A DNA stretch of 64,000 nt from Mesorhizobium sp. ORS 3324 (GTDB lineage: Bacteria > Pseudomonadota > Alphaproteobacteria > Rhizobiales > Rhizobiaceae): positions 1 to 64,000 of the forward strand of contig LM655199.1 of NCBI GenBank assembly GCA_000824825.2, given 5' to 3'. A program made the position numbers and the translations under genes. Below, one piece after another: positions 1-64,000 of the stretch. The notes beneath the pieces are model-generated. The model had not been told where the DNA came from. It saw only the letters and a list, made by a program, of their open reading frames with translations, and did no database searches. The first letter of the stretch is position 1; every line of letters starts with the position of its first letter.

Positions 1-2
1 CC

Positions 3-761
3 GCCAGCATGCGGCTGGCCGGCCGCGCCGAGGATGAAGCCGCCCTGCGCGACGCCTGGCAGCTTTGCCCGGCCGGCGCCGATCCCGGTCCCGCCGGCGC
101 TATTTTTGGGGCCTGGCGTCAGCTGGCGCTGCAGCCGCCGACGGTCAGCGCCGATCGGCTGGCAAAAGGGACCGAGATGCTCGGGCTCGCCTGGGACGAC
201 GCGGCGCTCGCCGAGCTCTGCGGGCAAATCGACGATCTGGCGGGGTCGCAGCGGCCGGCGCCGTTCGCCGCCGCGGCAATCGTCGCCCGCGTCGCCGCCA
301 TGCGCCCCGATGCCGAACTGCTTGGCTGGTGGCTTGCCGACCTGGTGCTGGCGCAAGGCCTGCGCTGGCCGCGGCCGCTGCCGCTGCTGATGGCGCAGGC
401 CTTTGGCCCAGCATTTCGCACCGAGGGCGGCGGCGGCAAGCGCATCCGACCCGGCGAAAAAGGTTTTGAGCGGGCGGTCTGCGTCGCGCTGGTGCAAGCG
501 GCGGCCGATGCCTGCCGGCTGGCCAGCGAGCTGTCTCGCCGCGCCGAAAAACTCCTGGCGGTGGCGCCAAGACTGCGCGCCAAGGGCGCTGGCGACGTGA
601 TCCTTTTGCTGCTCAATGAAGATGCCGTCGCCGGATCGCTGACGACGAAAAATCTGTCGCGCTTTGCGGTGCGGCGCTTGTTCGAGCGGCTGCAGCAGCT
701 CGAGGCGGTGCGTGAGCTCTCCGGCCGTCCCACATCCGGCTGTTTGGGCTGTAGCCGATGA
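3..761 (+). CDS. DUF1403 family protein (5' partial, probable frameshift at the end)
   Basis: The frame is open from the window edge, so the gene starts upstream; the ATG at 9 is probably internal, because about 250 aa is shorter than I expect for DUF1403. The central stretch LGWWLADLVLAQGLRWPRPL and the closing RLFERLQQLEAVRELSGRP are recognisable DUF1403 sequence. The function of the family is unknown; members sit beside scpB on rhizobial plasmids and islands, as here. After GRPT the reading frame gives SGCLGCSR, whereas the neighbouring frame gives IRLFGL and a TAG at 752-754, close to the usual family ending. A one-base loss near 734-735 would explain this. The current stop overlaps the scpB start at 758 by four bases. 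The family call is fairly sure; the frameshift is an inference. Confidence 0.78.
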   Translation, partial: ASMRLAGRAEDEAALRDAWQLCPAGADPGPAGAIFGAWRQLALQPPTVSADRLAKGTEMLGLAWDDAALAELCGQIDDLAGSQRPAPFAAAAIVARVAAMRPDAELLGWWLADLVLAQGLRWPRPLPLLMAQAFGPAFRTEGGGGKRIRPGEKGFERAVCVALVQAAADACRLASELSRRAEKLLAVAPRLRAKGAGDVILLLLNEDAVAGSLTTKNLSRFAVRRLFERLQQLEAVRELSGRPTSGCLGCSR

Positions 762-1442
762 GCCAAGCCTCCGTTCGCCGCGAGCCTGACGAGCAGCCGG
801 CACTGCTGGACACCGAGCTCGAGCACCTGCCGCCAGAACTGCGCTGGCGCGAGTGGATGGGCCGCGTCGAAGCCGTGATCTTTGCGGCAAATGAGCCTGT
901 GCCGCGCGAGGTGCTGGCGCGGGTGGTGGGAAGAAACTGCAATCTCGAGCTGGTCATCGACGACATCCGCTCCGAGCTCGCCGGTCGCCCCTATGAGCTG
1001 GTCGCGGTCGCCGGCGGCTGGCAGCACCGGACCAAAAAGGTCTTTGGCGATGTCATCCACGCCGCCTTCGGCACGCCAGCGGGGCAGGGGGCAAAAGAGC
1101 TGACGCAGTCGGAGGCGCTCGTGCTGATGTGCATCGCTTATTTCCAGCCGATTACCCGGGGCGATCTGTCTTCCTTCTTCGGCAAGGAGGTGTCGCGCGA
1201 CCTGATCGGCGTGCTGCGCGCGCAGGACCTCATCGCCTCGGGGCCGCGCAGCCCGCGGCCGGGCGCGCCCTACACCTATGTGACGACGAAAAATTTCCTG
1301 TCGCAGTTCGGGCTCGACACGCTGCGCCAGCTGCCGGAATTTCGAGGCGCTCGAGGACGCCGGGCTCCTGTCGAAGGAGAAGCTGCTGGCAGGCGACATC
1401 ATGCCCGGGTTTTCCGATCGGGATGACGAACAGGTTGAGTAG
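758..1442 (+). pseudogene. scpB: SMC-ScpB-like segregation/condensation protein, frameshifted near the 3' end
   Basis: ScpB is the winged-helix kleisin-associated subunit of the SMC-ScpAB condensin. This accessory version starts at ATG 758, overlapping the DUF1403 gene. The ScpB core is clear: RVEAVIFAANEPVPREVLAR at about residues 33-52, the VAGGWQHRTK turn, then the second winged helix with ELTQSEALVLMCIAYFQPIT and PYTYVTTKNFLSQFGL. The frame then fails. The open frame continues with Arg-rich sequence to a stop at 1426, but removing one T from the TTT at 1340-1342 gives FEALEDAGLLSKEKLLAGDI, then MPGFSDRDDEQVE and a TAG at 1440-1442, which is the ending expected for this family. So either this copy has lost its tail or the sequence carries an error. 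No SMC or scpA lies nearby. Confidence 0.8.
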
Positions 1443-2102
1443 AGATGGAGCGCGAAGAGCCTTTGCTATGGGTATCTCGGCAGTCCACCGGAGATCGCCT
1501 CAAGCGCCTAGCGCGGCGGAGGCTAGAAGTTTGTGGTCCGTGACACCGTGCACGTTGTCGCGGGGAGCAGCATTGCCTCTATTCTTTCCCACGTGCATAC
1601 TGCGACTTCCCCGAGATGACCGGGGCAATCAGCAGCACGATGTTTGAAGCCTAAGGCAACATAATCGCCAAGGAGGCCGCCATTCGTTCCTGGATCGGCC
1701 CGCGCGCCACACGACAGGCAATTGAGGCCGCCAAACGTGACGGTACTGGGCAGGCCTTGCGCACGTCGGCCTAGACAAGGAATTGTCCTAGCTTGGCTGT
1801 CGCCGCCGCGGCAAAAATCGAGCGCGCCGACGATTTAAGAGGCCTCCGGCAGGCCCATACGGTGGGATATGGCTGGGCGGGAGGGTGAGAAGCATAGCCC
1901 ACTGTGGGCTGAAATATCGACCCAGGTGGGTCTCGTAACCTAGCCACCAAATAGCATAACGGAAGCAGGGCTATTCGGTAGCAGCGGAAGCAGGGTAGGA
2001 CGGTCAGCTAGAAATATCGCTCACCCCGAGCTGCCAGACCCATTGCGCCAGTACGGCAGTCTCCCTTATCTCTCGGGTCAAGCAACCAACCCGAGTATCC
2101 CG
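1443..2102. other. intergenic stretch with no convincing gene
   Basis: About 660 bases separate scpB from the next credible gene. A short open stretch around 1663-1770 translates as IIAKEAAIRSWIGPRATRQA and onwards to a TAG at about 1772. It has protein-like composition but no start, so it may be a gene remnant. I see no tRNA, clear terminator or attachment site. Confidence 0.4.
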
Positions 2103-2594
2103 ATGACCACATCCACTACAGTCGTTCCCTTTCCCACCCCGGCGGAAGAAACCCCCGCTGGCAATTTCGAGAAGATCTGGGGCAAGAAGGTCAAGCTGTA
2201 CGGCTATGCTGCCATCCCGAGCATCATGGTCCGTGCACAGCGCCGCCTGGGCATCAACACCACCCAGTTCTGCATTCTGGTGCAGCTGATTGAGTACCTA
2301 CGCATCCCCGGCCGCGACCCCTTCCCGACTAAGCAACAATTGGCCGACCGGATCGGCATCAAGGCTTCCACGGTAAAGGCCAACATGCAGACCCTGGAGA
2401 AGGCAGGGTTCATCAAGCGGGAGCAGCATAGAACCAGCCAGGGTGACTGGGGCGCCAACACCTATGTCCTCGATGGGCTCATTGCCAAGATCCAAGCTCT
2501 TGAGCCTGACTTCGCTAAAGAGCGTGAGGAGAGGGAGGAGGCTAGGAAGAAGGCCGAGACGCCCAGGGGCAAGCGCACTAAGGCAAAGGGGTAG
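2103..2594 (+). CDS. winged helix-turn-helix DNA-binding protein
   Basis: This is a small soluble protein of about 163 aa. The middle reads as a winged helix: TQFCILVQLIEYLRI, then TKQQLADRIGIKASTVKANM, then LEKAGFIKREQ, the pattern of replication-initiator and MarR/GntR-like HTH domains where a recognition helix (STVKANMQTL) is followed by a wing. The tail, from about residue 130, is highly charged (KEREEREEARKKAE), likely a helix. I chose ATG 2103 because the frame upstream to 2043 begins with a TTG and looks non-coding; the ribosome site is weak in either case. It heads a same-strand run with the Abi_2 and endonuclease genes and could regulate them, which is inference. No enzyme motif was seen. 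Confidence 0.65.
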   Translation: MTTSTTVVPFPTPAEETPAGNFEKIWGKKVKLYGYAAIPSIMVRAQRRLGINTTQFCILVQLIEYLRIPGRDPFPTKQQLADRIGIKASTVKANMQTLEKAGFIKREQHRTSQGDWGANTYVLDGLIAKIQALEPDFAKEREEREEARKKAETPRGKRTKAKG

Positions 2595-2710
2595 GCCACA
2601 GGTCTTACCCATGCCTACCCCTAGAAAAGGGTCACCCCGGCCGCATGCCTAGGGCAGAGACGGTACCGGGGTTTACAACCGCAATATAGCCAAGGGTGGG
2701 GGAAGAATCA

Positions 2711-2736
2711 ACCCCAGAGTGACACCCCAGAGTGAC
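2711..2736. repeat. perfect 13-bp tandem repeat at the start of the Abi gene
   Basis: ACCCCAGAGTGAC occurs twice head to tail (2711-2723 and 2724-2736), ending one base before the ATG at 2738. It occupies the ribosome-binding region, so copy number could affect translation. The second copy also contains an in-frame GTG (2732). Confidence 0.8.
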
Positions 2737-2737
2737 T

Positions 2738-3409
2738 ATGGACAAGCAGGCACCCCTTTACCCCTCCCTAGAGGACACCCTTTCCGCAGACAGGTTCGGT
2801 ACATACTTGGGTTGGGCCGGCGGCGACCGCAATAGGGCCATAGAGCTCTATACCCTCAACGCGGCCCTCTGTGAGAGCCTCTATACCCCCCTGCATATGC
2901 TTGAGGTGGCTCTGCGCAACCGTATCCATCAGGTAATGGCAGGTACCCATGGAGATAACTGGTATGGCCTTCAGGCCTACCAGGCAAACCCGGTGCAGGC
3001 CGAGATGCTCGCCAAGGCACGCCAAGATATTGAGGATGCCAAGAAGGAGGAGACCCCCGGCCGCGTCGTGGCCGCCTTGACCTTCGGTTATTGGACCGCC
3101 TTGCTCGGCAAGGAGTACGAAGACCTCTGGCAAAAGACCCTGAAAGACATTGCCCGGCGTGAAGACGGCAAAGGCCTGACCCGCAAGGCATTCTCCAAGC
3201 CTCTTGCCCCGATCCGCACGTTGCGAAACCGGATCGCGCATCATGAGCCGATTCTCTACTGGTCATTGCCCAAGCATTACGAGGCAATCCTGCAACTAAC
3301 TACATGGTTGTCGCCGATGGCTGCCGAATGGTGCCGAGACTGTTCACGATTCACGCAGCTTTACCCTCAGGATGGCATCACACTCGTCAAACCCGAAGCG
3401 GCGGCATGA
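2738..3409 (+). CDS. Abi_2 (AbiD/AbiF-type) abortive-infection protein
   Basis: About 223 aa, matching the Abi_2 family in length and layout. The N-terminal part has SLEDTLSADRFGTYLGWAGG, then LHMLEVALRNRIHQVM, which is typical of the family. The C-terminal half carries PIRTLRNRIAHHEPI, the Arg-x4-His (RNRIAHHE) motif of HEPN ribonucleases, around residues 158-172. Family members are implicated in phage abortive infection, and HEPN proteins usually cleave RNA; cleavage here is inferred from the motif. The ATG at 2738 is preferred over the GTG at 2732, which lies inside a 13-bp tandem repeat. The next gene starts one base after this stop, so the two are probably co-translated and may form a defence pair. 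Confidence 0.8.
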   Translation: MDKQAPLYPSLEDTLSADRFGTYLGWAGGDRNRAIELYTLNAALCESLYTPLHMLEVALRNRIHQVMAGTHGDNWYGLQAYQANPVQAEMLAKARQDIEDAKKEETPGRVVAALTFGYWTALLGKEYEDLWQKTLKDIARREDGKGLTRKAFSKPLAPIRTLRNRIAHHEPILYWSLPKHYEAILQLTTWLSPMAAEWCRDCSRFTQLYPQDGITLVKPEAAA

Positions 3410-3410
3410 C

Positions 3411-4406
3411 ATGCAGTTTAAACCCCGCACCCTGAAAGAGCTCGGCAACCTGATCTGCGGCAACTTCGAGGCGCCGGAGTCGGTGTTCGTCTATCGCAGC
3501 AGCAGCGCCCTTACGGAGTTCTTTGAGGATTGCGACACCGATTATGTGCATGACGGTTCGACCCGCATGTACTGGGTTGCAGATAGACTTCGCGACATCC
3601 TAGAGGGTCCGGTGAGCGGCGCAAACATGGTGCCTATGACCTTCTTGGCCGTCATCGCGAGGTTGATGGACCAGGAGGATGCCCGCAACGAGGCCGCCAA
3701 TCGTCCAAAGGCGCTTTCCATGCTGAACGATGCACTGCGTCGAGAAGGCTTCGAAGCGTTCTACGCTGAGGATCGCAAATGCTATCTCAGGCACCTAGGA
3801 ACAAAGACAGTTTTGGCGCTCGATGCCAATCCGCATCGGCCGATGTCGAAGGAGGAGCTCGATCGGCGCGCCCTGCTTGAGGCCTATCTCGATCGCTGCT
3901 CGGAAGACGAGCTGATTGAGGAGGTGCTGCTGCCTTTCTTCCGGCACATTGGATTCCTGCGTATTTCACCGGCAGGACACGCCGACAAGGCGCTTGAATA
4001 TGGCAAAGACGTCTGGATGAAGTACCGGCTGCCGACGATGCATTGGCTATATTTCGGCATCCAAGCCAAGCGTGGCAAGCTTGACGCTGCCGGGATGGGA
4101 AAAGGCAGCAACGTCAATATCGGCGAGATCTACAACCAAGTAACCATGATGCTGGGCCACGCCATCTTTGATTCGGAGGTTAATCGCAAAGTCCTGGTCG
4201 ACCATGCGTTTATTGTCGCCGGCGGCGACATCACCAAGGCCGCGCGCAACTGGCTGGCGGAAAAGCTCAATGCGACTCAACGCAGCCAGATCATGTTCAT
4301 CGAGCGGAAGGACATCCTCGACCTCTACATCGTCAATCGCGTCGCCTTTCCCGCGAAGGCTACGCCCAAGCCACAGCGTCAGCATGAGGATGAAATACCG
4401 TTCTAG
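3411..4406 (+). CDS. PD-(D/E)XK (Mrr-like) restriction endonuclease-like protein
   Basis: About 331 aa from ATG 3411, one base after the Abi_2 stop; the frame is open back to 3372 but the extra residues are Ser/Lys rich and overlap the upstream gene. The C-terminal half reads as a nuclease fold: EEVLLPFFRHIGF near residue 170, ALEYGKDVWMKY near 197-208 with the metal-binding Asp, then LYFGIQAKRGKLD near 216-228, giving the D...QxK signature of Mrr_cat enzymes. The first 150 residues are not recognised and may sense the trigger or partner. Pairing with an Abi_2 protein suggests a two-gene defence cassette. The fold assignment rests on these motifs; the target is unknown. Confidence 0.68.
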   Translation: MQFKPRTLKELGNLICGNFEAPESVFVYRSSSALTEFFEDCDTDYVHDGSTRMYWVADRLRDILEGPVSGANMVPMTFLAVIARLMDQEDARNEAANRPKALSMLNDALRREGFEAFYAEDRKCYLRHLGTKTVLALDANPHRPMSKEELDRRALLEAYLDRCSEDELIEEVLLPFFRHIGFLRISPAGHADKALEYGKDVWMKYRLPTMHWLYFGIQAKRGKLDAAGMGKGSNVNIGEIYNQVTMMLGHAIFDSEVNRKVLVDHAFIVAGGDITKAARNWLAEKLNATQRSQIMFIERKDILDLYIVNRVAFPAKATPKPQRQHEDEIPF

Positions 4407-4573
4407 GTGGCGCTCCGTGGATGAGCCGCTTCACCTACCTGCCATATCGCACCGCAGCCGTCTGGTTATGCGAACCGGGCCCTGTGAAAGGACTCTCTGT
4501 TCCAGAGAGAATCACGGGTAGAGTGGTGCCCGACGAGGTCGAAGCCTATTGATTTAACTGCACGAGAGTTCGG

Positions 4574-5533
4574 ATGACCGACTTTTTCATTAGCTACACG
4601 GGTGCTGACCAACGTTGGGCGGAGTGGATCGCGTACGTCCTCGAGGAGGAGGGTCGCAGTGTCGTCATTCAAGCTTGGGATTTCCGCCCCGGTGCCAACT
4701 TTGTGCTCGAGATGCAAAAGGCCGCCGAGACCGCGGCGAGGACTATCATGGTCCTGTCTCCAGACTATTTGAAGTCGCAGTTCGCATCACCTGAATGGGC
4801 GGCAGCCTTTGGCGGAGATCCTCGCGGAGTGTCTCGCAAACTGGTGCCTGTGATGGTTCGATCGTGTGAGCCAAAGGGTCTATTGACCTCCATCGTTCAG
4901 ATTCGCATTGCGGACCTCGATGAGACGGCGGCTCGCAAAATGCTATTGGATGGGCTGCAGGAGGGCCGTGCGAAACCTCCTACGCGGCCTTCGTTTCCTG
5001 GCTTCACCAATCACATGGATCACAAACAGTTCCCCGGCCCAACCGGAGATCAGACCCCAACAAGGGCGTCGCGTCCGGCGCCGTTTAGTAGGCTAAAGGT
5101 CGCGCCGACCGACATCGATAAGCGCCGGTTCGTCCGCCACGGCTTCGAAACCATACAGAGGCTATTTGAAGAGAGCGCAAAAGAGATCGCAGCAAGCGAG
5201 CCACGCATTCATATCGAGATCGAAATGAGAACCAGTGCTGACCTACTCGCGGAAGTTTTCGTCGATGGCAAAAGTATCTCGCGTTGCCGCGTGCGGATTG
5301 GCGGCATGCATTCTAGTGACAACATTTGCTACGCCGAGGGGCAGCATTTTTCCGACAATAGCTGCAACGAGATCATCCACTTGGCCGAGACGGACGATCT
5401 GCATTTCGCTGCCACCATGGCGATGGGGTTCTCAAATTTCGAAAGGGAGAACAACATCAAGCAGATGGATGCCGATACCATGGCGAACTATCTTTGGAGC
5501 CGCTTCATCGACCGGCTGCAGCATGTCCGCTAG
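4574..5533 (+). CDS. TIR-domain protein with unassigned C-terminal domain
   Basis: The start MTDFFISYTGADQRWAEWIA is a bacterial TIR_2 opening. The domain runs to about residue 125 through VIQAWDFRPGANF, TIMVLSPDYLKSQFASPEW and KLVPVMV. Glu74, in ASPEWAAAF, sits where the catalytic glutamate of NAD-cleaving TIR enzymes lies. Bacterial TIR proteins often act as phage-triggered NADases; activity here is inferred. A proline-rich linker (about 135-175) leads to a C-terminal domain of about 145 residues (RRFVRHGFETIQRLFEESAK and onwards to DRLQHVR) that I do not recognise and that may be the sensor. It stands alone with 167 bases upstream, and converges on the minus-strand gene ending at 5560. Confidence 0.8.
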   Translation: MTDFFISYTGADQRWAEWIAYVLEEEGRSVVIQAWDFRPGANFVLEMQKAAETAARTIMVLSPDYLKSQFASPEWAAAFGGDPRGVSRKLVPVMVRSCEPKGLLTSIVQIRIADLDETAARKMLLDGLQEGRAKPPTRPSFPGFTNHMDHKQFPGPTGDQTPTRASRPAPFSRLKVAPTDIDKRRFVRHGFETIQRLFEESAKEIAASEPRIHIEIEMRTSADLLAEVFVDGKSISRCRVRIGGMHSSDNICYAEGQHFSDNSCNEIIHLAETDDLHFAATMAMGFSNFERENNIKQMDADTMANYLWSRFIDRLQHVR

Positions 5534-5559
5534 TGTCGGTTCAGATATCTTGGTGGGAC

Positions 5560-6066
5560 CTAGGCCTTCAGCAGAAAACTTGCGAGTGGCTTTGCGCCCT
5601 TGCGGTCGCGTGAAGCCGCGTTTTCCCAAATGCTCCAGGCGAGCACCGGCGCTGCAGTGTTGTAGTCGTATTGGTCGATCTCGCCTTTCCTAAGATCAAA
5701 GCTCAACGCCGAATGTTGCCAGTCCTCCCTCCGGGGCGCGAATGTGATCATGGCGCTATCCGGCGTTATGTGTACAACGCCAGGCGTTTCCGAAAACTCT
5801 TGATTTCCTACCCATGTCTGAGGGCCGAAATCCGGTTCAAGTAACCAATCCTTGCCGAAGGAGATGCACTTCCCGCCGCCGTTTAGCTGCAGATGGAACG
5901 CATACAAATCCGCTTTGAACCCGCTTACAATCCCGAGGACTACCCGATTGTTTTCGTTGGCAAGGACAATGCCAATATAGGGATCGCCGCCAAGGCGAAT
6001 GGAAATTAGTTCGCCGGCCTCAGTCTGATTGGTGCGCTTTGTGGACGCATTAGTGGTGAGCTGCAT
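5560..6066 (-). CDS. hypothetical protein
   Basis: About 168 aa. The open frame extends to 6297, but the upstream part overlaps the next gene and is Arg/Pro rich; ATG 6066 has a purine-rich site (AAGAGCGG) just before it, so I start there. The protein seems small, soluble and beta-rich (GELISIRLGGDPYIGIVLAN, GKDWLLEPDFGPQTWVG, PGVVHITPDSAMITFAPR), with no signal peptide or membrane segment. I do not recognise the family. It lies 137 bases downstream of another unrecognised gene on the same strand and faces the TIR gene tail to tail across 26 bases. Confidence 0.5.
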   Translation of the reverse strand: MQLTTNASTKRTNQTEAGELISIRLGGDPYIGIVLANENNRVVLGIVSGFKADLYAFHLQLNGGGKCISFGKDWLLEPDFGPQTWVGNQEFSETPGVVHITPDSAMITFAPRREDWQHSALSFDLRKGEIDQYDYNTAAPVLAWSIWENAASRDRKGAKPLASFLLKA

Positions 6067-6203
6067 ATCCGCTCTTACCAAATAGTGGCATCCCTCGCCA
6101 TCTCCGGGCTGCAAGTTCGGCCGTTGAGATGAGCAAGCGGTGTGTGTCGCGGCGGCAGGCCGCAGCAATGCCGAGACAAATCTCATCAGCGGGCGCCACG
6201 CTG

Positions 6204-7181
6204 TTAGTCTAGGCCAAGCGGTGGGTTCTCTTCCCAGAACCTTGGCAGATAGGCAAGAAAAAGCTTGTCGAGTGCACGGCAGCGGTATTGAAACCACGAG
6301 CGGCTGCGATCCCGTCGAAGTCGTCCCCAGCCGTGCTTCTCAAACAGCAGCTTCTCAAGCCGGAGCAAGCTGACCCAGAGGTACACGAGGTTATGGGCGA
6401 GCGTGGCCTTCGACATCTCACCGACATTGCCCAGCATCGCCAGTCGCTGGATGCTTCCGTCGGGATATGAAGGATGTGCTGCGACCACATGAGCGGCATA
6501 GTCGACATGAACAAACCGCGACAGCCATGCGTAGTTGTCCCTCCGTATCTCTTCTGCCGTCATATCGATCGGGATCGTGATGGCATCAATAGCTTCGAGC
6601 TTCGAGATCGCTGCTCGAATAACGGCCGGCGACAGGTGTTTCCTCCAGTGCTGATAGCTGGCCTTCTCATCCTCAAAGGATGTGACATAGGCCCGGTATG
6701 TGGCCTCGTCCGCCAGCACCATAATGAACAGGTCTGTAACCTCTACGACATTGCGGAATGCCGCGCGTGCCTGGCTTTCAAATCCGTGCAAGATCAACAA
6801 CCGAAACGCCTGCATCGCATGTGCTAGATTCGACGCGAGAACGTAGAACACGTCATTCGGCCGTGGCCGCTTCGAAAGATGCTGATCCGGCCAAATGATC
6901 CGCACGCGGCCGCCAGCGTGTTCGAATCCGAAATGCGCCATATCGCAGATTTGGAGCAGCGCCAGGTCAAACAGGAGCATGAGCGGCTGAAGCTTCTGTT
7001 CGGCAGTTCGGCGAACGCTTTGGCGATCCTTCAAGACAGCGCCTAGGAAGCCAGAAATCTCACTCTCAATAGAGCGCGCGCTATCCTCTACCCCCTCCCT
7101 TTGGCGCCGCTGCAGATCGGGATCACTAGCAGCCGTGGCCAGGCAAGCGGCCCTAAGTCGAATATATTCCTTCGCCCTCAA
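6204..7181 (-). CDS. hypothetical all-helical protein (possibly DUF5677/HEPN-like)
   Basis: About 325 aa and predicted mostly helical. Stretches such as LLILHGFESQARAAFRNVVE, YLWVSLLRLEKLLFEKHGWG and DNYAWLSRFVHVDYAAH recall the DUF5677-type helical proteins found near mobile elements, but I see no firm HEPN Arg-x4-His motif, so the family is a guess. It has no signal peptide. It follows the CoiA-like gene on the same strand with 46 bases between, so the two are probably co-transcribed. Confidence 0.5.
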   Translation of the reverse strand: MRAKEYIRLRAACLATAASDPDLQRRQREGVEDSARSIESEISGFLGAVLKDRQSVRRTAEQKLQPLMLLFDLALLQICDMAHFGFEHAGGRVRIIWPDQHLSKRPRPNDVFYVLASNLAHAMQAFRLLILHGFESQARAAFRNVVEVTDLFIMVLADEATYRAYVTSFEDEKASYQHWRKHLSPAVIRAAISKLEAIDAITIPIDMTAEEIRRDNYAWLSRFVHVDYAAHVVAAHPSYPDGSIQRLAMLGNVGEMSKATLAHNLVYLWVSLLRLEKLLFEKHGWGRLRRDRSRSWFQYRCRALDKLFLAYLPRFWEENPPLGLD

Positions 7182-7227
7182 CCGACCTACCTCGAATATT
7201 TTGTGCGCGCTCGCTTGCCTTGCAATC

Positions 7228-9138
7228 TCAAAATGGGTGGTGGCGCTTAGAGCCGAACGCGTTGATCCAGATTTCTAGCTTACGGAGGGCCGATCGAAAG
7301 CTTGCTTCGTCTCGGCAGAAGATAATGGCTGTCGAGCGATTGTAGTCCTCATCTCTGTCGCTCAGGAACGCTTCGGCCTCATCCTTGCTCAATCGCTGGT
7401 CAACCGCTTTCCGCAATTTCTGACGCCACAAATTTGCTTCGGCTAGGCTGTCACGGTCAGCCTGTTGGCGGCGTTCAATCGCGGAGAGGATTTCACGCGC
7501 CTTCCCGGTGGCGTGATAGCCATGATATGCGGCCTCCAAAGGCGAGCGACCGTCAAGATCAGGATGCGGCTGGCTCAGCCATGCGCCGGGGTCGTTGAGT
7601 ACCGATTCGGCGTACTCCGCAAGCTCTTTCTGCCGATTGATTTTGATTGTCTCAGCTTGCACGGCAGCTCTGGCTTTTTTCTCCGCTTCCTTCGTGGCAA
7701 CAGCAGCCAGGCGACGATCGCATTCGTTTGCAATCGGAAGGCCCAACAGTTCACGTACGTCAGTGCGAGTGCCATTGAAAAGGCCAACGATGGCGCGCAA
7801 CTCGGCTTCAACTGGTTGCATTGTGCGCGTGCTTGCAAGCAGAGCGGCGTACGGTTCAGCTGTCTCCGGATTGGTCATGTTCAGCCAATCCTCAACCGTC
7901 ATACCGCCGCGTTCTTCGTCAGGCAGTTGGTCAAGAAGCCATCGCACCGTTTCTTCTATCCCCGTTCGGGCGGAAGACCTGCTCATCTCTTCCATGACTT
8001 GATCGAACCAAGACGAAGCCACGGCCGGCGAAATTGCGAAACCGTGCGTCCAATCCAGTGCGACGCCGACTCCGGTAAGATATTTCAGATAGAACTCCAC
8101 AGCCCTCCATGGTGCCGCAAAGCGATTGTCTAGCGCTGCGATGGCCGACTCAAGGTCGTTGCTCATCCATCTGAATTCCGGGCGGACAAGACCCTTGCTT
8201 GCAAGGTGCTTCGTCGCTGAAATCGCTGTTGGCAGCTTCTTTCCGAGTCCTTTGCCGTACAGGACATCGGCGAGAACAATAGCTTGCCAGTTGCTGGGAT
8301 GCGTAGTGAAGCAGGCATACCCGGCAACCTCTATCCCGAAGTGCTTGTCCAGGCCGATTCCGCGCAAGACATCGATGGTCGATATGGGTAGAGGTTCCGG
8401 CATTGAGCCCAGAGCAATGTTGTAGGCGCGGGCTTTCTGTCGAGCATCGGCCGTCAGTTTGTTCGCAGCGGCGACGAGTGCTGCAGTGGCTTCTTTTTGC
8501 AGCTCTACAACAGCATTCTCGACCGCCTCGTTGAACAGCCATTTCCGGGGAGCCGAGCGGATTACAGCATCGGCAACCACCTCAGGCGCGGCATCCCTAG
8601 GTATGTGCGAAAGGTCAATTTCTATCGCCGCAATACCGCGTTGGCGGATGCGTCGAATCTTTTCTTCGTCACAGGGGTGTGTGACCGCAATCTCTACGAA
8701 CAGCTTTCGTCCGTCGAGGGTGACATAGAGATCAGGGACTATCTGTTGCGGGTCACGGAATTCGAGAGTCGCAGACTCGAGTTCAATTCTTTCTCGACCC
8801 GGAAGGATCCGTTCGACGTTCCCATGGCTAGCGATCCGCTTCGGGACGAACAAGAGGAGGCGTTCCTTGATGATCTGCTTGGCTAGTTTGTGCAGCGCCG
8901 TTTCCGGCCCTCCGCCACAGGCATCGCGATGATGGTGCGCGAAATGTGGCGTCTCTGCCAACGTCTTGGCTACCAGGCGACCTCCGCACATCCCGGGGCA
9001 GACGCAATCGCATCCGAGCCCGCGGACGGCCATTGAGATGTGCACCAGACTGCCATCAGACTGCTGCCCATACACAAGCTCGGCGCGATCCGAGCCGAAC
9101 TTTGTACGCAGAGGTCCATGGCCTTCACGAACTGACAT
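7228..9138 (-). CDS. CoiA-like nuclease with zinc-ribbon N-terminus and MbcA/ParS-like C-terminal segment
   Basis: 636 aa. Near the N-terminus is a Cys/His cluster (C43, C45, C47, C51, then HFAHHH and C74), as in CoiA-like proteins, which combine a zinc-binding module with a PD-(D/E)XK nuclease. The nuclease-like part follows: PDLYVTLDGRKLFVEIAVTH at about 135-154, then K160 and AAIEIDLS. In this family Asp, Glu, His and Lys at these places are thought to form the active site. Residues about 515-560 read DPGAWLSQPHPDLDGRSPLE and then AREIL, resembling the DUF2384 (MbcA/ParS/Xre antitoxin) C-terminal domain, an unexpected attachment. The 350-residue middle is helical and unassigned. CoiA itself acts in natural competence; an island copy more likely serves nucleic-acid processing or defence. 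Confidence 0.68.
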   Translation of the reverse strand: MSVREGHGPLRTKFGSDRAELVYGQQSDGSLVHISMAVRGLGCDCVCPGMCGGRLVAKTLAETPHFAHHHRDACGGGPETALHKLAKQIIKERLLLFVPKRIASHGNVERILPGRERIELESATLEFRDPQQIVPDLYVTLDGRKLFVEIAVTHPCDEEKIRRIRQRGIAAIEIDLSHIPRDAAPEVVADAVIRSAPRKWLFNEAVENAVVELQKEATAALVAAANKLTADARQKARAYNIALGSMPEPLPISTIDVLRGIGLDKHFGIEVAGYACFTTHPSNWQAIVLADVLYGKGLGKKLPTAISATKHLASKGLVRPEFRWMSNDLESAIAALDNRFAAPWRAVEFYLKYLTGVGVALDWTHGFAISPAVASSWFDQVMEEMSRSSARTGIEETVRWLLDQLPDEERGGMTVEDWLNMTNPETAEPYAALLASTRTMQPVEAELRAIVGLFNGTRTDVRELLGLPIANECDRRLAAVATKEAEKKARAAVQAETIKINRQKELAEYAESVLNDPGAWLSQPHPDLDGRSPLEAAYHGYHATGKAREILSAIERRQQADRDSLAEANLWRQKLRKAVDQRLSKDEAEAFLSDRDEDYNRSTAIIFCRDEASFRSALRKLEIWINAFGSKRHHPF

Positions 9139-9633
9139 CAGGCAACCGAAGCCACGTCGAATTGTTAGTCGATCACGTCAAACCACGCACAAAGGTTGGC
9201 TAGTGATAATCTCGATCTGGTCGGAAGACCGGGCCCACACTCCGCCGAAATGCACTCCCTATTTCCGGCTGGGGTCCTGTCTCGTCGATATTCCAGTAGC
9301 AAAAACTCACATCTATGGCAGTTCATTTCATTAGGCAGTGCACCTCAGTTGCTGCTCCGGCTTACGACCGATCAGGAAAATGCAAACGGCACAGCCGATG
9401 CTCACAACCAACTCGGCCTGGTCGTCGTCCGGCATCTCTCCTTCCCGGTAGCCGCTTGCCTCGACGCCTGGCGGGTTGAAACCACCGCGGTCAATCGCAG
9501 CGCCTGCATCGCTGGTGGGCAGGGAGTCCAATTTGGATCTGACAGCGATGGAAGATCTTGTCCGGCCCGATGCAGGTGGCCTTCACCCGTGTGCCCTTGT
9601 GTCGAGATTCCAGATGAGGGCCAGGGTCGGTGG
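9139..9633. other. intergenic region between two minus-strand genes
   Basis: About 500 bases lie between the CoiA-like start and the end of the SMC-like gene. On the minus strand, 9600-9510 gives VKATCIGPDKIFHRCQIQIG and then a Cys-rich tail, and 9435-9331 gives MPDDDQAELVVSIGCAVCIF and then a basic tail. Both look protein-like but are short and lack good starts, so they may be remnants of a small gene. The promoter of the CoiA-like gene should be here; I could not pick one. Confidence 0.35.
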
Positions 9634-12600
9634 CTAGAAAAGCGTCCCGAGAACCTTCCATGTCTGTTCGACAACCGGGATACCGGCGGTCGGCGATACT
9701 CCACTGACCGGAAACTGTACAAATTCCCCCTCGCCAGTCTGACCAACATTCTCAAGATAATAGACGGTCTGCGAACCAGGCATGACCTTTCCGAGCCGTT
9801 TGAGATAGGCAAAGTGCTCGCTCGAAAACTCGTCGGCTCTGGTAACGACTGCCAAGATGCGCCCGTCGAGTAGCGCCAGGTCTGGAGCGACCCCCAGCAG
9901 GACATAGCCCGCGTCGAGCGCAACGGGGAAAGCGCTGTCGCCCACAACGCCCGCGGCAGCGACTACCTGTTCGAGGATGGGCGAGCGTTCGGTTTCGACC
10001 GCCTCGTCCTGCGACTTCGCAACCGTGGTCTCATCGAACAGCACCCCGATCACCTTGCCAAGATGCGCGCCGCTGCGCTGAATGAAGTGGGTCGGCGGAG
10101 TGCGCGGGTTTGTCGATGGCATCGTCTCTAGTGCAATCCGGGCGCGATCCGATTTATCGAGCCCGATTCTCCGCGCGTATGTCTTGCCGGCGGTGCGAAC
10201 GATCGCGAGGTCACCATTCTTCACCTCGGCCGTTGCAGATACGATGAGGGTCTGACCTGGGAAGGCGACCATGCCCAGCGTCGGCGCCCTCAGGGTGAAC
10301 AGCGAGACGTCACCGAGTGACGCGAGATCCAGTCGCTCCATCGCCTGGTCGATTGTCGTGAGCGGGGCCCCGGCCGCGCGGGCGGCCAACCGGCCGACAA
10401 CGGAGATTGGTGTGCTGCGAAGCGCGACCAGCTTCATGTCCGGAGTGGCCTTCTGGGCTTCCGCCAGAGCCTCCTTTGGCGGTAGCCTGCCCATGAATCT
10501 TGCGTAGGCGAGCCAGCATGCGTCGATTGCCGAGAAAACGTCTTCGTAGGCCTGCCTGACGATTTCGGCCTCGACGGGCGTGATCTGATCGGCGCGACCG
10601 TGGTGAGCCTTATTGATGACCTCTTTGAAAGAGGCGCCTGGCTTTAGTGCTGGCAGCTCAAGCAGTCGTCGGAATGGTTCTTCGTTGAATGGACGTTCGC
10701 CGCGGTTGCGAGCGTTGGCGATCTTATGGAGCAGATCGCTCATTGTCGGGTCATGCAGAACCGCTGGATCCGAGGCGAGCAGATCCCACAGCTTGATCTC
10801 GATGCGCACGCGAACAAGATAGACGAATTCGCGGGCGAGGCCGGTGTCGTTTGGATCCGTTTTTTGCCAGTGCTCGCACCGAACACGAACCTCGTCGACA
10901 ACCGGGGCAAGGCTCACGGTGCATTTCGAGGTTGAGATAGCCGAGAATTCCCAAGTTTCAGTTCGCTGCTGTCCCACCACGCGCTTGTCGGCGGCGACGA
11001 ATGCTTCGATTGTGGGGATGAAGCCGAAATCATTGCTGACAATGATCGGATTCATTCCCTCGGCGATCAACGCTGGCACTGTGGCGGCAAGGTTGGCGAC
11101 GTTCCCAGGGTCGAGCAAGTCCTGCGGATCGTCCATGAGTATGGTGGAAATGCCGCCCGATCGGGACCAGACCTGCTGCCAAAGCGCCAGGACGAAGGCG
11201 GAGAGGAAAGCCCGCAGTGCCGAGGCGTTCATCACATGATGAGCCTCGACCAAGTGCTTGCCATGGGCCGCAAGAAACGTGAAGCCATCGCTCTTGGCGG
11301 GGTCCAGTCCCGCATATTCCGGCGCTTGAACGAAATGAGCCTTGTACATGCGTTGCGACCAAGACGTCGCCTTCTCCTGTAGGTCCGTGAGCAGGCCGGC
11401 GACCTGATTATGAACGAGTTCTGGAAAACTCTTGAACGGCTCGACGGCTTTGGCAGCCCGCGCTAACCTATCGATCCGCGTTCGGGCCTTGGCCCACTTC
11501 TCGCAAGTATCCTTGATCTGCCCCAACTGGCGGCGAATACCTGCGAAATCGGTTGCCGCATCGAGGTAAGCCTTCAGGATGGCTAGTTGCCCGTGGACGG
11601 TCCGTTCGTTGGCTGGGAGCGCAGTTTCATCAGCTTCGGTTCGCATCACTTTGAAAACAGCGCCTCGCGCGAACTCGGCACGCGCGACGCGATAGCGGGA
11701 GAGTGCCATTGCCCGTCGCACGCCACGCATCGCGGCGCGCAGGTTTTCATTGTCGGGAATCTCGGACGGAAGATTGATGCCGGGCAGCGGCTCGCGCTCG
11801 GGAGCGTCTTTCCAAGCCGCGGCGCAAAGGGAGGCGACGGCTATTGCCATTGGCTTCAAAGCCTGCGGAAAATCGGCAAGCTGGAAGACCTCCTTCGACA
11901 AGGCTGCGCCGTATACTGAAGCCAAATCGTCAGGGACGTTGTCGTCGACGAACCGGCGCAGCTTTTCAGGTAGCCGATCGCGTAGACCCTTTTTGGTGTC
12001 CCGCTCCCACTCCGCCGATGTCTTCAACATCGCTGCGTCGGCCTTGCGGGCGTCCTCCAGCGCCTGCACCACCGACTTGTCTAGCAGGGCGTCGGTCGGA
12101 ATTGCACCGGGCTGCAGGAGATCGCGCTCGCAAACAGGGCAGGTGACGAATGCATGACCCGGATGAGCCGCATCGTGCCACCTCGCCACGAGGCCATAGA
12201 GACGAAGCCGATCGGCGCGCTCGGCGTGTGAAAGCTGCGCTACGATAGCCGCCGCCTCGCGCCCGATGTCCTGCAATACGGCTTCGGCGTCGTTCAGATC
12301 CTCCTCGCTCAGCTCGCCAAGACTCTGCGCGAGCTGCATTGAAGGCAGGCCCCTGAGCGCGGCGCTACTGAAGCAATTCTCCGCCGCCTTGATGGCTTCG
12401 TCGAAGCGCTTGATCTCGTTGTCATTCGTCAGCCGAGGAAGTGTTCCAAGAATCAATCGGGCACCTGCAGCAGATTGATCCTCGGCCGCCTTCAATATTT
12501 CCTCGGCTCGCTTGAGACCGATCTTCCACTCATCCGGGGCGGCCTCCTTGGGCGCCGCTACGCAGCTCAAGTCCGGCAGTCCCTCGCCGTCCTTGAGAAG

Positions 12601-13623
12601 ATCACTCAGCGTCGTCACCTGTTTGGCGCCGTCGCTCTCGCAGCGCTCCTTGTCCTCGGTGGCTTGTTTGGAGTACTTCCCTGTCAAACGCTCGTAGAGG
12701 CGACCGCTTCGGATCCCGAAATGGGTCAATGGCCGCAAGCCGGTCAGGGTCGATACCGCCTGCGAGAGTGTCGTCTTGTCATCGAAACGGGTCGCTGCGG
12801 CAATCCCGGGCATCAATGTGCCGACCTGGAGCGCCAGCTCCGACAATCCAAGCTTGTCCAGTCCGATGGCGGTCGTCTTGAAGGCCTTCTTGCCGTCTCG
12901 TTCGAGGCGCCGTTCAACTTCTACTTCGCTTCCGTCGACCAAAGACCGGAACTTCAGGCGCACCCACGTATCGACCTGCGGTTGTCCATCGACAGCCAGA
13001 AGCTCCTTTTCCGTCGGAATCGGGACTATCGGCGGCAGCTCGAACGAAGCCTTCGGGCCTTCGATGTCTTCATCGGGGGCGATCTGAACCGTGATGGGTA
13101 TGTGCAAGGGCGAGGGGAGGCCTTGAGAGCGATGCCCATAACCCGTCAAGCACCAGCAAACGGCGCTGATCAGCGAAGTTTTGCCCGCGCCGTTGAAACC
13201 TCGAAAGAGTGTCGCATGGCGCGAAAGATCAAGCGTGAAGGGCTTCGGGTCCGCGCCGTTGTCAATACAATGGCGGTGAAGACCGCGGAAACGATGCGCC
13301 GTAATCGCCACCAACTGCCAGCGTTGTTGTTGGCTTGCCTGGCGCGTCATCGGAGCGGTCACTTTGGAGGGTTTGTCCAATGCGTCCAGCAAGCGATCGA
13401 TCTCGCCGTCCAGGATGTTGGTGTCCTTGTCGGGGTTCCAGTAGGCCTGCCGATTCTGGTTGTAAAAGGCAAGCAAGGTGCGACTGTCTTCCAGAGGAAG
13501 CGAGAAGGCGCTCGCACCTGATACATGCAGAGCAGCGCCTGTCACCAGATGCTGAACAACCTCGTCCAGAGTCAGATCCGCGATTTGTACCGCCACAGCA
13601 AAAATCCCCAAATGATTTCTCAA
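9634..13623 (-). CDS. SMC/Rad50-like AAA ATPase with tandem S24 (LexA)-like C-terminal domains
   Basis: 1329 aa. An N-terminal region of about 100 residues precedes an SMC/Rad50-type head: ITAHRFRGLH, then Walker A RGFNGAGKTS (141-150). A zinc-hook-like CPVC is at 495-498 with helical arms on each side. A signature-like NASALRAFLSAF follows near 799-810, and the Walker B STILMDDP at 826-833. After a helical region (about 860-1090) the last 215 residues look like two S24/LexA-like beta domains. The first (about 1115-1197) has GMVAFPGQTLIV, GDLAIV and YARRIG, so the Ser and Lys positions are Val and Arg. The second (about 1224-1329) has GVVGDSAFP, LLDGRILAVV and YLKRLG, keeping both Ser1230 and Lys1275. 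It lies 106 bases downstream of the DUF4011 helicase on the same strand, so they probably work together. The ATPase call is firm; the S24 reading is pattern-based. Confidence 0.78.
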   Translation of the reverse strand: MRNHLGIFAVAVQIADLTLDEVVQHLVTGAALHVSGASAFSLPLEDSRTLLAFYNQNRQAYWNPDKDTNILDGEIDRLLDALDKPSKVTAPMTRQASQQQRWQLVAITAHRFRGLHRHCIDNGADPKPFTLDLSRHATLFRGFNGAGKTSLISAVCWCLTGYGHRSQGLPSPLHIPITVQIAPDEDIEGPKASFELPPIVPIPTEKELLAVDGQPQVDTWVRLKFRSLVDGSEVEVERRLERDGKKAFKTTAIGLDKLGLSELALQVGTLMPGIAAATRFDDKTTLSQAVSTLTGLRPLTHFGIRSGRLYERLTGKYSKQATEDKERCESDGAKQVTTLSDLLKDGEGLPDLSCVAAPKEAAPDEWKIGLKRAEEILKAAEDQSAAGARLILGTLPRLTNDNEIKRFDEAIKAAENCFSSAALRGLPSMQLAQSLGELSEEDLNDAEAVLQDIGREAAAIVAQLSHAERADRLRLYGLVARWHDAAHPGHAFVTCPVCERDLLQPGAIPTDALLDKSVVQALEDARKADAAMLKTSAEWERDTKKGLRDRLPEKLRRFVDDNVPDDLASVYGAALSKEVFQLADFPQALKPMAIAVASLCAAAWKDAPEREPLPGINLPSEIPDNENLRAAMRGVRRAMALSRYRVARAEFARGAVFKVMRTEADETALPANERTVHGQLAILKAYLDAATDFAGIRRQLGQIKDTCEKWAKARTRIDRLARAAKAVEPFKSFPELVHNQVAGLLTDLQEKATSWSQRMYKAHFVQAPEYAGLDPAKSDGFTFLAAHGKHLVEAHHVMNASALRAFLSAFVLALWQQVWSRSGGISTILMDDPQDLLDPGNVANLAATVPALIAEGMNPIIVSNDFGFIPTIEAFVAADKRVVGQQRTETWEFSAISTSKCTVSLAPVVDEVRVRCEHWQKTDPNDTGLAREFVYLVRVRIEIKLWDLLASDPAVLHDPTMSDLLHKIANARNRGERPFNEEPFRRLLELPALKPGASFKEVINKAHHGRADQITPVEAEIVRQAYEDVFSAIDACWLAYARFMGRLPPKEALAEAQKATPDMKLVALRSTPISVVGRLAARAAGAPLTTIDQAMERLDLASLGDVSLFTLRAPTLGMVAFPGQTLIVSATAEVKNGDLAIVRTAGKTYARRIGLDKSDRARIALETMPSTNPRTPPTHFIQRSGAHLGKVIGVLFDETTVAKSQDEAVETERSPILEQVVAAAGVVGDSAFPVALDAGYVLLGVAPDLALLDGRILAVVTRADEFSSEHFAYLKRLGKVMPGSQTVYYLENVGQTGEGEFVQFPVSGVSPTAGIPVVEQTWKVLGTLF

Positions 13624-13729
13624 TATTTATACACCGGGCTGAGGCTGCTACGCCTTTCTCCGGTCGGTCAGTCACGAACTTCGCGCGCGCGTTGACACGC
13701 GATTCGATCACAACAACGGCTTTTGATCG

Positions 13730-16700
13730 CTATTCGATCTGAACTAAGATCTGCCTTGCCTTGGCAATTGCCTCGAGCAGTCGCGCACGAGAAACCGCAG
13801 CAAGGCGCTCTACTCCAAGAATGCGTGCCAAGTCGCGTGCTGGGTCGGGCATTTCCAGAAGTTCGGGATTCTCAATCACCACCGAGGCGAGTTCGGCCAG
13901 CGGCAGGTCGGCAATAGAGCGTCGAGCCTCCTCACTTGCCGGTTGGCGATACGGCACCGAGTCCGAGACCAGGCCTTTCTTCCAAATGAATTCGCCGCTC
14001 GATTCCTGTGTGCGATCCAAGTCCCGCAGATGCAGGTCGATCCTCTCGCGGATACGGCCACCCGTGCGAAGCCACCCATGGGCCCGCGCGATGCGTTGGG
14101 CGAGAACGTCTGCTCGCACCGGGCTTTCGGTCTCCATGATGGCATCGACCATGCCCTGCAGCGTGGTCCTGTAGCTGAACTCGAAGAATTGCTCGGGGTC
14201 TGCCCGGAAGGCCGTGAGGTTGGTCACCCGGTAACGCCCTTTCTCGCCACTGCCTTGTACCGGCTGGCCCGCCATCGTTGAAAATTCTGGAAAGTCCGAA
14301 GGCTCGGGAACTGTTGGAGCATTCGCCGAAACGAGCTCGAAATTGGAAGTATTCCGAACGGGCGGGAGCTCCTCGACCACTGGCGGTGTCTGGTCCACGG
14401 TCTCGGCTGTCGGCTCGATTTGCTGGCCCATTTCCCAGCGTATCGTCACCTCTTGCGTGGTTTCGCTCGACCGACGTGCTCGACTTTCCTCGAGCAGCAT
14501 CTCCAGGCTTGCGTGGAGACGTTCGGCGCAACCGTTCGCGTCGAACCACCAGTCGGTCGACCAGACGCGCAAGATCGCCCAGCCTAGCCCGGTCAGCACC
14601 TGCTCGCGAACCTTGTCGCGATCCCTTGCTGTCGCCGATCGATGATAGGTAGCCCCATCACATTCCACACCGGCCAGATAAGCTCCTGCAAGATCCGGGT
14701 GGCGGACGCCCAGATCGATCCGGAAATCCGAAATCCCGACTTGCGGGACTACGATCCATCCGCGCCGCTCCAGTTGCTCGGCAACTGCCTCCTCGAACGG
14801 CGAATCGAAACCGCCGACAGATCCAAGATCCTGAGCAGGCAAAGCGATCGGGCCGCGTTCGGCGTAGTCGAGGAATGTCTTCAGGTGTTGGACTGCGATC
14901 GCCTTGCTTCGCGACGGATCAATCTGGTCCGCGGTAAAACCGGAGAAGATGATAAGTTCCTGTCGCGCACGTGTCACCGCCACGTTGAGGCGCCGCTCGC
15001 CGCCATCTCGGTTGAGAGCCCCGAAGTCCATCGCCGGGGGCTTTCCGGAGCCATCCTTGTAGAACGTGATCGAGAACAGGATAACATCCCTCTCATCACC
15101 CTGGACGTTTTCGAGGTTCTTCACGATCGCGGGCTCGACCCGGTCTTCGGCAAAGAACCATTCGAGTTCCGGATGATCCCGGCGCGCGGCATCGAAAAGG
15201 TCCAGGATCAGCGATTGCTGCTGCGCGTTGAATGTGATTACGCCGAGCGTCGGCCGGCCGTTCTCCGGCAACGCCAGCCAGCCCTTCATGCGACTGACGG
15301 CTTCGCCGACGACCGCCATGGCCTCGATCTTGTTGGTACGGCTCTTGCCGCGGTCGTAGATGCCGTCAGGCACCCGGTGCAGCCGCACCGCGCGATCATC
15401 GACCGCCGGCGAGGGGAACGTAACCAGACGATTGCGGTAGTAATGATAATTCGAGAACGCAATCAGCGACTCACTGCGGCTGCGATAGTGCCATCTGAGA
15501 TCGCGCACCGGAATTCCGGACGCCCTTGCCTCATCGAGAATGCTTTCCAAGTCCTTTTCGTGGTCGGCGATCTCCTCGTCGTCCTCGTTGCGGCCGAAGA
15601 AATTGGTCGGCGGCAGCTGCTTGGGATCGCCGACAATAATGGTCTGTCGCGCCCTGGCTATGGCTCCAACTGCATCCCAGGTGGTGATCTGCGAAGCTTC
15701 GTCAAAGATCACCACATCGAACAAGGCCTGGTTTGGAGGAAGGTACTGGGCAATCGATAGCGGCGACATCAACATGCAGGGCGCAAGCTTGGCAAAGCTC
15801 TCAGGCATCTTACCGATCATGTCCCGGATGGATTGACTTGGCCGCTGGAGCTCCATCTGGTGCCGCAACAACCCGAGTTCGGAATTGCGCGACACGCTTT
15901 GTACCGAAGGAAGCCCATGCGCGAGCGCGCTGACCACGCGCTGGGTGGCTTGTGTGCGCACAAGATCGTCGATCTCGCGAAATTCCGTGATCGCGTTCTC
16001 GTGTTGGAACCTGCGGAAGTTTCGTAGTACCGCGTCCCCATCGAGAACCTTCGGCAGCCACCATCTTGCGTAGCCCACGCGGAACGCCGGTCGCGCCTGG
16101 TCCGGGCCTATCGCTCCCGTCTCGATCTGCTCTACCAGGGGTGCCAGATTTTGTTGGATCGCCTGCCTCTTCACCCGGCACCATTCCGACCAGTTGCGCA
16201 GCAGGTTTCGAGCATCCGCTAGCTCAATCAGCTTGGCTCTGAGCGTTTTGAGGCTAGAACCATCCGCAGGATCTGGAATCTCCCGTGCCGAAACCTCGCC
16301 GAATGCCGATCGCGCGGCGCCGAACTGCTTGGCGGCTGCCAGCAACCGGTCGCCCGCCTCGCGCAGTCGGTCGTTTTCAAGGGTGCCACGCAGACTTGGT
16401 GCGACGGAGCGAACGACGGCCCGAAATTCGTCCTGACTGCGTCCAGGAATGCGAAGTGCCGCGCGGAGACGGCGGGCGGAATCGAGTATGCTCGCGACAG
16501 CCGCCACGTCCGTTGTCAGACCTTCGATCGGTAGCGGCTTGCCTGCCAGCGAGCTTTGGTCAATTGCGGCCAGAAACTCCCTCATCCGGCGGAGCAGAGA
16601 AAGGTCCCTGCCGGGGTCCGCGGCGCCACGCTGCGTGCGGCTTTGAAGCAGTTTCTGAATCTTGCGCTTGCCGATGGCCGATCTCGGCCAAAACGATTCT

Positions 16701-19700
16701 GTCGCCTCACGCCATTGGCGGTCCAGGACATCCAAGTCGAGGTCACGGACGGTCGCGACCTCATAGGCGCCGGAGAGGCTGCGCTCGGTCTCGCGATAAC
16801 CCCCGATCGCGCGTTCCAGCTTGGCAAGTGCTTCGCCGAAGGTCGAGAAATCCCGGTCATACGCAATCGAGATATCGCGGTTCCGCGTTTGAGCCAGAAC
16901 CTGTGCCAGGCCTGTGAGCGACTGGAGTTCCGTATGCGAGAACGTCTCATTAGGCGAGAGACCGAGACTGGACTGGTAATCCCGTATCGATGCCGTCAAT
17001 TGCCCGATGGCCGAGTGCAGGGACGTCGCGGCGGCCAGCAACCTTAGTTGCCAATCGCTGCTCCACTCTCCGACATCGATCAGATCCAACGCTGGCTGAC
17101 GTTCGACCGACGCGAACACCAGGCCGACCTGCGCGGCCAGCTCCTCCAGGTCAAGAAGAGTTTGCGCATCGTGCCCATCGGACGACTGCCACGCGAATGT
17201 CGGCGCAGCTTGGTCGTTCGACTTCAGCGCTATGCCCAACGCCAAATAGGGCGTCCATCCGTTTGGATACCGTTTGTGAAGCGCCTCGACATAGGCATTC
17301 AATTCATCCCGACGCAGGCGAAGCCGCTCGTTGACTGCGATCCATTGAGACGCATCGGCGTTACCTCCGTGCTCCCACGAAGCCTTCAGTTGCGTCAGAA
17401 AACGTCTCCGATCGGCCTTGTTCGAGTGCAGCTCGATGCAGTGGTTTCCAAGTCCATGCTCACGCAGCCGGCGGTAGACGACATCAAGTGCGGCCGTCTT
17501 TTCCGCCACGAACAGGACGGTCTTGCCTACGCCCAGACAGTTGGCGATCATGTTGGCGATCGTCTGGCTTTTTCCCGTCCCGGGCGGCCCGACGATCACG
17601 AAGTCGCACCCCTCGGCTGCCGCCAGGCTGGCGGCGGTCTGCGATGAATCGAGGGGAAGGAGGCTTATGATTGCGGAAGGTTCGTAAGCGCGGTCCAGCT
17701 CGGCCTCATCACGAAAGGCTGACTGACCACCCCAGCTCTCGAACGCCTGCTCGGGCGTGTCGATAAGATGGCGAACGACCCTGTTCTGTCGCAGTGCATC
17801 GGTTCGCTCGACAAGATCCTTCCACATCAGGAACTTTGCGAAGGAGAATGTCGACAAGGCGGTTTCGTCGATGACCTCCATTCCAGGAACATCGCGGACC
17901 GCCTGTCGCATGGAGGATAAGATGCGCGGCACATCGATCCCGCTGTCGTCGAGCGGCAGATCGCCGGCGAACTGCGGAAGGCGAAGTTCGAACTCCCGCT
18001 CCAGGAACTGGAGAAGGGTGGCGTTGAACCGCGGCTCGTCTTCATGGAAGCGGATCGTGAAGCGCGAGCTCGCGCTCCGTCTTTCTAGCCGGACCGGCAC
18101 CAGGAGAAGCGGTGCCCGATAACTGCGTTCATCTTCGGGCTTTTTCTTCCAGCGAAGAAAACCCACGGCCAGGAACAGCGTGTTTGCTCCACCCTCGGCG
18201 AAGTCATTGCGCACCTGACGGTAGAGATCGATCAATCTGGCCTCAAGCTGACGGACGTCCAACGTTGAGGCAAGCTCATCCCTGAGCAGCGCTTCCGCGG
18301 CAAAACCGCGTTGCAGATCGCGACCATGGACATCGCGATAGAGCTCCGCATCTCGCTCCCCCAAAGGGTTCTGCTCGGGCAAGGAAATGAGGCGCACGGC
18401 AGCACCATTCGCCAGCCTGTCCTCGAGATAGGCGACGTCGGTACACAAGAACGGGATCGTCTTTTTTGAATCGGGGAAATTGAGCAGGCGATTCCTGAGC
18501 GTCAGGTCGAGCAGCTTCTTCTGCCAGCGGTCTATGCGACCAGCGGCTGTGGTAGGCTTTATCTCAACGACCTCCACTGGCATCGCGCCAATTGCTGGTG
18601 CCGCGGGGAGCGGCAGTGCCACGACGGCCGCAGATGGCTCCTCCTCGGCGGCATTGCGCCGGATAGGCTCATGCGAAGCGAGAGGCGTTATACCGCCGCT
18701 GCGCGATCGCCTGACGTCGATGGCCGCAACGAATGCATGCGCCTGTTCTTCTGCGAGCCGGATACCGAGCGCATTCTGCGCCGCCTCGAATGTGAGCGCG
18801 GGTCGGTGAGTGACGCCTGTGGTTTCAAACGCGATGAATTCGCGGGACGCAAGCGCCTTGCGGACCTCCATCTGGTCCGTTTCCACGGCGTTGGCGAAGG
18901 TTCGCTTGGCCAGCCAGACGCCGACAGCTGCATGCCCGTCAAACATCAGCACGGTCGGGTGCAGACCGGCAGCTTCCAGAGTAGCGGCAAACAAAAGTGA
19001 AGTGTCCAAGCAGGTCGCCAGGCGTTCCTCGGCGATCGTCGTGGGACGCCTGACCTTTTGCCCTCGGCTCTCGAAGCTCGCCGGAGGTTCGGCATAGTGC
19101 AGCCCCATGCCGGTGATCGCAGAATAGACGGCCGCAGCCAACATGTATGCCCGCTGTGGGTTTTGCGATTGATAGCCATCAAGGCCGCTGGGATGCCCGT
19201 GCGCGGCAAGCCGATCTGCCGCCGCCCTCAGGATCGGTGCAACGCCAGGGTCATTGGGCATGACGAAAGCCGGCAGCAATTGCGCCATGTCGGCGACGCC
19301 GCCCCACTCGTCGCGCGCAAGCAGCCGGACGGTCAGGCGCCGTTCGTCCAGGACCTCACCAGCCGCGGAAAGGCGCAAGGTGATTTCGCCGCGCTCGGCC
19401 TCGTTCAGGCCAGCAAGATATGCGGAATCGAACTCGACCTTGCGGTCGCTCAGTTGAAGCCTATCGCCAGGAACGAGACGGTCAACTGCCCAAGTCTTCG
19501 GTCTCAGAAACGACGGCGATGACGTGAGTTCCAGGCGGCAACTCTCCAGGCTGCCGGCGGTGTCGTTATCCAGTCGGATAGACCGGATTACCGGAATTGC
19601 GTTCTGATAGGATGCATAAGTGAAGCTGGATGCGACGTCGGCGATTATGCTCGGGGCCGTCGAGCGTTCGGCTACCGCATCATCATTTGTTACTAACTCT

Positions 19701-19750
19701 GAACTATCAACAGATTGCATTGACCCCAGCCCCCACATGCAGACTATCAA
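13730..19750 (-). CDS. DUF4011 helicase-endonuclease-DUF3320 protein
   Basis: About 2000 aa. Residues 235-285 look like a transglutaminase-like fold (ERLATCLDTSLLFAATLEAA then FDGHAAVGVWL, with C247 and H273). The DUF4011 signature RIDRWQKKLLDLTLRNRLLN is at 405-424. The superfamily 1 helicase follows: Walker A GPPGTGKS (721-728), IFDEASQ near 1348, GDPKQLPPTNFF, the YRSRSESLIAF motif and VAVTRARQELIIFSG. A Vsr/DUF559-like endonuclease spans about 1645-1750 (GWIVVPQVGISDFRIDLGVR, VECDGATYHRSATARDRDK), and DUF3320 about 1800-1960. This architecture is known from defence islands, where it is thought to cut foreign DNA; the target here is unknown. The frame opens at 19750, but ATG 19738 or 19720 (each after a G-rich site) is likelier. 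The gene heads a minus-strand pair with the SMC-like ATPase. Confidence 0.88.
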   Translation of the reverse strand: MIVCMWGLGSMQSVDSSELVTNDDAVAERSTAPSIIADVASSFTYASYQNAIPVIRSIRLDNDTAGSLESCRLELTSSPSFLRPKTWAVDRLVPGDRLQLSDRKVEFDSAYLAGLNEAERGEITLRLSAAGEVLDERRLTVRLLARDEWGGVADMAQLLPAFVMPNDPGVAPILRAAADRLAAHGHPSGLDGYQSQNPQRAYMLAAAVYSAITGMGLHYAEPPASFESRGQKVRRPTTIAEERLATCLDTSLLFAATLEAAGLHPTVLMFDGHAAVGVWLAKRTFANAVETDQMEVRKALASREFIAFETTGVTHRPALTFEAAQNALGIRLAEEQAHAFVAAIDVRRSRSGGITPLASHEPIRRNAAEEEPSAAVVALPLPAAPAIGAMPVEVVEIKPTTAAGRIDRWQKKLLDLTLRNRLLNFPDSKKTIPFLCTDVAYLEDRLANGAAVRLISLPEQNPLGERDAELYRDVHGRDLQRGFAAEALLRDELASTLDVRQLEARLIDLYRQVRNDFAEGGANTLFLAVGFLRWKKKPEDERSYRAPLLLVPVRLERRSASSRFTIRFHEDEPRFNATLLQFLEREFELRLPQFAGDLPLDDSGIDVPRILSSMRQAVRDVPGMEVIDETALSTFSFAKFLMWKDLVERTDALRQNRVVRHLIDTPEQAFESWGGQSAFRDEAELDRAYEPSAIISLLPLDSSQTAASLAAAEGCDFVIVGPPGTGKSQTIANMIANCLGVGKTVLFVAEKTAALDVVYRRLREHGLGNHCIELHSNKADRRRFLTQLKASWEHGGNADASQWIAVNERLRLRRDELNAYVEALHKRYPNGWTPYLALGIALKSNDQAAPTFAWQSSDGHDAQTLLDLEELAAQVGLVFASVERQPALDLIDVGEWSSDWQLRLLAAATSLHSAIGQLTASIRDYQSSLGLSPNETFSHTELQSLTGLAQVLAQTRNRDISIAYDRDFSTFGEALAKLERAIGGYRETERSLSGAYEVATVRDLDLDVLDRQWREATESFWPRSAIGKRKIQKLLQSRTQRGAADPGRDLSLLRRMREFLAAIDQSSLAGKPLPIEGLTTDVAAVASILDSARRLRAALRIPGRSQDEFRAVVRSVAPSLRGTLENDRLREAGDRLLAAAKQFGAARSAFGEVSAREIPDPADGSSLKTLRAKLIELADARNLLRNWSEWCRVKRQAIQQNLAPLVEQIETGAIGPDQARPAFRVGYARWWLPKVLDGDAVLRNFRRFQHENAITEFREIDDLVRTQATQRVVSALAHGLPSVQSVSRNSELGLLRHQMELQRPSQSIRDMIGKMPESFAKLAPCMLMSPLSIAQYLPPNQALFDVVIFDEASQITTWDAVGAIARARQTIIVGDPKQLPPTNFFGRNEDDEEIADHEKDLESILDEARASGIPVRDLRWHYRSRSESLIAFSNYHYYRNRLVTFPSPAVDDRAVRLHRVPDGIYDRGKSRTNKIEAMAVVGEAVSRMKGWLALPENGRPTLGVITFNAQQQSLILDLFDAARRDHPELEWFFAEDRVEPAIVKNLENVQGDERDVILFSITFYKDGSGKPPAMDFGALNRDGGERRLNVAVTRARQELIIFSGFTADQIDPSRSKAIAVQHLKTFLDYAERGPIALPAQDLGSVGGFDSPFEEAVAEQLERRGWIVVPQVGISDFRIDLGVRHPDLAGAYLAGVECDGATYHRSATARDRDKVREQVLTGLGWAILRVWSTDWWFDANGCAERLHASLEMLLEESRARRSSETTQEVTIRWEMGQQIEPTAETVDQTPPVVEELPPVRNTSNFELVSANAPTVPEPSDFPEFSTMAGQPVQGSGEKGRYRVTNLTAFRADPEQFFEFSYRTTLQGMVDAIMETESPVRADVLAQRIARAHGWLRTGGRIRERIDLHLRDLDRTQESSGEFIWKKGLVSDSVPYRQPASEEARRSIADLPLAELASVVIENPELLEMPDPARDLARILGVERLAAVSRARLLEAIAKARQILVQIE

Positions 19751-20045
19751 TTTTTTCAGGATATAAAAGGGTCTTGCCGGTCACGCGAATACAATCGCGT
19801 TGTTTATCCACGCGATAGTTGGGTCGGCCAAGAAAGAGGGGAGGGAAGCGAATGCACCGTCAGAAAGGGGCGGTCCGACCCTAATTTCGTGACCTCAGTC
19901 ACGGGGACTGTTGCGGAACGCTGCCGGACTTTGATACCGAGATCCAAGCTGTCTTCACCGTGCGCCATCACGGCCCGGCTAGCTAGATTGACTTAGGGCC
20001 AGCATTTTGCCTGAGCTTTTCGTTCAGGCCTGGAGAGTCCTTGGA
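19751..20045. promoter_or_regulatory. divergent promoter region between the helicase/SMC pair and the phosphoesterase/YhaN pair
   Basis: About 300 bases separate the two divergent gene pairs, so both promoters must lie here. An inverted repeat ACGCGA (19783-19788) and TCGCGT (19795-19800) is followed by a further ACGCGAT at about 19809-19815. These could be operator half-sites 35-100 bases from the helicase start. No clean -35/-10 pair was identified. Confidence 0.4.
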
Positions 20046-21305
20046 ATGGCATTTCGATTTGTTCATACGGCCGACATCCATCTCGACTCGCCACTGCGCT
20101 CCCTTGCGCTGCGCAATCCGGAGCTCGCCGAGCTGGTCGGAGATGCCAGCCGTCAGGCATTCACCGCGATCGTGGATCTGTGCCTAGCGGAGCGGGTCGA
20201 TGCGCTTGTGATCGCCGGCGATCTTTACGACGGCGACCAGACCTCGATGAAAACGGCACGCTTTTTCGCCTCCCAAATGACGCGCCTCCACCAAGCCGGT
20301 GTCAGGGTCTACATGATCCGCGGCAATCACGACGCCATGTCGCGGATTACCAAGCAGCTCGTCTTGCCAGACACGGTGACCATCTTTGGCGGCCGCAGCC
20401 AATCCGTGGTGCAGCCTGGGTCTGGGTTGGATGTTGCGTTCCATGGACTGAGCTTCGCCAGTCCGAAGGCGCCCGAAAGCCTGCTGCCCAAATATGCTGG
20501 CCCCCAGAAGGGAGCTGCCAATATCGGCATCATGCATACGAGCCTGGCCGGCTCCCCAGGCCATGACGTCTATGCACCTTGCAGCGTCGCCGATCTTCAC
20601 GGCCACGGCTTTGACTATTGGGCGCTTGGCCATATCCACGTTCGCCAGGTCCATTCCGGCGCGAGCACGTTGGTGATGCCGGGAATCCCTCAGGGGAGGG
20701 ACATCAATGAGGCGGGCGAGAAATCGGTCACGCTGGTCACCGTTCGCGACGATCGCTCCGTCGACATCGAGGAGCGGCTCACCAGTGTCGCGCAATTCGA
20801 GCGCGTGAGTGTCGATCTGACGGGGACGTCCGAATGGAGCGAGGCTGTCATCCGCATCCGGGCAGGGCTGGAACAAGCCCGAATGCAGGCCAGATCGCGC
20901 TACCTTGTTGCCCGCCTTGGTTTGGTCGGCACGTCCGCCCTTTCATGGTCGCTGATGCGCGACCGAGACCTGGCTGTCGCGGAAGCCGAGCAGGCGGCTG
21001 AGCAGGTGGGCGACACCTGGGTGGAGAGGCTGGATCTTGATCTTTCGGCGCCCGTTCTCAGAGATTCGGGCAACGTTGCCGATCCCACCTTGGAGCTCGC
21101 AGAGTCCATGCGCGCCAATGCGGGGTCAGAAGCATTTCGATCCGAAGCGCGGGAATTCGTGTTAAAGACGATCGCGGACCTGCCCCCCGATGCGAGGGGT
21201 TTCGCCGGCAAGGATGAAGCGGGGCTGGAACGGTTTCTCGACGATGTGCTTGCCGGAGGCGTCGACCTGGTCACGGCGAGGCTCAAGGCAGGTGCGACGC
21301 GATGA
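20046..21305 (+). CDS. SbcD/YhaO-like metallophosphoesterase (Mre11 family)
   Basis: About 419 aa from ATG 20046, preceded by GGAGAG; the frame is open to 20007 but those residues do not fit the family. All calcineurin-type metal motifs are present in order: FVHTADIHLDSP, VIAGDLYDGD, MIRGNHDAMS, MHTSLAGSPGHD and WALGHIHVRQ. This is the DNA-repair exonuclease layout of SbcD, Mre11 and Bacillus YhaO. The roughly 170-residue C-terminal part should contact the ATPase partner. The stop overlaps the start of the YhaN-like gene by four bases (ATGA), a sign of coupled translation. The pair should form a nuclease-ATPase complex on DNA ends; its placement beside a DUF4011 helicase suggests a defence role rather than housekeeping repair (inference). 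Confidence 0.88.
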   Translation: MAFRFVHTADIHLDSPLRSLALRNPELAELVGDASRQAFTAIVDLCLAERVDALVIAGDLYDGDQTSMKTARFFASQMTRLHQAGVRVYMIRGNHDAMSRITKQLVLPDTVTIFGGRSQSVVQPGSGLDVAFHGLSFASPKAPESLLPKYAGPQKGAANIGIMHTSLAGSPGHDVYAPCSVADLHGHGFDYWALGHIHVRQVHSGASTLVMPGIPQGRDINEAGEKSVTLVTVRDDRSVDIEERLTSVAQFERVSVDLTGTSEWSEAVIRIRAGLEQARMQARSRYLVARLGLVGTSALSWSLMRDRDLAVAEAEQAAEQVGDTWVERLDLDLSAPVLRDSGNVADPTLELAESMRANAGSEAFRSEAREFVLKTIADLPPDARGFAGKDEAGLERFLDDVLAGGVDLVTARLKAGATR

Positions 21306-24300
21306 GATTGCGGCGCCTCGATCTGACCCGCTACGGCAAGTTTACCGATAAGGCGATCGATTTCGGGGAGAAGCCTGTTTCAGGGCCCGATCTGCATATC
21401 GTTTTCGGGCTGAACGAGGCCGGCAAGTCGACGGCGCTTTCGGCCTACCTTGATCTGCTCTTCGGCATCGAGGAGCGTAGTCGGTATAATTTCCAGCACG
21501 ACTATAGCTCGATGCGCATCGGCGGGCTGCTCGAATTCGAGGGGCAGGCGCTTGCCGTTTCCCGCACCAAAAGCCGCAGCAATTCGCTGCATGATGCCGA
21601 AGGCAGGCCGCTGAGCGAAATTGCCATTTCGGCGCAGCTCGCCGGACTCTCGCGCGAAGCTTACAGCAGCATGTTCTCGCTCGATGACGAGACGCTGGAA
21701 GCGGGCGGCAAGGCGATCCTTGAATCGCGCGGCGATCTCGGCAAGCTCCTTTTCACCGCCAGCGCCGGACTCGGCCACGCCAGCGATGTCCTGGCGGCGC
21801 TTGAGGCGGAGGCCGACGGGCTCCACCGCAAACAGGCCCAGACGACCGAAATCGCGCTGCTGAAGAAACGGTTTGCGGAACTCAAGTCACGCAAGGAGGC
21901 GATCGACACGCTGGCCTCGACATTCGAAGCGCTTGAGGCGGAACGGGCGGAGGCCCACGAAAAGTATGACCGCAGCCTGGCTGAACGCGCGGCGTTGTCG
22001 GCGCGGCTCGCCACGATCGAGCGATATGCACGCGCCGCGCCACTTCTGGCCGAAATAAAACGCAAGGCAAGCAGGCTGGCTGAGCTGCCGGACCTCCCGT
22101 CTCGTCCCAGGACCTGGGGTGGCAGCGTCGCGGAATTGATCGATCAGGATGCACGCTTAAGAACCCGTCTGCAGGCCAATGCCGATGAGATCGATCGTGC
22201 GAAGGCAAAGATCGAAGCAATCGCTGTCGACGAGGCCGTGCTCGCGATCTCGGAGCAGGTGCGAGGACTTGCCGACCGCAAGGCGCGCTATCTATCCGCG
22301 GGCATGGACCTGCCGACCCGCAAGATGGAAGTCCAGCTACTCGACCAGACCGTGACGAACTGTCTTGCCGCGCTTGGAAGGTCAGCCGAACAGGATCCGT
22401 CCCGGCTCATCCTGCCGGCCGTTGTGGTCAGCGCGCTTCGCACCATGGTCGAACAGCGCTCCGGCATCACGACGAGCCTGCGGATGGCCCGCGATGAGGC
22501 CGCTGCCGCGCTTGACGGGCTCAACGCTGCCCGCGCCCGGGTGAGCGAGGAGAGGGCGGTGCCCGAGCGCGCAAGGGCGAGGCTGATGGCAGCCGCGTCA
22601 GAGGCGAAGGCCAGCAGTCTCGCACGCGAGACAAGAGAGGCGCGCGCCTTGGAGGACGAGCGGCAAACAAGGCTGGCCGACGCGATGCGGCGCCTTCAGC
22701 CGTGGTCGGGAGATGCGGAGGCACTTTCGAAAATGTCGGTTCCGCCATCGACGCAGATGGCTGCATGGAAAGCACTGGCCGCTGAGCTTCAAAGGGATAA
22801 GGCAGTCTTCTCCGAGCGATTGGCTGAGCATGAACAAAACCGGGTATCCACTTCATCACGCCTGGCTGCTGTCTGCGCTTCGGTCGATCTCACCGACGAT
22901 GACACAGCCGCAGCCATTCGACGCGAAAGGGACGAGGCCTGGCGAAATCACCGGGCCGACCTCAAGGCCGAAACGGCAGACGTGTTTGCCGCGGCACTGG
23001 CCAAGGACGATCATGTCGGCGCGGCTCGATTGGCCCATGCGGGCGAGTTGGCGGATCTGCGCGCAATCAAGCAAAAGGCTGCCGAGCACGAGGCCGCAAT
23101 CGAGCGCGTAGGCTGCCAACTCGCGGGGGTGGCCGAGCGCGCAGAAGTGGCGTCCTTTGAAATCAAGCGAATGGCCAGCGCCTTGCTTGAGGATTGCCAG
23201 GCGCCGTCGCTCGACCTCTTGATCGGACGTCTCGAGGAGCGCCTTTCCGCGCGCGCTGACGCGCTTGCCGCTTGGGACGACATCCTGCTCGCACGCGCAA
23301 GGATTGAACGCGCAACAGCCGAAGGACAGCGGATCCATCTCGGATTGACCTCGGCTCTTCAAAGCGTTGGAATTCAGCCAGAAGCCGGTGAAGCCCTGGA
23401 GGTAATGGTGGTTACCGCCGACCGCTTTCTCGATCGGCAGACGAAGGTCGACGCGGAACGCGCGGAAGCGCTGAGGAGCGTCGCCGCGAAGGAAGAAGAG
23501 CTGGCCGCCAGGCGGCTCGCGGTTGAAATCGCCGAGCGGCGAGAAGGTGCATGGCAGGCCGAGGTCAAGGAAACGCTGAAGGGAACCTGGCTCGAGGAAG
23601 GCATCGCCGGGACCGGGCTTGGTAGCGTGCTCGATCAGTTGTCTGAGCTGTCAAAGGCTCTCCAGGATCGTGAGGCAATGCGTATCCGCATCCGTAAGAT
23701 GGAGGGGGATAGGACTGCATTTGCTGAAGAGGTGGCCCGCCTTGGTGGGCGGGCAAGCGAGCGTGCAAGCGACGGGGCGCCAGAACAGGTGAGCATCGGG
23801 CTGACGGAGCGTCTGGAGCAAGCCGAGCGTGCCCGTGAGGTGAGGGCAAATCTCCTCCTTGACGTTCAAAAGTTGCAGGAGGTTCGAGAGGCACTGAACG
23901 CTGAGTTCGCGGCACACGAGACGACCAAGCAGGAAGTGCTCGATGCCTTTGGGGTGAAAACTCTGCCGGAGGTCGGGGAGCGCGATGAACAGCTTCGCGA
24001 GCGAGACGGCCTGCGGAGTGCCGTGGCCGAGCTTGAAGAAAGACTCACGAGCGAGCTCGCCCTCGACGACTTCACCCAGGCGCAGTCGTTGCTCGAAGGC
24101 CTCGATCTCGATGGGCTCGAAATTGAAAAGGCCGAGGTCGAGCGGCGCCTCGCCGACCTCGATGACACACTGCAACAGCAGCTCGTCCGGCGCACCCGGG
24201 CAACCGACAAGCTCGATGCGATCGGCGGCGACAGCGCAGTTGCACGGATCGACGCCGATCGTCGCACCGTCCTTCTCGAAATCGAGGAGAAGGCCGTTCG

Positions 24301-24772
24301 CTTTATCGAATTGAAGCTTGGCGTGATGTCGGCGACGAGCGCACTACGGGTGTATCGCGAACGTCACCGCTCTGGAATGATGAGCGAGGCCTCCGACGCC
24401 TTCGCGCTGATCACACGCGGCCAGTACACAGGCTTGACGACCCAGCCGGTAAAGGGCGGCGAGGTCCTTATCGCGACGCAGCGGGATGGCCAGTCAAAGG
24501 TCGCAGACGCTTTGTCGAAAGGCGCGCGTTTTCAGCTCTACCTGGCTTTGCGCCTCGCCGGGTATTATGAGTTTGCCAAGCTCAGGCCCGCTGTACCGTT
24601 CATCGCCGACGACATTATGGAAACGTTCGATCATCTCCGGTCGGAGGAAGTTTTCCGGTTGTTCGGCGAGATGGCCTGCGTAGGCCAGGTAATCTATCTG
24701 ACGCATCACCAGCACCTATGCGACATCGCCAAGACGGTCATTCCTAGCATCGCCATCCATGAGCTCGGGTAA
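21302..24772 (+). CDS. YhaN-like AAA ATPase (Rad50/SbcC-related)
   Basis: 1156 aa. It opens with MRLRRLDLTRYGKFTDKAID, the start of YhaN-type AAA_27 proteins, and Walker A GLNEAGKS at 36-43, followed by HDYSSMRIGGLLEFEG. Residues about 180-1000 are Ala/Glu/Arg-rich heptad-like sequence, a long coiled coil; I see no Cys-x-x-Cys zinc hook. The C-terminal lobe has SKGARFQLYLALRLAGYYEF (signature-like) and PFIADDIMETFD (Walker B) and then VIYLTHHQHL (the switch His). It overlaps the phosphoesterase gene by four bases. Known YhaO/YhaN and SbcCD pairs trim DNA ends in an ATP-dependent way. A hairpin about 20 bases after the stop may end the transcript. Confidence 0.88.
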   Translation: MRLRRLDLTRYGKFTDKAIDFGEKPVSGPDLHIVFGLNEAGKSTALSAYLDLLFGIEERSRYNFQHDYSSMRIGGLLEFEGQALAVSRTKSRSNSLHDAEGRPLSEIAISAQLAGLSREAYSSMFSLDDETLEAGGKAILESRGDLGKLLFTASAGLGHASDVLAALEAEADGLHRKQAQTTEIALLKKRFAELKSRKEAIDTLASTFEALEAERAEAHEKYDRSLAERAALSARLATIERYARAAPLLAEIKRKASRLAELPDLPSRPRTWGGSVAELIDQDARLRTRLQANADEIDRAKAKIEAIAVDEAVLAISEQVRGLADRKARYLSAGMDLPTRKMEVQLLDQTVTNCLAALGRSAEQDPSRLILPAVVVSALRTMVEQRSGITTSLRMARDEAAAALDGLNAARARVSEERAVPERARARLMAAASEAKASSLARETREARALEDERQTRLADAMRRLQPWSGDAEALSKMSVPPSTQMAAWKALAAELQRDKAVFSERLAEHEQNRVSTSSRLAAVCASVDLTDDDTAAAIRRERDEAWRNHRADLKAETADVFAAALAKDDHVGAARLAHAGELADLRAIKQKAAEHEAAIERVGCQLAGVAERAEVASFEIKRMASALLEDCQAPSLDLLIGRLEERLSARADALAAWDDILLARARIERATAEGQRIHLGLTSALQSVGIQPEAGEALEVMVVTADRFLDRQTKVDAERAEALRSVAAKEEELAARRLAVEIAERREGAWQAEVKETLKGTWLEEGIAGTGLGSVLDQLSELSKALQDREAMRIRIRKMEGDRTAFAEEVARLGGRASERASDGAPEQVSIGLTERLEQAERAREVRANLLLDVQKLQEVREALNAEFAAHETTKQEVLDAFGVKTLPEVGERDEQLRERDGLRSAVAELEERLTSELALDDFTQAQSLLEGLDLDGLEIEKAEVERRLADLDDTLQQQLVRRTRATDKLDAIGGDSAVARIDADRRTVLLEIEEKAVRFIELKLGVMSATSALRVYRERHRSGMMSEASDAFALITRGQYTGLTTQPVKGGEVLIATQRDGQSKVADALSKGARFQLYLALRLAGYYEFAKLRPAVPFIADDIMETFDHLRSEEVFRLFGEMACVGQVIYLTHHQHLCDIAKTVIPSIAIHELG

Positions 24773-24792
24773 TTCCCGCGGGGTTATTGTTG

Positions 24793-24814
24793 TTGCCCCG
24801 TTCTCACGGGGCAA
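24793..24814. terminator. possible bidirectional terminator hairpin
   Basis: TTGCCCCG and CGGGGCAA form an 8-bp perfect stem with a six-base loop, located between the convergent ends of the YhaN-like gene (24772) and the helicase gene (24953). There is no strong U tract on either side, so termination efficiency is uncertain. Confidence 0.42.
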
Positions 24815-24952
24815 GCCGCATCGTCAACGCCCTTTACGCCTTTTTGGATCAACAACTCGGCTGGCGATAATCATGAGGGAGCTGCGAGGCTCACCGTGCG
24901 CCTGTGACCATGGGAGTAAAGCGAAAGTCGAATTGCCAAGGCCAGCTTAGTT

Positions 24953-27900
24953 CTATTCGTTCAACAGAAACAGCGCTGCCGCCTCCCGCAATCGCCCTCT
25001 AGTCGTCTCGAAATCTTCAAGAAGGTTACCATCAGAAATGTATGGAATAAGCTTTTCATACTGCTTTCGAGACTTCACGCGTGACCAAGATCGGGTGAGA
25101 TTCAACCTTACGGCGAGGCTCTCTGGACTATCGCACCCCTCACGGATTATCGATGGCAGCACCGCAAGTACGGTCGGCATTACGACGTTGGCCGGATCGC
25201 CACCATCGTGCAACGTTTTCGCCCTGAGCAGTTGAGCTGGCAACCCTCCGAGGAAGGAGAGATCGGGCACGACGCGAAGCACAAAATGGCGGGACATTTT
25301 GCAAAGGCCTACATCATCCTTTTCGAGATACGTCTTTTCGATCTCGGAAAGAGGGGCGCCGGAAAGCCACATCGACAGTAAAGCCCCTATTGTAGGCAGC
25401 GCATACTTCCCGCGCTCATGGTCGGTTTCGAGTTTCTTATATTCTTCGCCGAACAGCCCTTCGATGTTCTCCGGCCGGGTTAGCTCGAAAAGAGCCTCTG
25501 GCTTTTCAGCAATCCATGAGAGCAATGCCTGTGTAATCTCGCTAGCCGTGCCATTGAGCTTGTCATTCTTAAAGAGAGTCCAAATTTGCTCCAGCAAAGG
25601 GATCGGGACGCCCGTCGACCCGGAAACCGGTACAATCCAGTCGACCTGAGCGGCATCATCCTCTTTTTTTCGTGCTGAAAGAGCCGCATCGATCCTGGTC
25701 ATTACCCATTCTGCGTTGCCGGCCGTGCGAGCCCTATAAGCGGCAAAAGAACGCTTCAGCATATCGCGCGCAGCCGCGTCAGGATCGTCGCTGCTTGAGA
25801 CCGGGAGCTTGCTGAGTAGATACGCCGGCATACCGCTTTTGGTCGCACCGTCGTGGATGCGATCGAGCAAATTTGTGAATGGATCGTCGATCACGAGGCA
25901 CTGGTCACCCTGCTCAAAAATCTTCTGCAGAGTGGCCCAATGATTGTCTAGCTGTCCGGTCTCGTCATCAAAATCGATAACCCGGCTTGGTACAACAAGA
26001 ACAAACCCTTGAGAGCTTTCTCCCGCGCGACCGGCTCGGCCGGCGGCGTTGAGAAGCTCGTGAGCTTCGAGGGTAGCCATTTTATCGGCGGCCGGATCAA
26101 ACCGGCTGTCACCTGCTATGATGACGATTTCGCTCGGCAGATTCATTCCCTGCGCAAGGGTGGAGGTCGCAAACAGCGCGTCTATCCCATCCTTACGTTT
26201 AAATAGAGATTCATGCAGATGGCGTTCCTCTCTCAGGAGAAGAGCATGGTGGCTAGTTGCGCCTGCTCTGAAAATTCCGTCGTCATCTAGCTTGAGATAG
26301 CAGTAGTCAGCACCACCCATCTCCTCAGATGCCAAATCATGTAGTTTCTTTTCGTCCTCCGTTAAGGTGACATCCCAAACAGGCAGTTCTTTCTTAAACT
26401 CCTTGGCACCTGAATGAGCTAAAACCTCTGACCCAACGAAGATAAGAGTTTTGATACGGCTAGCCGCGGCCGAGGCAGCCAGAACAGCTCCTAGCTTGTT
26501 GCCATTGGGTGTTAATCTCCAACTGCCGTTTTTGTTTCTCGCCGTGGTGAAATGGGGAGACTGATCAATCAGGGGCAACAATGCGTAGTCTTCACGATCG
26601 GTGCTTGCCCATGTCTGAAGGAGGCAAAACAGGCCGAACGGAGGAGCGGTGAGCTGGCGCTCAATCGCGGCAGGAGCGCCATTTTTCTTCTTGGGAAAGT
26701 CTGCGCGAGCTTTTGCGAGTAAGGCCTCAAGCTCCCTAATACGGCCTGCCGGATATACAACGGAGCCCCGGACCTGACGGGTAGGCTTCCAAGCGATATC
26801 AAGCGATAGGCAGTCTCGGGCCGTCATCTCTTTGACCCAGTTTGCCATCTCGTCAGTGTTTTTCATCATCGCCGAGAGCAAGAGGAGATCGGCCTCCGGC
26901 GCAACGCGGGTCAGATTTAGAATGGACAACATGGCGTCGACGGCGCGACGGCTTCGATCTTCTTCGCGGGGATGAAGAAGGTGGCACTCGTCAAATATGA
27001 TTAGACCCAGACTGTCGAAAACCTCGGGCTGTACTGACATCAGAAATAAGCATCGTTCGGGCGTCGTGACGATAACTTCCGGCAACACGAGCAACGATTC
27101 AAACGTGGCCTCGTCGCCGATATCACCCAATATTTCGAAGTCTCTGAACGTCCTTTTTAGCGCTGCCGCCGTTTGGTCTACGAGGGCATTGGTAGGAGCC
27201 AGAAAGACGACCTGCTGGCCCAGCAGCAGCGCAACAGCAATCTTTAACTCTGCTAGAGTCGACTTCCCCCCGCCCGTGGGGAAACTCATGGCAGCAGATG
27301 TGCCGCGCTCAAGATAACCTTTCGAGATAGCGTCGCGGTGATTGCGCCAAAGATAAGGGCGTTCACGAGCCATTCGTCGAATGATCTGCCACCACGCGTC
27401 ATCTGTCACGCCCTGGGGCGGCGGGACGCGCGAAATGCCAGATTCGATAAGGTCGCGTTCGACTGCCAACAATAGGTTTGCCATGTGAAGCGGCCCTGGA
27501 AAAAGGCTGAACACTTCTCCTTCGCTGAATAGTCCTTCCATGCGATCTATGCTCAGGGCTTTCACCCTTTGAAAGAATGCGCTCGCACTTTCGACGCCGC
27601 CGACTTCCGGTGCGACGTCAACTCTCCTGAGCAACTGCGCAGCGAGGTTACGCAATCCGGACAGAAGCTCGATTTGGAAGGTCTGAATAGATTGGTCGGT
27701 CAGCGACAGCGCAGCATCTACCTGGGGCACTTCCACATTCGAAAGGGGGCGCAGTTGCCCGCGCGCTAGCTGAACGACAGCAAGCAATAGGGCCCGTTCC
27801 GTCGCTGTTGCATGTTCAGGTACCGTTATGGCTTTGGCTGCTTCCGCAGCGTCGGCATAGGCTTCGGCAATCAAAAATAGCAACGTGGCGCAGACATCGG

Positions 27901-28249
27901 CAGACACGCTCGAGCCCGAGATGTAGCTACCCTGCGGTTTTCCTTTGACGCGCTCACCGAACGCGAACGCTTGATGAGCTGCAGCAGCTACGAAGGCGGC
28001 TGCAGCACGGTTCTCCTTCTCTGGCAGAAGAGCTACCAGAGCTTCGTGCGATGCCGCGATCCTACGCATTTCCAGTAGGAGAGCAGTTAGCTCCTCCGGC
28101 AACTGAGTATCTGGGTTCCCACGAAACCTGAGCCGGGCGGAAACAATATCCGCGAACGCTCGTGTAAGCCTCTTCGGTAAGGCCTCAATATCCAACCCCT
28201 CAAGCTTGGGAGCGGATGCGATAAGAGCCGTCGTAAACGCGTCAAACAT
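24953..28249 (-). CDS. superfamily 2 DExH helicase, Hachiman HamB-like
   Basis: 1098 aa. The helicase core is clear: SFPTGGGKSTLAELKIAVAL near residue 325 (Walker A), FLAPTNALVDQ, VIVTTPERCLFL, LIIFDECHLLHPREEDRS near 425 (DECH box), LLLLSAMMKN, and then ALFATSTLAQGMNLPSEIVI and LLNAAGRAGRAGE near 735 (motifs V and VI). The 300 residues before the core and 300 after it are helical and specific to this type. The gene starts inside the end of the upstream DUF1837-like gene (8-base overlap), so the two are translated together. That pairing and size fit Hachiman (HamA nuclease, HamB helicase), an anti-phage system. The helicase call is firm; the Hachiman assignment depends on the partner. Confidence 0.75.
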   Translation of the reverse strand: MFDAFTTALIASAPKLEGLDIEALPKRLTRAFADIVSARLRFRGNPDTQLPEELTALLLEMRRIAASHEALVALLPEKENRAAAAFVAAAAHQAFAFGERVKGKPQGSYISGSSVSADVCATLLFLIAEAYADAAEAAKAITVPEHATATERALLLAVVQLARGQLRPLSNVEVPQVDAALSLTDQSIQTFQIELLSGLRNLAAQLLRRVDVAPEVGGVESASAFFQRVKALSIDRMEGLFSEGEVFSLFPGPLHMANLLLAVERDLIESGISRVPPPQGVTDDAWWQIIRRMARERPYLWRNHRDAISKGYLERGTSAAMSFPTGGGKSTLAELKIAVALLLGQQVVFLAPTNALVDQTAAALKRTFRDFEILGDIGDEATFESLLVLPEVIVTTPERCLFLMSVQPEVFDSLGLIIFDECHLLHPREEDRSRRAVDAMLSILNLTRVAPEADLLLLSAMMKNTDEMANWVKEMTARDCLSLDIAWKPTRQVRGSVVYPAGRIRELEALLAKARADFPKKKNGAPAAIERQLTAPPFGLFCLLQTWASTDREDYALLPLIDQSPHFTTARNKNGSWRLTPNGNKLGAVLAASAAASRIKTLIFVGSEVLAHSGAKEFKKELPVWDVTLTEDEKKLHDLASEEMGGADYCYLKLDDDGIFRAGATSHHALLLREERHLHESLFKRKDGIDALFATSTLAQGMNLPSEIVIIAGDSRFDPAADKMATLEAHELLNAAGRAGRAGESSQGFVLVVPSRVIDFDDETGQLDNHWATLQKIFEQGDQCLVIDDPFTNLLDRIHDGATKSGMPAYLLSKLPVSSSDDPDAAARDMLKRSFAAYRARTAGNAEWVMTRIDAALSARKKEDDAAQVDWIVPVSGSTGVPIPLLEQIWTLFKNDKLNGTASEITQALLSWIAEKPEALFELTRPENIEGLFGEEYKKLETDHERGKYALPTIGALLSMWLSGAPLSEIEKTYLEKDDVGLCKMSRHFVLRVVPDLSFLGGLPAQLLRAKTLHDGGDPANVVMPTVLAVLPSIIREGCDSPESLAVRLNLTRSWSRVKSRKQYEKLIPYISDGNLLEDFETTRGRLREAAALFLLNE

Positions 28250-29039
28250 GCTCAGCGATCTTGTTGATTTTTGCTTCTACCTTTGTGGCAAAATTTCCCA
28301 TCCACGTCCGCATATCAGGGAAGTAGATGGTCTCTGCGCGTCGCTTCGCAATAAGCCCGGGAGCATGATCGTCATACCCTGCAAAGAGGCCAGCGCGCGC
28401 ACCGTGTGCGGCGTGTGTATCGCCAACCGTAATGCTCACACGGTAGGTGCGGGCTTCTTTCCAGAGGATCTCGGCAACCGCATCTTCCACATCCAATGGC
28501 ATGACGGCTTGGTAAGCTTCGAGGATAGAGGTCACGTCGTGCGTCAATTCAGTCACTCGCTGCCCAGATTCGAGAGCCGCTATACCGGGCCACACTTCAT
28601 CTCGAATGGTATCGCGAGGACTTGTGGTAGCCTTGTCCTCGAAGATCATAACCGATGTGACCGTCGATCCCTCTTGTGAAAGCTCGATTTGCAAGCCATC
28701 AAAACCGTGATCCGCTTTCCTGATGTGAGGTGCTCGAAGAATGGCACCTTTCCGATTTTGATGAGCAGCAATCCACGAGATCGACTGAAAGAGCCATCCA
28801 TCTCGCCTGTAAGTTTCGCCGTTGGCGTCAGGCGCCAGCTTCTTTATGGCGTCAGCTGCGTGCTCAGCGGTCGTTTTTGCCGGCTTTGTCGTCAACCCAT
28901 CGATAACTCGTGCGACATGCCTGGCTTGGCCGAGCGCGATGCGTGCAACGCGCTCTGCCAAGACATCCTCGTCCTCGACTGTCCATGACCAACCATGGCA
29001 CAAGTCTTCATGATCGGTCGCATTTAAGGTTATTGTCAT
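28242..29039 (-). CDS. DUF1837-like nuclease subunit, Hachiman HamA-like
   Basis: About 265 aa from ATG 29039; the frame opens at a TTG (29048) three codons earlier. The core reads GWLFQSISWIAAH, then HIRKADHGFDGLQIELS and SVMIFEDKATTSPRDTIRDE. An Asp (GFDG) followed by Glu-x-Lys (EDK) is the PD-(D/E)XK arrangement of DUF1837/HamA proteins, which are thought to cut or nick DNA when their helicase partner is activated. The stop overlaps the helicase start by eight bases. The gene follows the PAN-domain gene by 71 bases on the same strand and has a perfect 6+6 inverted repeat just upstream. An alternative is another helicase-linked nuclease subunit. Confidence 0.6.
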   Translation of the reverse strand: MTITLNATDHEDLCHGWSWTVEDEDVLAERVARIALGQARHVARVIDGLTTKPAKTTAEHAADAIKKLAPDANGETYRRDGWLFQSISWIAAHQNRKGAILRAPHIRKADHGFDGLQIELSQEGSTVTSVMIFEDKATTSPRDTIRDEVWPGIAALESGQRVTELTHDVTSILEAYQAVMPLDVEDAVAEILWKEARTYRVSITVGDTHAAHGARAGLFAGYDDHAPGLIAKRRAETIYFPDMRTWMGNFATKVEAKINKIAEHV

Positions 29040-29054
29040 GATGCTCAATTGGCC

Positions 29055-29068
29055 CGGTCAAATGACCG
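29055..29068. promoter_or_regulatory. short inverted repeat before the HamA-like gene
   Basis: CGGTCA-AA-TGACCG is a perfect palindrome with a two-base spacer, 15 bases upstream of the ATG at 29039 and just after the PAN-domain gene. It could be an operator or a small RNA hairpin that controls the defence pair; no regulator gene is adjacent. Confidence 0.45.
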
Positions 29069-29110
29069 TAGGTATTGGTTTCGTTGTGCTTTAGTCATGC
29101 GCGTCGCTTA

Positions 29111-30286
29111 TTAATTGCCGGCAGCTTTCGTTCCCGAAGCCACACCCTTAAAGACAGAGAGCGAGGATACTTGGTCCAGCATCGAGCACATGTTGTTCGG
29201 GCTATCGAAATTGAAGCCCATGCATTTCTGGTCCACTGCGCAAGCGGTCACGCAGTTGGCATAATTGCTGGGCTCGTTCGAATAGGAATCGCCCACCACA
29301 ACCGTATTCTTGTAGAAGACGAGGCTGGAATACTGGACCTTGCTCGCGACCGCGGGCTTTGCCGCCATGGCAGCGTCCGCAGCTCTGACCAGGATCGAGG
29401 CATCGCCTTTCAGGAAGCACGCGGAGTGCTTCTTGTCGTAGGTAATGGCCTGACATTGATCGTCACCTTCGCATCTTGTCTGGCATTGATCGAACGAGAG
29501 GTTCATGAGCGGCATTCCTGGAAGGTCGAAGCCCATCGCATCCCAACCATCTTGGGCGATGAGCTTCTTGGCCACTTCGGCTCGTCCTGATGGGAGCTCG
29601 AACTCCGCGGCGTCAAAAGCCTTGCCGTCGAGCCAAGCACATTTGGATGCAAGCTCCCTGGCGGAATCGTCGTTTAGCCCGAGTGATGCGAGTGTCGCTG
29701 GTGGCGCGATGGGAGCTTGGGGCGTCGCCGTCGGCGTCACCCGATTTACAAGGTCTGCATTGACATCGACGCCGTTCACAAGCCGACGGGTGTAGCACCA
29801 CGCTCGATCCCAAGTGGGATCGTTGTCTTCGGTGAAGTAGTGCCCCGACGTAAGCGTCCAGTGAGCACCTCCGAAGTCGACCTCCTTTGTGAGGAATTTG
29901 TTGAAATCCTCGGTCACCTTATCAGGCTTGTTGGGCAGCGGTGCTGGTGGAGGATCGGCCGGCTTTGCTTCACTGGGTGGATTGGTTCGGTCCGCCTTGG
30001 GTTGTGTGGTCGTGTCGGAGGGATCGAGTCTGTCGGTGCGCTTCTCGATCGGCTTATCAGGCGTGATAGGCGGTCTGATCTCTCGCCCGAAGAACAGCGC
30101 TGCTCCATATCCAATGCCAACGGCTGCGACCGCCACGGCTGCGCCCGTCATCATCCTGCGGAAGGCATTGGCGCGAGCCATCCTGTCGTAGGCTGCAGCT
30201 TCAGCCTCCAGAGTGGGAATGGCCGCTTGCTTGACGACTAGGTCGACCGCCTTTTCGAGAAGTGCAGTGTTATGCCGGACCAGCAC
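29111..30286 (-). CDS. membrane-anchored PAN/Apple-domain protein
   Basis: 391 aa. One transmembrane helix lies near residues 47-70 (MMTGAAVAVAAVGIGYGAAL), followed by a Pro/Lys-rich periplasmic linker (about 75-125). The C-terminal half carries two Cys-rich PAN-like units: MNLSFDQCQTRCEGDDQCQA with ACFLKGD, and NYANCVTACAVDQKCMGFNF with MCSML. The Cys-x3-Cys...C-x-a/g-f/i pattern is typical of PAN domains, which bind proteins or carbohydrates. It overlaps the end of the coiled-coil membrane protein gene by 17 bases and precedes the HamA-like gene by 71 bases. The overlap suggests one operon with the 529-aa protein; whether the helicase pair shares it is open. Confidence 0.72.
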   Translation of the reverse strand: MLVRHNTALLEKAVDLVVKQAAIPTLEAEAAAYDRMARANAFRRMMTGAAVAVAAVGIGYGAALFFGREIRPPITPDKPIEKRTDRLDPSDTTTQPKADRTNPPSEAKPADPPPAPLPNKPDKVTEDFNKFLTKEVDFGGAHWTLTSGHYFTEDNDPTWDRAWCYTRRLVNGVDVNADLVNRVTPTATPQAPIAPPATLASLGLNDDSARELASKCAWLDGKAFDAAEFELPSGRAEVAKKLIAQDGWDAMGFDLPGMPLMNLSFDQCQTRCEGDDQCQAITYDKKHSACFLKGDASILVRAADAAMAAKPAVASKVQYSSLVFYKNTVVVGDSYSNEPSNYANCVTACAVDQKCMGFNFDSPNNMCSMLDQVSSLSVFKGVASGTKAAGN

Positions 30287-31859
30287 GTTTGCGACCGCCC
30301 TTTGCTGCTACCTTCACGAGATCCACGACGTCGGCCGGCAAATCCTCGTTCAATGCTTTGCGCAGCGCGTCTGGATCGTCGGTGAGGACTGGAACATAGA
30401 GAATCTCTTTCACCACTTTTTCGACCGGGACCTCGACGCGCTTTTCCACCTCCCTGTCCACCGGCACTTCGACCGGCACTTTGACAGTTCGCACTCGGTG
30501 CCAGCGCCATCTTAGAAGCAGGCGCCTGATTAGACGTGACAACCGGTTCTCGGAACGAGATTCAGCCTGTGCAGCGATGCGCTGCAGACCGAGAGCCACC
30601 ATCGCGGTGATCGGTCCGGCTAGGCCGGCGATGACCGCAAGCGAGCCAAACCAAATGGCCGCAATCTTTCCTGCCTCGCCTTCGCTTACCTGTTCAGGCT
30701 TCTCGCTGTACCACCGCGCTGCGATTCGCCGAATCTGGTCGGTCCGAGCCAGCGGGATTCGCCTTTTCTCAAGCTCGTTGAGCTGCTTTGCTATCTCGTC
30801 GCGTCTCGCCTGGTTTGCTGCAAGCACCTTTCCTTCAGCCGCTTCGGCGCTCTGCGCCGCGGACAGGTCTTCTCGCGCTTGAGAAAGCCGTCGCTCCCAG
30901 TCGGCCGAAATCTCGTCCAGTGACTTCTCCAGATCTACACGCCGATTTTGCAGCACCTGCTTCTGTTCATCGGTCATCTTGGGGCTTTGTAGCCTCAGCC
31001 GGTCGAACTCAGCGCGGGCAGCCGCGATCTGCTGATCAAGGTCCTGGATCTGCGGGTCGTACTTTGCCTCCGTCTTCGTGCGGGGATTAGCGAGCTTTCC
31101 GATCTCGTCTTCCCAGCGCTTCGCTGAAGCCGCGTCGGCGCTTACCCTGGCGTCTTTGATCCGTTCGACGTAACTGTCTCTTTGCCGCTCAAATTCCTCG
31201 ACCGCTTGCTTGACCCTTGCGTCTCTTTCGGCAACTAGGTCCGTGCGCCTTTGCTCCTGATCCTTAAGCTGTTCTCTCGCCTTTGCCGCCTCGGGCGTCA
31301 GTGCCGTGGTTGCCTGTAGTTCCGCGTCGACATCCCCGATGCGTGATTGAATTTCCTTTCGCGCATTGTTGGCAAGCGTGCCCACTTCCTCAAGATCGGC
31401 CTTTGCTTTGGCAACTTGATCCGTCTGTTTTGCCGCTTCGTCCGAGGCTGCCAGCTTTGCGTTTTCCCGGGTGAGAGTGTCGATCTCGTCAGCGATCTCC
31501 TCATACTGCAGTTCACGAAGAGTGCCGGCGCGCTCCAGGCCAAGCAGCACAGTTTCGAAAGTGATGCCAGCAAGCAAGAGCAGGAAGATCAAAAGCACAG
31601 GCTTCCAGAACCAGGACGCGCTGTACAGAAGCGTTGCGATCGGGATTTTGGTGAGTTCGGCAATCGAGACAATGAAGAACGGAGCGCTCGCCAGAACCAA
31701 GTCCATTGCCGTGGCTGATTGGCTAGCTTCGAAGGCTTGAACACCCAAAGCCAAGCCGGTGGCCAATCCGATGATGGATGCTGTAATCTCAAGCGCCCAA
31801 GCGCCACGGTATGTCCACTGGCCGTAGCTGGCCAGCTTTTGGCTCATGCTTGAATTCAC
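30270..31859 (-). CDS. multi-spanning membrane protein with long coiled coil
   Basis: About 529 aa from GTG 31859 (ATG 31847 is the alternative). Three hydrophobic segments lie in the first 115 residues (AWALEITASIIGLATGLALG, VLASAPFFIVSIAEL, PVLLIFLLLLAGITFETVLL). A charged coiled coil spans about 120-400 (EEIADEIDTLTRENAKLAAS onwards), then comes a further membrane segment (IAAIWFGSLAVIAGLAGPIT). The tail has a pseudo-repeat VPVEVPVDREVEKRVEVPVE, a valine-proline pattern I have seen in phage- and island-encoded membrane proteins. I do not know the function. It overlaps the PAN-domain gene by 17 bases, so the two proteins probably form a membrane complex. Confidence 0.68.
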   Translation of the reverse strand: MNSSMSQKLASYGQWTYRGAWALEITASIIGLATGLALGVQAFEASQSATAMDLVLASAPFFIVSIAELTKIPIATLLYSASWFWKPVLLIFLLLLAGITFETVLLGLERAGTLRELQYEEIADEIDTLTRENAKLAASDEAAKQTDQVAKAKADLEEVGTLANNARKEIQSRIGDVDAELQATTALTPEAAKAREQLKDQEQRRTDLVAERDARVKQAVEEFERQRDSYVERIKDARVSADAASAKRWEDEIGKLANPRTKTEAKYDPQIQDLDQQIAAARAEFDRLRLQSPKMTDEQKQVLQNRRVDLEKSLDEISADWERRLSQAREDLSAAQSAEAAEGKVLAANQARRDEIAKQLNELEKRRIPLARTDQIRRIAARWYSEKPEQVSEGEAGKIAAIWFGSLAVIAGLAGPITAMVALGLQRIAAQAESRSENRLSRLIRRLLLRWRWHRVRTVKVPVEVPVDREVEKRVEVPVEKVVKEILYVPVLTDDPDALRKALNEDLPADVVDLVKVAAKGGRKRAGPA

Positions 31860-32179
31860 TCGGCGCCCCCGCCTCTTTACTTTCCGATTTTACCTTGCCA
31901 TTTAATTGCTGGGCTTGCATCAGGAAATTTTCTGAAACGGGACAAGGCGGTCCACAAGTTGGAAATATCGTTACTATGATCCCGATGAGTTGCGTTCCCG
32001 TCGAACAAGCCGGCAAACAGAGCCCTCAGACATGGCTTCGTTTGGCCGCTTTCTCGGCTGATCGAAGCGCGAATGAAGGGCCTACTTCAAGAACCCGAAT
32101 GCGGAGGTCCGTCGCATTGTTTTCGCGCAGGAACCGAGCAAGACGTCCCAAAGAGGGGTTTCCGTCCTGCAGAGAAACT
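31860..32179. other. intergenic region, no gene seen
   Basis: 320 bases upstream of the coiled-coil membrane protein and downstream of the SNase gene. Short open stretches here lack starts or sensible composition. The promoter for the minus-strand gene starting at 31859 should lie in the first 100 bases, which are relatively A+T rich (around 31880-31930). Confidence 0.35.
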
Positions 32180-32986
32180 CTACCGCTTTGACCTTCGCCA
32201 ACCGGCTGCGACAGCCTCGGCTTCCGAGCAGAACCACCTTTCCCCCTTGGCCGGGCTAATCAGGGTGACGCTATAATATTTTTGTCCCGGCATATGATAA
32301 ATGCGTTCGCCCTCAGCTGATATATTGCCCTTAATATTGCAGCCGGCATTTCCGCTCCCGAAAACTGAAAGCGGTGCAGTCGTTGGCCGGTCGTCACTAT
32401 GTTGCGCTCGCCAGTCCCACGGCGCTTGAAAAGACCCCACCCATAAACCGACCCTCGCAGCACTGGCCTTCGATTGTTGCGGTGCATATTCGCCGTGGCT
32501 GTACTTCGGCCAATCGAGAGCTTCGCCATGCTCGACCATCCACGCCGCCACGTTGGCGCCGTCGGATCGTGTGCAATCTCCGACGAAGCGCCCGTAGCGA
32601 TCCCACGTAACGAATGAGCAATGAACCGGCCTGGAGGCAGCCAGGAACTCATCCAAGGCTTGAGCGGAACGCCGGCCGCAGGGATATTCGAACCCCTTCG
32701 CATCGTCGCAGTACTGGCGGCTCTCCGGCGCGTCGATCCCGTTGAGACGTATTCGTTGACCATGCACCTCGATGGTATCGCCATCGATGACCGAGGCGAC
32801 CCCACCAATCGCGACTGGCTTCGGCTTGATCAGGTTTTGCAGATTGATCTCTCGCAGAGAGCCGGTGTTATGCATAACAAACTGAGTCACCAGGGCGGAA
32901 GCCGCCGCCACAGTTACCAGCACGAGGCGGAGCGGCACGCTTTGCCAACGGCTGGCGCGAGAGCGCTTGGCGCCGAACTGCTTCAT
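32180..32986 (-). CDS. membrane-anchored thermonuclease (SNase-like)
   Basis: 268 aa. An N-terminal hydrophobic helix (VPLRLVLVTVAAASALVTQF) is an uncleaved anchor or signal, so the enzyme works in the periplasm or outside. The staphylococcal-nuclease-like domain spans about 60-190: SVIDGDTIEVHGQRIRLNGI, DAPESRQYC and WDRYGRFVGDC hold the Asp/Glu/Arg set of the SNase active site. The C-terminal module (CNIKGNISAEGERIYHMPGQ then KGERWFCSEAEAVAAGWRR) is common in secreted proteobacterial SNases. It probably degrades DNA and RNA in a Ca-dependent way. The start ATG overlaps the stop of the small upstream gene by four bases. Confidence 0.85.
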   Translation of the reverse strand: MKQFGAKRSRASRWQSVPLRLVLVTVAAASALVTQFVMHNTGSLREINLQNLIKPKPVAIGGVASVIDGDTIEVHGQRIRLNGIDAPESRQYCDDAKGFEYPCGRRSAQALDEFLAASRPVHCSFVTWDRYGRFVGDCTRSDGANVAAWMVEHGEALDWPKYSHGEYAPQQSKASAARVGLWVGSFQAPWDWRAQHSDDRPTTAPLSVFGSGNAGCNIKGNISAEGERIYHMPGQKYYSVTLISPAKGERWFCSEAEAVAAGWRRSKR

Positions 32987-33192
32987 CTGCCGCCAAACAG
33001 CTTTTTGAGTAGGCTCCAGAACCTGACGGTGGTGCGGTCGTAGACCCGATTGTAAGCGGCTCGCTTAGGGTTGGTGACCCATCCCATACCGCGTGGGGCT
33101 TTCAGGCCGAAACTGTGCTTCACCATCCGCTTAACGGATGTTCTGGCCGCCAGGCTGCGTTGGATACTTGGTCTGCGGATCCCGAATTTCAT
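32983..33192 (-). CDS. small basic protein of unknown function
   Basis: About 69 aa from ATG 33192; the frame is open to 33213 but that would overlap the Excalibur-like gene. The sequence MKFGIRRPSIQRSLAARTSV and then KAPRGMGWVTNPKRAAYNRV resembles a small basic family seen in phages and mobile elements (PKRAAYNRVY-type motif). It has many Arg and Lys and no membrane segment. It overlaps the SNase gene start by four bases and is likely co-translated with it. The role is unknown. Confidence 0.6.
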   Translation of the reverse strand: MKFGIRRPSIQRSLAARTSVKRMVKHSFGLKAPRGMGWVTNPKRAAYNRVYDRTTVRFWSLLKKLFGGR

Positions 33193-33200
33193 TTTGCTCC

Positions 33201-33584
33201 CTACCTCTCGCAACCCACGCCATCATGATCACGGTCAAGGCGGTTGGGATCGGACGGGCCGACCGAGACAGGTCCCTGGACGACGGGGTTGTTGCCCCTA
33301 CCACCGGCGCAGTCCAGATCGGCGCCGTTGTTCGGGAAGGCAGATGCCGGCTGCGGCGTTCCGCGGTATCTTTGAACGACAGCCGTCATCCGCTGCCCGT
33401 CGCCCTCGATCTTCGTGTTGTTGCTGTTGGGATTGAACGGGTCGGCCGTCTGGAGAAGTTGGTTCTGGCGCGTGGAGTCGCCTGCCGCCAACGTCACGGT
33501 GTCATAGTTGTTGAGATAGTCGGCCGCGCAGCCGCTAACACTCAATGCCACGATGAGGACGCACACCGAGATCTCCCTTCGCAT
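33201..33584 (-). CDS. lipoprotein with Excalibur-like calcium-binding C-terminus
   Basis: 127 aa. The N-terminus is a lipoprotein signal with lipobox VSGC (Cys at about 19). Residues about 88-127 read GADLDCAGGRG and then DPNRLDRDHDGVGCER, matching the Excalibur pattern (first Cys, DxDxDG loop, final CE). Excalibur modules occur in secreted proteins and often accompany SNase-like nucleases; here the SNase gene is two genes downstream on the same strand, so the two may function together outside the cytoplasm. Confidence 0.7.
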   Translation of the reverse strand: MRREISVCVLIVALSVSGCAADYLNNYDTVTLAAGDSTRQNQLLQTADPFNPNSNNTKIEGDGQRMTAVVQRYRGTPQPASAFPNNGADLDCAGGRGNNPVVQGPVSVGPSDPNRLDRDHDGVGCER

Positions 33585-33599
33585 AACGTCGTTCCCGCC

Positions 33600-34100
33600 T
33601 TACATCGGGGAGGGATTAATGCCGGCTGATTTCAGCTTCGCTCCAAGTTTCGCTCGTGTGGCGCAAGCTGCCTTGTCACCAGCAACGCATTTGTTGTTCG
33701 CATCCGACCAGTCCAACAACGCGGTGTTGATCCAGCTGCCAGGCGCGCGTGCGATCCCATAGGGTGTAGGTGGTGCACCGGTAGCGACCGACGCTGCTGC
33801 CGCGCCGGCTTGTCCATGCGGCGCACGCTTCCAGCCGCTGATGATGAGACAATTCCTCATGAAATCATCTTCAGCGATCGCATTACCGATAGCATTGCCA
33901 ATCCCGGCACCGGCAACAAACCCCGGCGACCCAATCGCAATATAGCCTTGGTCCACCGACCTTTTCTGAAGTTCGCATTGTGCATGGGCGACATCGAAAC
34001 TCGGCCCATACCCGATCTGAACATAGTCCGCTTGATTGCTAGTTTGACAGCCGCATAGCGCAGCAGCGGCACAAAGTGCCGGCAACACCTTTATTTTCAT
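33600..34100 (-). CDS. putative lipoprotein
   Basis: About 166 aa. ATG 34100 has a G-rich ribosome site (GGGGG) directly before it and begins a lipoprotein signal, MKIKVLPALCAAAALCGCQT, with Cys at about 18; the open frame upstream to 34244 is unlikely to be coding. The mature part has AQCELQKRSVDQGY, a glycine-rich stretch (GAGIGNAIGNAIAEDDFM) and a C-terminal Cys pair. No family was recognised. It lies 15 bases upstream of the Excalibur-like gene and likely heads the transcript down to the SNase gene. Confidence 0.6.
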   Translation of the reverse strand: MKIKVLPALCAAAALCGCQTSNQADYVQIGYGPSFDVAHAQCELQKRSVDQGYIAIGSPGFVAGAGIGNAIGNAIAEDDFMRNCLIISGWKRAPHGQAGAAAASVATGAPPTPYGIARAPGSWINTALLDWSDANNKCVAGDKAACATRAKLGAKLKSAGINPSPM

Positions 34101-34550
34101 ACCCCCAGCCCTCCCACGGCTGAGGCCAGCATCTCTCAAAGCAAATATTAGCGCAAGATAGCAAATCTGTTCTGGTAAATGCCCGTGGGTTTCGGAAGTT
34201 TGCTGTAGCCTGGCATCGTCCGGGTTGTTTGCGGGCGCAGCCAAGCTGGGCAGCTTTCTTTGTGTCGTCGCAATCGCGCTGTCCCAGCCGCCTGCACTTC
34301 TCGAATGGCAGGATGTTGCACCCTTTACAATTCAGGATGTTCCGGCCCGTCCTGCGCGCACTTTACCAGCACATTACTGCCTCCTGAAGCAGTGTGCCAA
34401 GCCGCCGGCCCTTTTGCCAGAACAGGAGGTAATGATAGAGGGCGCTTGGCCAAAAGGGCGGACTTCGACCGGAAAAGATGCAAATTGCCGGGCGGCTAAG
34501 GTGTTGCTGCTTGAAATGCCCAGACCTGCGGCAACGAAACTGGGGCGGGT
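34101..34550. other. intergenic region holding one copy of a dispersed repeat
   Basis: No credible gene was seen. The stretch 34419-34452 (TTTGCCAGAACAGGAGGTAA and onwards to GGGCGCT) nearly repeats at 44121-44154, suggesting debris from a shared mobile sequence. The promoter of the lipoprotein gene starting at 34100 should lie at the left end. Confidence 0.45.
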
Positions 34551-35075
34551 TCAGTCGGTAGAATAGCTGAAAGTGCCGCAGAGGCTTTGGCTATTGATGT
34601 CGTGTGGGACTTCTTTTGATCCAAAGACGGCCATTCCAAGCAGCGGAGAGGAGTCTCCAAACGTCGATCTTTCGAGGAACACGACATATTGAGCCGGGCC
34701 GGATTTCGGATCGCCGCAAAGCGTGTTGCCGTTTCTGAGAGAACCCGGATCCCTCGACAACTTGAAGACTTCCGCAGTCGCTTTCTTATCGTCCGTTTCA
34801 TCCCACTGACGCCAAGATGCGCCCACCGAGGTCAGACCAACTTTTTTGCCGTTTCCGAATGTCATCGCCATCTTGCTGCCGGGGGTGGCAAAATCTGGAT
34901 TTCCCGAGAGCCGTATCGCGCCGGTAATTGACTTTGCAGTGCGGCTATACGGCTCGAATTTGCGCTTATCTTGCCAGATGTGATGCTCCGCAGCTGATTG
35001 GGCCCACACCGAACCGCAAACGAGACAGGTCGCGATTGTAAAGGCAACCGGACATCTATGCTGCAAGATCGTCAT
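34551..35075 (-). CDS. secreted hypothetical protein
   Basis: 174 aa with a Sec signal (VAFTIATCLVCGSVWAQSA, likely cut after about residue 26). The mature protein is about 148 aa with two Cys (NTLCGDPK, SLCGTFSY) that could pair, and a Gly/Thr-rich beta-like central part (MTFGNGKKVGLTSVGASWRQ). It ends FSYSTD. I do not recognise the family. It lies 60 bases downstream of the frameshifted exported gene on the same strand and probably belongs to the transcript that begins at hxsA or just after hxsC. Confidence 0.58.
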   Translation of the reverse strand: MTILQHRCPVAFTIATCLVCGSVWAQSAAEHHIWQDKRKFEPYSRTAKSITGAIRLSGNPDFATPGSKMAMTFGNGKKVGLTSVGASWRQWDETDDKKATAEVFKLSRDPGSLRNGNTLCGDPKSGPAQYVVFLERSTFGDSSPLLGMAVFGSKEVPHDINSQSLCGTFSYSTD

Positions 35076-35135
35076 TTCAGATCCGTCTCGAATCCATGCT
35101 TCGCCGAAAAAAATCGCGGTCAGAGTGGTCTGCAG

Positions 35136-35946
35136 CTACATCCATTTCCTCGCCCATGCTGCCAGTTCGGCCCGAGCCTTTTCTGGCCAATCATGCAGAG
35201 GTGGCCGGACCTCTATCTTCTTTTGATCCGGTTTCCAGGCCGCATAGATGCGATGCTCTTTCGCGGATACGAAAACTATTGCCTCCTGAAGGCCGCATAT
35301 GCGGGGCGCAGGCCGTTCCGACATAGTCGTCACCGACGAATTTCCCGGAACCTGTCCCATCGAGCGTTTCGCGGTATCCCTTCAGGTCGGTTCCGAGCAG
35401 GTCACTGATAGCGCGGCTTACTTCGCCGTAGGAGAAAAGTTCCGACGGATGTTTGATGGTGTGTTCCCGCAAGATAGCCATGTCCGGTTCCATTTCGACG
35501 GACGGCCCCTCAGTAAGCCCGGCGGAGGGTGTCCACACCCATGCTTTGCCCACCCTTCCGGCGCTTGGGGCTATGGAAAATGTAATCACCGTATCTTCAA
35601 CCTTGTGGGTTACCAACGTGCAGTCGGTGCCCTCGATCGGCCCATCAATGCGAGGGCTGCTGTTGCTCGGAAACGATACGACGAAGGGCGATCCTTCGCA
35701 CGAGGCGCCGCCGGAGAAACTGTTGCCGATCAATGTTGGAATTCTGCCCACCAGCGCAATTTCGTCTATGGTGAGCCTACCGTCTGTAATGGTGGGTTTG
35801 CCGTCGAGATGCATCGTCTCCTCGGTCTTGCCGTAAATTTCGACTGAATGACCGAATAGAATGGCGTTGAAATCATCTGCCATTGAGATGGTGGTGAGAC
35901 TGAGGATGACAATTAGCGCGAGAGGGTTTCTCAAGCTACTTCGCAT
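35136..35946 (-). pseudogene. exported hypothetical protein, apparent frameshift
   Basis: The first about 216 residues start with a signal peptide (NPLALIVILSLTTISMA) and run through KTEETMHLDGKPTITDGRLT to FVGDDYVGTACAPH. At CATATG (35296-35301) the open frame turns into RPSGGNSFRIRERASHLCGL and stops at 35191. The next frame continues sensibly as ICGLQEAIVFVSAKEHRIYA, then AWKPDQKKIEV and DWPEKARAELAAWARKWM, to a stop at 35136. Loss of one AT pair in an ATATAT-like run would produce exactly this. The rejoined product is about 269 aa. Either the gene is broken or the sequence has an error. It lies 61 bases after hxsC, same strand. Confidence 0.6.
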
Positions 35947-36007
35947 TCGACGGCCTTAGTCTCTTGGGTTTGATTTCGTGAAAGCTCCTACACACTTTGG
36001 TGTTCTA

Positions 36008-37168
36008 CTATTGGAACGCCGCAATGTGAGAGCTTCTTGCGAGGCTGCTGGAGGAAAAGAAACCGCCACATCTATTGCGTAGGGAACAGCTTGCGCACTC
36101 ATCGGCGTATTCATTTTTCCAATCGCTGATCGAACGTTTTGCGTACTGATGGATGGAGCCATCAAGAAGACAGAGCTGATGATTGTAGACAGAAACATTG
36201 ATCCTAGCGGCAGCCAGATATTGCACAGCCGCCCGCAGCTCACTTCGGTAGTCGTACGGGTCCATCCAGAGCTTATCCATGTTTGCCCTTGTGAAGCCGG
36301 TAATCTCAAGCCCCATGAACGTCACGTGATCGACGAAGGTCAGGTTCCTAAAAATGAAATCCGATAGGTCGGCGAGACCCGCGTAGGTTTGTTTGTGAAC
36401 GACGACTCGTATCTCAACCTCAGCCCCGACAGCCTTCAGGTTCATGATCCCGCGGATAGTCTCATCAAAAGCACCCTTGGATTGAACCACGTAATCGTGA
36501 ACTTCAGGATCGGCGGAATAGATCGGTATGCCGACTGAAAGGCGGCGATGTCCAATCGCTTGATATCTCTGCGCGAAGGCCCTGTCTTTGAATGTTCGGC
36601 CGTTCGAAAGAATGTGGATTGGCGTGGAAGGCAGATGGTCGCGAGCACAGGACAGAATCTCAAAAAAATCCTCGCCGACCAGCGTTGGCTCTCCGCCGGT
36701 GATTCCGAGAAACGGCGTCGTTGCAGGAAGCAGCGGCAGCACATCTATGATTTCTCGCGCCAGCCATCGGTCATCAACATCCTTTGGCGGCTGAGAGCAC
36801 ATCAAGCAGAGATGGTTGCACCGCTCCGTCACGAGGAAATAGTTGGCATTGGCCTCCTTTCGAAATAGGACGCGCACCGCCTTTCGATCCGGCGCAAAGC
36901 GGATGACGTCCCCTTCGCCGAGATAGGAGAAGTAATCAGGTAGAACGATCAGCCGTCGGTCTGAGAACAGTTTTTCCGCCTCGGCCTGATGCTCTTCAAA
37001 GGTCACGACCCATTGGCAGCCGGGGTCTGACGTTTTGCCCCGAAAGAGATAAGCATCGTGATTCGGATTGGGGTTTGGACCGGTTGGTGACGTTACCAGA
37101 CGGAGGGCCGATCGAGGGGCGGACTGTTCGATATAAGCTGACGAGGCAAACCCGCTCAAACGCAGCAT
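36008..37168 (-). CDS. hxsC: His-Xaa-Ser system radical SAM maturase HxsC
   Basis: 386 aa. The radical SAM cluster motif is FLVTERCNHLCLMCSQPP with Cys117, Cys121 and Cys124 (Cx3Cx2C), followed by LGITGGEPTLVGEDF, the SAM-binding GGE motif. The C-terminus carries the HxsC-type cluster ADECASCSLRNRCGGFF, probably an extra iron-sulfur site, and RSSHIAAFQ. HxsC is one of two radical SAM enzymes that modify the His-Xaa-Ser repeat peptide HxsA. It starts one base after the hxsB stop and is the last of the four hxs genes on this strand. The chemistry installed is not known from sequence. Confidence 0.9.
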   Translation of the reverse strand: MLRLSGFASSAYIEQSAPRSALRLVTSPTGPNPNPNHDAYLFRGKTSDPGCQWVVTFEEHQAEAEKLFSDRRLIVLPDYFSYLGEGDVIRFAPDRKAVRVLFRKEANANYFLVTERCNHLCLMCSQPPKDVDDRWLAREIIDVLPLLPATTPFLGITGGEPTLVGEDFFEILSCARDHLPSTPIHILSNGRTFKDRAFAQRYQAIGHRRLSVGIPIYSADPEVHDYVVQSKGAFDETIRGIMNLKAVGAEVEIRVVVHKQTYAGLADLSDFIFRNLTFVDHVTFMGLEITGFTRANMDKLWMDPYDYRSELRAAVQYLAAARINVSVYNHQLCLLDGSIHQYAKRSISDWKNEYADECASCSLRNRCGGFFSSSSLARSSHIAAFQ

Positions 37169-37169
37169 C

Positions 37170-38627
37170 TTAGTTCGCCCAGCTCAAAAATAGTTCGCGC
37201 GTGGCATCGTCGCTCTCCATGAGCGCAATCAACCTCTTGAAGATCGACATGTTGCGATTGCAGAAGCTGGAGCGCGTTTTGAGGCCAACGAAGTCGCCAT
37301 GCGTTGCAGTGTGGAAAACCGGATCGGAACCACAAAACGGTTCGTAGGCGCATTCCGAGCACATTGGGACGGAGCCCGCGAAGGATTGCTCGATCGGATC
37401 CAGCAGAGCATCGGCCCCAAAAATCTCTGCGTAGGTGTTTTGATGGACGTTTCCGAGCAAGAACGTCTTGTCGCCCATTTCAGCCAACATCCGCGCCTCG
37501 TCGGACGCGTAGACGCTGGCGTCGTAGTTGTAGACAACGGCTGAGATACCGATGCCAGCTGGGCTCATAAGGTCCACGTATCCCGGCTCGAATGGCGTCA
37601 GCATCTTCGTGAGGATGGTCGCCGCGTAAAACTCCTTGAACGGAATTCCACTCCGATTGAGCTCAAGGACGTAGTTGAGTCCTTCGAAATAGAAATCGAG
37701 CCAGCGGTCCACGTCATAGGCGGCATAGAACTTCGTCTTGACGGCGAAACCGTATGGAGAAAGCGGTCGAAGGAATATCCCAGGGAATTGCAAGCTGACG
37801 TATTCATCGATGATCGTGCGGACTTGTGAGAGGCTGGCTTTCGTTGTGGTCATCAGCGCGCTGACGCGTTCATGCCCGAGGACGTTTCTAGCCTTGTGAA
37901 TGCCAGCGACGGCCAGCTCATAGCTGTTTTTTCCGGGGCGCGGACGATTGGCGTTGTGAAGCGCAGCCGGTCCATCGAGTGATGTTGAGATCAGGACGCT
38001 GTGCTGGCGGCAAAACTCAAGGATCTCGTCCGTGACGACGGCGAGATTTGTCGTGATGACGAATTGCAACGATCGCCCGGCAACCTGATTGATCTCTTCA
38101 CCTCTGCGCACGACATGCTGGATCAGCGGAAAGTTCAGCAGCGGTTCGCCGCCTTGGAATTCAATTTTGATCGCCGGGCTGGGGGATTGAAAAATGAGGG
38201 CCAACGCCTTCTCGGCAGTCTCCTCCGACATGTCGAAGGCCGAGCGATCCTCGCTTTGACGTGAGACCTGACAGTACGGGCAGGAATGCTCGCAGCGGAG
38301 AGATACGACCATGATGTGGAGTGAGGTGAAGTTCTCAAGCCGCTTCGCCTTGGTGCGTACCTTCAGCGCCAACAGGTCCCGCCCCAAATTTGAGGAGGCG
38401 TCGAAGAGAAACTGTCGGCTGCGAAGACGGGAGTACGCCGGATGGGTGCTAGGAAGTTCGTGCTTAACAAAGGAAGCGAGCACCGCGCGCGGCAGCACCA
38501 GATACTCACCAGCTTGGTTGGTCAGCACGTACCGCTCGTCGTCTAGCGGCGAAAAACGGAAGTAGGCCAGTTGGTACGTATCGTCCACTGGTCGGCGAAA
38601 GTCGCTCGCCGGAGCAAACCTAGTCAT
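37170..38627 (-). CDS. hxsB: His-Xaa-Ser system radical SAM maturase HxsB
   Basis: 485 aa. An N-terminal peptide-recognition-like region of about 100 residues (AYFRFSPLDDERYVLTNQAG) precedes the radical SAM core MVVSLRCEHSCPYCQVSRQ with Cys112, Cys116 and Cys119, then IKIEFQGGEPLLNFPLI. The C-terminal third holds auxiliary-cluster (SPASM-type) cysteines in PMCSECAYEPFCGSDP and SFCNRNM. This is the layout of HxsB and related peptide maturases that form post-translational links. The start overlaps the hxsD end by eight bases, and one base separates its stop from hxsC. Confidence 0.9.
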   Translation of the reverse strand: MTRFAPASDFRRPVDDTYQLAYFRFSPLDDERYVLTNQAGEYLVLPRAVLASFVKHELPSTHPAYSRLRSRQFLFDASSNLGRDLLALKVRTKAKRLENFTSLHIMVVSLRCEHSCPYCQVSRQSEDRSAFDMSEETAEKALALIFQSPSPAIKIEFQGGEPLLNFPLIQHVVRRGEEINQVAGRSLQFVITTNLAVVTDEILEFCRQHSVLISTSLDGPAALHNANRPRPGKNSYELAVAGIHKARNVLGHERVSALMTTTKASLSQVRTIIDEYVSLQFPGIFLRPLSPYGFAVKTKFYAAYDVDRWLDFYFEGLNYVLELNRSGIPFKEFYAATILTKMLTPFEPGYVDLMSPAGIGISAVVYNYDASVYASDEARMLAEMGDKTFLLGNVHQNTYAEIFGADALLDPIEQSFAGSVPMCSECAYEPFCGSDPVFHTATHGDFVGLKTRSSFCNRNMSIFKRLIALMESDDATRELFLSWAN

Positions 38628-38952
38628 CTGACTGCAGGCCCGATCTAGAGAAGGCCAACGCCAATATCGCGTTTCTAACTGAAGCCGTTTCGGAAGCGAT
38701 CGTGCCTCGCAGATCTTGGTCCAAGACCTCGAGCCGCAGCCTCTCTACCGCCGCCTCGGCCGAACCTCGCCCGACTGCTTTGCTGAAGTTTACCGTGCAG
38801 ACTGCGAAACCATCTTCGATAGTGATCTCAACCGCAGCGGTCCCGGTTACCCGGTACGCTGCGCGCTTCACACAGTCGAGGCCGAAGACAGACAGATCAA
38901 ACTTGGCTTGCGCAGTCCGAACGAGCTCGCTATCGCGAGGAGCGTCCGCCAT
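38620..38952 (-). CDS. hxsD: His-Xaa-Ser system protein HxsD
   Basis: About 110 aa from ATG 38952, which shares one base with the hxsA stop (TGATG). The frame is open to 38976, but the earlier residues lie within hxsA. The sequence KFDLSVFGLDCVKRAAYRVT then EDGFAVCTVNF and RLRLEVLDQDLRGTIASETA, followed by VRNAILALAFSRSGL, is typical of HxsD, a small protein always found with hxsB and hxsC and thought to assist precursor recognition. It has no signal peptide. The call is supported both by sequence pattern and by position between hxsA and hxsB. Confidence 0.87.
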   Translation of the reverse strand: MADAPRDSELVRTAQAKFDLSVFGLDCVKRAAYRVTGTAAVEITIEDGFAVCTVNFSKAVGRGSAEAAVERLRLEVLDQDLRGTIASETASVRNAILALAFSRSGLQSDD

Positions 38953-39212
38953 CAGCAATAGCTGTAACCAGAGCAATGAGACCCGTGGCTAGCGTGGCTC
39001 GCATGGCTGCTGTGATAGGCCAAAATGACGTCCGTACCGCTTGAGCGATCGAGCACCTCACCGTAGCCGAGGTCCCCAGGAACAATGCCAGCTTCAGCCA
39101 GCTTGGTCTGTGGCTGATTTGCCGATTCGACAAGCACTGTAGCCTGCGCATGGCCGCTGAGAATCATCGTGGCCGACAAAGCCACCGGTGACAGAAAACT
39201 ACGTTTTGACAT
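38952..39212 (-). CDS. hxsA: His-Xaa-Ser repeat precursor peptide HxsA
   Basis: 86 aa from ATG 39212, preceded by GGGGG at a good distance; the frame is open to 39266 but without a ribosome site. The N-terminus is a signal-like leader (FLSPVALSATMILSGHAQA, cut after about residue 24). The C-terminal end is YHSSHASHASHGSHCSGYSY plus a final Cys. It contains five consecutive His-x-Ser units at H67, H70, H73, H76 and H79, the last with Cys as the middle residue. This is the hallmark of HxsA, the substrate of HxsB and HxsC. The product is presumably exported and carries a modified tail; its activity is unknown. It heads the operon hxsA-D-B-C. Confidence 0.85.
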   Translation of the reverse strand: MSKRSFLSPVALSATMILSGHAQATVLVESANQPQTKLAEAGIVPGDLGYGEVLDRSSGTDVILAYHSSHASHASHGSHCSGYSYC

Positions 39213-39870
39213 TATCCAAACCCCCGTTTGCACGGACTCATTAGCAAAGTAGGCCAATCTGGGCAAGTACCGATTGTAGACAAGTGCTTAAGCTTTCACT
39301 AATATGATCGCCCAATACTGTATTGTTGCGGTTGAGGGCTCCGTGTTCTGCGCACAGATGCTCGTCACGCATGTTCACGTTTTGTGCTTCAAAAAGTCGC
39401 ATAAAAGGCTTCTAGAACTGCCGGGCTGTAGCCGTTGACGGTATGATGTCCGGAATTATTTGGCATTTCATGGGGTTTACCAGTCCGGAATTATGGCCCG
39501 CGGGTGTTCCGCCTATACCATTGAAAACAAGAGAGTTTTCAGGTCGTGCATAGGGGGTCCCGATCCAAAGACCGGGTTTACCAATGGCCCCAATCACAGC
39601 TAATTCAGGATTGGCGTTAAGTGGTTGGATTAGCGTAGAATTTAAGCGCCTTTATTGGTCAACCCGCTTGCGGTCGGCAACGGAGTGGTCAACCCAAAAA
39701 CCCAGGATTGGTAAACCGAAGCAGCAGCCGCATCGACCAAGATTCAGCTCTGTACTTCCCCCACAATCCCTTGAGACAGATGGGCGTCAGAACCTCAGCG
39801 TAGGCAACTTGCGCGCGTCAGCGACGTCCTGACTTAATTCCGGACTGCGACCGATAATTCTGGACGCCAC
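39213..39870. other. hxs upstream region with repeat and insertion-sequence debris
   Basis: The left 100 bases should hold the hxsA promoter; a weak candidate on the minus strand is TTGCCC-17-TAATGA (about 39268-39239). Further right, GTCGCATAAAAGG (39396) begins a dispersed repeat, and GTCCGGAATTAT-type motifs occur at 39448, 39483, and inverted at 39834 and 39854. No credible gene was seen. The final CCAC (39867-39870) is the left target duplication of the IS3 element. Confidence 0.5.
39396..39425 (+). repeat. dispersed 30-bp repeat, copy A
   Basis: GTCGCATAAAAGG, then TTCTAGAACTGCCGGG. Related copies start at 44011 and 53738. The core GCATAAAAGG is identical in all three, and the GAACTG/GAATTG part is also kept. 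All lie outside genes, which suggests a shared ancestral mobile sequence or a binding site. Confidence 0.6.
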
Positions 39871-39939
39871 TGGAGTGCACCCCCAGACTGAGACAAGGAA
39901 AATCGCGGACAGTTTCCCCGCAGGAGAGGGAACTGGGGC

Positions 39940-40362
39940 ATGGCCGGACGGCAAAGATTTATTGATGAGGACCAAAAGCGGGAGCTGCTCCAGCGCATGG
40001 AGGCGGGCGAAAACGTCAGCAAGTTGGCAGATGAGGTCGGCATCAGTCGTCAACGACTTTACGAGTGGCGTGATCACCTGAGGCTTTATGGTGATCTGAA
40101 GTCACGCCGGCGCGGCCGGCCGGCCAGATCGACAGCAGGACTAGACGGGGCCGCGCAGCTGCAGAATTCAGTCGATCTGCCGACGCCTCAGGAAAAGGCA
40201 CTGACCAAGGCCAGGCGCCGGATCAGGGAATTGGAGCAGAAAGTCGGGCAACAGCAGCTTGATCTCGATTTTTTTCGCGAAGCCTTGCGGCACTTCGAGG
40301 AAGATCAGCGCCGGAGCAGCGCTCCTGGCGAAACGGGATCTTCAAAGTCATCGAAAAGATGA
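39940..40362 (+). CDS. IS3-family transposase OrfA (helix-turn-helix)
   Basis: 140 aa. The N-terminal helix-turn-helix reads LLQRMEAGENVSKLADEVGI then SRQRLYEWRDHL, which binds the element ends. Residues about 75-125 form a leucine-zipper-like helix (KALTKARRRIRELEQKVGQQ, LDLDFFREAL) used for multimerisation. The stop overlaps the orfB start by four bases (ATGA), with AAAAG just upstream. In many IS3 elements orfA and orfB are fused by programmed -1 frameshifting; the frames have the right relation here, but coupling by ATGA is equally possible. Confidence 0.88.
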   Translation: MAGRQRFIDEDQKRELLQRMEAGENVSKLADEVGISRQRLYEWRDHLRLYGDLKSRRRGRPARSTAGLDGAAQLQNSVDLPTPQEKALTKARRRIRELEQKVGQQQLDLDFFREALRHFEEDQRRSSAPGETGSSKSSKR

Positions 40363-41228
40363 CGACCGGCCTGTCGCAAGGCGAATTCAACATCGATAGA
40401 ATGTGCTGGCTCGCTGGCGTCAGCCGCGCGAGCTACTACCGTCACTGGTTAGATTCGGCCCCGCGTCGGGCCGAGACAGGTTTGCGCGATCTCATTCAAA
40501 AGGTGGCTCTCGGCAACGCGCACTACGGTTACCGCCGGATCGGAGCCCTGTTGCGTCGGGAGGGGTGGCAAGTCAACCACAAGTGCGTTCTACGCATCAT
40601 GCGTGAAGACAATCTGCTGTGCCTGCGCATGCGACCCTTTGTTCCTGGAACGACGAACTCGAGGCATGGTTGGCAAGTCGTGCCGAACCTTGCCAGGGGC
40701 ATGATCCTTACTGGGGTCAACCAGCTATGGGTTGCCGATATCACCTTCCTGCATCTGGCTGAGGAGTTTGCTTTCCTTGCCGTTGTGCTTGACGCGTTTA
40801 GCCGCAGGGTGGTCGGATGGGCGTTGGATACGCATCTCAGAGCAAGCCTTGCCATTGAGGCCCTCGAGATGGCCATTACCGATCGCCAGCCCGCTCCCGG
40901 GAGCCTCGTGCATCATTCCGACCGCGGAGTTCAATATGCCTGCGGGGCCTACTCCGAACTTCTGCATCTTCACGGCATCCAGGCGAGCATGAGCCGTGTC
41001 GGAAATCCTTACGACAACGCTAAGGCGGAGAGCTTCATGAAAACCCTGAAGCAGGAAGAGGTGCAAGGTCTCGCCTATAAGGATGCAGATGATGCCCGCA
41101 GGCGCATCGGCGCTTTCATCGATACCGTTTACAACACGCAGCGCCTGCATTCGGCGCTCCACTATCTCACGCCGGAGGAATACGAACAGAAGCATTCAGG
41201 TGGACGACAGATGGAAAAGGCGGCATAG
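40359..41228 (+). CDS. IS3-family transposase OrfB (DDE integrase domain)
   Basis: 289 aa with the full rve integrase core. After an HTH_21-like segment (NAHYGYRRIGALLRREGW) the catalytic triad is visible: Asp in LWVADITFL, Asp in VHHSDRGVQY and Glu in PYDNAKAESFMKTLK, spaced as in IS3 enzymes. It ends with the usual RLHSALHYLTPEEYE. The protein is full length and should carry out transposition together with OrfA. It overlaps orfA by four bases and stops 16 bases before the right inverted repeat. Confidence 0.92.
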   Translation: MTTGLSQGEFNIDRMCWLAGVSRASYYRHWLDSAPRRAETGLRDLIQKVALGNAHYGYRRIGALLRREGWQVNHKCVLRIMREDNLLCLRMRPFVPGTTNSRHGWQVVPNLARGMILTGVNQLWVADITFLHLAEEFAFLAVVLDAFSRRVVGWALDTHLRASLAIEALEMAITDRQPAPGSLVHHSDRGVQYACGAYSELLHLHGIQASMSRVGNPYDNAKAESFMKTLKQEEVQGLAYKDADDARRRIGAFIDTVYNTQRLHSALHYLTPEEYEQKHSGGRQMEKAA

Positions 41229-41288
41229 CTTAACGTGGGACGATGTCCGCGATTTTCCTTGTCTCAGTCTGAGGGTGCACTCCACCAC

Positions 41289-41698
41289 AGTGATGTAACG
41301 TCCGGAATTATCTGTCGTCATGTGGGCAAGAGCCCAGAATTACTGTCGTCGGCCGGACTGCTACGTGGATGATATCCCGCCGCTTTCGCCCGACGAGGTT
41401 ACCAATGCCCTTCGGCCAACAGGTTACCAATGCCCTTCGGCCAACAGGTTACCAATGTGCCCCAATGACAACCAGTTTCCGACGTTAAGCGGACCGACTC
41501 TCCGGATCCACCCGAAACCACCACGAACAGCAGCGACCGTGAGCCAATCGCTGCGCCGATCGAGCCCGCTGGTTGCTCCTCTTTGTGATCTTGAACTTTC
41601 GCCTGGTGCTGGAGCGAACGGCACGTCGCCTTCTCTTGGGTAACTCCTTCTCATCCGCTTGATTTCATCGTAATATTAGGATGGTTTGGGCGGGTGTA
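41289..41698. other. intergenic debris right of the IS3 element
   Basis: Contains a further GTCCGGAATTAT (41300-41311), a related CCCAGAATTAC (about 41333), and a 25-bp tandem repeat (41396-41460). These resemble repeat-bearing ends of insertion sequences, but no transposase frame is left. The promoter for the exported protein gene at 41699 should lie near its right end (A+T-rich around 41670). Confidence 0.45.
41396..41460 (+). repeat. 25-bp tandem repeat, about 2.6 copies
   Basis: AGGTTACCAATGCCCTTCGG plus CCAAC is perfectly repeated at 41396-41420 and 41421-41445, followed by a partial third copy (AGGTTACCAATG) from 41446. Loosely related inverted motifs (ATTGGTCAACC, ATTGGTAAACC) lie left of the IS3 element at about 39654-39718. 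Confidence 0.75.
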
Positions 41699-43345
41699 AT
41701 GGACCGTCTCGCGAGAAGATTTCTTGTTGCTGCCCTGTTGATACTGATGCCGGGAATGGGCCTGCATCAGAACGCTGCCGCGGGCATGGGTGTTCACCCA
41801 ATAGAGATACGGCCAATAGAACCGTTTCGCCCAATCGAGAAGCCTTTCGATCCAAACGCGAAAGACCCCTTCGACAACAGCTTGCATGGCCCCGGCAGGT
41901 TAGACGGACATGCCGGCGCCACGAGCGAGGCCGATGCCCGTGTCAAGGCGCTCGAACTCATCCGGGACCAGCTGGGGAAATTATCCAATCCAGTCCCGGG
42001 AAGCGATTTCAAACCCGTTCTGGAAGGCAACACCATCTGGTTCGAGTCTCCGAGGTACAAAGGCCTCAGATTCTCTTACGAAGCTCTAGCGGGTGGCGAG
42101 GCGTGGTTGGCCAATGCCATCCGCGGGCCTCCCATCGTCATCAACTTAGCCGGACCCAAGGCCAAAGTGACCGGTGAAATAGAAAAGCTTCCCGATGACC
42201 AAAAAAATAATATTGAAATCCACAAGATAGACTTATCAGATAATGCGTTGCAGGGACTATTCAATAGTATAGACAAGGGTCGTGCTGTTGTCATCCTAAC
42301 GCATGTTCGTCAAGTTGACGGGCAATATCTATTCTCCACAGTCGACGAATCCGCATCTATAAGCTGGTCGCGCGTTCAGGAATTACAGAAAGAGGCGGGC
42401 ATAGACGCCATTACAATGGGTTGTCGATCCGCGTGCTTGCCCGACGCCAAGGCAGGCGTTCCCAACGTTTTCAACCAGTTCGACGCGATCGCGGCGATCA
42501 AGGCGCTAAACAATCATATTTCATCGACTGCCGATCTGCTCCGTTCCGTTTCGGTTGTCGCAGATACCGCACTCCACGTGAACGCTCACCTCGATGTGGG
42601 CGTCCCACGGGTAACCGTTGAAGGTCGTGCGAAGGACGGATCGCCCATCATTGGCTATCTGCCTATGGTGCAAGGTATTGCCCTGAACGCCACCAACGAA
42701 AACGCAGGCAATCTCCCCGGCCCACTGCAGCAGCTTGCCAAGGGCGATCTATGCCGCGGCAGCGACGGGTCGCGCGACGCGCAGTGCCTCCGGCGCATCT
42801 GCCTATCGGTGCGCCCTGCCTTCGGTTCGCCCGGCGAGCCGAGATTCCGCATTATCGATGGGAAGATACGCTTGGTCACGCTCTTGACGTGGAATTGCGA
42901 CAATGAAGCCGCCCAATGGCTAACATTGGCATATAGCTGCCTCGATCCGCGCGTCGATTTGGTAAAATCGGGGTTTCCGGAGCGCACGAGCCCCGCCGTC
43001 AGTCGACAGGATCATTCTTTAGACCCCGGATTTCCCGCGAAAGCTGACCCACCCGGATTACCGGCATGGCTCGACGGGCACGATCAGCCATCCAAGCAGT
43101 TCTTGTCGGCGTGTCTGCAATTGCGGAGTTCCTTGCCTGTGGCCCCTGCGGCGAGCATATCGCTTCGAGAGCGACCCCGCTCTCCGACCTTCGAGGTTCC
43201 TCAACAGCAGCAAACGCCGACGGGACACGAAGGTGTTTACAGTTATCTAAGTGAAGTTTTTTTCGTGTCTGCCGGCATAATCATTGGAGGGATGTTGGCG
43301 GCATGGCTATTGGGGGGAGACGATGCAAGAACCCGACGTCGATAA
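41699..43345 (+). CDS. large exported protein with C-terminal membrane anchor
   Basis: About 548 aa from ATG 41699, with GGGCGGG before it (ATG 41681 is the alternative). A Sec signal (RRFLVAALLILMPGMGLHQN) leads to a Pro/Ile-rich stretch (HPIEIRPIEPFRPIEKPFDP) and a large domain containing NNIEIHKIDLSDNALQGLFN, AVVILTHVRQVDGQYLFSTV and an ITMGCRSACLP segment. A single membrane helix near the C-terminus (FFVSAGIIIGGMLAAWLLGG) puts the bulk in the periplasm. The coding sequence around 42190-42260 is A+T rich compared with neighbours, hinting at foreign origin. No family was recognised. It overlaps the 2TM gene by 23 bases. Confidence 0.62.
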   Translation: MDRLARRFLVAALLILMPGMGLHQNAAAGMGVHPIEIRPIEPFRPIEKPFDPNAKDPFDNSLHGPGRLDGHAGATSEADARVKALELIRDQLGKLSNPVPGSDFKPVLEGNTIWFESPRYKGLRFSYEALAGGEAWLANAIRGPPIVINLAGPKAKVTGEIEKLPDDQKNNIEIHKIDLSDNALQGLFNSIDKGRAVVILTHVRQVDGQYLFSTVDESASISWSRVQELQKEAGIDAITMGCRSACLPDAKAGVPNVFNQFDAIAAIKALNNHISSTADLLRSVSVVADTALHVNAHLDVGVPRVTVEGRAKDGSPIIGYLPMVQGIALNATNENAGNLPGPLQQLAKGDLCRGSDGSRDAQCLRRICLSVRPAFGSPGEPRFRIIDGKIRLVTLLTWNCDNEAAQWLTLAYSCLDPRVDLVKSGFPERTSPAVSRQDHSLDPGFPAKADPPGLPAWLDGHDQPSKQFLSACLQLRSSLPVAPAASISLRERPRSPTFEVPQQQQTPTGHEGVYSYLSEVFFVSAGIIIGGMLAAWLLGGDDARTRRR

Positions 43346-43946
43346 GGATTTCGAGCTTCTACGTTACATTTCTGAACGAAACCGTGCGCAGGGGCGCAGC
43401 CTTGGGGCGCTTTACAAGAAAGCCGGACTGACGGCGCCAGAGGATTACGGCGAGGGCGAAGCGTCCCAGCCGGTTTCACCAGCCAAGGCAAGGATCGAGG
43501 CGGTGATGGCCGCGCTTAAGCTGGCGAGCAAGGATTTCGATCAAATCTTTAGCATCATTCGCGCGCGGATGAATTGGCGAAACCGCTTCAAACTGACCTC
43601 GGCCGTCGTCGGGGCTGTAGCATCCAGTTCACTAGTGGCAATGCTGGGCTCCGACAACGCAAATTGGCCTTGGAGCCTGGTCTCGGCGATAGTCGCACTT
43701 TTGGCTTCCTTGGCGACCATTATGGCCGACAAATTGGGCCTCAGCGACAAGGAATTTTGGGACAAGCTCAGGCAGGCTTCGCAGCTTCAGGCTGATGCGA
43801 GCGTCATACTGTCCCGGTTGGATGGACTATCCAGCAGTGGCGCCTCTGAAAGTGACGCAACCACCTTTGTTGACCGCGCTTGGGGGATTGTCGAAGGCCT
43901 TACGCGGTTAAACTTGGAGCTTCGCATCCGACAGGTGGAGAGTTGA
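43323..43946 (+). CDS. two-transmembrane (SLATT-like) protein
   Basis: About 207 aa from ATG 43323. The centre reads as a helix (FDQIFSIIRARMNWRNRFKL), two closely spaced membrane segments (TSAVVGAVASSSLVAMLG; WSLVSAIVALLASLATIMAD) and a further helix (EFWDKLRQASQLQADASVIL). This order matches SLATT-type 2TM proteins, some of which are pore-forming effectors of nucleotide-based defence; the match is by pattern only. The N-terminal 80 residues are charged and cytoplasmic. The gene begins within the end of the large exported protein gene, so the two are made together and may form a complex. No cyclase or SLOG partner is adjacent. Confidence 0.55.
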   Translation: MQEPDVDKDFELLRYISERNRAQGRSLGALYKKAGLTAPEDYGEGEASQPVSPAKARIEAVMAALKLASKDFDQIFSIIRARMNWRNRFKLTSAVVGAVASSSLVAMLGSDNANWPWSLVSAIVALLASLATIMADKLGLSDKEFWDKLRQASQLQADASVILSRLDGLSSSGASESDATTFVDRAWGIVEGLTRLNLELRIRQVES

Positions 43947-44296
43947 AATTCCAGATCGGAGGAAGTGGGTGGCAAGGTATAGATTGTGTTGGCAATTGCA
44001 CCATTCGAAAGTCGCATAAAAGGGAAGTGTGGAATTGACGCTCGCGTGCCGTCAATCGGCTTGCTGGGCTGCGCTAACAGCCTCGCTTCTCAGTTTTTCA
44101 AGCTTGGCTCGTATCGCTGTTTGCCAGAACACGACGTAATGACAGAGGGCGCTCCCGCGGTCGTCGTGCAGCTGCTGGCGCTCGGCGGTCTGCCATCTGG
44201 CCGCGGTCCTCAACGAGACGCTGGCGGCCGAGAAGTAGCCGGCGGTTCGACGCGCGTCCTTCACCTACGCCAAGGCGAAGCCAGGACTTGCCGGTT
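43947..44296. other. intergenic region with two dispersed-repeat copies
   Basis: GTCGCATAAAAGGG at 44011 starts copy B of the 30-bp dispersed repeat. TTTGCCAGAACACGACGTAA at 44121 begins a 34-bp near-copy of 34419-34452. The open stretch to 44303 does not look coding. The region separates convergent genes. Confidence 0.5.
44011..44044 (+). repeat. dispersed 30-bp repeat, copy B
   Basis: GTCGCATAAAAGGG, then AAGTGTGGAATTGACG; aligns with 39396-39425 and 53738-53767. Confidence 0.6.
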
Positions 44297-45349
44297 TTAC
44301 TGAGATACGCCGATAGCCGATTCTATGATTTGAACGTTTTGCTGAACGAGCTTCGCGTTTCGTCCCGACAAGGAAGTCGCCGGCACCGAATCCAGTACCT
44401 TTCGAGCCGCTCCGGCCGTTTCCCTCAATTGCAGTTTCTGGTCGTCGTTAAGTGAGTTGGGAGTCCCGATCACCAGTTGCGCCGCGCACCAAGTGACGTT
44501 CTCCTTCACCTTGAGCGCCAGTTTCCCGTCTCCGTCAATCCGCTCCTGCTCGGCGGGTGTAAGCTCGGAGAGGTCCGCATCGAGGCGATCGAAGCGGGAG
44601 CATGTCAAGTCGCGCTTGGTCTGACGATCCTGTTCCAGACGGTTGATGACGAATTGATAGAAGGCAGTGTCGATGCCTCGCAATTGTTCCAATAGGGCGT
44701 CGACTGTCTCTCTCGAAACCCGCGAGTACAAGCTTGGGGTGTTCTCCAAGCCGGTCATCCAGTCCGCTGCCTGCCATACCTTATCATCGGGCTGATAGAA
44801 GTACTTTTTGGCCAAGTCGCCAGCTGCGTAGAGCAGCCAATAGGCGACGCCGACGTCGTCGGAGTTTGCACCCCTTGTCTGCAACTGATCGTATCGGGCG
44901 TTCCAAAGCCGCTGCGCACGCTGAAACAGAAGGTAGGAATTCCTGAAGCTCGATCCTGACTGACCCATCTCCTTGAGAAAAGGCCCGACGCCTTCCTGAT
45001 CGTTGGTCTTGTCGTTCACGACCGCGGTTGCGAGCGGATAGGGACGGCCTCTGTCCGCGAAGTAAGGGAGAGCGAAATGCATCGGAACGCTCTGATAACC
45101 GGCAGGAGGCTGCTCCACGTCGACTTCGATCGGAACGCTGATGATCGATGCGGCCTTGAGGTCGAATGTCCAACTGCCGTTGGACGGGTTCTTGGTCAAT
45201 GCCGGCTCGTCCGACTTAACGCTGGCGGTCGCCGCGACCTGATTGCGGCTGAAGACTTCAACGGTGAGATCTCCGGCTAAGGCCGTGCTGAGGCCCATCG
45301 TGGCGCATGCCAGCCCCAGAAGAAACCGTTGTGCCGCCAACAATAGCAT
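44297..45349 (-). CDS. secreted hypothetical protein
   Basis: 350 aa. The N-terminus is a signal peptide (LLGLACATMGLSTALAGDL, cut after about residue 25). The mature part opens with beta-rich sequence (LTVEVFSRNQVAATASVKSD, then a VPIEVDVEQP run) and turns helical after about residue 120 (SYLLFQRAQRLWNARYDQLQ, YQFVINRLEQDRQTKRDL). Two Cys (LTCSRF, VTWCAAQ) may pair. No family was recognised. It starts one base after the stop of the upstream membrane protein, so the two form an operon, probably an inner-membrane plus periplasmic pair. Confidence 0.62.
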   Translation of the reverse strand: MLLLAAQRFLLGLACATMGLSTALAGDLTVEVFSRNQVAATASVKSDEPALTKNPSNGSWTFDLKAASIISVPIEVDVEQPPAGYQSVPMHFALPYFADRGRPYPLATAVVNDKTNDQEGVGPFLKEMGQSGSSFRNSYLLFQRAQRLWNARYDQLQTRGANSDDVGVAYWLLYAAGDLAKKYFYQPDDKVWQAADWMTGLENTPSLYSRVSRETVDALLEQLRGIDTAFYQFVINRLEQDRQTKRDLTCSRFDRLDADLSELTPAEQERIDGDGKLALKVKENVTWCAAQLVIGTPNSLNDDQKLQLRETAGAARKVLDSVPATSLSGRNAKLVQQNVQIIESAIGVSQ

Positions 45350-45350
45350 A

Positions 45351-45935
45351 TCAATCCTTGTCCTTCACCAACTGGGCAAGATAGGCGCCTTGAATTGCGA
45401 GAAACGCACCGAACAGTCCGCGAAGCTGCTTGGGAGCCACGTCCTTGGTGGCGTCGGTAAAGACGTTTGACAGATCTTCAGTGCTGACGATGAAGATCGC
45501 AGCGACAGACAACGCGATGCCGATCGCCAGAATCAGAACGAAAGCGTGCCCCACACGGTTCAGATCGGGCCCCGCCTTGACGGGCGTAACATCGGTGCGA
45601 ACACTGAAGCAAACGGACGCCAGCATCGTGGGGATAATGGCGCTCAATCCAGTGACGAATGTCCCAAGACTACTGTCAAAAGGGAATGAGACGACCCGCA
45701 TAAACATGTACTTCCAGGCATCTTTATCGGATACAAATCCAGAAATATTATATTGGACCGCTAGGTATACGAAGAAAACGCAAATTAATACAATGGCAAT
45801 ACCGATTGCTAGCAGGAATACCTGCGCCAACCTTCGAATAAAGATATCGGTCAAAAGCTTTGTCATGACGACCCTAGCACCCATGGACACAGCTACGCCC
45901 CCTATAAGCAAAACATTGCTTAAGGCTTCGCCCAC
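45351..45935 (-). CDS. integral membrane protein, four predicted helices
   Basis: 194 aa with hydrophobic segments at about 10-25, 38-60 (AQVFLLAIGIAIVLICVFFV), 92-110 (FVTGLSAIIPTMLASVCFSV) and 130-150 (AFVLILAIGIALSVAAIFIV). A final stretch is helical (LFGAFLAIQGAYLAQLVKD). No transporter or enzyme motif is visible. One base separates its stop from the secreted protein gene downstream. The coding sequence is noticeably less GC rich near 45740-45800, consistent with acquisition. Function unknown. Confidence 0.6.
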   Translation of the reverse strand: MGEALSNVLLIGGVAVSMGARVVMTKLLTDIFIRRLAQVFLLAIGIAIVLICVFFVYLAVQYNISGFVSDKDAWKYMFMRVVSFPFDSSLGTFVTGLSAIIPTMLASVCFSVRTDVTPVKAGPDLNRVGHAFVLILAIGIALSVAAIFIVSTEDLSNVFTDATKDVAPKQLRGLFGAFLAIQGAYLAQLVKDKD

Positions 45936-46047
45936 ATCAAAGACCCTAGTCCGAAGGGAAGATTAATATACCGCATCAAGCTCTGCGACAAATAGCTCGA
46001 GAACGGCTTATATTAGGTTCCCCTTCCAGTAATTTATTATCGCGAAT

Positions 46048-46070
46048 TCGATTTCGTCAAACGAAATCGA
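46048..46070. repeat. perfect 10-bp inverted repeat
   Basis: TCGATTTCGT-CAA-ACGAAATCGA lies 113 bases upstream of the membrane protein start and 81 bases past the wall-hydrolase stop. It could be an operator for the former or a weak terminator for the latter; no U tract follows on either strand, which favours an operator. Confidence 0.5.
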
Positions 46071-46150
46071 CCGTTGGCATGCAGCGGTCGCCTCCCTTGT
46101 ACCTGCGAGACCGGAATGGTGCGCGCCAGCGATATTATCATTTGTATCCG

Positions 46151-48196
46151 TCAGCCCAGGCAGCGGAGCACCGCGATCCAGGGCAGGACACCGACGCTGT
46201 CACTTCGCGTCTTCAGCGTGCCGTCCGGATTGAGCTTCAATCGCTTCTTGGTCACCGACTGGCTCACATTGCCGCCGATCGTTATCGCGAAGCCGCCATT
46301 CACTTCGATCACCAGGTCCGAATGGGAGGCATAGCGTTTGTCGGCCTTGAAGGCCGCGCGCGCCGCGTCGAAGTCGAAGCGCTTGGCGCCTTCGCGCCCG
46401 GCATGAACGAGATCCCCCGGCTGGGGCGCGTAGTGCTCGGGGCGCATCGCCTCGTAAAGTCCGCCCGGATGTCCGACCACGAAATCCTGGACATAGACCG
46501 AATGCGCCTGGGCATAGAGGAAACGATCGCCGCCGCCCGATATCCTGACGATGTAGGAGATGAAGGCAGCCGACCAGGCGGGATTGATGAGCTCTCCAGG
46601 CTTGCTGCCCGGAATAAGCGTTCTTCCGTCGAAATTCTCACCCACCGCCTGCCAATAGGTGCCTATGCGGCGGAACTGCGGATCATCATCCTCCACGCGT
46701 TTGCCTTGCTCGAAGAAATTCCACTCCGCGAGGGCATTTCCCACCAGGCGCGCCTGGATGGTCGCGGCAGTCGACGTGCCGGTGGCCGAAAAAGAACCGG
46801 AGGATGCGGTGACGGTTGCCGGCGCCACCGGCTGGCCGTCCGGCCCGAACTGGAACGACTTTCCACCCCGTTTCAGGATGGACTCGTGAGGTTGGCCAGT
46901 GCCTGGTGCCGTGCCGTGAAAATGCACTAACCTTTCTGCCACACTACCGAACTTCGCCACAGCATGATCGACGACGAACTGCCCCCAATTCCTCATCGCC
47001 GAAGGACTGGAGGCGAAAGGATTGAGGAAATGCGTGGCGCCCTTGATGATGCTGGCCTCGCCGCCCGCGCGCGCCTCCACATGTTCGCGCACGATGTCGA
47101 AGATTCTCGGCTCGGCCGCCGGCAACTTCGTCCATGTGCCGAGCTTGTTGATGGCTGAAAACTGGCTCTTTTGATCGATCACCTGCTGGATGCTGCCAGG
47201 AAAGGCGACATGGGCGACACGATTGAAGATGGTGTCGACAACGCCCGCGAGTCCGCCGCGCAATTGGTCGTCGCCAAATCTGGCAAAGATTGCCACCTCG
47301 CTTTGGGCGACGCGCGCCAGCGCGTCGAGATCGGTGTCGGAAATGTCGATGAGCTTGCCTGTGCCGGCGGCAGCGCTTGCATCATCTGCCGTGTCGCCCA
47401 CGGTCGACGACCCGGAGCCATCGTCGGGTATCAGGGCCTCGACAAAGGCTTTCGTCGCGTCAGCCGAAACCTGGAGCTTCGCGGCAATCTTTTCCACCGC
47501 GCCGGCGGCCGTCTGGCCATCGACGAATTCGGAGAACCGCGCCGCGATGTTGGCTACGTCGACGCCAGCGGCGTCCGCAGCCACCGCTTCGACAACCTTT
47601 CGCTCCGGCGCCTTGATGGCGGCGGCGACCGCATCCGGTCCGCACATGAGCGCCAAGGCCACTTCCGCCCAGGTCGGCGCGCGCGGCATCGCGCTGGTCA
47701 GCATGTTCTGGACGAGCATCAGGCGCACCGCGGAAACCAGGCTTTGCGAGCGCCATTCCGTCAGCGCTTCCTCGGGGAATTCGACGCCGAGATCCGGGCG
47801 CGCACCATAATAGGCCCATTCCACCGGGGTGAGGTCGAATGGTCCCTGCCCGCCGCCGGCCAGGGCGGTTGGGCTGAACCCGCTTCGCATATGCGCATAG
47901 GCGAGGGGGAAGTGGCCGTTGACGCCGAAGGTTTCCGCATGGGTGAGAACGACACCGGCCAGGTTGGCGCCGTCGATCGGAGGAAGCTCCCCGGCCTTCT
48001 TGTCAACGGCGTCTTCGGTCACCCAGCCGACCGGCTGTCCGTCCATGTCGAGCACTTTGATTTCAACGAAGCGCGGCAATATTTCGCTGAGAACTTGTAC
48101 TTTCGCGCCCTCTTGCGCCAGGATGCCCAATGACGGCCCTGCCAGGCCGCCTTCCGGCTTGCCGTGCAACGTGCGCGATTCGATCATGACTGCCAT
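46151..48196 (-). CDS. peptidoglycan hydrolase with SleB-like and DUF2272 domains
   Basis: 681 aa, no signal peptide seen. The N-terminal 70 residues resemble an SH3-type wall-binding module (EIKVLDMDGQPVGWVTEDAV). Residues about 288-370 match the SleB/Hydrolase_2 cell-wall hydrolase pattern: LDALARVAQSEVAIFARFGD with Glu as the likely catalytic acid, then VVDTIFNRVAHVAFPGSIQQ and QKSQFSAIN. The C-terminal about 190 residues are DUF2272 (ARLVGNALAEWNFFEQGKRV, AWSAAFISYIVRISGGGDRF, YAPQPGDLVHAGREGAK), an NlpC-like amidase-type domain. It probably cuts peptidoglycan. Lack of a signal suggests export by another route, or delivery as an effector (inference). It follows the lipoprotein gene by 61 bases on the same strand. 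Confidence 0.78.
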   Translation of the reverse strand: MAVMIESRTLHGKPEGGLAGPSLGILAQEGAKVQVLSEILPRFVEIKVLDMDGQPVGWVTEDAVDKKAGELPPIDGANLAGVVLTHAETFGVNGHFPLAYAHMRSGFSPTALAGGGQGPFDLTPVEWAYYGARPDLGVEFPEEALTEWRSQSLVSAVRLMLVQNMLTSAMPRAPTWAEVALALMCGPDAVAAAIKAPERKVVEAVAADAAGVDVANIAARFSEFVDGQTAAGAVEKIAAKLQVSADATKAFVEALIPDDGSGSSTVGDTADDASAAAGTGKLIDISDTDLDALARVAQSEVAIFARFGDDQLRGGLAGVVDTIFNRVAHVAFPGSIQQVIDQKSQFSAINKLGTWTKLPAAEPRIFDIVREHVEARAGGEASIIKGATHFLNPFASSPSAMRNWGQFVVDHAVAKFGSVAERLVHFHGTAPGTGQPHESILKRGGKSFQFGPDGQPVAPATVTASSGSFSATGTSTAATIQARLVGNALAEWNFFEQGKRVEDDDPQFRRIGTYWQAVGENFDGRTLIPGSKPGELINPAWSAAFISYIVRISGGGDRFLYAQAHSVYVQDFVVGHPGGLYEAMRPEHYAPQPGDLVHAGREGAKRFDFDAARAAFKADKRYASHSDLVIEVNGGFAITIGGNVSQSVTKKRLKLNPDGTLKTRSDSVGVLPWIAVLRCLG

Positions 48197-48257
48197 GGCC
48201 TATTCCCCCCTTGGAAAGTGCGTCGTGCCACAATTTCGGGCGGTCGGATGACGCTGG

Positions 48258-49316
48258 TCAGTCGACCAGCCTGCCAATTTCAAATGCGCTCTTGTCGCGG
48301 GACGGGACACAGGTACCGCCCACTACCTTTTCCGCTTGAAGCAACTTGTTCTCGTGCACGGATTGAAGCCCTCCCACGCTCACGCTTGGATATTTGCGCT
48401 TGCCTGCGCCTTCCTGGACGCCCCTGAAGAAGTCGTCGATTGCAGCCCGCGTGCCGCCGCTAATGACGCCGTCGACAGGTGAAACGCAGAGGCTGCGCTG
48501 GATGCGCGCGACCCGTTCCCGACTGAGCCGCGACTCGTAGTAACCGAAGGCGTAAGGCTGCACCTTCTCAGGTTGGACGACAGCCTTGGCCTGCTGGCGC
48601 ACATCCGGAATGATTTCCGGCTTGCGCGGCAGCGCGGAATTGGTCCTGACGTCGATCTCAATGTTCGAAACCGATCCGCCTCTGACCGGCGTTGCCGCCG
48701 CGTCCGATACATGCTCGACCAACTTCGCTTCGATCACCGGCGGCAGGCACAACGAGAGATAGTCCTGGATCAGGTGATAAGAAGTGGTCGGCGAGTTGAT
48801 CTGGCTGGCCTTGGCGGCAACGGCATCGCGATAGGCGCCCTGGAGCTTGCGCACGAAGGTCAGGGTGGTTGCAGGCGGCAACTGGTAAAGATAGGTTCCC
48901 GCCGCGATGTCGGTGAGGTTCGACGCCAGTCCAAAAGCCTGGGTGACGGCCGCCATCGAAAGGGTCGAAGCGCCCGATGCGGCAAGAATTGCATTGGTGG
49001 TCTGACTGAAGGCGCTGAGACCGGCCTTCGCCGCCTCACGGCGGCGGTTCAGATAGAAGAGCTCGCTGAAATACTCCGTGCAGCGATCGTCGATATAATT
49101 AAAGCCGGCCTCCGTCAGATCGTAGTAAGTTCCGCCGCCGGTATCCCGAGCCAAGGCGGTCATGACTCGGTTGATGCGGCTGCTTGATTGTTCGACGTCC
49201 GCCGCGTCAATTATCGGAGGAATGCCGACATAGTGCTGTGCCGGATTTGCCAGGCAACCGGACAGGGTCCAGATGAAAACAAGGAAAGGCGAACGAATCC
49301 AAAGGAATCGGTTCAC
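48258..49316 (-). CDS. putative lipoprotein
   Basis: 352 aa. The N-terminus RSPFLVFIWTLSGCLANPAQ is a lipoprotein signal with LSGC and Cys at about 22. The mature protein has a helical part (INRVMTALARDTGGGTYYDL; YFSELFYLNRRREAAKAGLS), a Gly/Ala-rich hydrophobic patch (AILAASGASTLSMAAVTQAF) and a C-terminal region with YESRLSRERVARIQRSLCVS then GVISGGTRAAIDDFFRGVQE, which resembles a peptidoglycan-binding repeat. It precedes the SleB/DUF2272 hydrolase gene by 61 bases, so it may be a partner, receptor or immunity lipoprotein for that enzyme; this is inference. Confidence 0.65.
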   Translation of the reverse strand: MNRFLWIRSPFLVFIWTLSGCLANPAQHYVGIPPIIDAADVEQSSSRINRVMTALARDTGGGTYYDLTEAGFNYIDDRCTEYFSELFYLNRRREAAKAGLSAFSQTTNAILAASGASTLSMAAVTQAFGLASNLTDIAAGTYLYQLPPATTLTFVRKLQGAYRDAVAAKASQINSPTTSYHLIQDYLSLCLPPVIEAKLVEHVSDAAATPVRGGSVSNIEIDVRTNSALPRKPEIIPDVRQQAKAVVQPEKVQPYAFGYYESRLSRERVARIQRSLCVSPVDGVISGGTRAAIDDFFRGVQEGAGKRKYPSVSVGGLQSVHENKLLQAEKVVGGTCVPSRDKSAFEIGRLVD

Positions 49317-49942
49317 AGAACAGCCCCCGCCGAAAAAGTAGATATTATAACCCGCTGAAGAAGCTTAGCCTAAGATTTGGTGGAAAACTACTGGCAAAAT
49401 ATCGGAAGTTTGCGCCGCTTGGAGTGCGGCGGCTATTCTCTGTCTGTCCGGTTCTGCAAGTACCGGGATAGCGAAGGAGCAGTTTGCCGGGGCCAGGAAC
49501 GCTCTCCTGGTTGTAACAAGGAAGCCATGGCCAATTCAGGCATTCTGCGTTTCGTCACACGTCGCGCTTGCCGCGACGACCAGGACCCACCACCGGCCCG
49601 TTTAGTTGTAGCATCCGGACTTCTCCAACCGGAAACCGTCGTACGCCTCACGTTCGCGTCCCGCCGGCGCGCCCTGCAGGGGCGGCTGGCGCCATCACCG
49701 ATCGCACACATCGAGGGCAACGGCTCGGCCATTAGTCGCTGACAATTGCCGTGGGTAGCGGCGAAGGCCTTTTTCCTCAGCTGCGGGAGTGGTCGGACAA
49801 ACGAAAAGGCATGTAACTGGCGCATCCGAATGATGTCAGCAGATTTGTTTAAAATGTAGTTTGACACTGTTCGTAATCGAGGTTTAATGCTCGCGGCTTT
49901 GGGAAAGCGCATAAGTTAGTTTGCGCATAGGGGGGATTGGTC
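49317..49942. promoter_or_regulatory. divergent intergenic region with a sigma70-like promoter
   Basis: 626 bases separate the divergent lipoprotein and protease genes. TTGACA (49861-49866), a 16-base spacer and TTTAAT (49883-49888) form a good sigma70-like promoter about 55 bases before the protease start. Short open stretches in both directions have poor composition and no ribosome sites, so I call no gene. Confidence 0.55.
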
Positions 49943-51274
49943 GTGAAGCGCACCAGCATCGCTGCACTATGCTTCCTGCTGACGCCTCCTCTGCTCGCTC
50001 ATGCGACAGAATTCCTGTTGAAAGACAACAGTCGTGATATGGCCGATCCCGGCTTGAGAGATCTCCGCAGGGAGGTGCAGGATTTGATTCCCAAGAGCAG
50101 CTCGAGTGTTAAATCTAACTCTTCTATCCTCTTCAAAGGCACGCCTTCATTAAGAGAACTAGGCCTCGGGACCGATACCGGCCCTCAAGACCTTATTCTT
50201 TTAGATGTTATCGACAACAGCAACAGCAGCCTTATCCAGGTCCTCAAGAAGCTTCGGCCCGATGAGATCGTGATACCGTTCTCCGAGGCGCCAGATACGC
50301 TTCCATTCCCGATAAAGGTGTCCAGCGGGGCAAAGCCAAGGATCGATCTGGTCCGTGGATTGCCGACCCCGGATGATGATGGCGCAATCGACTGCAGCGA
50401 AAAAACAGCCAAAGAAATCTACGCCAAGGGCTCTACATCCGTAAGATTTTCCACCCGCCAATTTCCCGAGGTCGTGCGGATCGAGTCGTTGATGATTGAA
50501 AACGGCTCCCCGGAACTGTGCAGCGGAACTGTCGTTGGCACCCACTGGATCCTAACGGCCGCGCATTGCGTAACGCCCGAGTCGTCTTCAGCTAATGCCA
50601 ATAAAACAGAAAATGCGGAAAAGGACTACGTCTGGGATCTATCGAAACGGCCTGCTGTGGCTAACCAGGGCACCCCTCACATCAGGGTCGAACTGCGCAA
50701 TTCGCAGCTGCCGGACACCATGAGGAACCTCGAGGCGGACTTCGCTTATGCCCACAAGGATTATGTGCAGTCCGTGGGCTTCTTTACTCATGACGTTGCG
50801 CTAATTCATGTCCCTGACGAGCTCGATGCCAACCTCGTGCCGCATGCTTTCATCTCGCCGGTCTTCAACAAGATCGCTACCGCGGCGGGCTACGGCTACA
50901 ACAATCTGACGGGCCAATACGGCAAGTTCCTGGCAGGTCTGACACCCGAGCTTATGCAGGCTGGCAGCGAATTTATCATCTTCAAACCGAAGAAGGCGTT
51001 GACGGCGTTCTGCCAGGGCGACTCTGGCGGCCCCCTTTTTTCGGGTCTTACCCGCGGCTGCCGCCCCGACGATCCGGCGAAGGAGGCACGCCCTCGGCGT
51101 GTCCAAGGCGTAATTTCCAATACGGGTTGGGCGGGCGCCGCAGATGCGGCAACAGCCTGTGAACTGGCGCCTCAAATGGTAGCCGAGGACGTCACGAGTA
51201 AAGAGCTGAGCGCTTGGCTTTGCGGCGTGTCAAACGGAGAAGTGGACGGGTGTCTAAAGGGAGGCATGAAATGA
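49943..51274 (+). CDS. secreted trypsin-like serine protease (S1 family)
   Basis: About 443 aa. GTG 49943 is chosen because GGGGGG sits seven bases before it; the TTG at 49937 is the alternative. A signal peptide (TSIAALCFLLTPPLLAHATE) and a roughly 150-residue N-terminal region precede the chymotrypsin fold. The triad is visible: His in TAAHCVTPE (near 208), Asp in THDVALIHV (near 283) and Ser in FCQGDSGGPLFS (near 359). Cys in LCSGTVVGTHWILTAAHC can form the usual loop disulfide. It probably acts in the periplasm or outside. The stop overlaps the lysozyme-like gene start by four bases, so the protease and the lysozyme are co-produced. Confidence 0.88.
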   Translation: MKRTSIAALCFLLTPPLLAHATEFLLKDNSRDMADPGLRDLRREVQDLIPKSSSSVKSNSSILFKGTPSLRELGLGTDTGPQDLILLDVIDNSNSSLIQVLKKLRPDEIVIPFSEAPDTLPFPIKVSSGAKPRIDLVRGLPTPDDDGAIDCSEKTAKEIYAKGSTSVRFSTRQFPEVVRIESLMIENGSPELCSGTVVGTHWILTAAHCVTPESSSANANKTENAEKDYVWDLSKRPAVANQGTPHIRVELRNSQLPDTMRNLEADFAYAHKDYVQSVGFFTHDVALIHVPDELDANLVPHAFISPVFNKIATAAGYGYNNLTGQYGKFLAGLTPELMQAGSEFIIFKPKKALTAFCQGDSGGPLFSGLTRGCRPDDPAKEARPRRVQGVISNTGWAGAADAATACELAPQMVAEDVTSKELSAWLCGVSNGEVDGCLKGGMK

Positions 51275-52128
51275 TCAACAGGCGCGATGTCATGACGGGT
51301 GCGACGGCAAGCTTCTTCACGCTGTTGTCGACCAGGATGGGCTGGGCGGGCGGCGTTACGTTCAGTGACCTGCTCGATTTAGCTGAGCTGAACGAGACGG
51401 AGTTGGCTCAGGCTCGGGGTGCCGAGGAATGGAAAGAGCTCGTCGCTTCGGGGGGCATCGCAGCAGGAATCTCCAACGGGCCGCTATCCAAGACGCCAGT
51501 GTCCCCGGACGCGGTCCGCATGATCGTGATGTTCGAGGTGACCAGCGAGAAGGCTTACACCATGAGGTACCAGCGGCCGGTCTGGCCACGCGGAGCCTCG
51601 GGTGTCACCTTCGGCATTGGCTACGACATCGGCTATGTTCAAAAGCAGCGCCTTAGTGACGATTGGAAGGACTTTATCGATGACAAGCAGATCGATTATC
51701 TTTCCAAGGCCTGCGGCGTGACGGGAAAACCCGCAAAGACGTTGACGAGAAGATTGCAAGACGTCTCGGTTCCCTACGCGGTGGCTTACAAGGAGTTCAA
51801 TGAGCTGGTGCTCCCGCGGTTCGTCGGCGTCACCGAGAACGCGCTGTTGAAGGACAATACCGACAGATTGTCAGCGGCCTCACTCGGCGCCCTTGTCTCT
51901 CTCACATACAATCGCGGTCCGTCATTCACCATTCCGGAGGCCAAAGATCCCCGCGGCCGCTACCGAGAGATGCGGAACATCCGGCACCATTTGTTTGAGA
52001 AAAAGCCCGAACTCATCCCCGCCGAGATCCGTTCAATGAAGCGGATTTGGGAAGGGAACCCAGACATGGCAGGGCTGCTTGTGCGGCGCGAACTTGAAGC
52101 GAAGCTATTCGAAAGCGGACTTAGTTGA
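51271..52128 (+). CDS. exported lysozyme-like (GH24/pesticin-type) muramidase
   Basis: About 285 aa from ATG 51271, which overlaps the protease stop (ATGA). The N-terminus MINRRDVMTGATASFFTLLS has twin arginines and looks like a Tat signal. Near residue 84-115 is RMIVMFEVTSEKAYTMRYQR then PVWPRGASGVTFGIGYDIGY. The FE glutamate (E89), the TFGIGYD motif and the later SLGALVSLTYNRGP resemble phage-type lysozymes, which cut between NAM and NAG in peptidoglycan. With the protease and the nearby SleB/DUF2272 hydrolase it suggests wall remodelling during conjugation, or attack on neighbours. The mechanism is inferred from motifs. Confidence 0.75.
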   Translation: MINRRDVMTGATASFFTLLSTRMGWAGGVTFSDLLDLAELNETELAQARGAEEWKELVASGGIAAGISNGPLSKTPVSPDAVRMIVMFEVTSEKAYTMRYQRPVWPRGASGVTFGIGYDIGYVQKQRLSDDWKDFIDDKQIDYLSKACGVTGKPAKTLTRRLQDVSVPYAVAYKEFNELVLPRFVGVTENALLKDNTDRLSAASLGALVSLTYNRGPSFTIPEAKDPRGRYREMRNIRHHLFEKKPELIPAEIRSMKRIWEGNPDMAGLLVRRELEAKLFESGLS

Positions 52129-52533
52129 TGCCGAACGTCGCTCTTTGCCTGTCCGGAGAAGGGACGGGCAGGACGATGGCTAGCAGCCTGGAAGCACGGC
52201 CCGATCCTTCTTTCAGCCGGAGGCTGGATTGCGGGCGACGGGCTCCAGGAGGTATGGCTGCATCTGCAGCAAGTGACGATTGTATTGCCGGTCTTGTCGA
52301 CGAAGACTGTCTTCACCGCCGTATTCATGTTGTCGCAGATGCCGCGCGTGCCTCGGACCTGCTGACGTCTGGTGGCCTGCGGCGTCAAGTTGCTCGACCT
52401 TCGTTTCGGCTGGTTGCTTCGCTCAATCGAAGCCGGCACGTTCATCTTCCTGTTCCGTGCTGTTCCTGCTCACCTGTCGCAGACAGACGGGATAATTGAA
52501 GGCAAATTGCAAAACCCGGAGCGGCAAGGCCCT
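52129..52533. other. intergenic region, no gene supported
   Basis: 405 bases between the lysozyme-like and DUF2235 genes on the same strand. Several frames are open but their translations are Arg/Ser/Cys rich and lack ribosome sites. The upstream extension of the DUF2235 frame (from 52372) contains a hydrophobic run (GTFIFLFRAVPAHL) but does not match the family start. No repeat or hairpin stands out. Confidence 0.4.
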
Positions 52534-53697
52534 ATGAGTACTTCCAAGCGCATTGCTGTCTTCCTCGATGGCACCTGGAACACCCTCGGCGACAACACCA
52601 ACGTGTGGCGTCTCAAGTCGCTCTGCGATTCGCAGGATCCCAGTCAGCTGATCTACTACAGCGCGGGCGTTGGGACCCAGCTCGGCGAGAAGGTGAGGGG
52701 AGGCCTGTTTGGTTATGGTCTCGACCACGAAATCACCGATGCCTTTGAATGGCTGATCGACCACTACAATGAGGGCGACAAACTGTTCATTTTCGGATTC
52801 AGCCGAGGAGCCTACACCGCGCGGAGCCTGTCGGGGTTCATCTCGAAATGCGGATTGCTCAAGCCCGGCTCGCCAATTTCGGTCAAACAGCTGTACGACC
52901 GCTATCGCCGCAGGGTCGACAAAACAATTCGCGAGCTCGTCCTGCATGCCAAGGATGCCGCCGCGGTGCCGGCGGCCGATCTCGAAATCGAAGAGCGTTG
53001 GCTCTTGCGCTACTCGCTGCCGATCGAGGTTGACTTCATCGGCGTATGGGACACGGTCGGTTCGCTCGGTGTTCCGTTCCCGATGAAGCTCAACGTCGCG
53101 AAATACCGCTTCCTCGACACGCATCTGAGATTCAGCAACCGGCGCGCCTACCATGCGCTGGCGCTCGATGAGCATCGTGCGTCATTCGCGCCGACATTGT
53201 GGACCAGGACGACAAAAATCGGAGATAGCCCGGCAGCGGCGCGCCCGTTGGAGGACGTGGAGCAGCGCTGGTTTGTCGGGGCGCATGCCAATGTCGGCGG
53301 CGGTTATTCAAACGATCTCCTGGCGCAGATCCCATTGAACTGGCTCATGAGCAAGGCGGCCGCTCTGGGTCTGAAATTCCGCAGCAATGTGGAGCTCGAC
53401 CAGACCAATGTCGTGCCGCCGATAGCCGATTCCTATTCAAGCTTCATGGGCGGCACCTATCGCCTTTGCAGCCGTCCCTATTTCCGGACGATAGGCGCCA
53501 GGCCTATCGTGGAGCCCGGAGACACGACGGAGACGATCAACGAGACGATCGACGGCAGCGTCTTCGACCGCTGGCGGAGCGACGCGTCCTACCGGCCGCA
53601 AAACCTCACGGACTGGGCAAAGCGCACCAATGCCGACCCTGCGCTGATTACTCAATCGGTCTTGGCATCGGAGCCAACGGTAGTGGTACGAGACTAA
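52534..53697 (+). CDS. DUF2235 alpha/beta-hydrolase (Tle1-like)
   Basis: About 387 aa from ATG 52534. It opens KRIAVFLDGTWNTLGDNTNV, the standard DUF2235 start, and has the nucleophile elbow IFGFSRGAYTARSLSGFI with Ser90 in GxSxG. Further family marks are VDFIGVWDTVGSLGVPF and QRWFVGAHANVGGGYSNDLL, the latter holding the likely catalytic His. Some DUF2235 proteins are phospholipase effectors of type VI secretion (Tle1), others are housekeeping hydrolases. No signal peptide is seen. Its place at the end of the envelope-active gene set and before the conjugation genes suggests a membrane-lipid role, but this is not proven. Confidence 0.85.
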   Translation: MSTSKRIAVFLDGTWNTLGDNTNVWRLKSLCDSQDPSQLIYYSAGVGTQLGEKVRGGLFGYGLDHEITDAFEWLIDHYNEGDKLFIFGFSRGAYTARSLSGFISKCGLLKPGSPISVKQLYDRYRRRVDKTIRELVLHAKDAAAVPAADLEIEERWLLRYSLPIEVDFIGVWDTVGSLGVPFPMKLNVAKYRFLDTHLRFSNRRAYHALALDEHRASFAPTLWTRTTKIGDSPAAARPLEDVEQRWFVGAHANVGGGYSNDLLAQIPLNWLMSKAAALGLKFRSNVELDQTNVVPPIADSYSSFMGGTYRLCSRPYFRTIGARPIVEPGDTTETINETIDGSVFDRWRSDASYRPQNLTDWAKRTNADPALITQSVLASEPTVVVRD

Positions 53698-53737
53698 TCG
53701 TTGCCAATCCCCAGTCCTCGTGAGCCCTTGGATTTCG

Positions 53738-53767
53738 GTGGCATAAAAGGCAGTCTGGAACTGACGG
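53738..53767 (+). repeat. dispersed 30-bp repeat, copy C
   Basis: GTGGCATAAAAGGCAGTCTG, then GAACTGACGG; aligns with copies at 39396 and 44011. It lies between the DUF2235 gene and traG, near where the transfer-operon promoter is expected. Confidence 0.6.
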
Positions 53768-53888
53768 GTGGATGACGTTGATGTCAATACATAGCGGGTC
53801 GTTCATCGCACCCAATCGTATCTGAGGCGGCTTCCCGTTCCCAGCGCGTCGCGCGATGCTAAGTCGCGTTGTCGAGCGGGCCAAGCCA

Positions 53889-55919
53889 ATGACACCTACA
53901 AAGCTGCTGATTGGGCAGATCGCCGTCGTGTTCGCAATCGCCATTGTCGGCGTCTGGGCGGCCACGCAATGGTGCGCCCACATGCTGGGCCATCAGCCGG
54001 CTCTTGGCGTGCCATGGTTCGTCGTGGCCGACTGGCCGATCTATAAGCCGTGGAAACTGTTTGAATGGTGGTTCCATTTCGACGCCTACGCGCCTGAGAT
54101 CTTTGACCAGGCAGGCGCGCTTGCCGGCGCTAGCGGGTTCTTGGGCTGTGCAGCCGCGGTCGCCGGTTCGCTCTGGCGCGCACGGCAGCGCGGACTAGTT
54201 ACCACCTATGGCTCTTCACGATGGGCTACGACGCGGGAGATCGAGAAGGCAGGTTTGTTTCGGCAGGCCGGCGTCTTCCTTGGCAAGCTGAATGATCACT
54301 ATCTGCGCCATGACGGGCCGGAGCACGTCATGGCTTTTGCTCCGACCCGTTCAGGGAAAGGCGTTGGACTGGTTGTCCCAACGCTTTTGTCCTGGACTGG
54401 CTCGGCAGTCATTCACGACATCAAGGGCGAGAATTGGCAGCTGACCGCTGGATGGCGATCGAAGTTCTCTTACGGCCTTCTGTTCAATCCGACCGATCCA
54501 CGATCGGCGCGCTATAATCCGCTGCTGGAAGTGCGCAAAGGCCCAAACGAGGTCCGCGACGTCCAGAACATTGCCGACATCCTTGTTGATCCGGAAGGGG
54601 CGCTTGAGCGACGCAACCACTGGGAAAAGACCAGTCATTCCCTTTTGGTCGGCGCCATACTGCACGTGCTCTACGCCGAAGAGGAAAAGACGCTGGCTCG
54701 CGTCGCGACGTTCCTTTCTGACCCGCTACGCTCATTTGCAGCGACACTGCAGCGGATGATGACCACCAACCACCTTGGTGCGGTTGATAGGCCTCAGGTC
54801 CACCCGGTCGTGGCGTCGGCGGCGCGCGAGGTGCTGAACAAGTCTGAGAACGAGCGTTCAGGCGTCCTTTCGACCGCCATGTCGTTTCTCGGTCTCTATC
54901 GAGATCCGACCGTAGCCGCAGCAACATCGGCCTGCGACTGGCGCATTGCCGACCTCATGGATGCCGAGCGCCCAATGTCGCTCTACCTAGTGGTACCGCC
55001 ATCCGACATCTCGCGCACCAAGCCACTTGTGCGACTGGTCCTCAACCAGATCGGCCGCCGGCTGACCGAGCGGCTTGAGGGCGATCCGAAGAAGAGCAGA
55101 AAGCACCAGTTGCTGATGATGCTGGACGAGTTTCCGGCACTCGGTCGGCTCGACTTCTTCGAGACCGCACTGGCCTTCATGGCCGGTTACGGCGTTCGCG
55201 CCTACCTGATCGCGCAATCCTTGAACCAGATTTCGAAAGCCTATGGGGAAAACAACGCGATTCTCGACAATTGCCATGTGCGCATTGCCTTCTCCTCCAA
55301 TGACGAGCGCACGGCCAAGCGCATCTCGGACGCGCTTGGCACAGCGACGGAACTGAGATCGATGCGCAACTATGCCGGCCACCGGCTGGCACCCTGGCTT
55401 TCGCACGTGATGGTGAGCCGCCAGGAGACCGCACGACCTTTGTTGACACCAGGCGAGGTGATGCAATTGCCACCCTCGGACGAACTGGTGCTGGTATCGG
55501 GGCTGCCGCCGATCCGTGCGAAGAAGCTGCGCTACTACGAAGATCACAATTTCACCGAGCGGGTACTGCCTGCGCCCGTGCTGCGTGACGGGCCATATGC
55601 GGACTGTCCTGCATCGCGCCCGGACGACTGGACTGGGCAGGTGCGCAGCGTTGACCGTCGTCTTGCCGCCGACGTCGAAAGCGCCGGCGCGACAATCGAA
55701 GACGAGGGCGGTATTCAGCAGCAGCGTCACCCGGGATTGCCCGAAGAACACATTGCCACCTCTCAGGAGCCGGACCAGGACGATCTGTTCAAGCCCACCG
55801 ACGATGACAGCGAAGCGGTCGCCGACAAGCGCGTGATGGATCGCATTTCCACCACGGCACGCGCCTACGGCATCAACGAGGGAAGGGGCGACGACAAGGA
55901 CATTGTGCCTGGCTTCTGA
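53889..55919 (+). CDS. traG: conjugal transfer coupling protein TraG (VirD4 family)
   Basis: About 676 aa from ATG 53889 (MTPTKLLIGQIAVVFAIAI), the start seen in rhizobial ICE TraG proteins; the ATG at 53856 would add 11 residues. Two N-terminal membrane segments (about 5-25 and 73-92) anchor the inner-membrane hexamer. Walker A is FAPTRSGKGVGLVVPTLLSW near 150 and Walker B LLMMLDEFPALGRLDFF near 410, followed by the T4CP motif SLNQISKAYGENNAILDN. TraG links the relaxase-DNA complex to the Trb type IV channel. It leads the transfer cluster, 118 bases before the ribbon-helix-helix gene. The relaxase itself is not in the window. Confidence 0.93.
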   Translation: MTPTKLLIGQIAVVFAIAIVGVWAATQWCAHMLGHQPALGVPWFVVADWPIYKPWKLFEWWFHFDAYAPEIFDQAGALAGASGFLGCAAAVAGSLWRARQRGLVTTYGSSRWATTREIEKAGLFRQAGVFLGKLNDHYLRHDGPEHVMAFAPTRSGKGVGLVVPTLLSWTGSAVIHDIKGENWQLTAGWRSKFSYGLLFNPTDPRSARYNPLLEVRKGPNEVRDVQNIADILVDPEGALERRNHWEKTSHSLLVGAILHVLYAEEEKTLARVATFLSDPLRSFAATLQRMMTTNHLGAVDRPQVHPVVASAAREVLNKSENERSGVLSTAMSFLGLYRDPTVAAATSACDWRIADLMDAERPMSLYLVVPPSDISRTKPLVRLVLNQIGRRLTERLEGDPKKSRKHQLLMMLDEFPALGRLDFFETALAFMAGYGVRAYLIAQSLNQISKAYGENNAILDNCHVRIAFSSNDERTAKRISDALGTATELRSMRNYAGHRLAPWLSHVMVSRQETARPLLTPGEVMQLPPSDELVLVSGLPPIRAKKLRYYEDHNFTERVLPAPVLRDGPYADCPASRPDDWTGQVRSVDRRLAADVESAGATIEDEGGIQQQRHPGLPEEHIATSQEPDQDDLFKPTDDDSEAVADKRVMDRISTTARAYGINEGRGDDKDIVPGF

Positions 55920-56037
55920 ACGCAGCCTAAAGCCAAAGCGTATCTGAGCGTAAATAACGACTATAAGCGATTTCGAGCAGCTGTCTCATGCTTGTTCTCG
56001 TCGCCGGCGCAATGCCGGCCTGTCGAGAACAAGCCGC

Positions 56038-56451
56038 ATGAAGCCGCATCGCATCCGTCATCAGTTTCTGCTCGAACCAGAATTGAGCGAGAAGCTGGAC
56101 AACCTCAGCCGCGATCCATCGACGACCAAATCAGCCGTTGTGGCGAAGGCGGTCGAGGCCTTCATCGAGCGGCGCGGCGAGAATGAGCTCGACCGCCGCT
56201 ATGGCGTAAGGCTTGACCGTCTTTCCCGCGACCTCGCGCACGTCAGGCGCGATGTCGAGATGATCCTGGAGAGCCTGGCGCTCTTCATCCGATTTTCGAT
56301 CACGCTTCATGCCCACACGCCGGTCCCGGACCGGGCGACGCAGGCGATCGCCCAGGAGCGTTTCGACAAATTCGTCGAGCAGGTCGGCCGCCAGATCGCT
56401 TCTGGGAAACGCTCGCTTGGCAAGGAAGATGGCTACGGGGGGGAAGGATGA
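56038..56451 (+). CDS. CopG-type ribbon-helix-helix regulator of the trb cluster
   Basis: 137 aa. The first 45 residues, RIRHQFLLEPELSEKLDNLS then TKSAVVAKAVEAFIERRG, form a ribbon-helix-helix DNA-binding fold. A helical middle (YGVRLDRLSRDLAHVRRDVE) and a hydrophobic segment (MILESLALFIRFSI) follow. Members of this type sit directly before trbB in rhizobial ICEs, where they are thought to regulate or assist transfer. The stop overlaps the trbB start by four bases, so the two are translationally coupled. Confidence 0.85.
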   Translation: MKPHRIRHQFLLEPELSEKLDNLSRDPSTTKSAVVAKAVEAFIERRGENELDRRYGVRLDRLSRDLAHVRRDVEMILESLALFIRFSITLHAHTPVPDRATQAIAQERFDKFVEQVGRQIASGKRSLGKEDGYGGEG

Positions 56452-57416
56452 GCTCTCATCCCGAGGCCGATCATCGCCGGCGCGCGATGTTGCGCACTGC
56501 CATGGGCCCAGCCATCACCGAGGCTCTGGCCGATCCATTGGTCATCGAGGTGATGGTCAATCCCGACGGTGCGCTGCGACTCGACTGTCTCGGAGAAGGT
56601 CGCGTCGATACCGGCGTGCATATGCATCCTTCCGAGGCGGAGCGCATCATTCGGCTTGTCGCTTCTCATGTACGCGCCGAGGCGCATGCCGACAATCCGA
56701 TCGTCAGCGCCGAATTGCCATCGGGCGAACGCTTCGAGGGTCTCCTGCCGCCGGTCGTGCTGGCGCCAAGCTTCGCGATCCGGAAGCCAGCCGCAAAGCT
56801 TTACACGCTGGCCAACTATGTCGCCGACCGGATCATGCTGCCGCTGCAGGCCGATGCCCTGAGGAAGGCGGTGCGCGAGCGGCGCAACATCCTGGTCGCC
56901 GGCGGCACATCTTCGGGCAAGACCACGCTTGCCAATGCGCTCTTGGCCGAAGTTGCCGAATGTGACGAGCGGGTGATCCTGATCGAGGACACGCGCGAAC
57001 TGCAATGTGCCGCAAAGGACTGCGTTGCCCTGAGAACTAGGCGGGGCTTAGTAACGCTTGCCGATCTCGTCCGCTCGACCCTCCGGCTCCGGCCCGATCG
57101 CATTATCGTAGGTGAGGTGAGGGGCGCGGAAGCGCTCGACATGCTGAAGGCGTGGAACACCGGACACCCCGGCGGCATCGCCACCGTCCACGCCAACTCG
57201 GCACACTCCGCACTCTACCGCATCGAGCAGCTCGCTCAGGAAGCCGTCGTTACAGTGCCCCGCCGTTTGATCGCCGACACGGTCGACCTGATCGTCTTCA
57301 TCGCGGGACGCGGATCCTCGCGCCGCATCGACGCGATCGCTGAGGTCACCGGCCTCGACGGCAGTGGCAACTACGCCGTCTCCCCGCTCTCGCTTCCGCA
57401 ACTCCAACAGCTCTGA
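56448..57416 (+). CDS. trbB: P-type conjugative transfer ATPase TrbB (VirB11 family)
   Basis: 322 aa. The N-terminal domain has DPLVIEVMVNPDGALRLDCL, and the RecA-like C-terminal domain has Walker A NILVAGGTSSGKTTLANALL near 145-164, the Asp box VILIEDTRELQC, Walker B-like DRIIVGEVRGAEALDMLKAW and the His box PGGIATVHANSAHSAL. These are all VirB11 secretion-ATPase motifs. TrbB is a hexamer on the cytoplasmic side that powers pilus assembly and DNA transfer. The gene overlaps the CopG-type gene by four bases and ends 11 bases before trbC. Confidence 0.95.
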   Translation: MSSHPEADHRRRAMLRTAMGPAITEALADPLVIEVMVNPDGALRLDCLGEGRVDTGVHMHPSEAERIIRLVASHVRAEAHADNPIVSAELPSGERFEGLLPPVVLAPSFAIRKPAAKLYTLANYVADRIMLPLQADALRKAVRERRNILVAGGTSSGKTTLANALLAEVAECDERVILIEDTRELQCAAKDCVALRTRRGLVTLADLVRSTLRLRPDRIIVGEVRGAEALDMLKAWNTGHPGGIATVHANSAHSALYRIEQLAQEAVVTVPRRLIADTVDLIVFIAGRGSSRRIDAIAEVTGLDGSGNYAVSPLSLPQLQQL

Positions 57417-57427
57417 AAGGTCACTTC

Positions 57428-57736
57428 ATGCGCAAGAAGCTTCGCTTTCTTTCGTTCACCGCGCTCGCGTTTCTCATCACGGCCCCCGCTCACGCGGCCG
57501 GGTCCGGCATGCCTTGGGAACAGCCGCTGCAGCAAATCCTGGAGTCGGTGCAGGGACCGGTCGCCAAGATCGTCGCGGTGATCATCATCATCACCACCGG
57601 GCTGACGCTTGCATTCGGCGACACGGCTGGCGGTTTCCGCAGGTTGATCCAGATCGTGTTCGGCCTGTCGATCGCTTTCGCGGCATCGAGTTTCTTCCTC
57701 TCCTTCTTCTCTTTCGGTGGTGGGGCACTCGTCTGA
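57428..57736 (+). CDS. trbC: conjugative pilin TrbC (VirB2 family)
   Basis: 102 aa with a signal peptide (LSFTALAFLITAPAHAAGSG, cut after about residue 23) and two hydrophobic helices (AKIVAVIIIITTGLTLAFG and LIQIVFGLSIAFAASSFFLS) joined by a short polar loop (DTAGGFRR). This is the VirB2/TrbC propilin pattern; the mature about 79-residue subunit is assembled into the transfer pilus. The trbC stop overlaps the trbD start by one base (TGATG). Confidence 0.92.
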   Translation: MRKKLRFLSFTALAFLITAPAHAAGSGMPWEQPLQQILESVQGPVAKIVAVIIIITTGLTLAFGDTAGGFRRLIQIVFGLSIAFAASSFFLSFFSFGGGALV

Positions 57737-58008
57737 TGGCCACTGGAGAGCAGCATATCGAAGGCTTCGAGGTGCCGGTTCACCGGGCATTGACAGAGCC
57801 GATCCTCTTGGGCGGTGCGCCGCGCGCGGTGGCGATCCTCAACGGCACAGTGGCCGCAGCCATCGGGCTCGGCCTTCAGCAATGGATTGCTGGGCTGGTG
57901 CTTTGGATGGCAGGCCACACGCTCGCGGTCTTTGCTGCCCGCCGCGATCCGGACTTCGCCAGCGTACTTGTTCGTCATCTTCGCCTGAGGGGGTGGCTGG
58001 GATGCTGA
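57736..58008 (+). CDS. trbD: conjugal transfer protein TrbD (VirB3 family)
   Basis: 90 aa from ATG 57736, one base overlapping trbC. It starts MATGEQHIEGFEVPVHRALT then EPILLGGAPRAVAILNGT, the recognisable TrbD opening, and has two hydrophobic segments (AVAILNGTVAAAIGLGLQQW and IAGLVLWMAGHTLAVFAARR). The C-terminus overlaps the trbE start by seven bases. TrbD is an inner-membrane component that associates with the TrbE ATPase. Confidence 0.92.
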   Translation: MATGEQHIEGFEVPVHRALTEPILLGGAPRAVAILNGTVAAAIGLGLQQWIAGLVLWMAGHTLAVFAARRDPDFASVLVRHLRLRGWLGC

Positions 58009-60443
58009 ACCTTTCGGAATACCGGAGCAAAGCCGACCGGCTTGCCGACCATCTGCCTTGGGCCGCATTGGTATCACCGGGGATCGTGCTCAATAAGGAC
58101 GGCAGTTTTCAGCGGACGCTGCGGTTCCGTGGCCCCGATCTCGAAAGCGCGACGGAAGCCGAACTCATCGGCATCTGCGCGCGGGCAAACAATGCGCTCA
58201 GACGCCATGGCTCCGGCTGGGCAATGTTCTTCGAGGCGGAACGCATTGAAGCATTGGGCTATCCGAGCTCGACTTTTCCCGACGCTGCCTCATGGCTGGT
58301 CGACGAAGAACGCCGTGCGGCTTTCGAGGGCAAGGTCGCACACTTCGAGAGCCGATATCACCTGACGTTGCTGTTCATGCCGCCGGCGGACGCCCAGGCG
58401 CTAGCGGAAAGCGCGCTCGTCGATTCCCATCGTTCGGAGGGCGAAAGAGACTGGCGCTCCGAGCTGGCGCGGTTTCGCGACGAGACCGACCGTGTGCTGG
58501 ATCTCCTGTCATGCTTCATGCCCGAAGTGCGCGCGCTCGACGATGCCGAGACGCTGACCTATCTGCACGGCACAATCTCGACCCGCCGACATGCGGTCGC
58601 CGTGCCGGAAGCGCCGATCTATCTAGACGGAATTCTGGTCGACGCGCCGCTCACCGGCGGTTTGGAGCCGATGCTAGGCGAACAGCATCTGCGCATGCTC
58701 ACCATCCTCGGTTTCCCCAACCTCACTCGGCCCGGAATCCTCGACGCCCTCAACCACCAGGATTTCGCCTATCGCTGGATGACGCGCTTCATTCCGCTCG
58801 ACAAGACGGAAGCCACGAAGACGCTGACGCGACTGCGCCGGCAGTGGTTTGCCAAGCGCAAATCGATCGTCGCGATCCTGCGCGAGATTGCGAGCAACGA
58901 ACCAGTTCCTCTTGTCGACAGCGACGCTGACAACAAAGCGCTCGATGCCGACGAAGCACTTCAGGCCTTGGGCGGCGATCACGTCGGTTTCGGCTATCTC
59001 ACCACGACGGTTACGGTGTCGGACGAGGACCATCAAGCCGCCGCCGAAAAGCTTCGCGCGGTCGAGCGCACCATCAATGGACTGGGCTTCACGACGATCC
59101 GTGAGAGCGTCAATACGGTCGAGGCGTGGCTCGGTTCGCTGCCCGGCCATGTCTACGCCAATGTTCGTCAGCCGCTCATTCACACGCTGAACCTGGCCCA
59201 CCTGATGCCGCTGTCATCGGTGTGGGCCGGCCCGGCGGCAAACGAGCATCTCGCCAAGGTCACTCAGAAAGAGGCTCCGCCGCTTCTCCTCGCAGAGACG
59301 AGTGGGTCGACTCCCTTCCGACTTTCCACCCATGTCGACGATGTCGGTCACATGCTGATCGTCGGTCCGACCGGTGCCGGCAAGTCGGTGCTGCTCGCGC
59401 TGATTGCTTTGCAGTTCCGGCGCTATGCCGGCGCGCAGGTTTATATCTTCGACAAAGGTAACTCGGCTCGGGCGGCGACGCTCGCAATGGGTGGAGAGCA
59501 CCACGCGCTCGGCGATGATGGTGCGCTTGCTTTTCAACCGCTGCGTAATATCGGCGACCAGGTCAGTCGCGGCTGGGCCGCTGAATGGATCGCAGGCCTC
59601 ATTGCCCATGAGAACGTTACCGTTACCCCAGAGGTGAAGGAGGCGATCTGGTCGGCCCTCACCAGTCTTGCCACTGCGCCGGCACAGGAACGCACGCTTA
59701 CCGGCCTGTCGGTCCTGCTTCAGTCCAATGCGCTGAAGTCGGCACTGATGCCCTACACGCTCGACGGCCCCTTCGGCCGGCTGCTCGATGCCGATGACGA
59801 CCGGCTCGCCTTGTTGGATGTCCAGTGCTTCGAGACCGAGGAACTCATGCACAGCCAGGGCGCTGTCCTGCCGGTGCTCACCTATCTCTTCCATCGGCTC
59901 GACGAGCGGTTCGACGGACGACCGACGCTGCTCATGCTCGACGAGGCGTGGGTCTATCTCGACAATCCGCTCTTCGCCGCGCGAATCCGCGAATGGCTGA
60001 AGGTGCTGCGCAAGAAGAACGTGTCGGTGATTTTCGCCACGCAATCGCTTGCCGATATTGCTGGCTCTACAATTGCGCCCGCGATCATCGAGAGCTGCCC
60101 GCAGCGCATCTTTCTTCCCAATGATCGTGCTGTGGAACCGCAGGCTCGGGCAGCCTACGAGCGCTTCGGCCTGAACGAGCGGCAGATCGAGTTGGTCGCC
60201 CGCGCCACACCGAAGCGGCAGTACTATCTGCAATCGCGGCGCGGCAATCGCCTCTTCGAGCTGGGCTTAGGTCCCATCACACTCGCGCTTTGCGGCGCCT
60301 CCGACCCAGCCACCCAGACTCTCATCGACAACGTCCTGTCCGAAGATGGGCAGGAAAGCTTTGCCTCCCGATTTCTCAGTGCGCGTGGCCTCGACTGGGC
60401 CGCCGACCTTCTCCGGCAATTCCCTCAAACAGACAAGGAGTAA
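58002..60443 (+). CDS. trbE: conjugal transfer ATPase TrbE (VirB4 family)
   Basis: 813 aa from ATG 58002 (MLNLSEYRSKADRLADHLPW), which overlaps trbD by seven bases; the frame is open further upstream but only as antisense of trbC/trbD codons. The N-terminal half is the CagE/TrbE/VirB domain. The C-terminal ATPase shows Walker A LIVGPTGAGKSVLLALIAL near 455 and Walker B TLLMLDEAWVYLDNPLFAAR near 645, then VSVIFATQSLADIAGSTIAP. TrbE energises assembly of the type IV channel and pilus. Confidence 0.95.
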   Translation: MLNLSEYRSKADRLADHLPWAALVSPGIVLNKDGSFQRTLRFRGPDLESATEAELIGICARANNALRRHGSGWAMFFEAERIEALGYPSSTFPDAASWLVDEERRAAFEGKVAHFESRYHLTLLFMPPADAQALAESALVDSHRSEGERDWRSELARFRDETDRVLDLLSCFMPEVRALDDAETLTYLHGTISTRRHAVAVPEAPIYLDGILVDAPLTGGLEPMLGEQHLRMLTILGFPNLTRPGILDALNHQDFAYRWMTRFIPLDKTEATKTLTRLRRQWFAKRKSIVAILREIASNEPVPLVDSDADNKALDADEALQALGGDHVGFGYLTTTVTVSDEDHQAAAEKLRAVERTINGLGFTTIRESVNTVEAWLGSLPGHVYANVRQPLIHTLNLAHLMPLSSVWAGPAANEHLAKVTQKEAPPLLLAETSGSTPFRLSTHVDDVGHMLIVGPTGAGKSVLLALIALQFRRYAGAQVYIFDKGNSARAATLAMGGEHHALGDDGALAFQPLRNIGDQVSRGWAAEWIAGLIAHENVTVTPEVKEAIWSALTSLATAPAQERTLTGLSVLLQSNALKSALMPYTLDGPFGRLLDADDDRLALLDVQCFETEELMHSQGAVLPVLTYLFHRLDERFDGRPTLLMLDEAWVYLDNPLFAARIREWLKVLRKKNVSVIFATQSLADIAGSTIAPAIIESCPQRIFLPNDRAVEPQARAAYERFGLNERQIELVARATPKRQYYLQSRRGNRLFELGLGPITLALCGASDPATQTLIDNVLSEDGQESFASRFLSARGLDWAADLLRQFPQTDKE

Positions 60444-60448
60444 TCGTC

Positions 60449-61174
60449 ATGATGCGGCGCCGTTTTCTCTCCGGCCTGATCACTCTTTCCCTGATCGCCA
60501 AACCAATGGCCGACTATGTCCAGCCGGCTTACGCCCTGATCGTGTTCGATCCGTCCAACTACGCACAGAACGTACTGACGGCGGCGCGTTCGCTGGAGCA
60601 GATCAACAACCAGATCCAGTCGCTTCAGAACCAGGCGACCATGCTGCAGAACATGGCGCGCAACCTTCAGAACCTGGACTTCTCGTCCGTGGGTCAACTC
60701 ACCGGCGCTCTTCATCGCATCGATGGGTTGATGGACCAGGCGAGCGGCCTGAGCTTCGATCTGGACAAGCTCCAGAACCAATGGCGCAACCAATATCCGG
60801 ATAGCTACGACGCCACGATCAAATTGAGCGATGTGGCGAGTGCCGCACGCGAGCGTTGGCAGAGCGCCATGCAGGCGTTCCGCCAGACCATGGGTGTCCA
60901 GTCGCAGATCGTCGAGAATGTCCGAGGCGATGGCGACCTGCTTGCCGATCTCGTGAATCGCAGCCAAGGGGCAGCCGGCGCGCTTGAGGCAAGCCAAGCC
61001 ACCAATCAGCTGATCGCGCTTTCGACCAAGCAGCAGATGCAGATCCAGACGCTGCTGGCGACCCAGTTTCGGGCCGAAGCCGAGGATGCGGCGCGCAAGG
61101 CACAGTCCGAGGAAGCCGCACGCCAGACGACGAAGCGCTTCCTGGGCACCGGAACGGCTTATCCCGGCAACTGA
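60449..61174 (+). CDS. trbJ: P-type conjugative transfer protein TrbJ (VirB5-like)
   Basis: 241 aa from ATG 60449, five bases after the trbE stop with AAGGAG before it. A signal peptide (FLSGLITLSLIAKPMADYVQ) precedes YALIVFDPSNYAQNVLTAAR then SLEQINNQIQSLQNQATMLQ, the conserved TrbJ N-terminus. The rest is helical with Gln/Ala-rich heptads up to FLGTGTAYPGN. TrbJ is a periplasmic or pilus-tip component. The entry-exclusion gene trbK, often found next, is missing: only 33 bases lie before trbL. Confidence 0.93.
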   Translation: MMRRRFLSGLITLSLIAKPMADYVQPAYALIVFDPSNYAQNVLTAARSLEQINNQIQSLQNQATMLQNMARNLQNLDFSSVGQLTGALHRIDGLMDQASGLSFDLDKLQNQWRNQYPDSYDATIKLSDVASAARERWQSAMQAFRQTMGVQSQIVENVRGDGDLLADLVNRSQGAAGALEASQATNQLIALSTKQQMQIQTLLATQFRAEAEDAARKAQSEEAARQTTKRFLGTGTAYPGN

Positions 61175-61207
61175 TCATTAGCTATTCAATACGAGGGAGG
61201 TGGCGGC

Positions 61208-62530
61208 GTGAATGATCTCGGGGTCATTGATCGCTTCATGGAGACCTTCATCCGCTATATCGACAGCGGGTTCGGTCTGCTGACTGGCGAGGTCGCCTTC
61301 CTCACCACCACCTTGATCGGCATTGACATCACACTTGCCGGCCTGGCCTGGGCATTCGGCGGCGAGCCCAACATTCTCGGACGGCTCATCCGCAAAGTGC
61401 TCTATGTCGGCGTCTTCGCCTTCATCCTGAACAATTTCAAGAACCTCGCCGACATCATCTACCGATCCTTTGCCGGCCTCGGCATCAACGCGTCCTCCGG
61501 CAATCTGTCCGCCGACAATCTCCTGCATCCAGGCCGCATCGCCGCCACCGGTTTCGAGGGCGCCTGGCCGCTGCTCGATCAGGCAAGCCAGCTTCTGGGT
61601 TTTCCAGAAATATTCGGCAACGCGCTGACCATCTTCGTGCTGCTCGTGGCTTGGTTCCTGGTCATCATTGCCTTCTTCATCCTCTCGATCCAGCTCTTCA
61701 TCACCATCCTGGAGTTCAAGCTCACCGCGCTAGCCGGATTCGTTCTGGTGCCCTTCGCGCTTTGGAACCGTTCAGCGTTTCTTGCCGAGCGCGTGCTTGG
61801 CAATGTCATCTCCTCGGGCATCAAGGTGATGGTACTCGCCGTCATTGTCGGTATCGGCTCCACGCTCTTCGGCGAGTTCGCTTCCGCGTTGCAAGGCAGA
61901 GAGCCTGATCTGGCTGCCGCAATGTCGCAGGTGCTCGGCGCACTTGCGCTGCTTGGGCTCGGCATTTTTGGTCCCGGGATTGCCTCTGGTCTCGTCTCTG
62001 GTGCGCCGCAGCTTGGCGCGGGCGCCGCGTTGGGGACCATCGCAACAGCAGCTGGTGCATCGCTTGTCGCCGGGGGCGCGGCGCTTGCCGGCGCGCGCAT
62101 GGCAACTGGCGGTGGGCTCGCCGCCATCCGAGCTGGCACGACCATGGGTTCAGCAGCTTCCACTGCATGGCAGTTGGGACATGCAACCTCACCTGACACC
62201 GGCCTGGCCGGTGTGGCTGCTGGAATGCAGGGCGTAGCGGGTGCCGCCAGCGGCGCGGCGATGCGAGCAGCACGATCTGCCGCGGGAGGGTTCGGTCGCA
62301 GCGCCGATGCCGGGCGCGAAGCCGCTTGGACTGCGACCGGCGGTACGCCGACTGCGTCAATGACCGAAGGTCCAGCCGGTACGGTCCCTAATACCGCGCC
62401 CAATTGGGCAAGGCGGTTGCGTTCCGAACAGACCGCTCGTGCTCATCGCCACGCCGCGGTGCAGGCCGTCCGTGACGGCGACAGGCCGGGCGGCAGCGCC
62501 AATCCATCTCTCAGCGACAAGGATGACTAG
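61208..62530 (+). CDS. trbL: P-type conjugative transfer protein TrbL (VirB6 family)
   Basis: 440 aa from GTG 61208, preceded by GGAGGTGG. After LGVIDRFMETFIRYIDSGFG there are five to six membrane segments, for example TTLIGIDITLAGLAWAFGGE, LTIFVLLVAWFLVIIAFFIL and VISSGIKVMVLAVIVGIGST. A long Ala/Gly-rich region and a charged Pro/Arg tail follow, as in other TrbL proteins. It forms the inner-membrane channel core. trbF starts at the next base after its stop. Confidence 0.94.
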   Translation: MNDLGVIDRFMETFIRYIDSGFGLLTGEVAFLTTTLIGIDITLAGLAWAFGGEPNILGRLIRKVLYVGVFAFILNNFKNLADIIYRSFAGLGINASSGNLSADNLLHPGRIAATGFEGAWPLLDQASQLLGFPEIFGNALTIFVLLVAWFLVIIAFFILSIQLFITILEFKLTALAGFVLVPFALWNRSAFLAERVLGNVISSGIKVMVLAVIVGIGSTLFGEFASALQGREPDLAAAMSQVLGALALLGLGIFGPGIASGLVSGAPQLGAGAALGTIATAAGASLVAGGAALAGARMATGGGLAAIRAGTTMGSAASTAWQLGHATSPDTGLAGVAAGMQGVAGAASGAAMRAARSAAGGFGRSADAGREAAWTATGGTPTASMTEGPAGTVPNTAPNWARRLRSEQTARAHRHAAVQAVRDGDRPGGSANPSLSDKDD

Positions 62531-63262
62531 ATGCTCTTCAAACGACCCGCGCAACGTTACGGCAGAACGCCCGAGCCGGTGACGCCGTATCAAAAAGCCG
62601 CCCAGCTCTGGGATGAACGCATCGGCTCATCTCGTGTGCAGGCACGCAACTGGCGGCTCATGGCCCTTGGCTGCCTGGCTTTGGCGACCGGGCTCTCCGG
62701 CGGACTTCTTTGGCAGTCGATGCAAAGTCGCGTCGTGCCTTACGTCGTCGAGGTTGATCGCTTCGGCGAGGCGCGCGCTATTGCGTCGGCAATTCGGGGC
62801 TATGAGCCCTCCGATGCCCAGATTGCCTGGCATCTCGGCCGTTTTATTCAGAATGTCCGTTCTGTCTCAACCGATCCGGTGTTGGTGCGGCAGAACTGGC
62901 TGGCGGCATACGACTTTGCCACTGACCGCGCGGCACTCTTTCTCAACGAGTACGCCAAAGCTAACGACCCCTTCGGTCAGATCGGCACGCGCAGCGTCTC
63001 GGTGCAGGTGACCAGCGTGGTCAGAGCCTCCGATAGCTCGTTCCAGGTCAAATGGACCGAGCAGGTTTTTGAGCGCGGCAGCCTGGCCAGCACGACGCGC
63101 TGGACCGGGATCCTCACCATCGTGATCCGCCCGCCAAGCAATACCGATCAACTGCGCAACAATCCGCTCGGCGTTTTCATCAATGCCATCGACTGGTCGC
63201 GCGAGCTCGATAGCGCCACGCCCACATCCGTTTCCCCGAAGGAGCCCGAAAATGACAAATAG
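62531..63262 (+). CDS. trbF: conjugal transfer protein TrbF (VirB8 family)
   Basis: 243 aa, starting on the base after the trbL stop. A cytoplasmic N-terminus (RPAQRYGRTPEPVTPYQKAA) leads to one membrane helix (RLMALGCLALATGLSGGLLW) and a periplasmic VirB8-type domain: RVVPYVVEVDRFGEARAIAS, then SVQVTSVVRASDSSFQVKW and NPLGVFINAIDWSRELD. TrbF is a bitopic scaffold of the transfer channel. Its end overlaps the trbG start by eleven bases. Confidence 0.94.
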   Translation: MLFKRPAQRYGRTPEPVTPYQKAAQLWDERIGSSRVQARNWRLMALGCLALATGLSGGLLWQSMQSRVVPYVVEVDRFGEARAIASAIRGYEPSDAQIAWHLGRFIQNVRSVSTDPVLVRQNWLAAYDFATDRAALFLNEYAKANDPFGQIGTRSVSVQVTSVVRASDSSFQVKWTEQVFERGSLASTTRWTGILTIVIRPPSNTDQLRNNPLGVFINAIDWSRELDSATPTSVSPKEPENDK

Positions 63263-64000
63263 AGACCCATCGCTGCGTGCCGCGCTGATCCTGTCAGCGT
63301 CGGCAGCCGTCCTTTCGGCTTGCGCATCGAAGCCGGTGACGCCACCTGAGATTTCCTATGATGCTGCCGACTTCAAAGCAGCGGCAATCGAGAAGCCGCC
63401 GGAGAAGCCGGTCAGGATCGTCGAGGTGCCAAAGCCGCTGCCTTTGCCGGGCCAGCTGCAGCCCGACCCAGGCAAAGTCGTCGAGGACAAGCGCACCCCT
63501 CAAGAACGTGTCGCGGACGCCAACAAGGCGGCGACACAGCAGCCCACCAAATACGGCTATGTCAATGCGGTCCAGGTCTATCCCTTTGCCGATGGCGCGC
63601 TCTATCAGCTTTATGCCGCGCCCGAGCGCGTCACCGATATCGCTCTGCAGCCAGGTGAGAAGCTGACGTCTGTGTCGGCGGGCGATACAGTGCGTTGGGT
63701 CATTGGCGATACAGTGAGCGGCACTGGTGACAACCAGCGCACGCATGTGCTGGTAAAACCCTTCGCGCCGGGGATCAGCACCAATCTGGTGATCACCACG
63801 GAACGGCGGACCTATCACCTGCAGCTTCAAAGCACTGAGAAGACCGCCATGGCGGCGATCTCCTGGACGTACAGTGAAGACCAGATCATCGCGCTGCGCC
63901 AGCGCAACGCTCAAGTTGAGGCCTCCATGCCCGTGGCGTCGAATGTCGCGCTCGAGAATATTCGCTTCCGCTATTCGATCACGGGCGACACGCCGCCATG
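63252..64000 (+). CDS. trbG: P-type conjugative transfer protein TrbG (VirB9 family), 3' partial
   Basis: The first about 249 aa are in the window, from ATG 63252. A lipoprotein-like signal ends in VLSACASKP (Cys at about 24). The VirB9/TrbG body is clear: YVNAVQVYPFADGALYQLYA, ALQPGEKLTSVSAGDTVRWV, LVITTERRTYHLQLQSTEKT and ISWTYSEDQIIALRQRNAQ. It forms part of the outer-membrane core with TrbI, which should follow beyond the window. The frame is open at the last base. Confidence 0.93.
   Translation, partial: MTNRDPSLRAALILSASAAVLSACASKPVTPPEISYDAADFKAAAIEKPPEKPVRIVEVPKPLPLPGQLQPDPGKVVEDKRTPQERVADANKAATQQPTKYGYVNAVQVYPFADGALYQLYAAPERVTDIALQPGEKLTSVSAGDTVRWVIGDTVSGTGDNQRTHVLVKPFAPGISTNLVITTERRTYHLQLQSTEKTAMAAISWTYSEDQIIALRQRNAQVEASMPVASNVALENIRFRYSITGDTPP

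Follow-up and report, generated by a model that had tools for sequence, protein, structure and literature searches.

The S24 proteins LexA and UmuD are the closest described counterparts of the domains considered here. In LexA the cleavage site is Ala84-Gly85, the cleavage region comprises residues 75-98 and the catalytic dyad is Ser119/Lys156 (PMC3834820). For UmuD, PMC5342242 describes an arm-truncated form, UmuD 18, which is itself barely cleaved and which cuts UmuD S60A in trans.

The protein analysed here is encoded on the minus strand at 9634..13623 of the window (the whole 64-kb stretch of DNA under study), and its C-terminal part resembles LexA, UmuD and phage repressors in the profile similarity of two consecutive units. 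The second unit carries its Ser-Lys pair in the same motifs as LexA and UmuD (GDS and KR), and a LexA-like segment with a conserved Ala stands ahead of the first. Unlike in LexA and UmuD, however, two units are fused, one of them without the pair, and both lie C-terminal to an ATPase of ~1,070 residues; moreover, no DNA-binding HTH was found. The ATPase part shares Walker A, a central CxxC, Walker B and profile matches to Rad50 structures with Rad50/SbcC and SMC-like ABC ATPases, but differs from Rad50/SbcC in having NxSxLR at the place of the signature motif, an extra N-terminal region of ~90 residues, and a helical region plus the S24 pair behind the head. The defence ABC ATPases modelled in PADLOC (LmuB of Lamassu, PbeC, DndD and PtuA) are alike in the P-loop region (best LmuB, 1.2e-10); yet the best LmuB model stretch covers 34 residues only (128-161) rather than the full length, and the 25 listed models align best at the P-loop, none of them over the S24 part. 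In the titles and abstract openings of the open-access literature searched, an S24-fused Rad50-like ATPase was not named.

Our preferred reading, to which we give a probability of about 0.42, is that this zinc-hook ATPase would end in a built-in self-cleavage module of the LexA type, in which unit 2 would cut a segment of unit 1.

A Rad50-like ATPase with two S24-like units at its C-terminus

The reading frame is open over 1,329 codons (1,329 aa). Translation probably starts at the GTG at 13596 (residue 10), because five close homologous ORFs (L001, L002, L006, L007 and L009) begin exactly at that residue. The first half of an ABC/Rad50-type head lies N-terminally (~residues 102-243; 12895..13320, minus strand, as are all features of this gene) and was recognised by invariant residues and by Pfam AAA_23 at residues 128-243 (36 bits vs a cut-off of 27). 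The hallmarks of Rad50/SMC ABC ATPases were all present, with invariance judged over 14 aligned family members: i) Walker A, GFNGAGKT (residues 142-149; 13177-13200), with G142, N144, G145, G147 and K148 invariant; ii) a central zinc-hook-like CxxC, CPVC (495-498; 12130..12141), with C495 and C498 invariant in 14/14; iii) Walker B (residues 826-833; 11125..11148), with D831, D832 and P833 invariant at its end. Furthermore, the family profile around CPVC (residues 422-529) matched the Rad50 fragment 6zff (E 0.00055). A signature motif of the LSGGE type was absent; at its place the alignment has NASALR (residues 799-804; 11212..11229), in which N799, S801 and R804 are invariant. The original prediction had located Walker A, CPVC, the DDP of Walker B, S1230 and K1275 correctly, and they contain columns that are invariant in 14/14.

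Between the head and the S24 pair, the helical region 925-1045 carries an NxAHH motif. Such a motif might point to a HEPN-like character; the Pfam, PADLOC and NCBIfam scans matched no family to this region.

The C-terminus of the 1,329-aa protein consists of two tandem S24-like (LexA/UmuD) units, unit 1 at residues ~1072-1197 (10033..10410) and unit 2 at residues ~1205-1329 (9637..10011), as had been proposed from the letters alone and as profile comparison confirmed. Against a LexA/S24 profile (31 S24 sequences), HHalign gave 96.6% for unit 1 and 92.9% for unit 2 (P 3.6e-7), in the latter case with Ser aligned on Ser and Lys on Lys. Controls were low: 0-1.2% for 20 windows ending by residue 1076, 6.5% for window 1001-1126, which overlaps unit 1, 0.2-0.4% for reversed templates, and at most 2.0% (unit 1) and 4.9% (unit 2) for 100 column-shuffled templates. 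In the PDB, profile A3 matched 12 LexA sequences (best E 9.8e-5), then four UmuD sequences (E 0.084-0.29) and, last, a single further sequence (E 0.42); every stretch matching LexA or UmuD fell within unit 1.

Unit 2 alone found nothing significant in the PDB; the best of its four matches was a type II secretion protein (E 0.3), and the fourth was signal peptidase I (E 0.91), which belongs to one superfamily with S24. With unit 2 alone, Pfam S24 was reached in one of 13 members (E 0.0014); with both units together, 11 of 13 members reached it (E threshold 1). The window protein differs from LexA in that its S24 match lies below the Pfam cut-off (15.4 bits vs 23.3; 19.3 bits when the C-terminal part is scored by itself). 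The evidence for the S24-like identity of unit 2 is profile comparison and motif placement. AlphaFold, run on a shallow alignment of 11 sequences (the window protein, L001-L009 and L011), gave a pLDDT of 41.4 for residues 1040-1329 and 34.5 for residues 1190-1329. Foldseek on the 1040-1329 model, at that pLDDT of 41.4, yielded no significant match, with LexA at ranks 11, 16, 26, 33 and 35 among the 50 listed (E 0.55-1.2).

The Ser-Lys pair of unit 2 and the candidate cleavage segment of unit 1

In unit 2, the putative nucleophile Ser1230 (9934..9936) and the putative general base Lys1275 (9799..9801) were identical in all 25 aligned members (window protein included) and in four further copies. 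The pair had been described as intact in the one sequence, with poor conservation among homologues named as what would speak against it; conservation turned out to be complete. P1233, R1276, K1275 and S1230 were the four highest-scoring columns of the C-terminal part, and distant members with 23-29% identity over unit 2 still kept S1230 and K1275. Moreover, dN/dS was 0.04-0.17 where computable (10 homologues), placing both units, like the ATPase, under purifying selection. Unit 1, on the other hand, had been said to lack the pair, with Val and Arg in its stead. The Arg was borne out (Arg in 23 and Gly in 2 of 25 members, Lys in none), but Val1119 was not, as the HHalign alignments of both units put Thr1115 at the Ser place (Thr 18, Ser 3, Asn 2, Ala 1 and Arg 1 of 25).

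These columns bear on the alternative that the two S24 units act as an adaptor without proteolysis, serving dimerisation or docking on RecA filaments or on the ATPase head, with Ser and Lys kept for another reason. Such an adaptor would agree with the missing pair of unit 1 in 25/25 and with a unit 2 too divergent for direct S24 matches, and SipA (PMC12984324) illustrates that a signal-peptidase-fold protein may lose the pair and still have a function; however, a pure adaptor would need no pair, while S1230 and K1275 are among the top C-terminal columns, and we consider this alternative unlikely.

Self-cleavage as preferred here would use the segment GRLAAR (residues 1077-1082; 10378..10395), which resembles the LexA cleavage region by HHalign alignment and conservation. 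In the alignment A1081 takes the place of the Ala in the Ala-Gly bond of LexA; it was kept in 25/25 (score 0.79, ninth among the C-terminal columns), whereas the stretches on either side vary (mean score 0.39 on the N-terminal and 0.43 on the C-terminal side). Gly85 is important for LexA cleavage, as the G85D mutant indicates. Here, unlike in LexA, the residue after the Ala in direct register is not Gly (R 13, F 5 and seven others once each, n=25), and a shifted register would use Gly1085, present in 17/25. The title of PDB entry 1jhf names the LexA G85D mutant. Conservation of A1081 could also be structural. S24 proteins have an Ala/Cys-Gly scissile bond some 35 residues ahead of the Ser. KVIGVLF, the end of unit 1, sits ~35 residues ahead of Ser1230, and no cleavage region proper to unit 2 was recognised ahead of Ser1230 in the aligned members; unit 2 thus seems to be without a cleavage region of its own. 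Because Ser1230 and Lys1275 are invariant, and because unit 1 is without the Lys but has an invariant Ala1081, the comparison suggests unit 2 as the cutting half and unit 1 as the substrate half, as in UmuD trans cleavage.

Distribution, neighbours and SOS boxes

The ATPase-S24 family was found in alphaproteobacteria, often plasmid-borne; the gene is rare and mobile, and its neighbours vary. When 385 genomes of the class were scanned with a profile of the C-terminal part only (E threshold 1e-7), six proteins came up, five of them already identified as family members and one an HTH-S24 protein (L082), so that no other fusion of the S24 pair was seen in this sample. In IMG/VR, one of 53 candidate stretches was related, over residues 117-174 only (the P-loop region), and viral relatives were found neither in three further virus scans nor in 50,697 phage records. 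G726 (L035, L078) was rejected as a family member, being a false match to another ABC ATPase; G721 (L034, L077) is cut by a contig end.

Neighbours were compared over 29 loci, among which L001 and L072 are apparently one contig, L020 and L070 are fragments and some are short stretches. In the window, a gene of the anti-phage ProA family (Hhe-like helicase plus REase; 13730..19750, minus strand) scored 2,163 bits against NCBIfam NF058533 (cut-off 1,500); as a guess, we take ProA to be part of the system named Prometheus. It stands upstream of the ATPase-S24 gene on the same strand. As a separate gene, it lay beside the ATPase-S24 gene in three of the 29 loci (window, L007 and L019) and was not found in the other 26, some of them short stretches, and a fixed partnership was rejected on this count.

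Two further neighbours in the window are of recurrent types, an SbcD/Mre11-like phosphoesterase (20007..21305, plus strand; Metallophos, 6.5e-16) and, paired with it, an SbcC/YhaN-like ATPase (21302..24772, plus strand; AAA_27, 221 bits, a family presumably akin to YhaN). Of 27 usable loci, 10 have an SbcD-SbcC (Mre11/Rad50-type) pair, of three divergent types, within ~10 kb, and two more have a broken SbcD. A Fisher test over the 27 loci gave p 0.039. A regular Mre11/SbcD partner as in Rad50 proper was not seen, SbcD in those 10 of 27 loci having its own SbcC, and no partner gene common to all loci was found among the loci compared (29 and 27). The c34/c35 pair near L005 and L075 was set aside as IS21-type transposition genes. 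The context of plasmids, defence genes and recurrent Mre11/Rad50-type pairs suggests that the ATPase acts against DNA that is invading or broken, and from this context a defence role is plausible.

Recurrent neighbours would also be compatible with unit 2 as a protease for another protein (a partner such as the SbcD-like nuclease, or else a protein of the host or of a phage), in which case there would be no self-cleavage, the ATPase would be a sensor and unit 1 a regulatory or docking domain. An invariant Ser-Lys pair would suit any S24/S26-type protease, and the variable residue after A1081 is in keeping with this. To our knowledge, however, every S24 enzyme described in detail acts on itself or on a partner of its kind; unit 1 has no catalytic pair but retains a segment like the LexA cleavage region, and no partner gene recurs in all the loci compared. 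We regard this alternative as unlikely.

The alphaproteobacterial SOS box is GTTC-N7-GTTC. Exact matches in the 64-kb window lie at 38133 and 53060 (2 found vs 1.92 expected, i.e., chance frequency), none of them near the ATPase-S24 gene, and the control by RecA and SOS that had been envisaged gained no support. That RecA filaments during SOS trigger LexA-like self-cleavage, releasing or activating the ATPase for defence, is improbable. Among solved structures, LexA and then UmuD, both RecA-triggered (PMC3834820 and PMC5342242), stand nearest to unit 1; on the other hand, no SOS box lies near the gene, and the LexA-like IrvR is a reported exception to the RecA rule (PMC7101444).

A proposed self-cleaving switch on a DNA-processing ATPase

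In the preferred reading, cleavage of unit 1 by unit 2, i) the ATPase would meet DNA ends or another infection signal; ii) the unit 1 segment around Ala1081 would then be presented to Ser1230-Lys1275 of unit 2; iii) the chain would be cut behind the ATPase (up to ~1081), which would separate it from an S24 module of ~27 kDa; iv) the ATPase would thereby be turned on or off a single time, with no way back. With hook dimers, cutting could take place within one chain or between two. Either RecA filaments, as with LexA, or the DNA-bound ATPase may be the trigger. ATPase-S24 is probably a self-cleavable DNA-sensing ATPase. A more specific picture is possible but rather doubtful: two S24 domains fused in evolution into a split LexA, one only substrate and the other only enzyme, would be mounted as an irreversible proteolytic switch on a Rad50-like ATPase that acts together with Mre11/Rad50-type nucleases to defend against invaders.

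Control by paired S24 domains, divided into a substrate and a cutting half, would be new for an ATPase of this kind. If the self-cleavage reading is true, a LexA-type self-cleaving switch would stand directly on a DNA-processing machine rather than on a transcription repressor or a polymerase subunit, the split into substrate and enzyme units would allow trans-cleavage by S24 domains to be tested cleanly with mutants, and SMC-like defence ATPases would gain a protease switch.

Architecture of the ATPase-S24 protein

The ORF at 9634-13623 (minus strand) encodes 1,329 residues; five homologous ORFs begin at the position of residue 10 (a GTG codon in the window gene). An N-terminal stretch of ~90 residues precedes the ABC head, whose two halves enclose a middle part. 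Walker A (residues 142-149) belongs to the first half, the central CPVC (495-498) to the middle part, and the second half has NASALR where the signature motif is placed and a Walker B ending in DDP. Behind the head come a region carrying an invariant H1008 and finally two S24-like units (unit 1, ~1072-1197; unit 2, ~1205-1329). AAA_23 exceeded its Pfam cut-off, while Peptidase_S24 (residues 1121-1182, inside unit 1) stayed below its own (15.4 bits; cut-off 23.3) and the NCBIfam LexA model, over residues 1072-1195, scored far under the family cut-off. Residues 925-1045 (10489-10851), behind the ATPase head and including H1008, contain an NxAHH motif and gave no match in family scans with Pfam, NCBIfam and PADLOC.

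The S24 character of the units was clearer in profile-profile comparison than in sequence search. A profile built from 13 C-terminal regions matched, among PDB sequences, 12 LexA (9.8e-5 to 0.0095), four UmuD (0.084-0.29) and one unrelated sequence (0.42), with all LexA and UmuD stretches falling within unit 1. Unit 2 by itself found nothing significant in PDB (non-significant matches: two type II secretion entries at 0.3, BAG5 at 0.89 and signal peptidase I at 0.91) and matched Pfam S24 in one of 13 members (0.0014). Against 31 LexA/S24 sequences from the window's and related genomes, host LexA included, HHalign returned 96.6% for unit 1 (P 6.6e-10, 114 columns) and 92.9% for unit 2 (P 3.6e-7, 65 columns), the latter aligning GDS with GDS and LKRL with LKRF; unit 1 against unit 2 scored 90.2%. 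As controls, sliding windows gave <=1.2% (20 windows ending by residue 1076), 6.5% (1001-1126, overlapping unit 1) and 71-96% (four windows mostly inside the units), reversed templates 0.2-0.4%, and 100 column-shuffled templates <=2.0% for unit 1 and <=4.9% for unit 2. Two methods (PDB profile search and profile-profile comparison) thus assign unit 1 to S24; the assignment of unit 2 comes from one of them, profile-profile comparison, together with the placement of its motifs. These matches, their controls and the motif placement confirmed the two C-terminal S24-like units of the original prediction, and a two-S24 architecture on a Rad50-like ATPase is highly probable from sequence comparison (probability about 0.87).

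Distribution and genomic neighbourhood

The gene is rare. At E <=1e-10, genomes with a match numbered 5 among 385 of the class, 6 among 249 of the order and 5 among 398 of the phylum; the genome of the window is part of every count, as are fragments or, for the phylum, one false hit. Matches were present in 26 of 72,556 plasmid records and in none of 50,697 phage records. In decayed copies nothing of the gene beyond unit 2 or the C-terminus was found (L020, 8001-8384; L033, 1519-1779; L027, ~1500-1790); L020 shares two ORF clusters with L007 and L076, and the two genes behind its remnant are annotated DUF2384 and RES. Copies in L084, L086, L070 and plasmid hits H6 and H63-H66 were apparently disrupted by frameshifts, stops or insertions. 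Such breakage would fit a gene that is costly or frequently lost.

The neighbours differ between loci. The window copy stands between the gene of the anti-phage protein ProA and ORF 7228-9138, whose only matches, CoiA_N (E 0.86) and Mrr_cat (0.69), were non-significant. Relatives of this ORF occur close to the ATPase gene in L004 and L016, the one in L016 being annotated CoiA family. Elsewhere the surroundings include a reverse transcriptase and a SLATT gene (L013), genes for TerB, ATPase and helicase proteins (L014), Shedu (L017) and AbiEii-type genes (L015, L083 and L084). Further from the gene, the window encodes a TIR protein (4574-5533; PADLOC ThsB model, 3.1e-26), a VirD4/TraG-type coupling protein (53856-55919) and a DEAD/DEAH helicase of 1,098 aa (24953-28249), after which the ORFs scanned had no Pfam match. 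The helicase and following ORFs are perhaps a further defence operon, and part of a conjugative element may lie within the window.

An SbcD/SbcC-like (Mre11/Rad50-type) pair occupies 20007-24772. Among 32 loci scanned, with L010, L020, L070, L077 and L085 dropped as remnants or short stretches, such a nuclease-ATPase pair occurred within ~10 kb in 10 of 27 (the window, L003, L004, L007, L008, L009, L016, L019, L083 and L084), flanks spanning no more than 4-9 kb in several of the 27, L002 and L006 among them; SbcD was broken or partial in L075 and L086. In L003, 36 bases separate the ATPase match from the SbcD match that follows it; in L083 and L086 the gap is 121 bases. Five sampled SbcD proteins formed three divergent types (mutually 22-33% identical), and the single TIGR00619 match in the host genome, the window SbcD, scored 60.7 bits, below the cut-off of 77.65. 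Nine control Shedu loci (stretches including 9, 11 and 14.8 kb) had no pair (Fisher p 0.039, the loci not being independent). On the family tree, with L086 counted, well-supported branches force at least 6 of the 7 changes that the SbcD label requires, and clustering of the label was not significant (62 of 500 shuffles equally low). The tie is recurrent but loose; we interpret it as joint DNA-end processing rather than membership of one fixed system.

Catalytic pair, cleavage and trigger

We aligned 25 C-terminal regions, the window's among them (excluding duplicates L023, L029 and L026 and partial L010, L020 and L027). S1230, P1233, K1275 and R1276, the four top-scoring columns, were identical in 25/25, bearing out the predicted Ser1230-Lys1275 pair; A1081 was kept in 25/25 (rank 9) and A1080 in 24/25 (rank 18). 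Four additional copies, L083, L084, L085 and L086 (two pieces), concurred. The unit 1 Lys column held Arg (23) or Gly (2) and its Ser column Thr (18), Ser (3), Asn (2), Ala (1) or Arg (1), so that unit 1 has no Ser-Lys pair in any of the 25, in line with its lack in the window protein in the original prediction; the Val proposed at the Ser place gave way to Thr1115 in HHalign. Purifying selection acts on both units in those comparisons that 10 homologues made computable.

Proteolysis by this protein is somewhat favoured. LexA has its scissile bond at Ala84-Gly85, its dyad at Ser119-Lys156 and its cleavage region at 75-98 (PMC3834820). HHalign placed A1081 of unit 1 on the scissile-bond Ala with no gap preceding. 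Unit 2 seems to have no cleavage segment of its own: KVIGVLF, the end of unit 1, occupies that place ~35 residues ahead of Ser1230. A substrate-like segment thus appears to sit on the pairless unit and the catalytic pair on the segmentless one, and unit 2 would cut the segment of unit 1 in one chain or between chains; a between-chain arrangement is workable, since UmuD 18, itself hardly cleaved, cuts UmuD S60A (PMC5342242). Against this model, A1081 is not followed by Gly. HMMER brings Gly1085 opposite LexA Gly85 through a three-residue insertion following the Ala pair, but Gly1085 is kept in only 17/25. Such a split into substrate and enzyme units is a tentative proposal, somewhat less likely than not.

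The original interpretation is partly supported: the S24 module on the ATPase was borne out, RecA control gained no direct support, and the exact SOS-box pattern was absent near the gene. RecA control, which kinship would permit, is unlikely. In this family a Rad50-like ATPase very probably carries a doubled S24 module, which seems to be divided between its two units.
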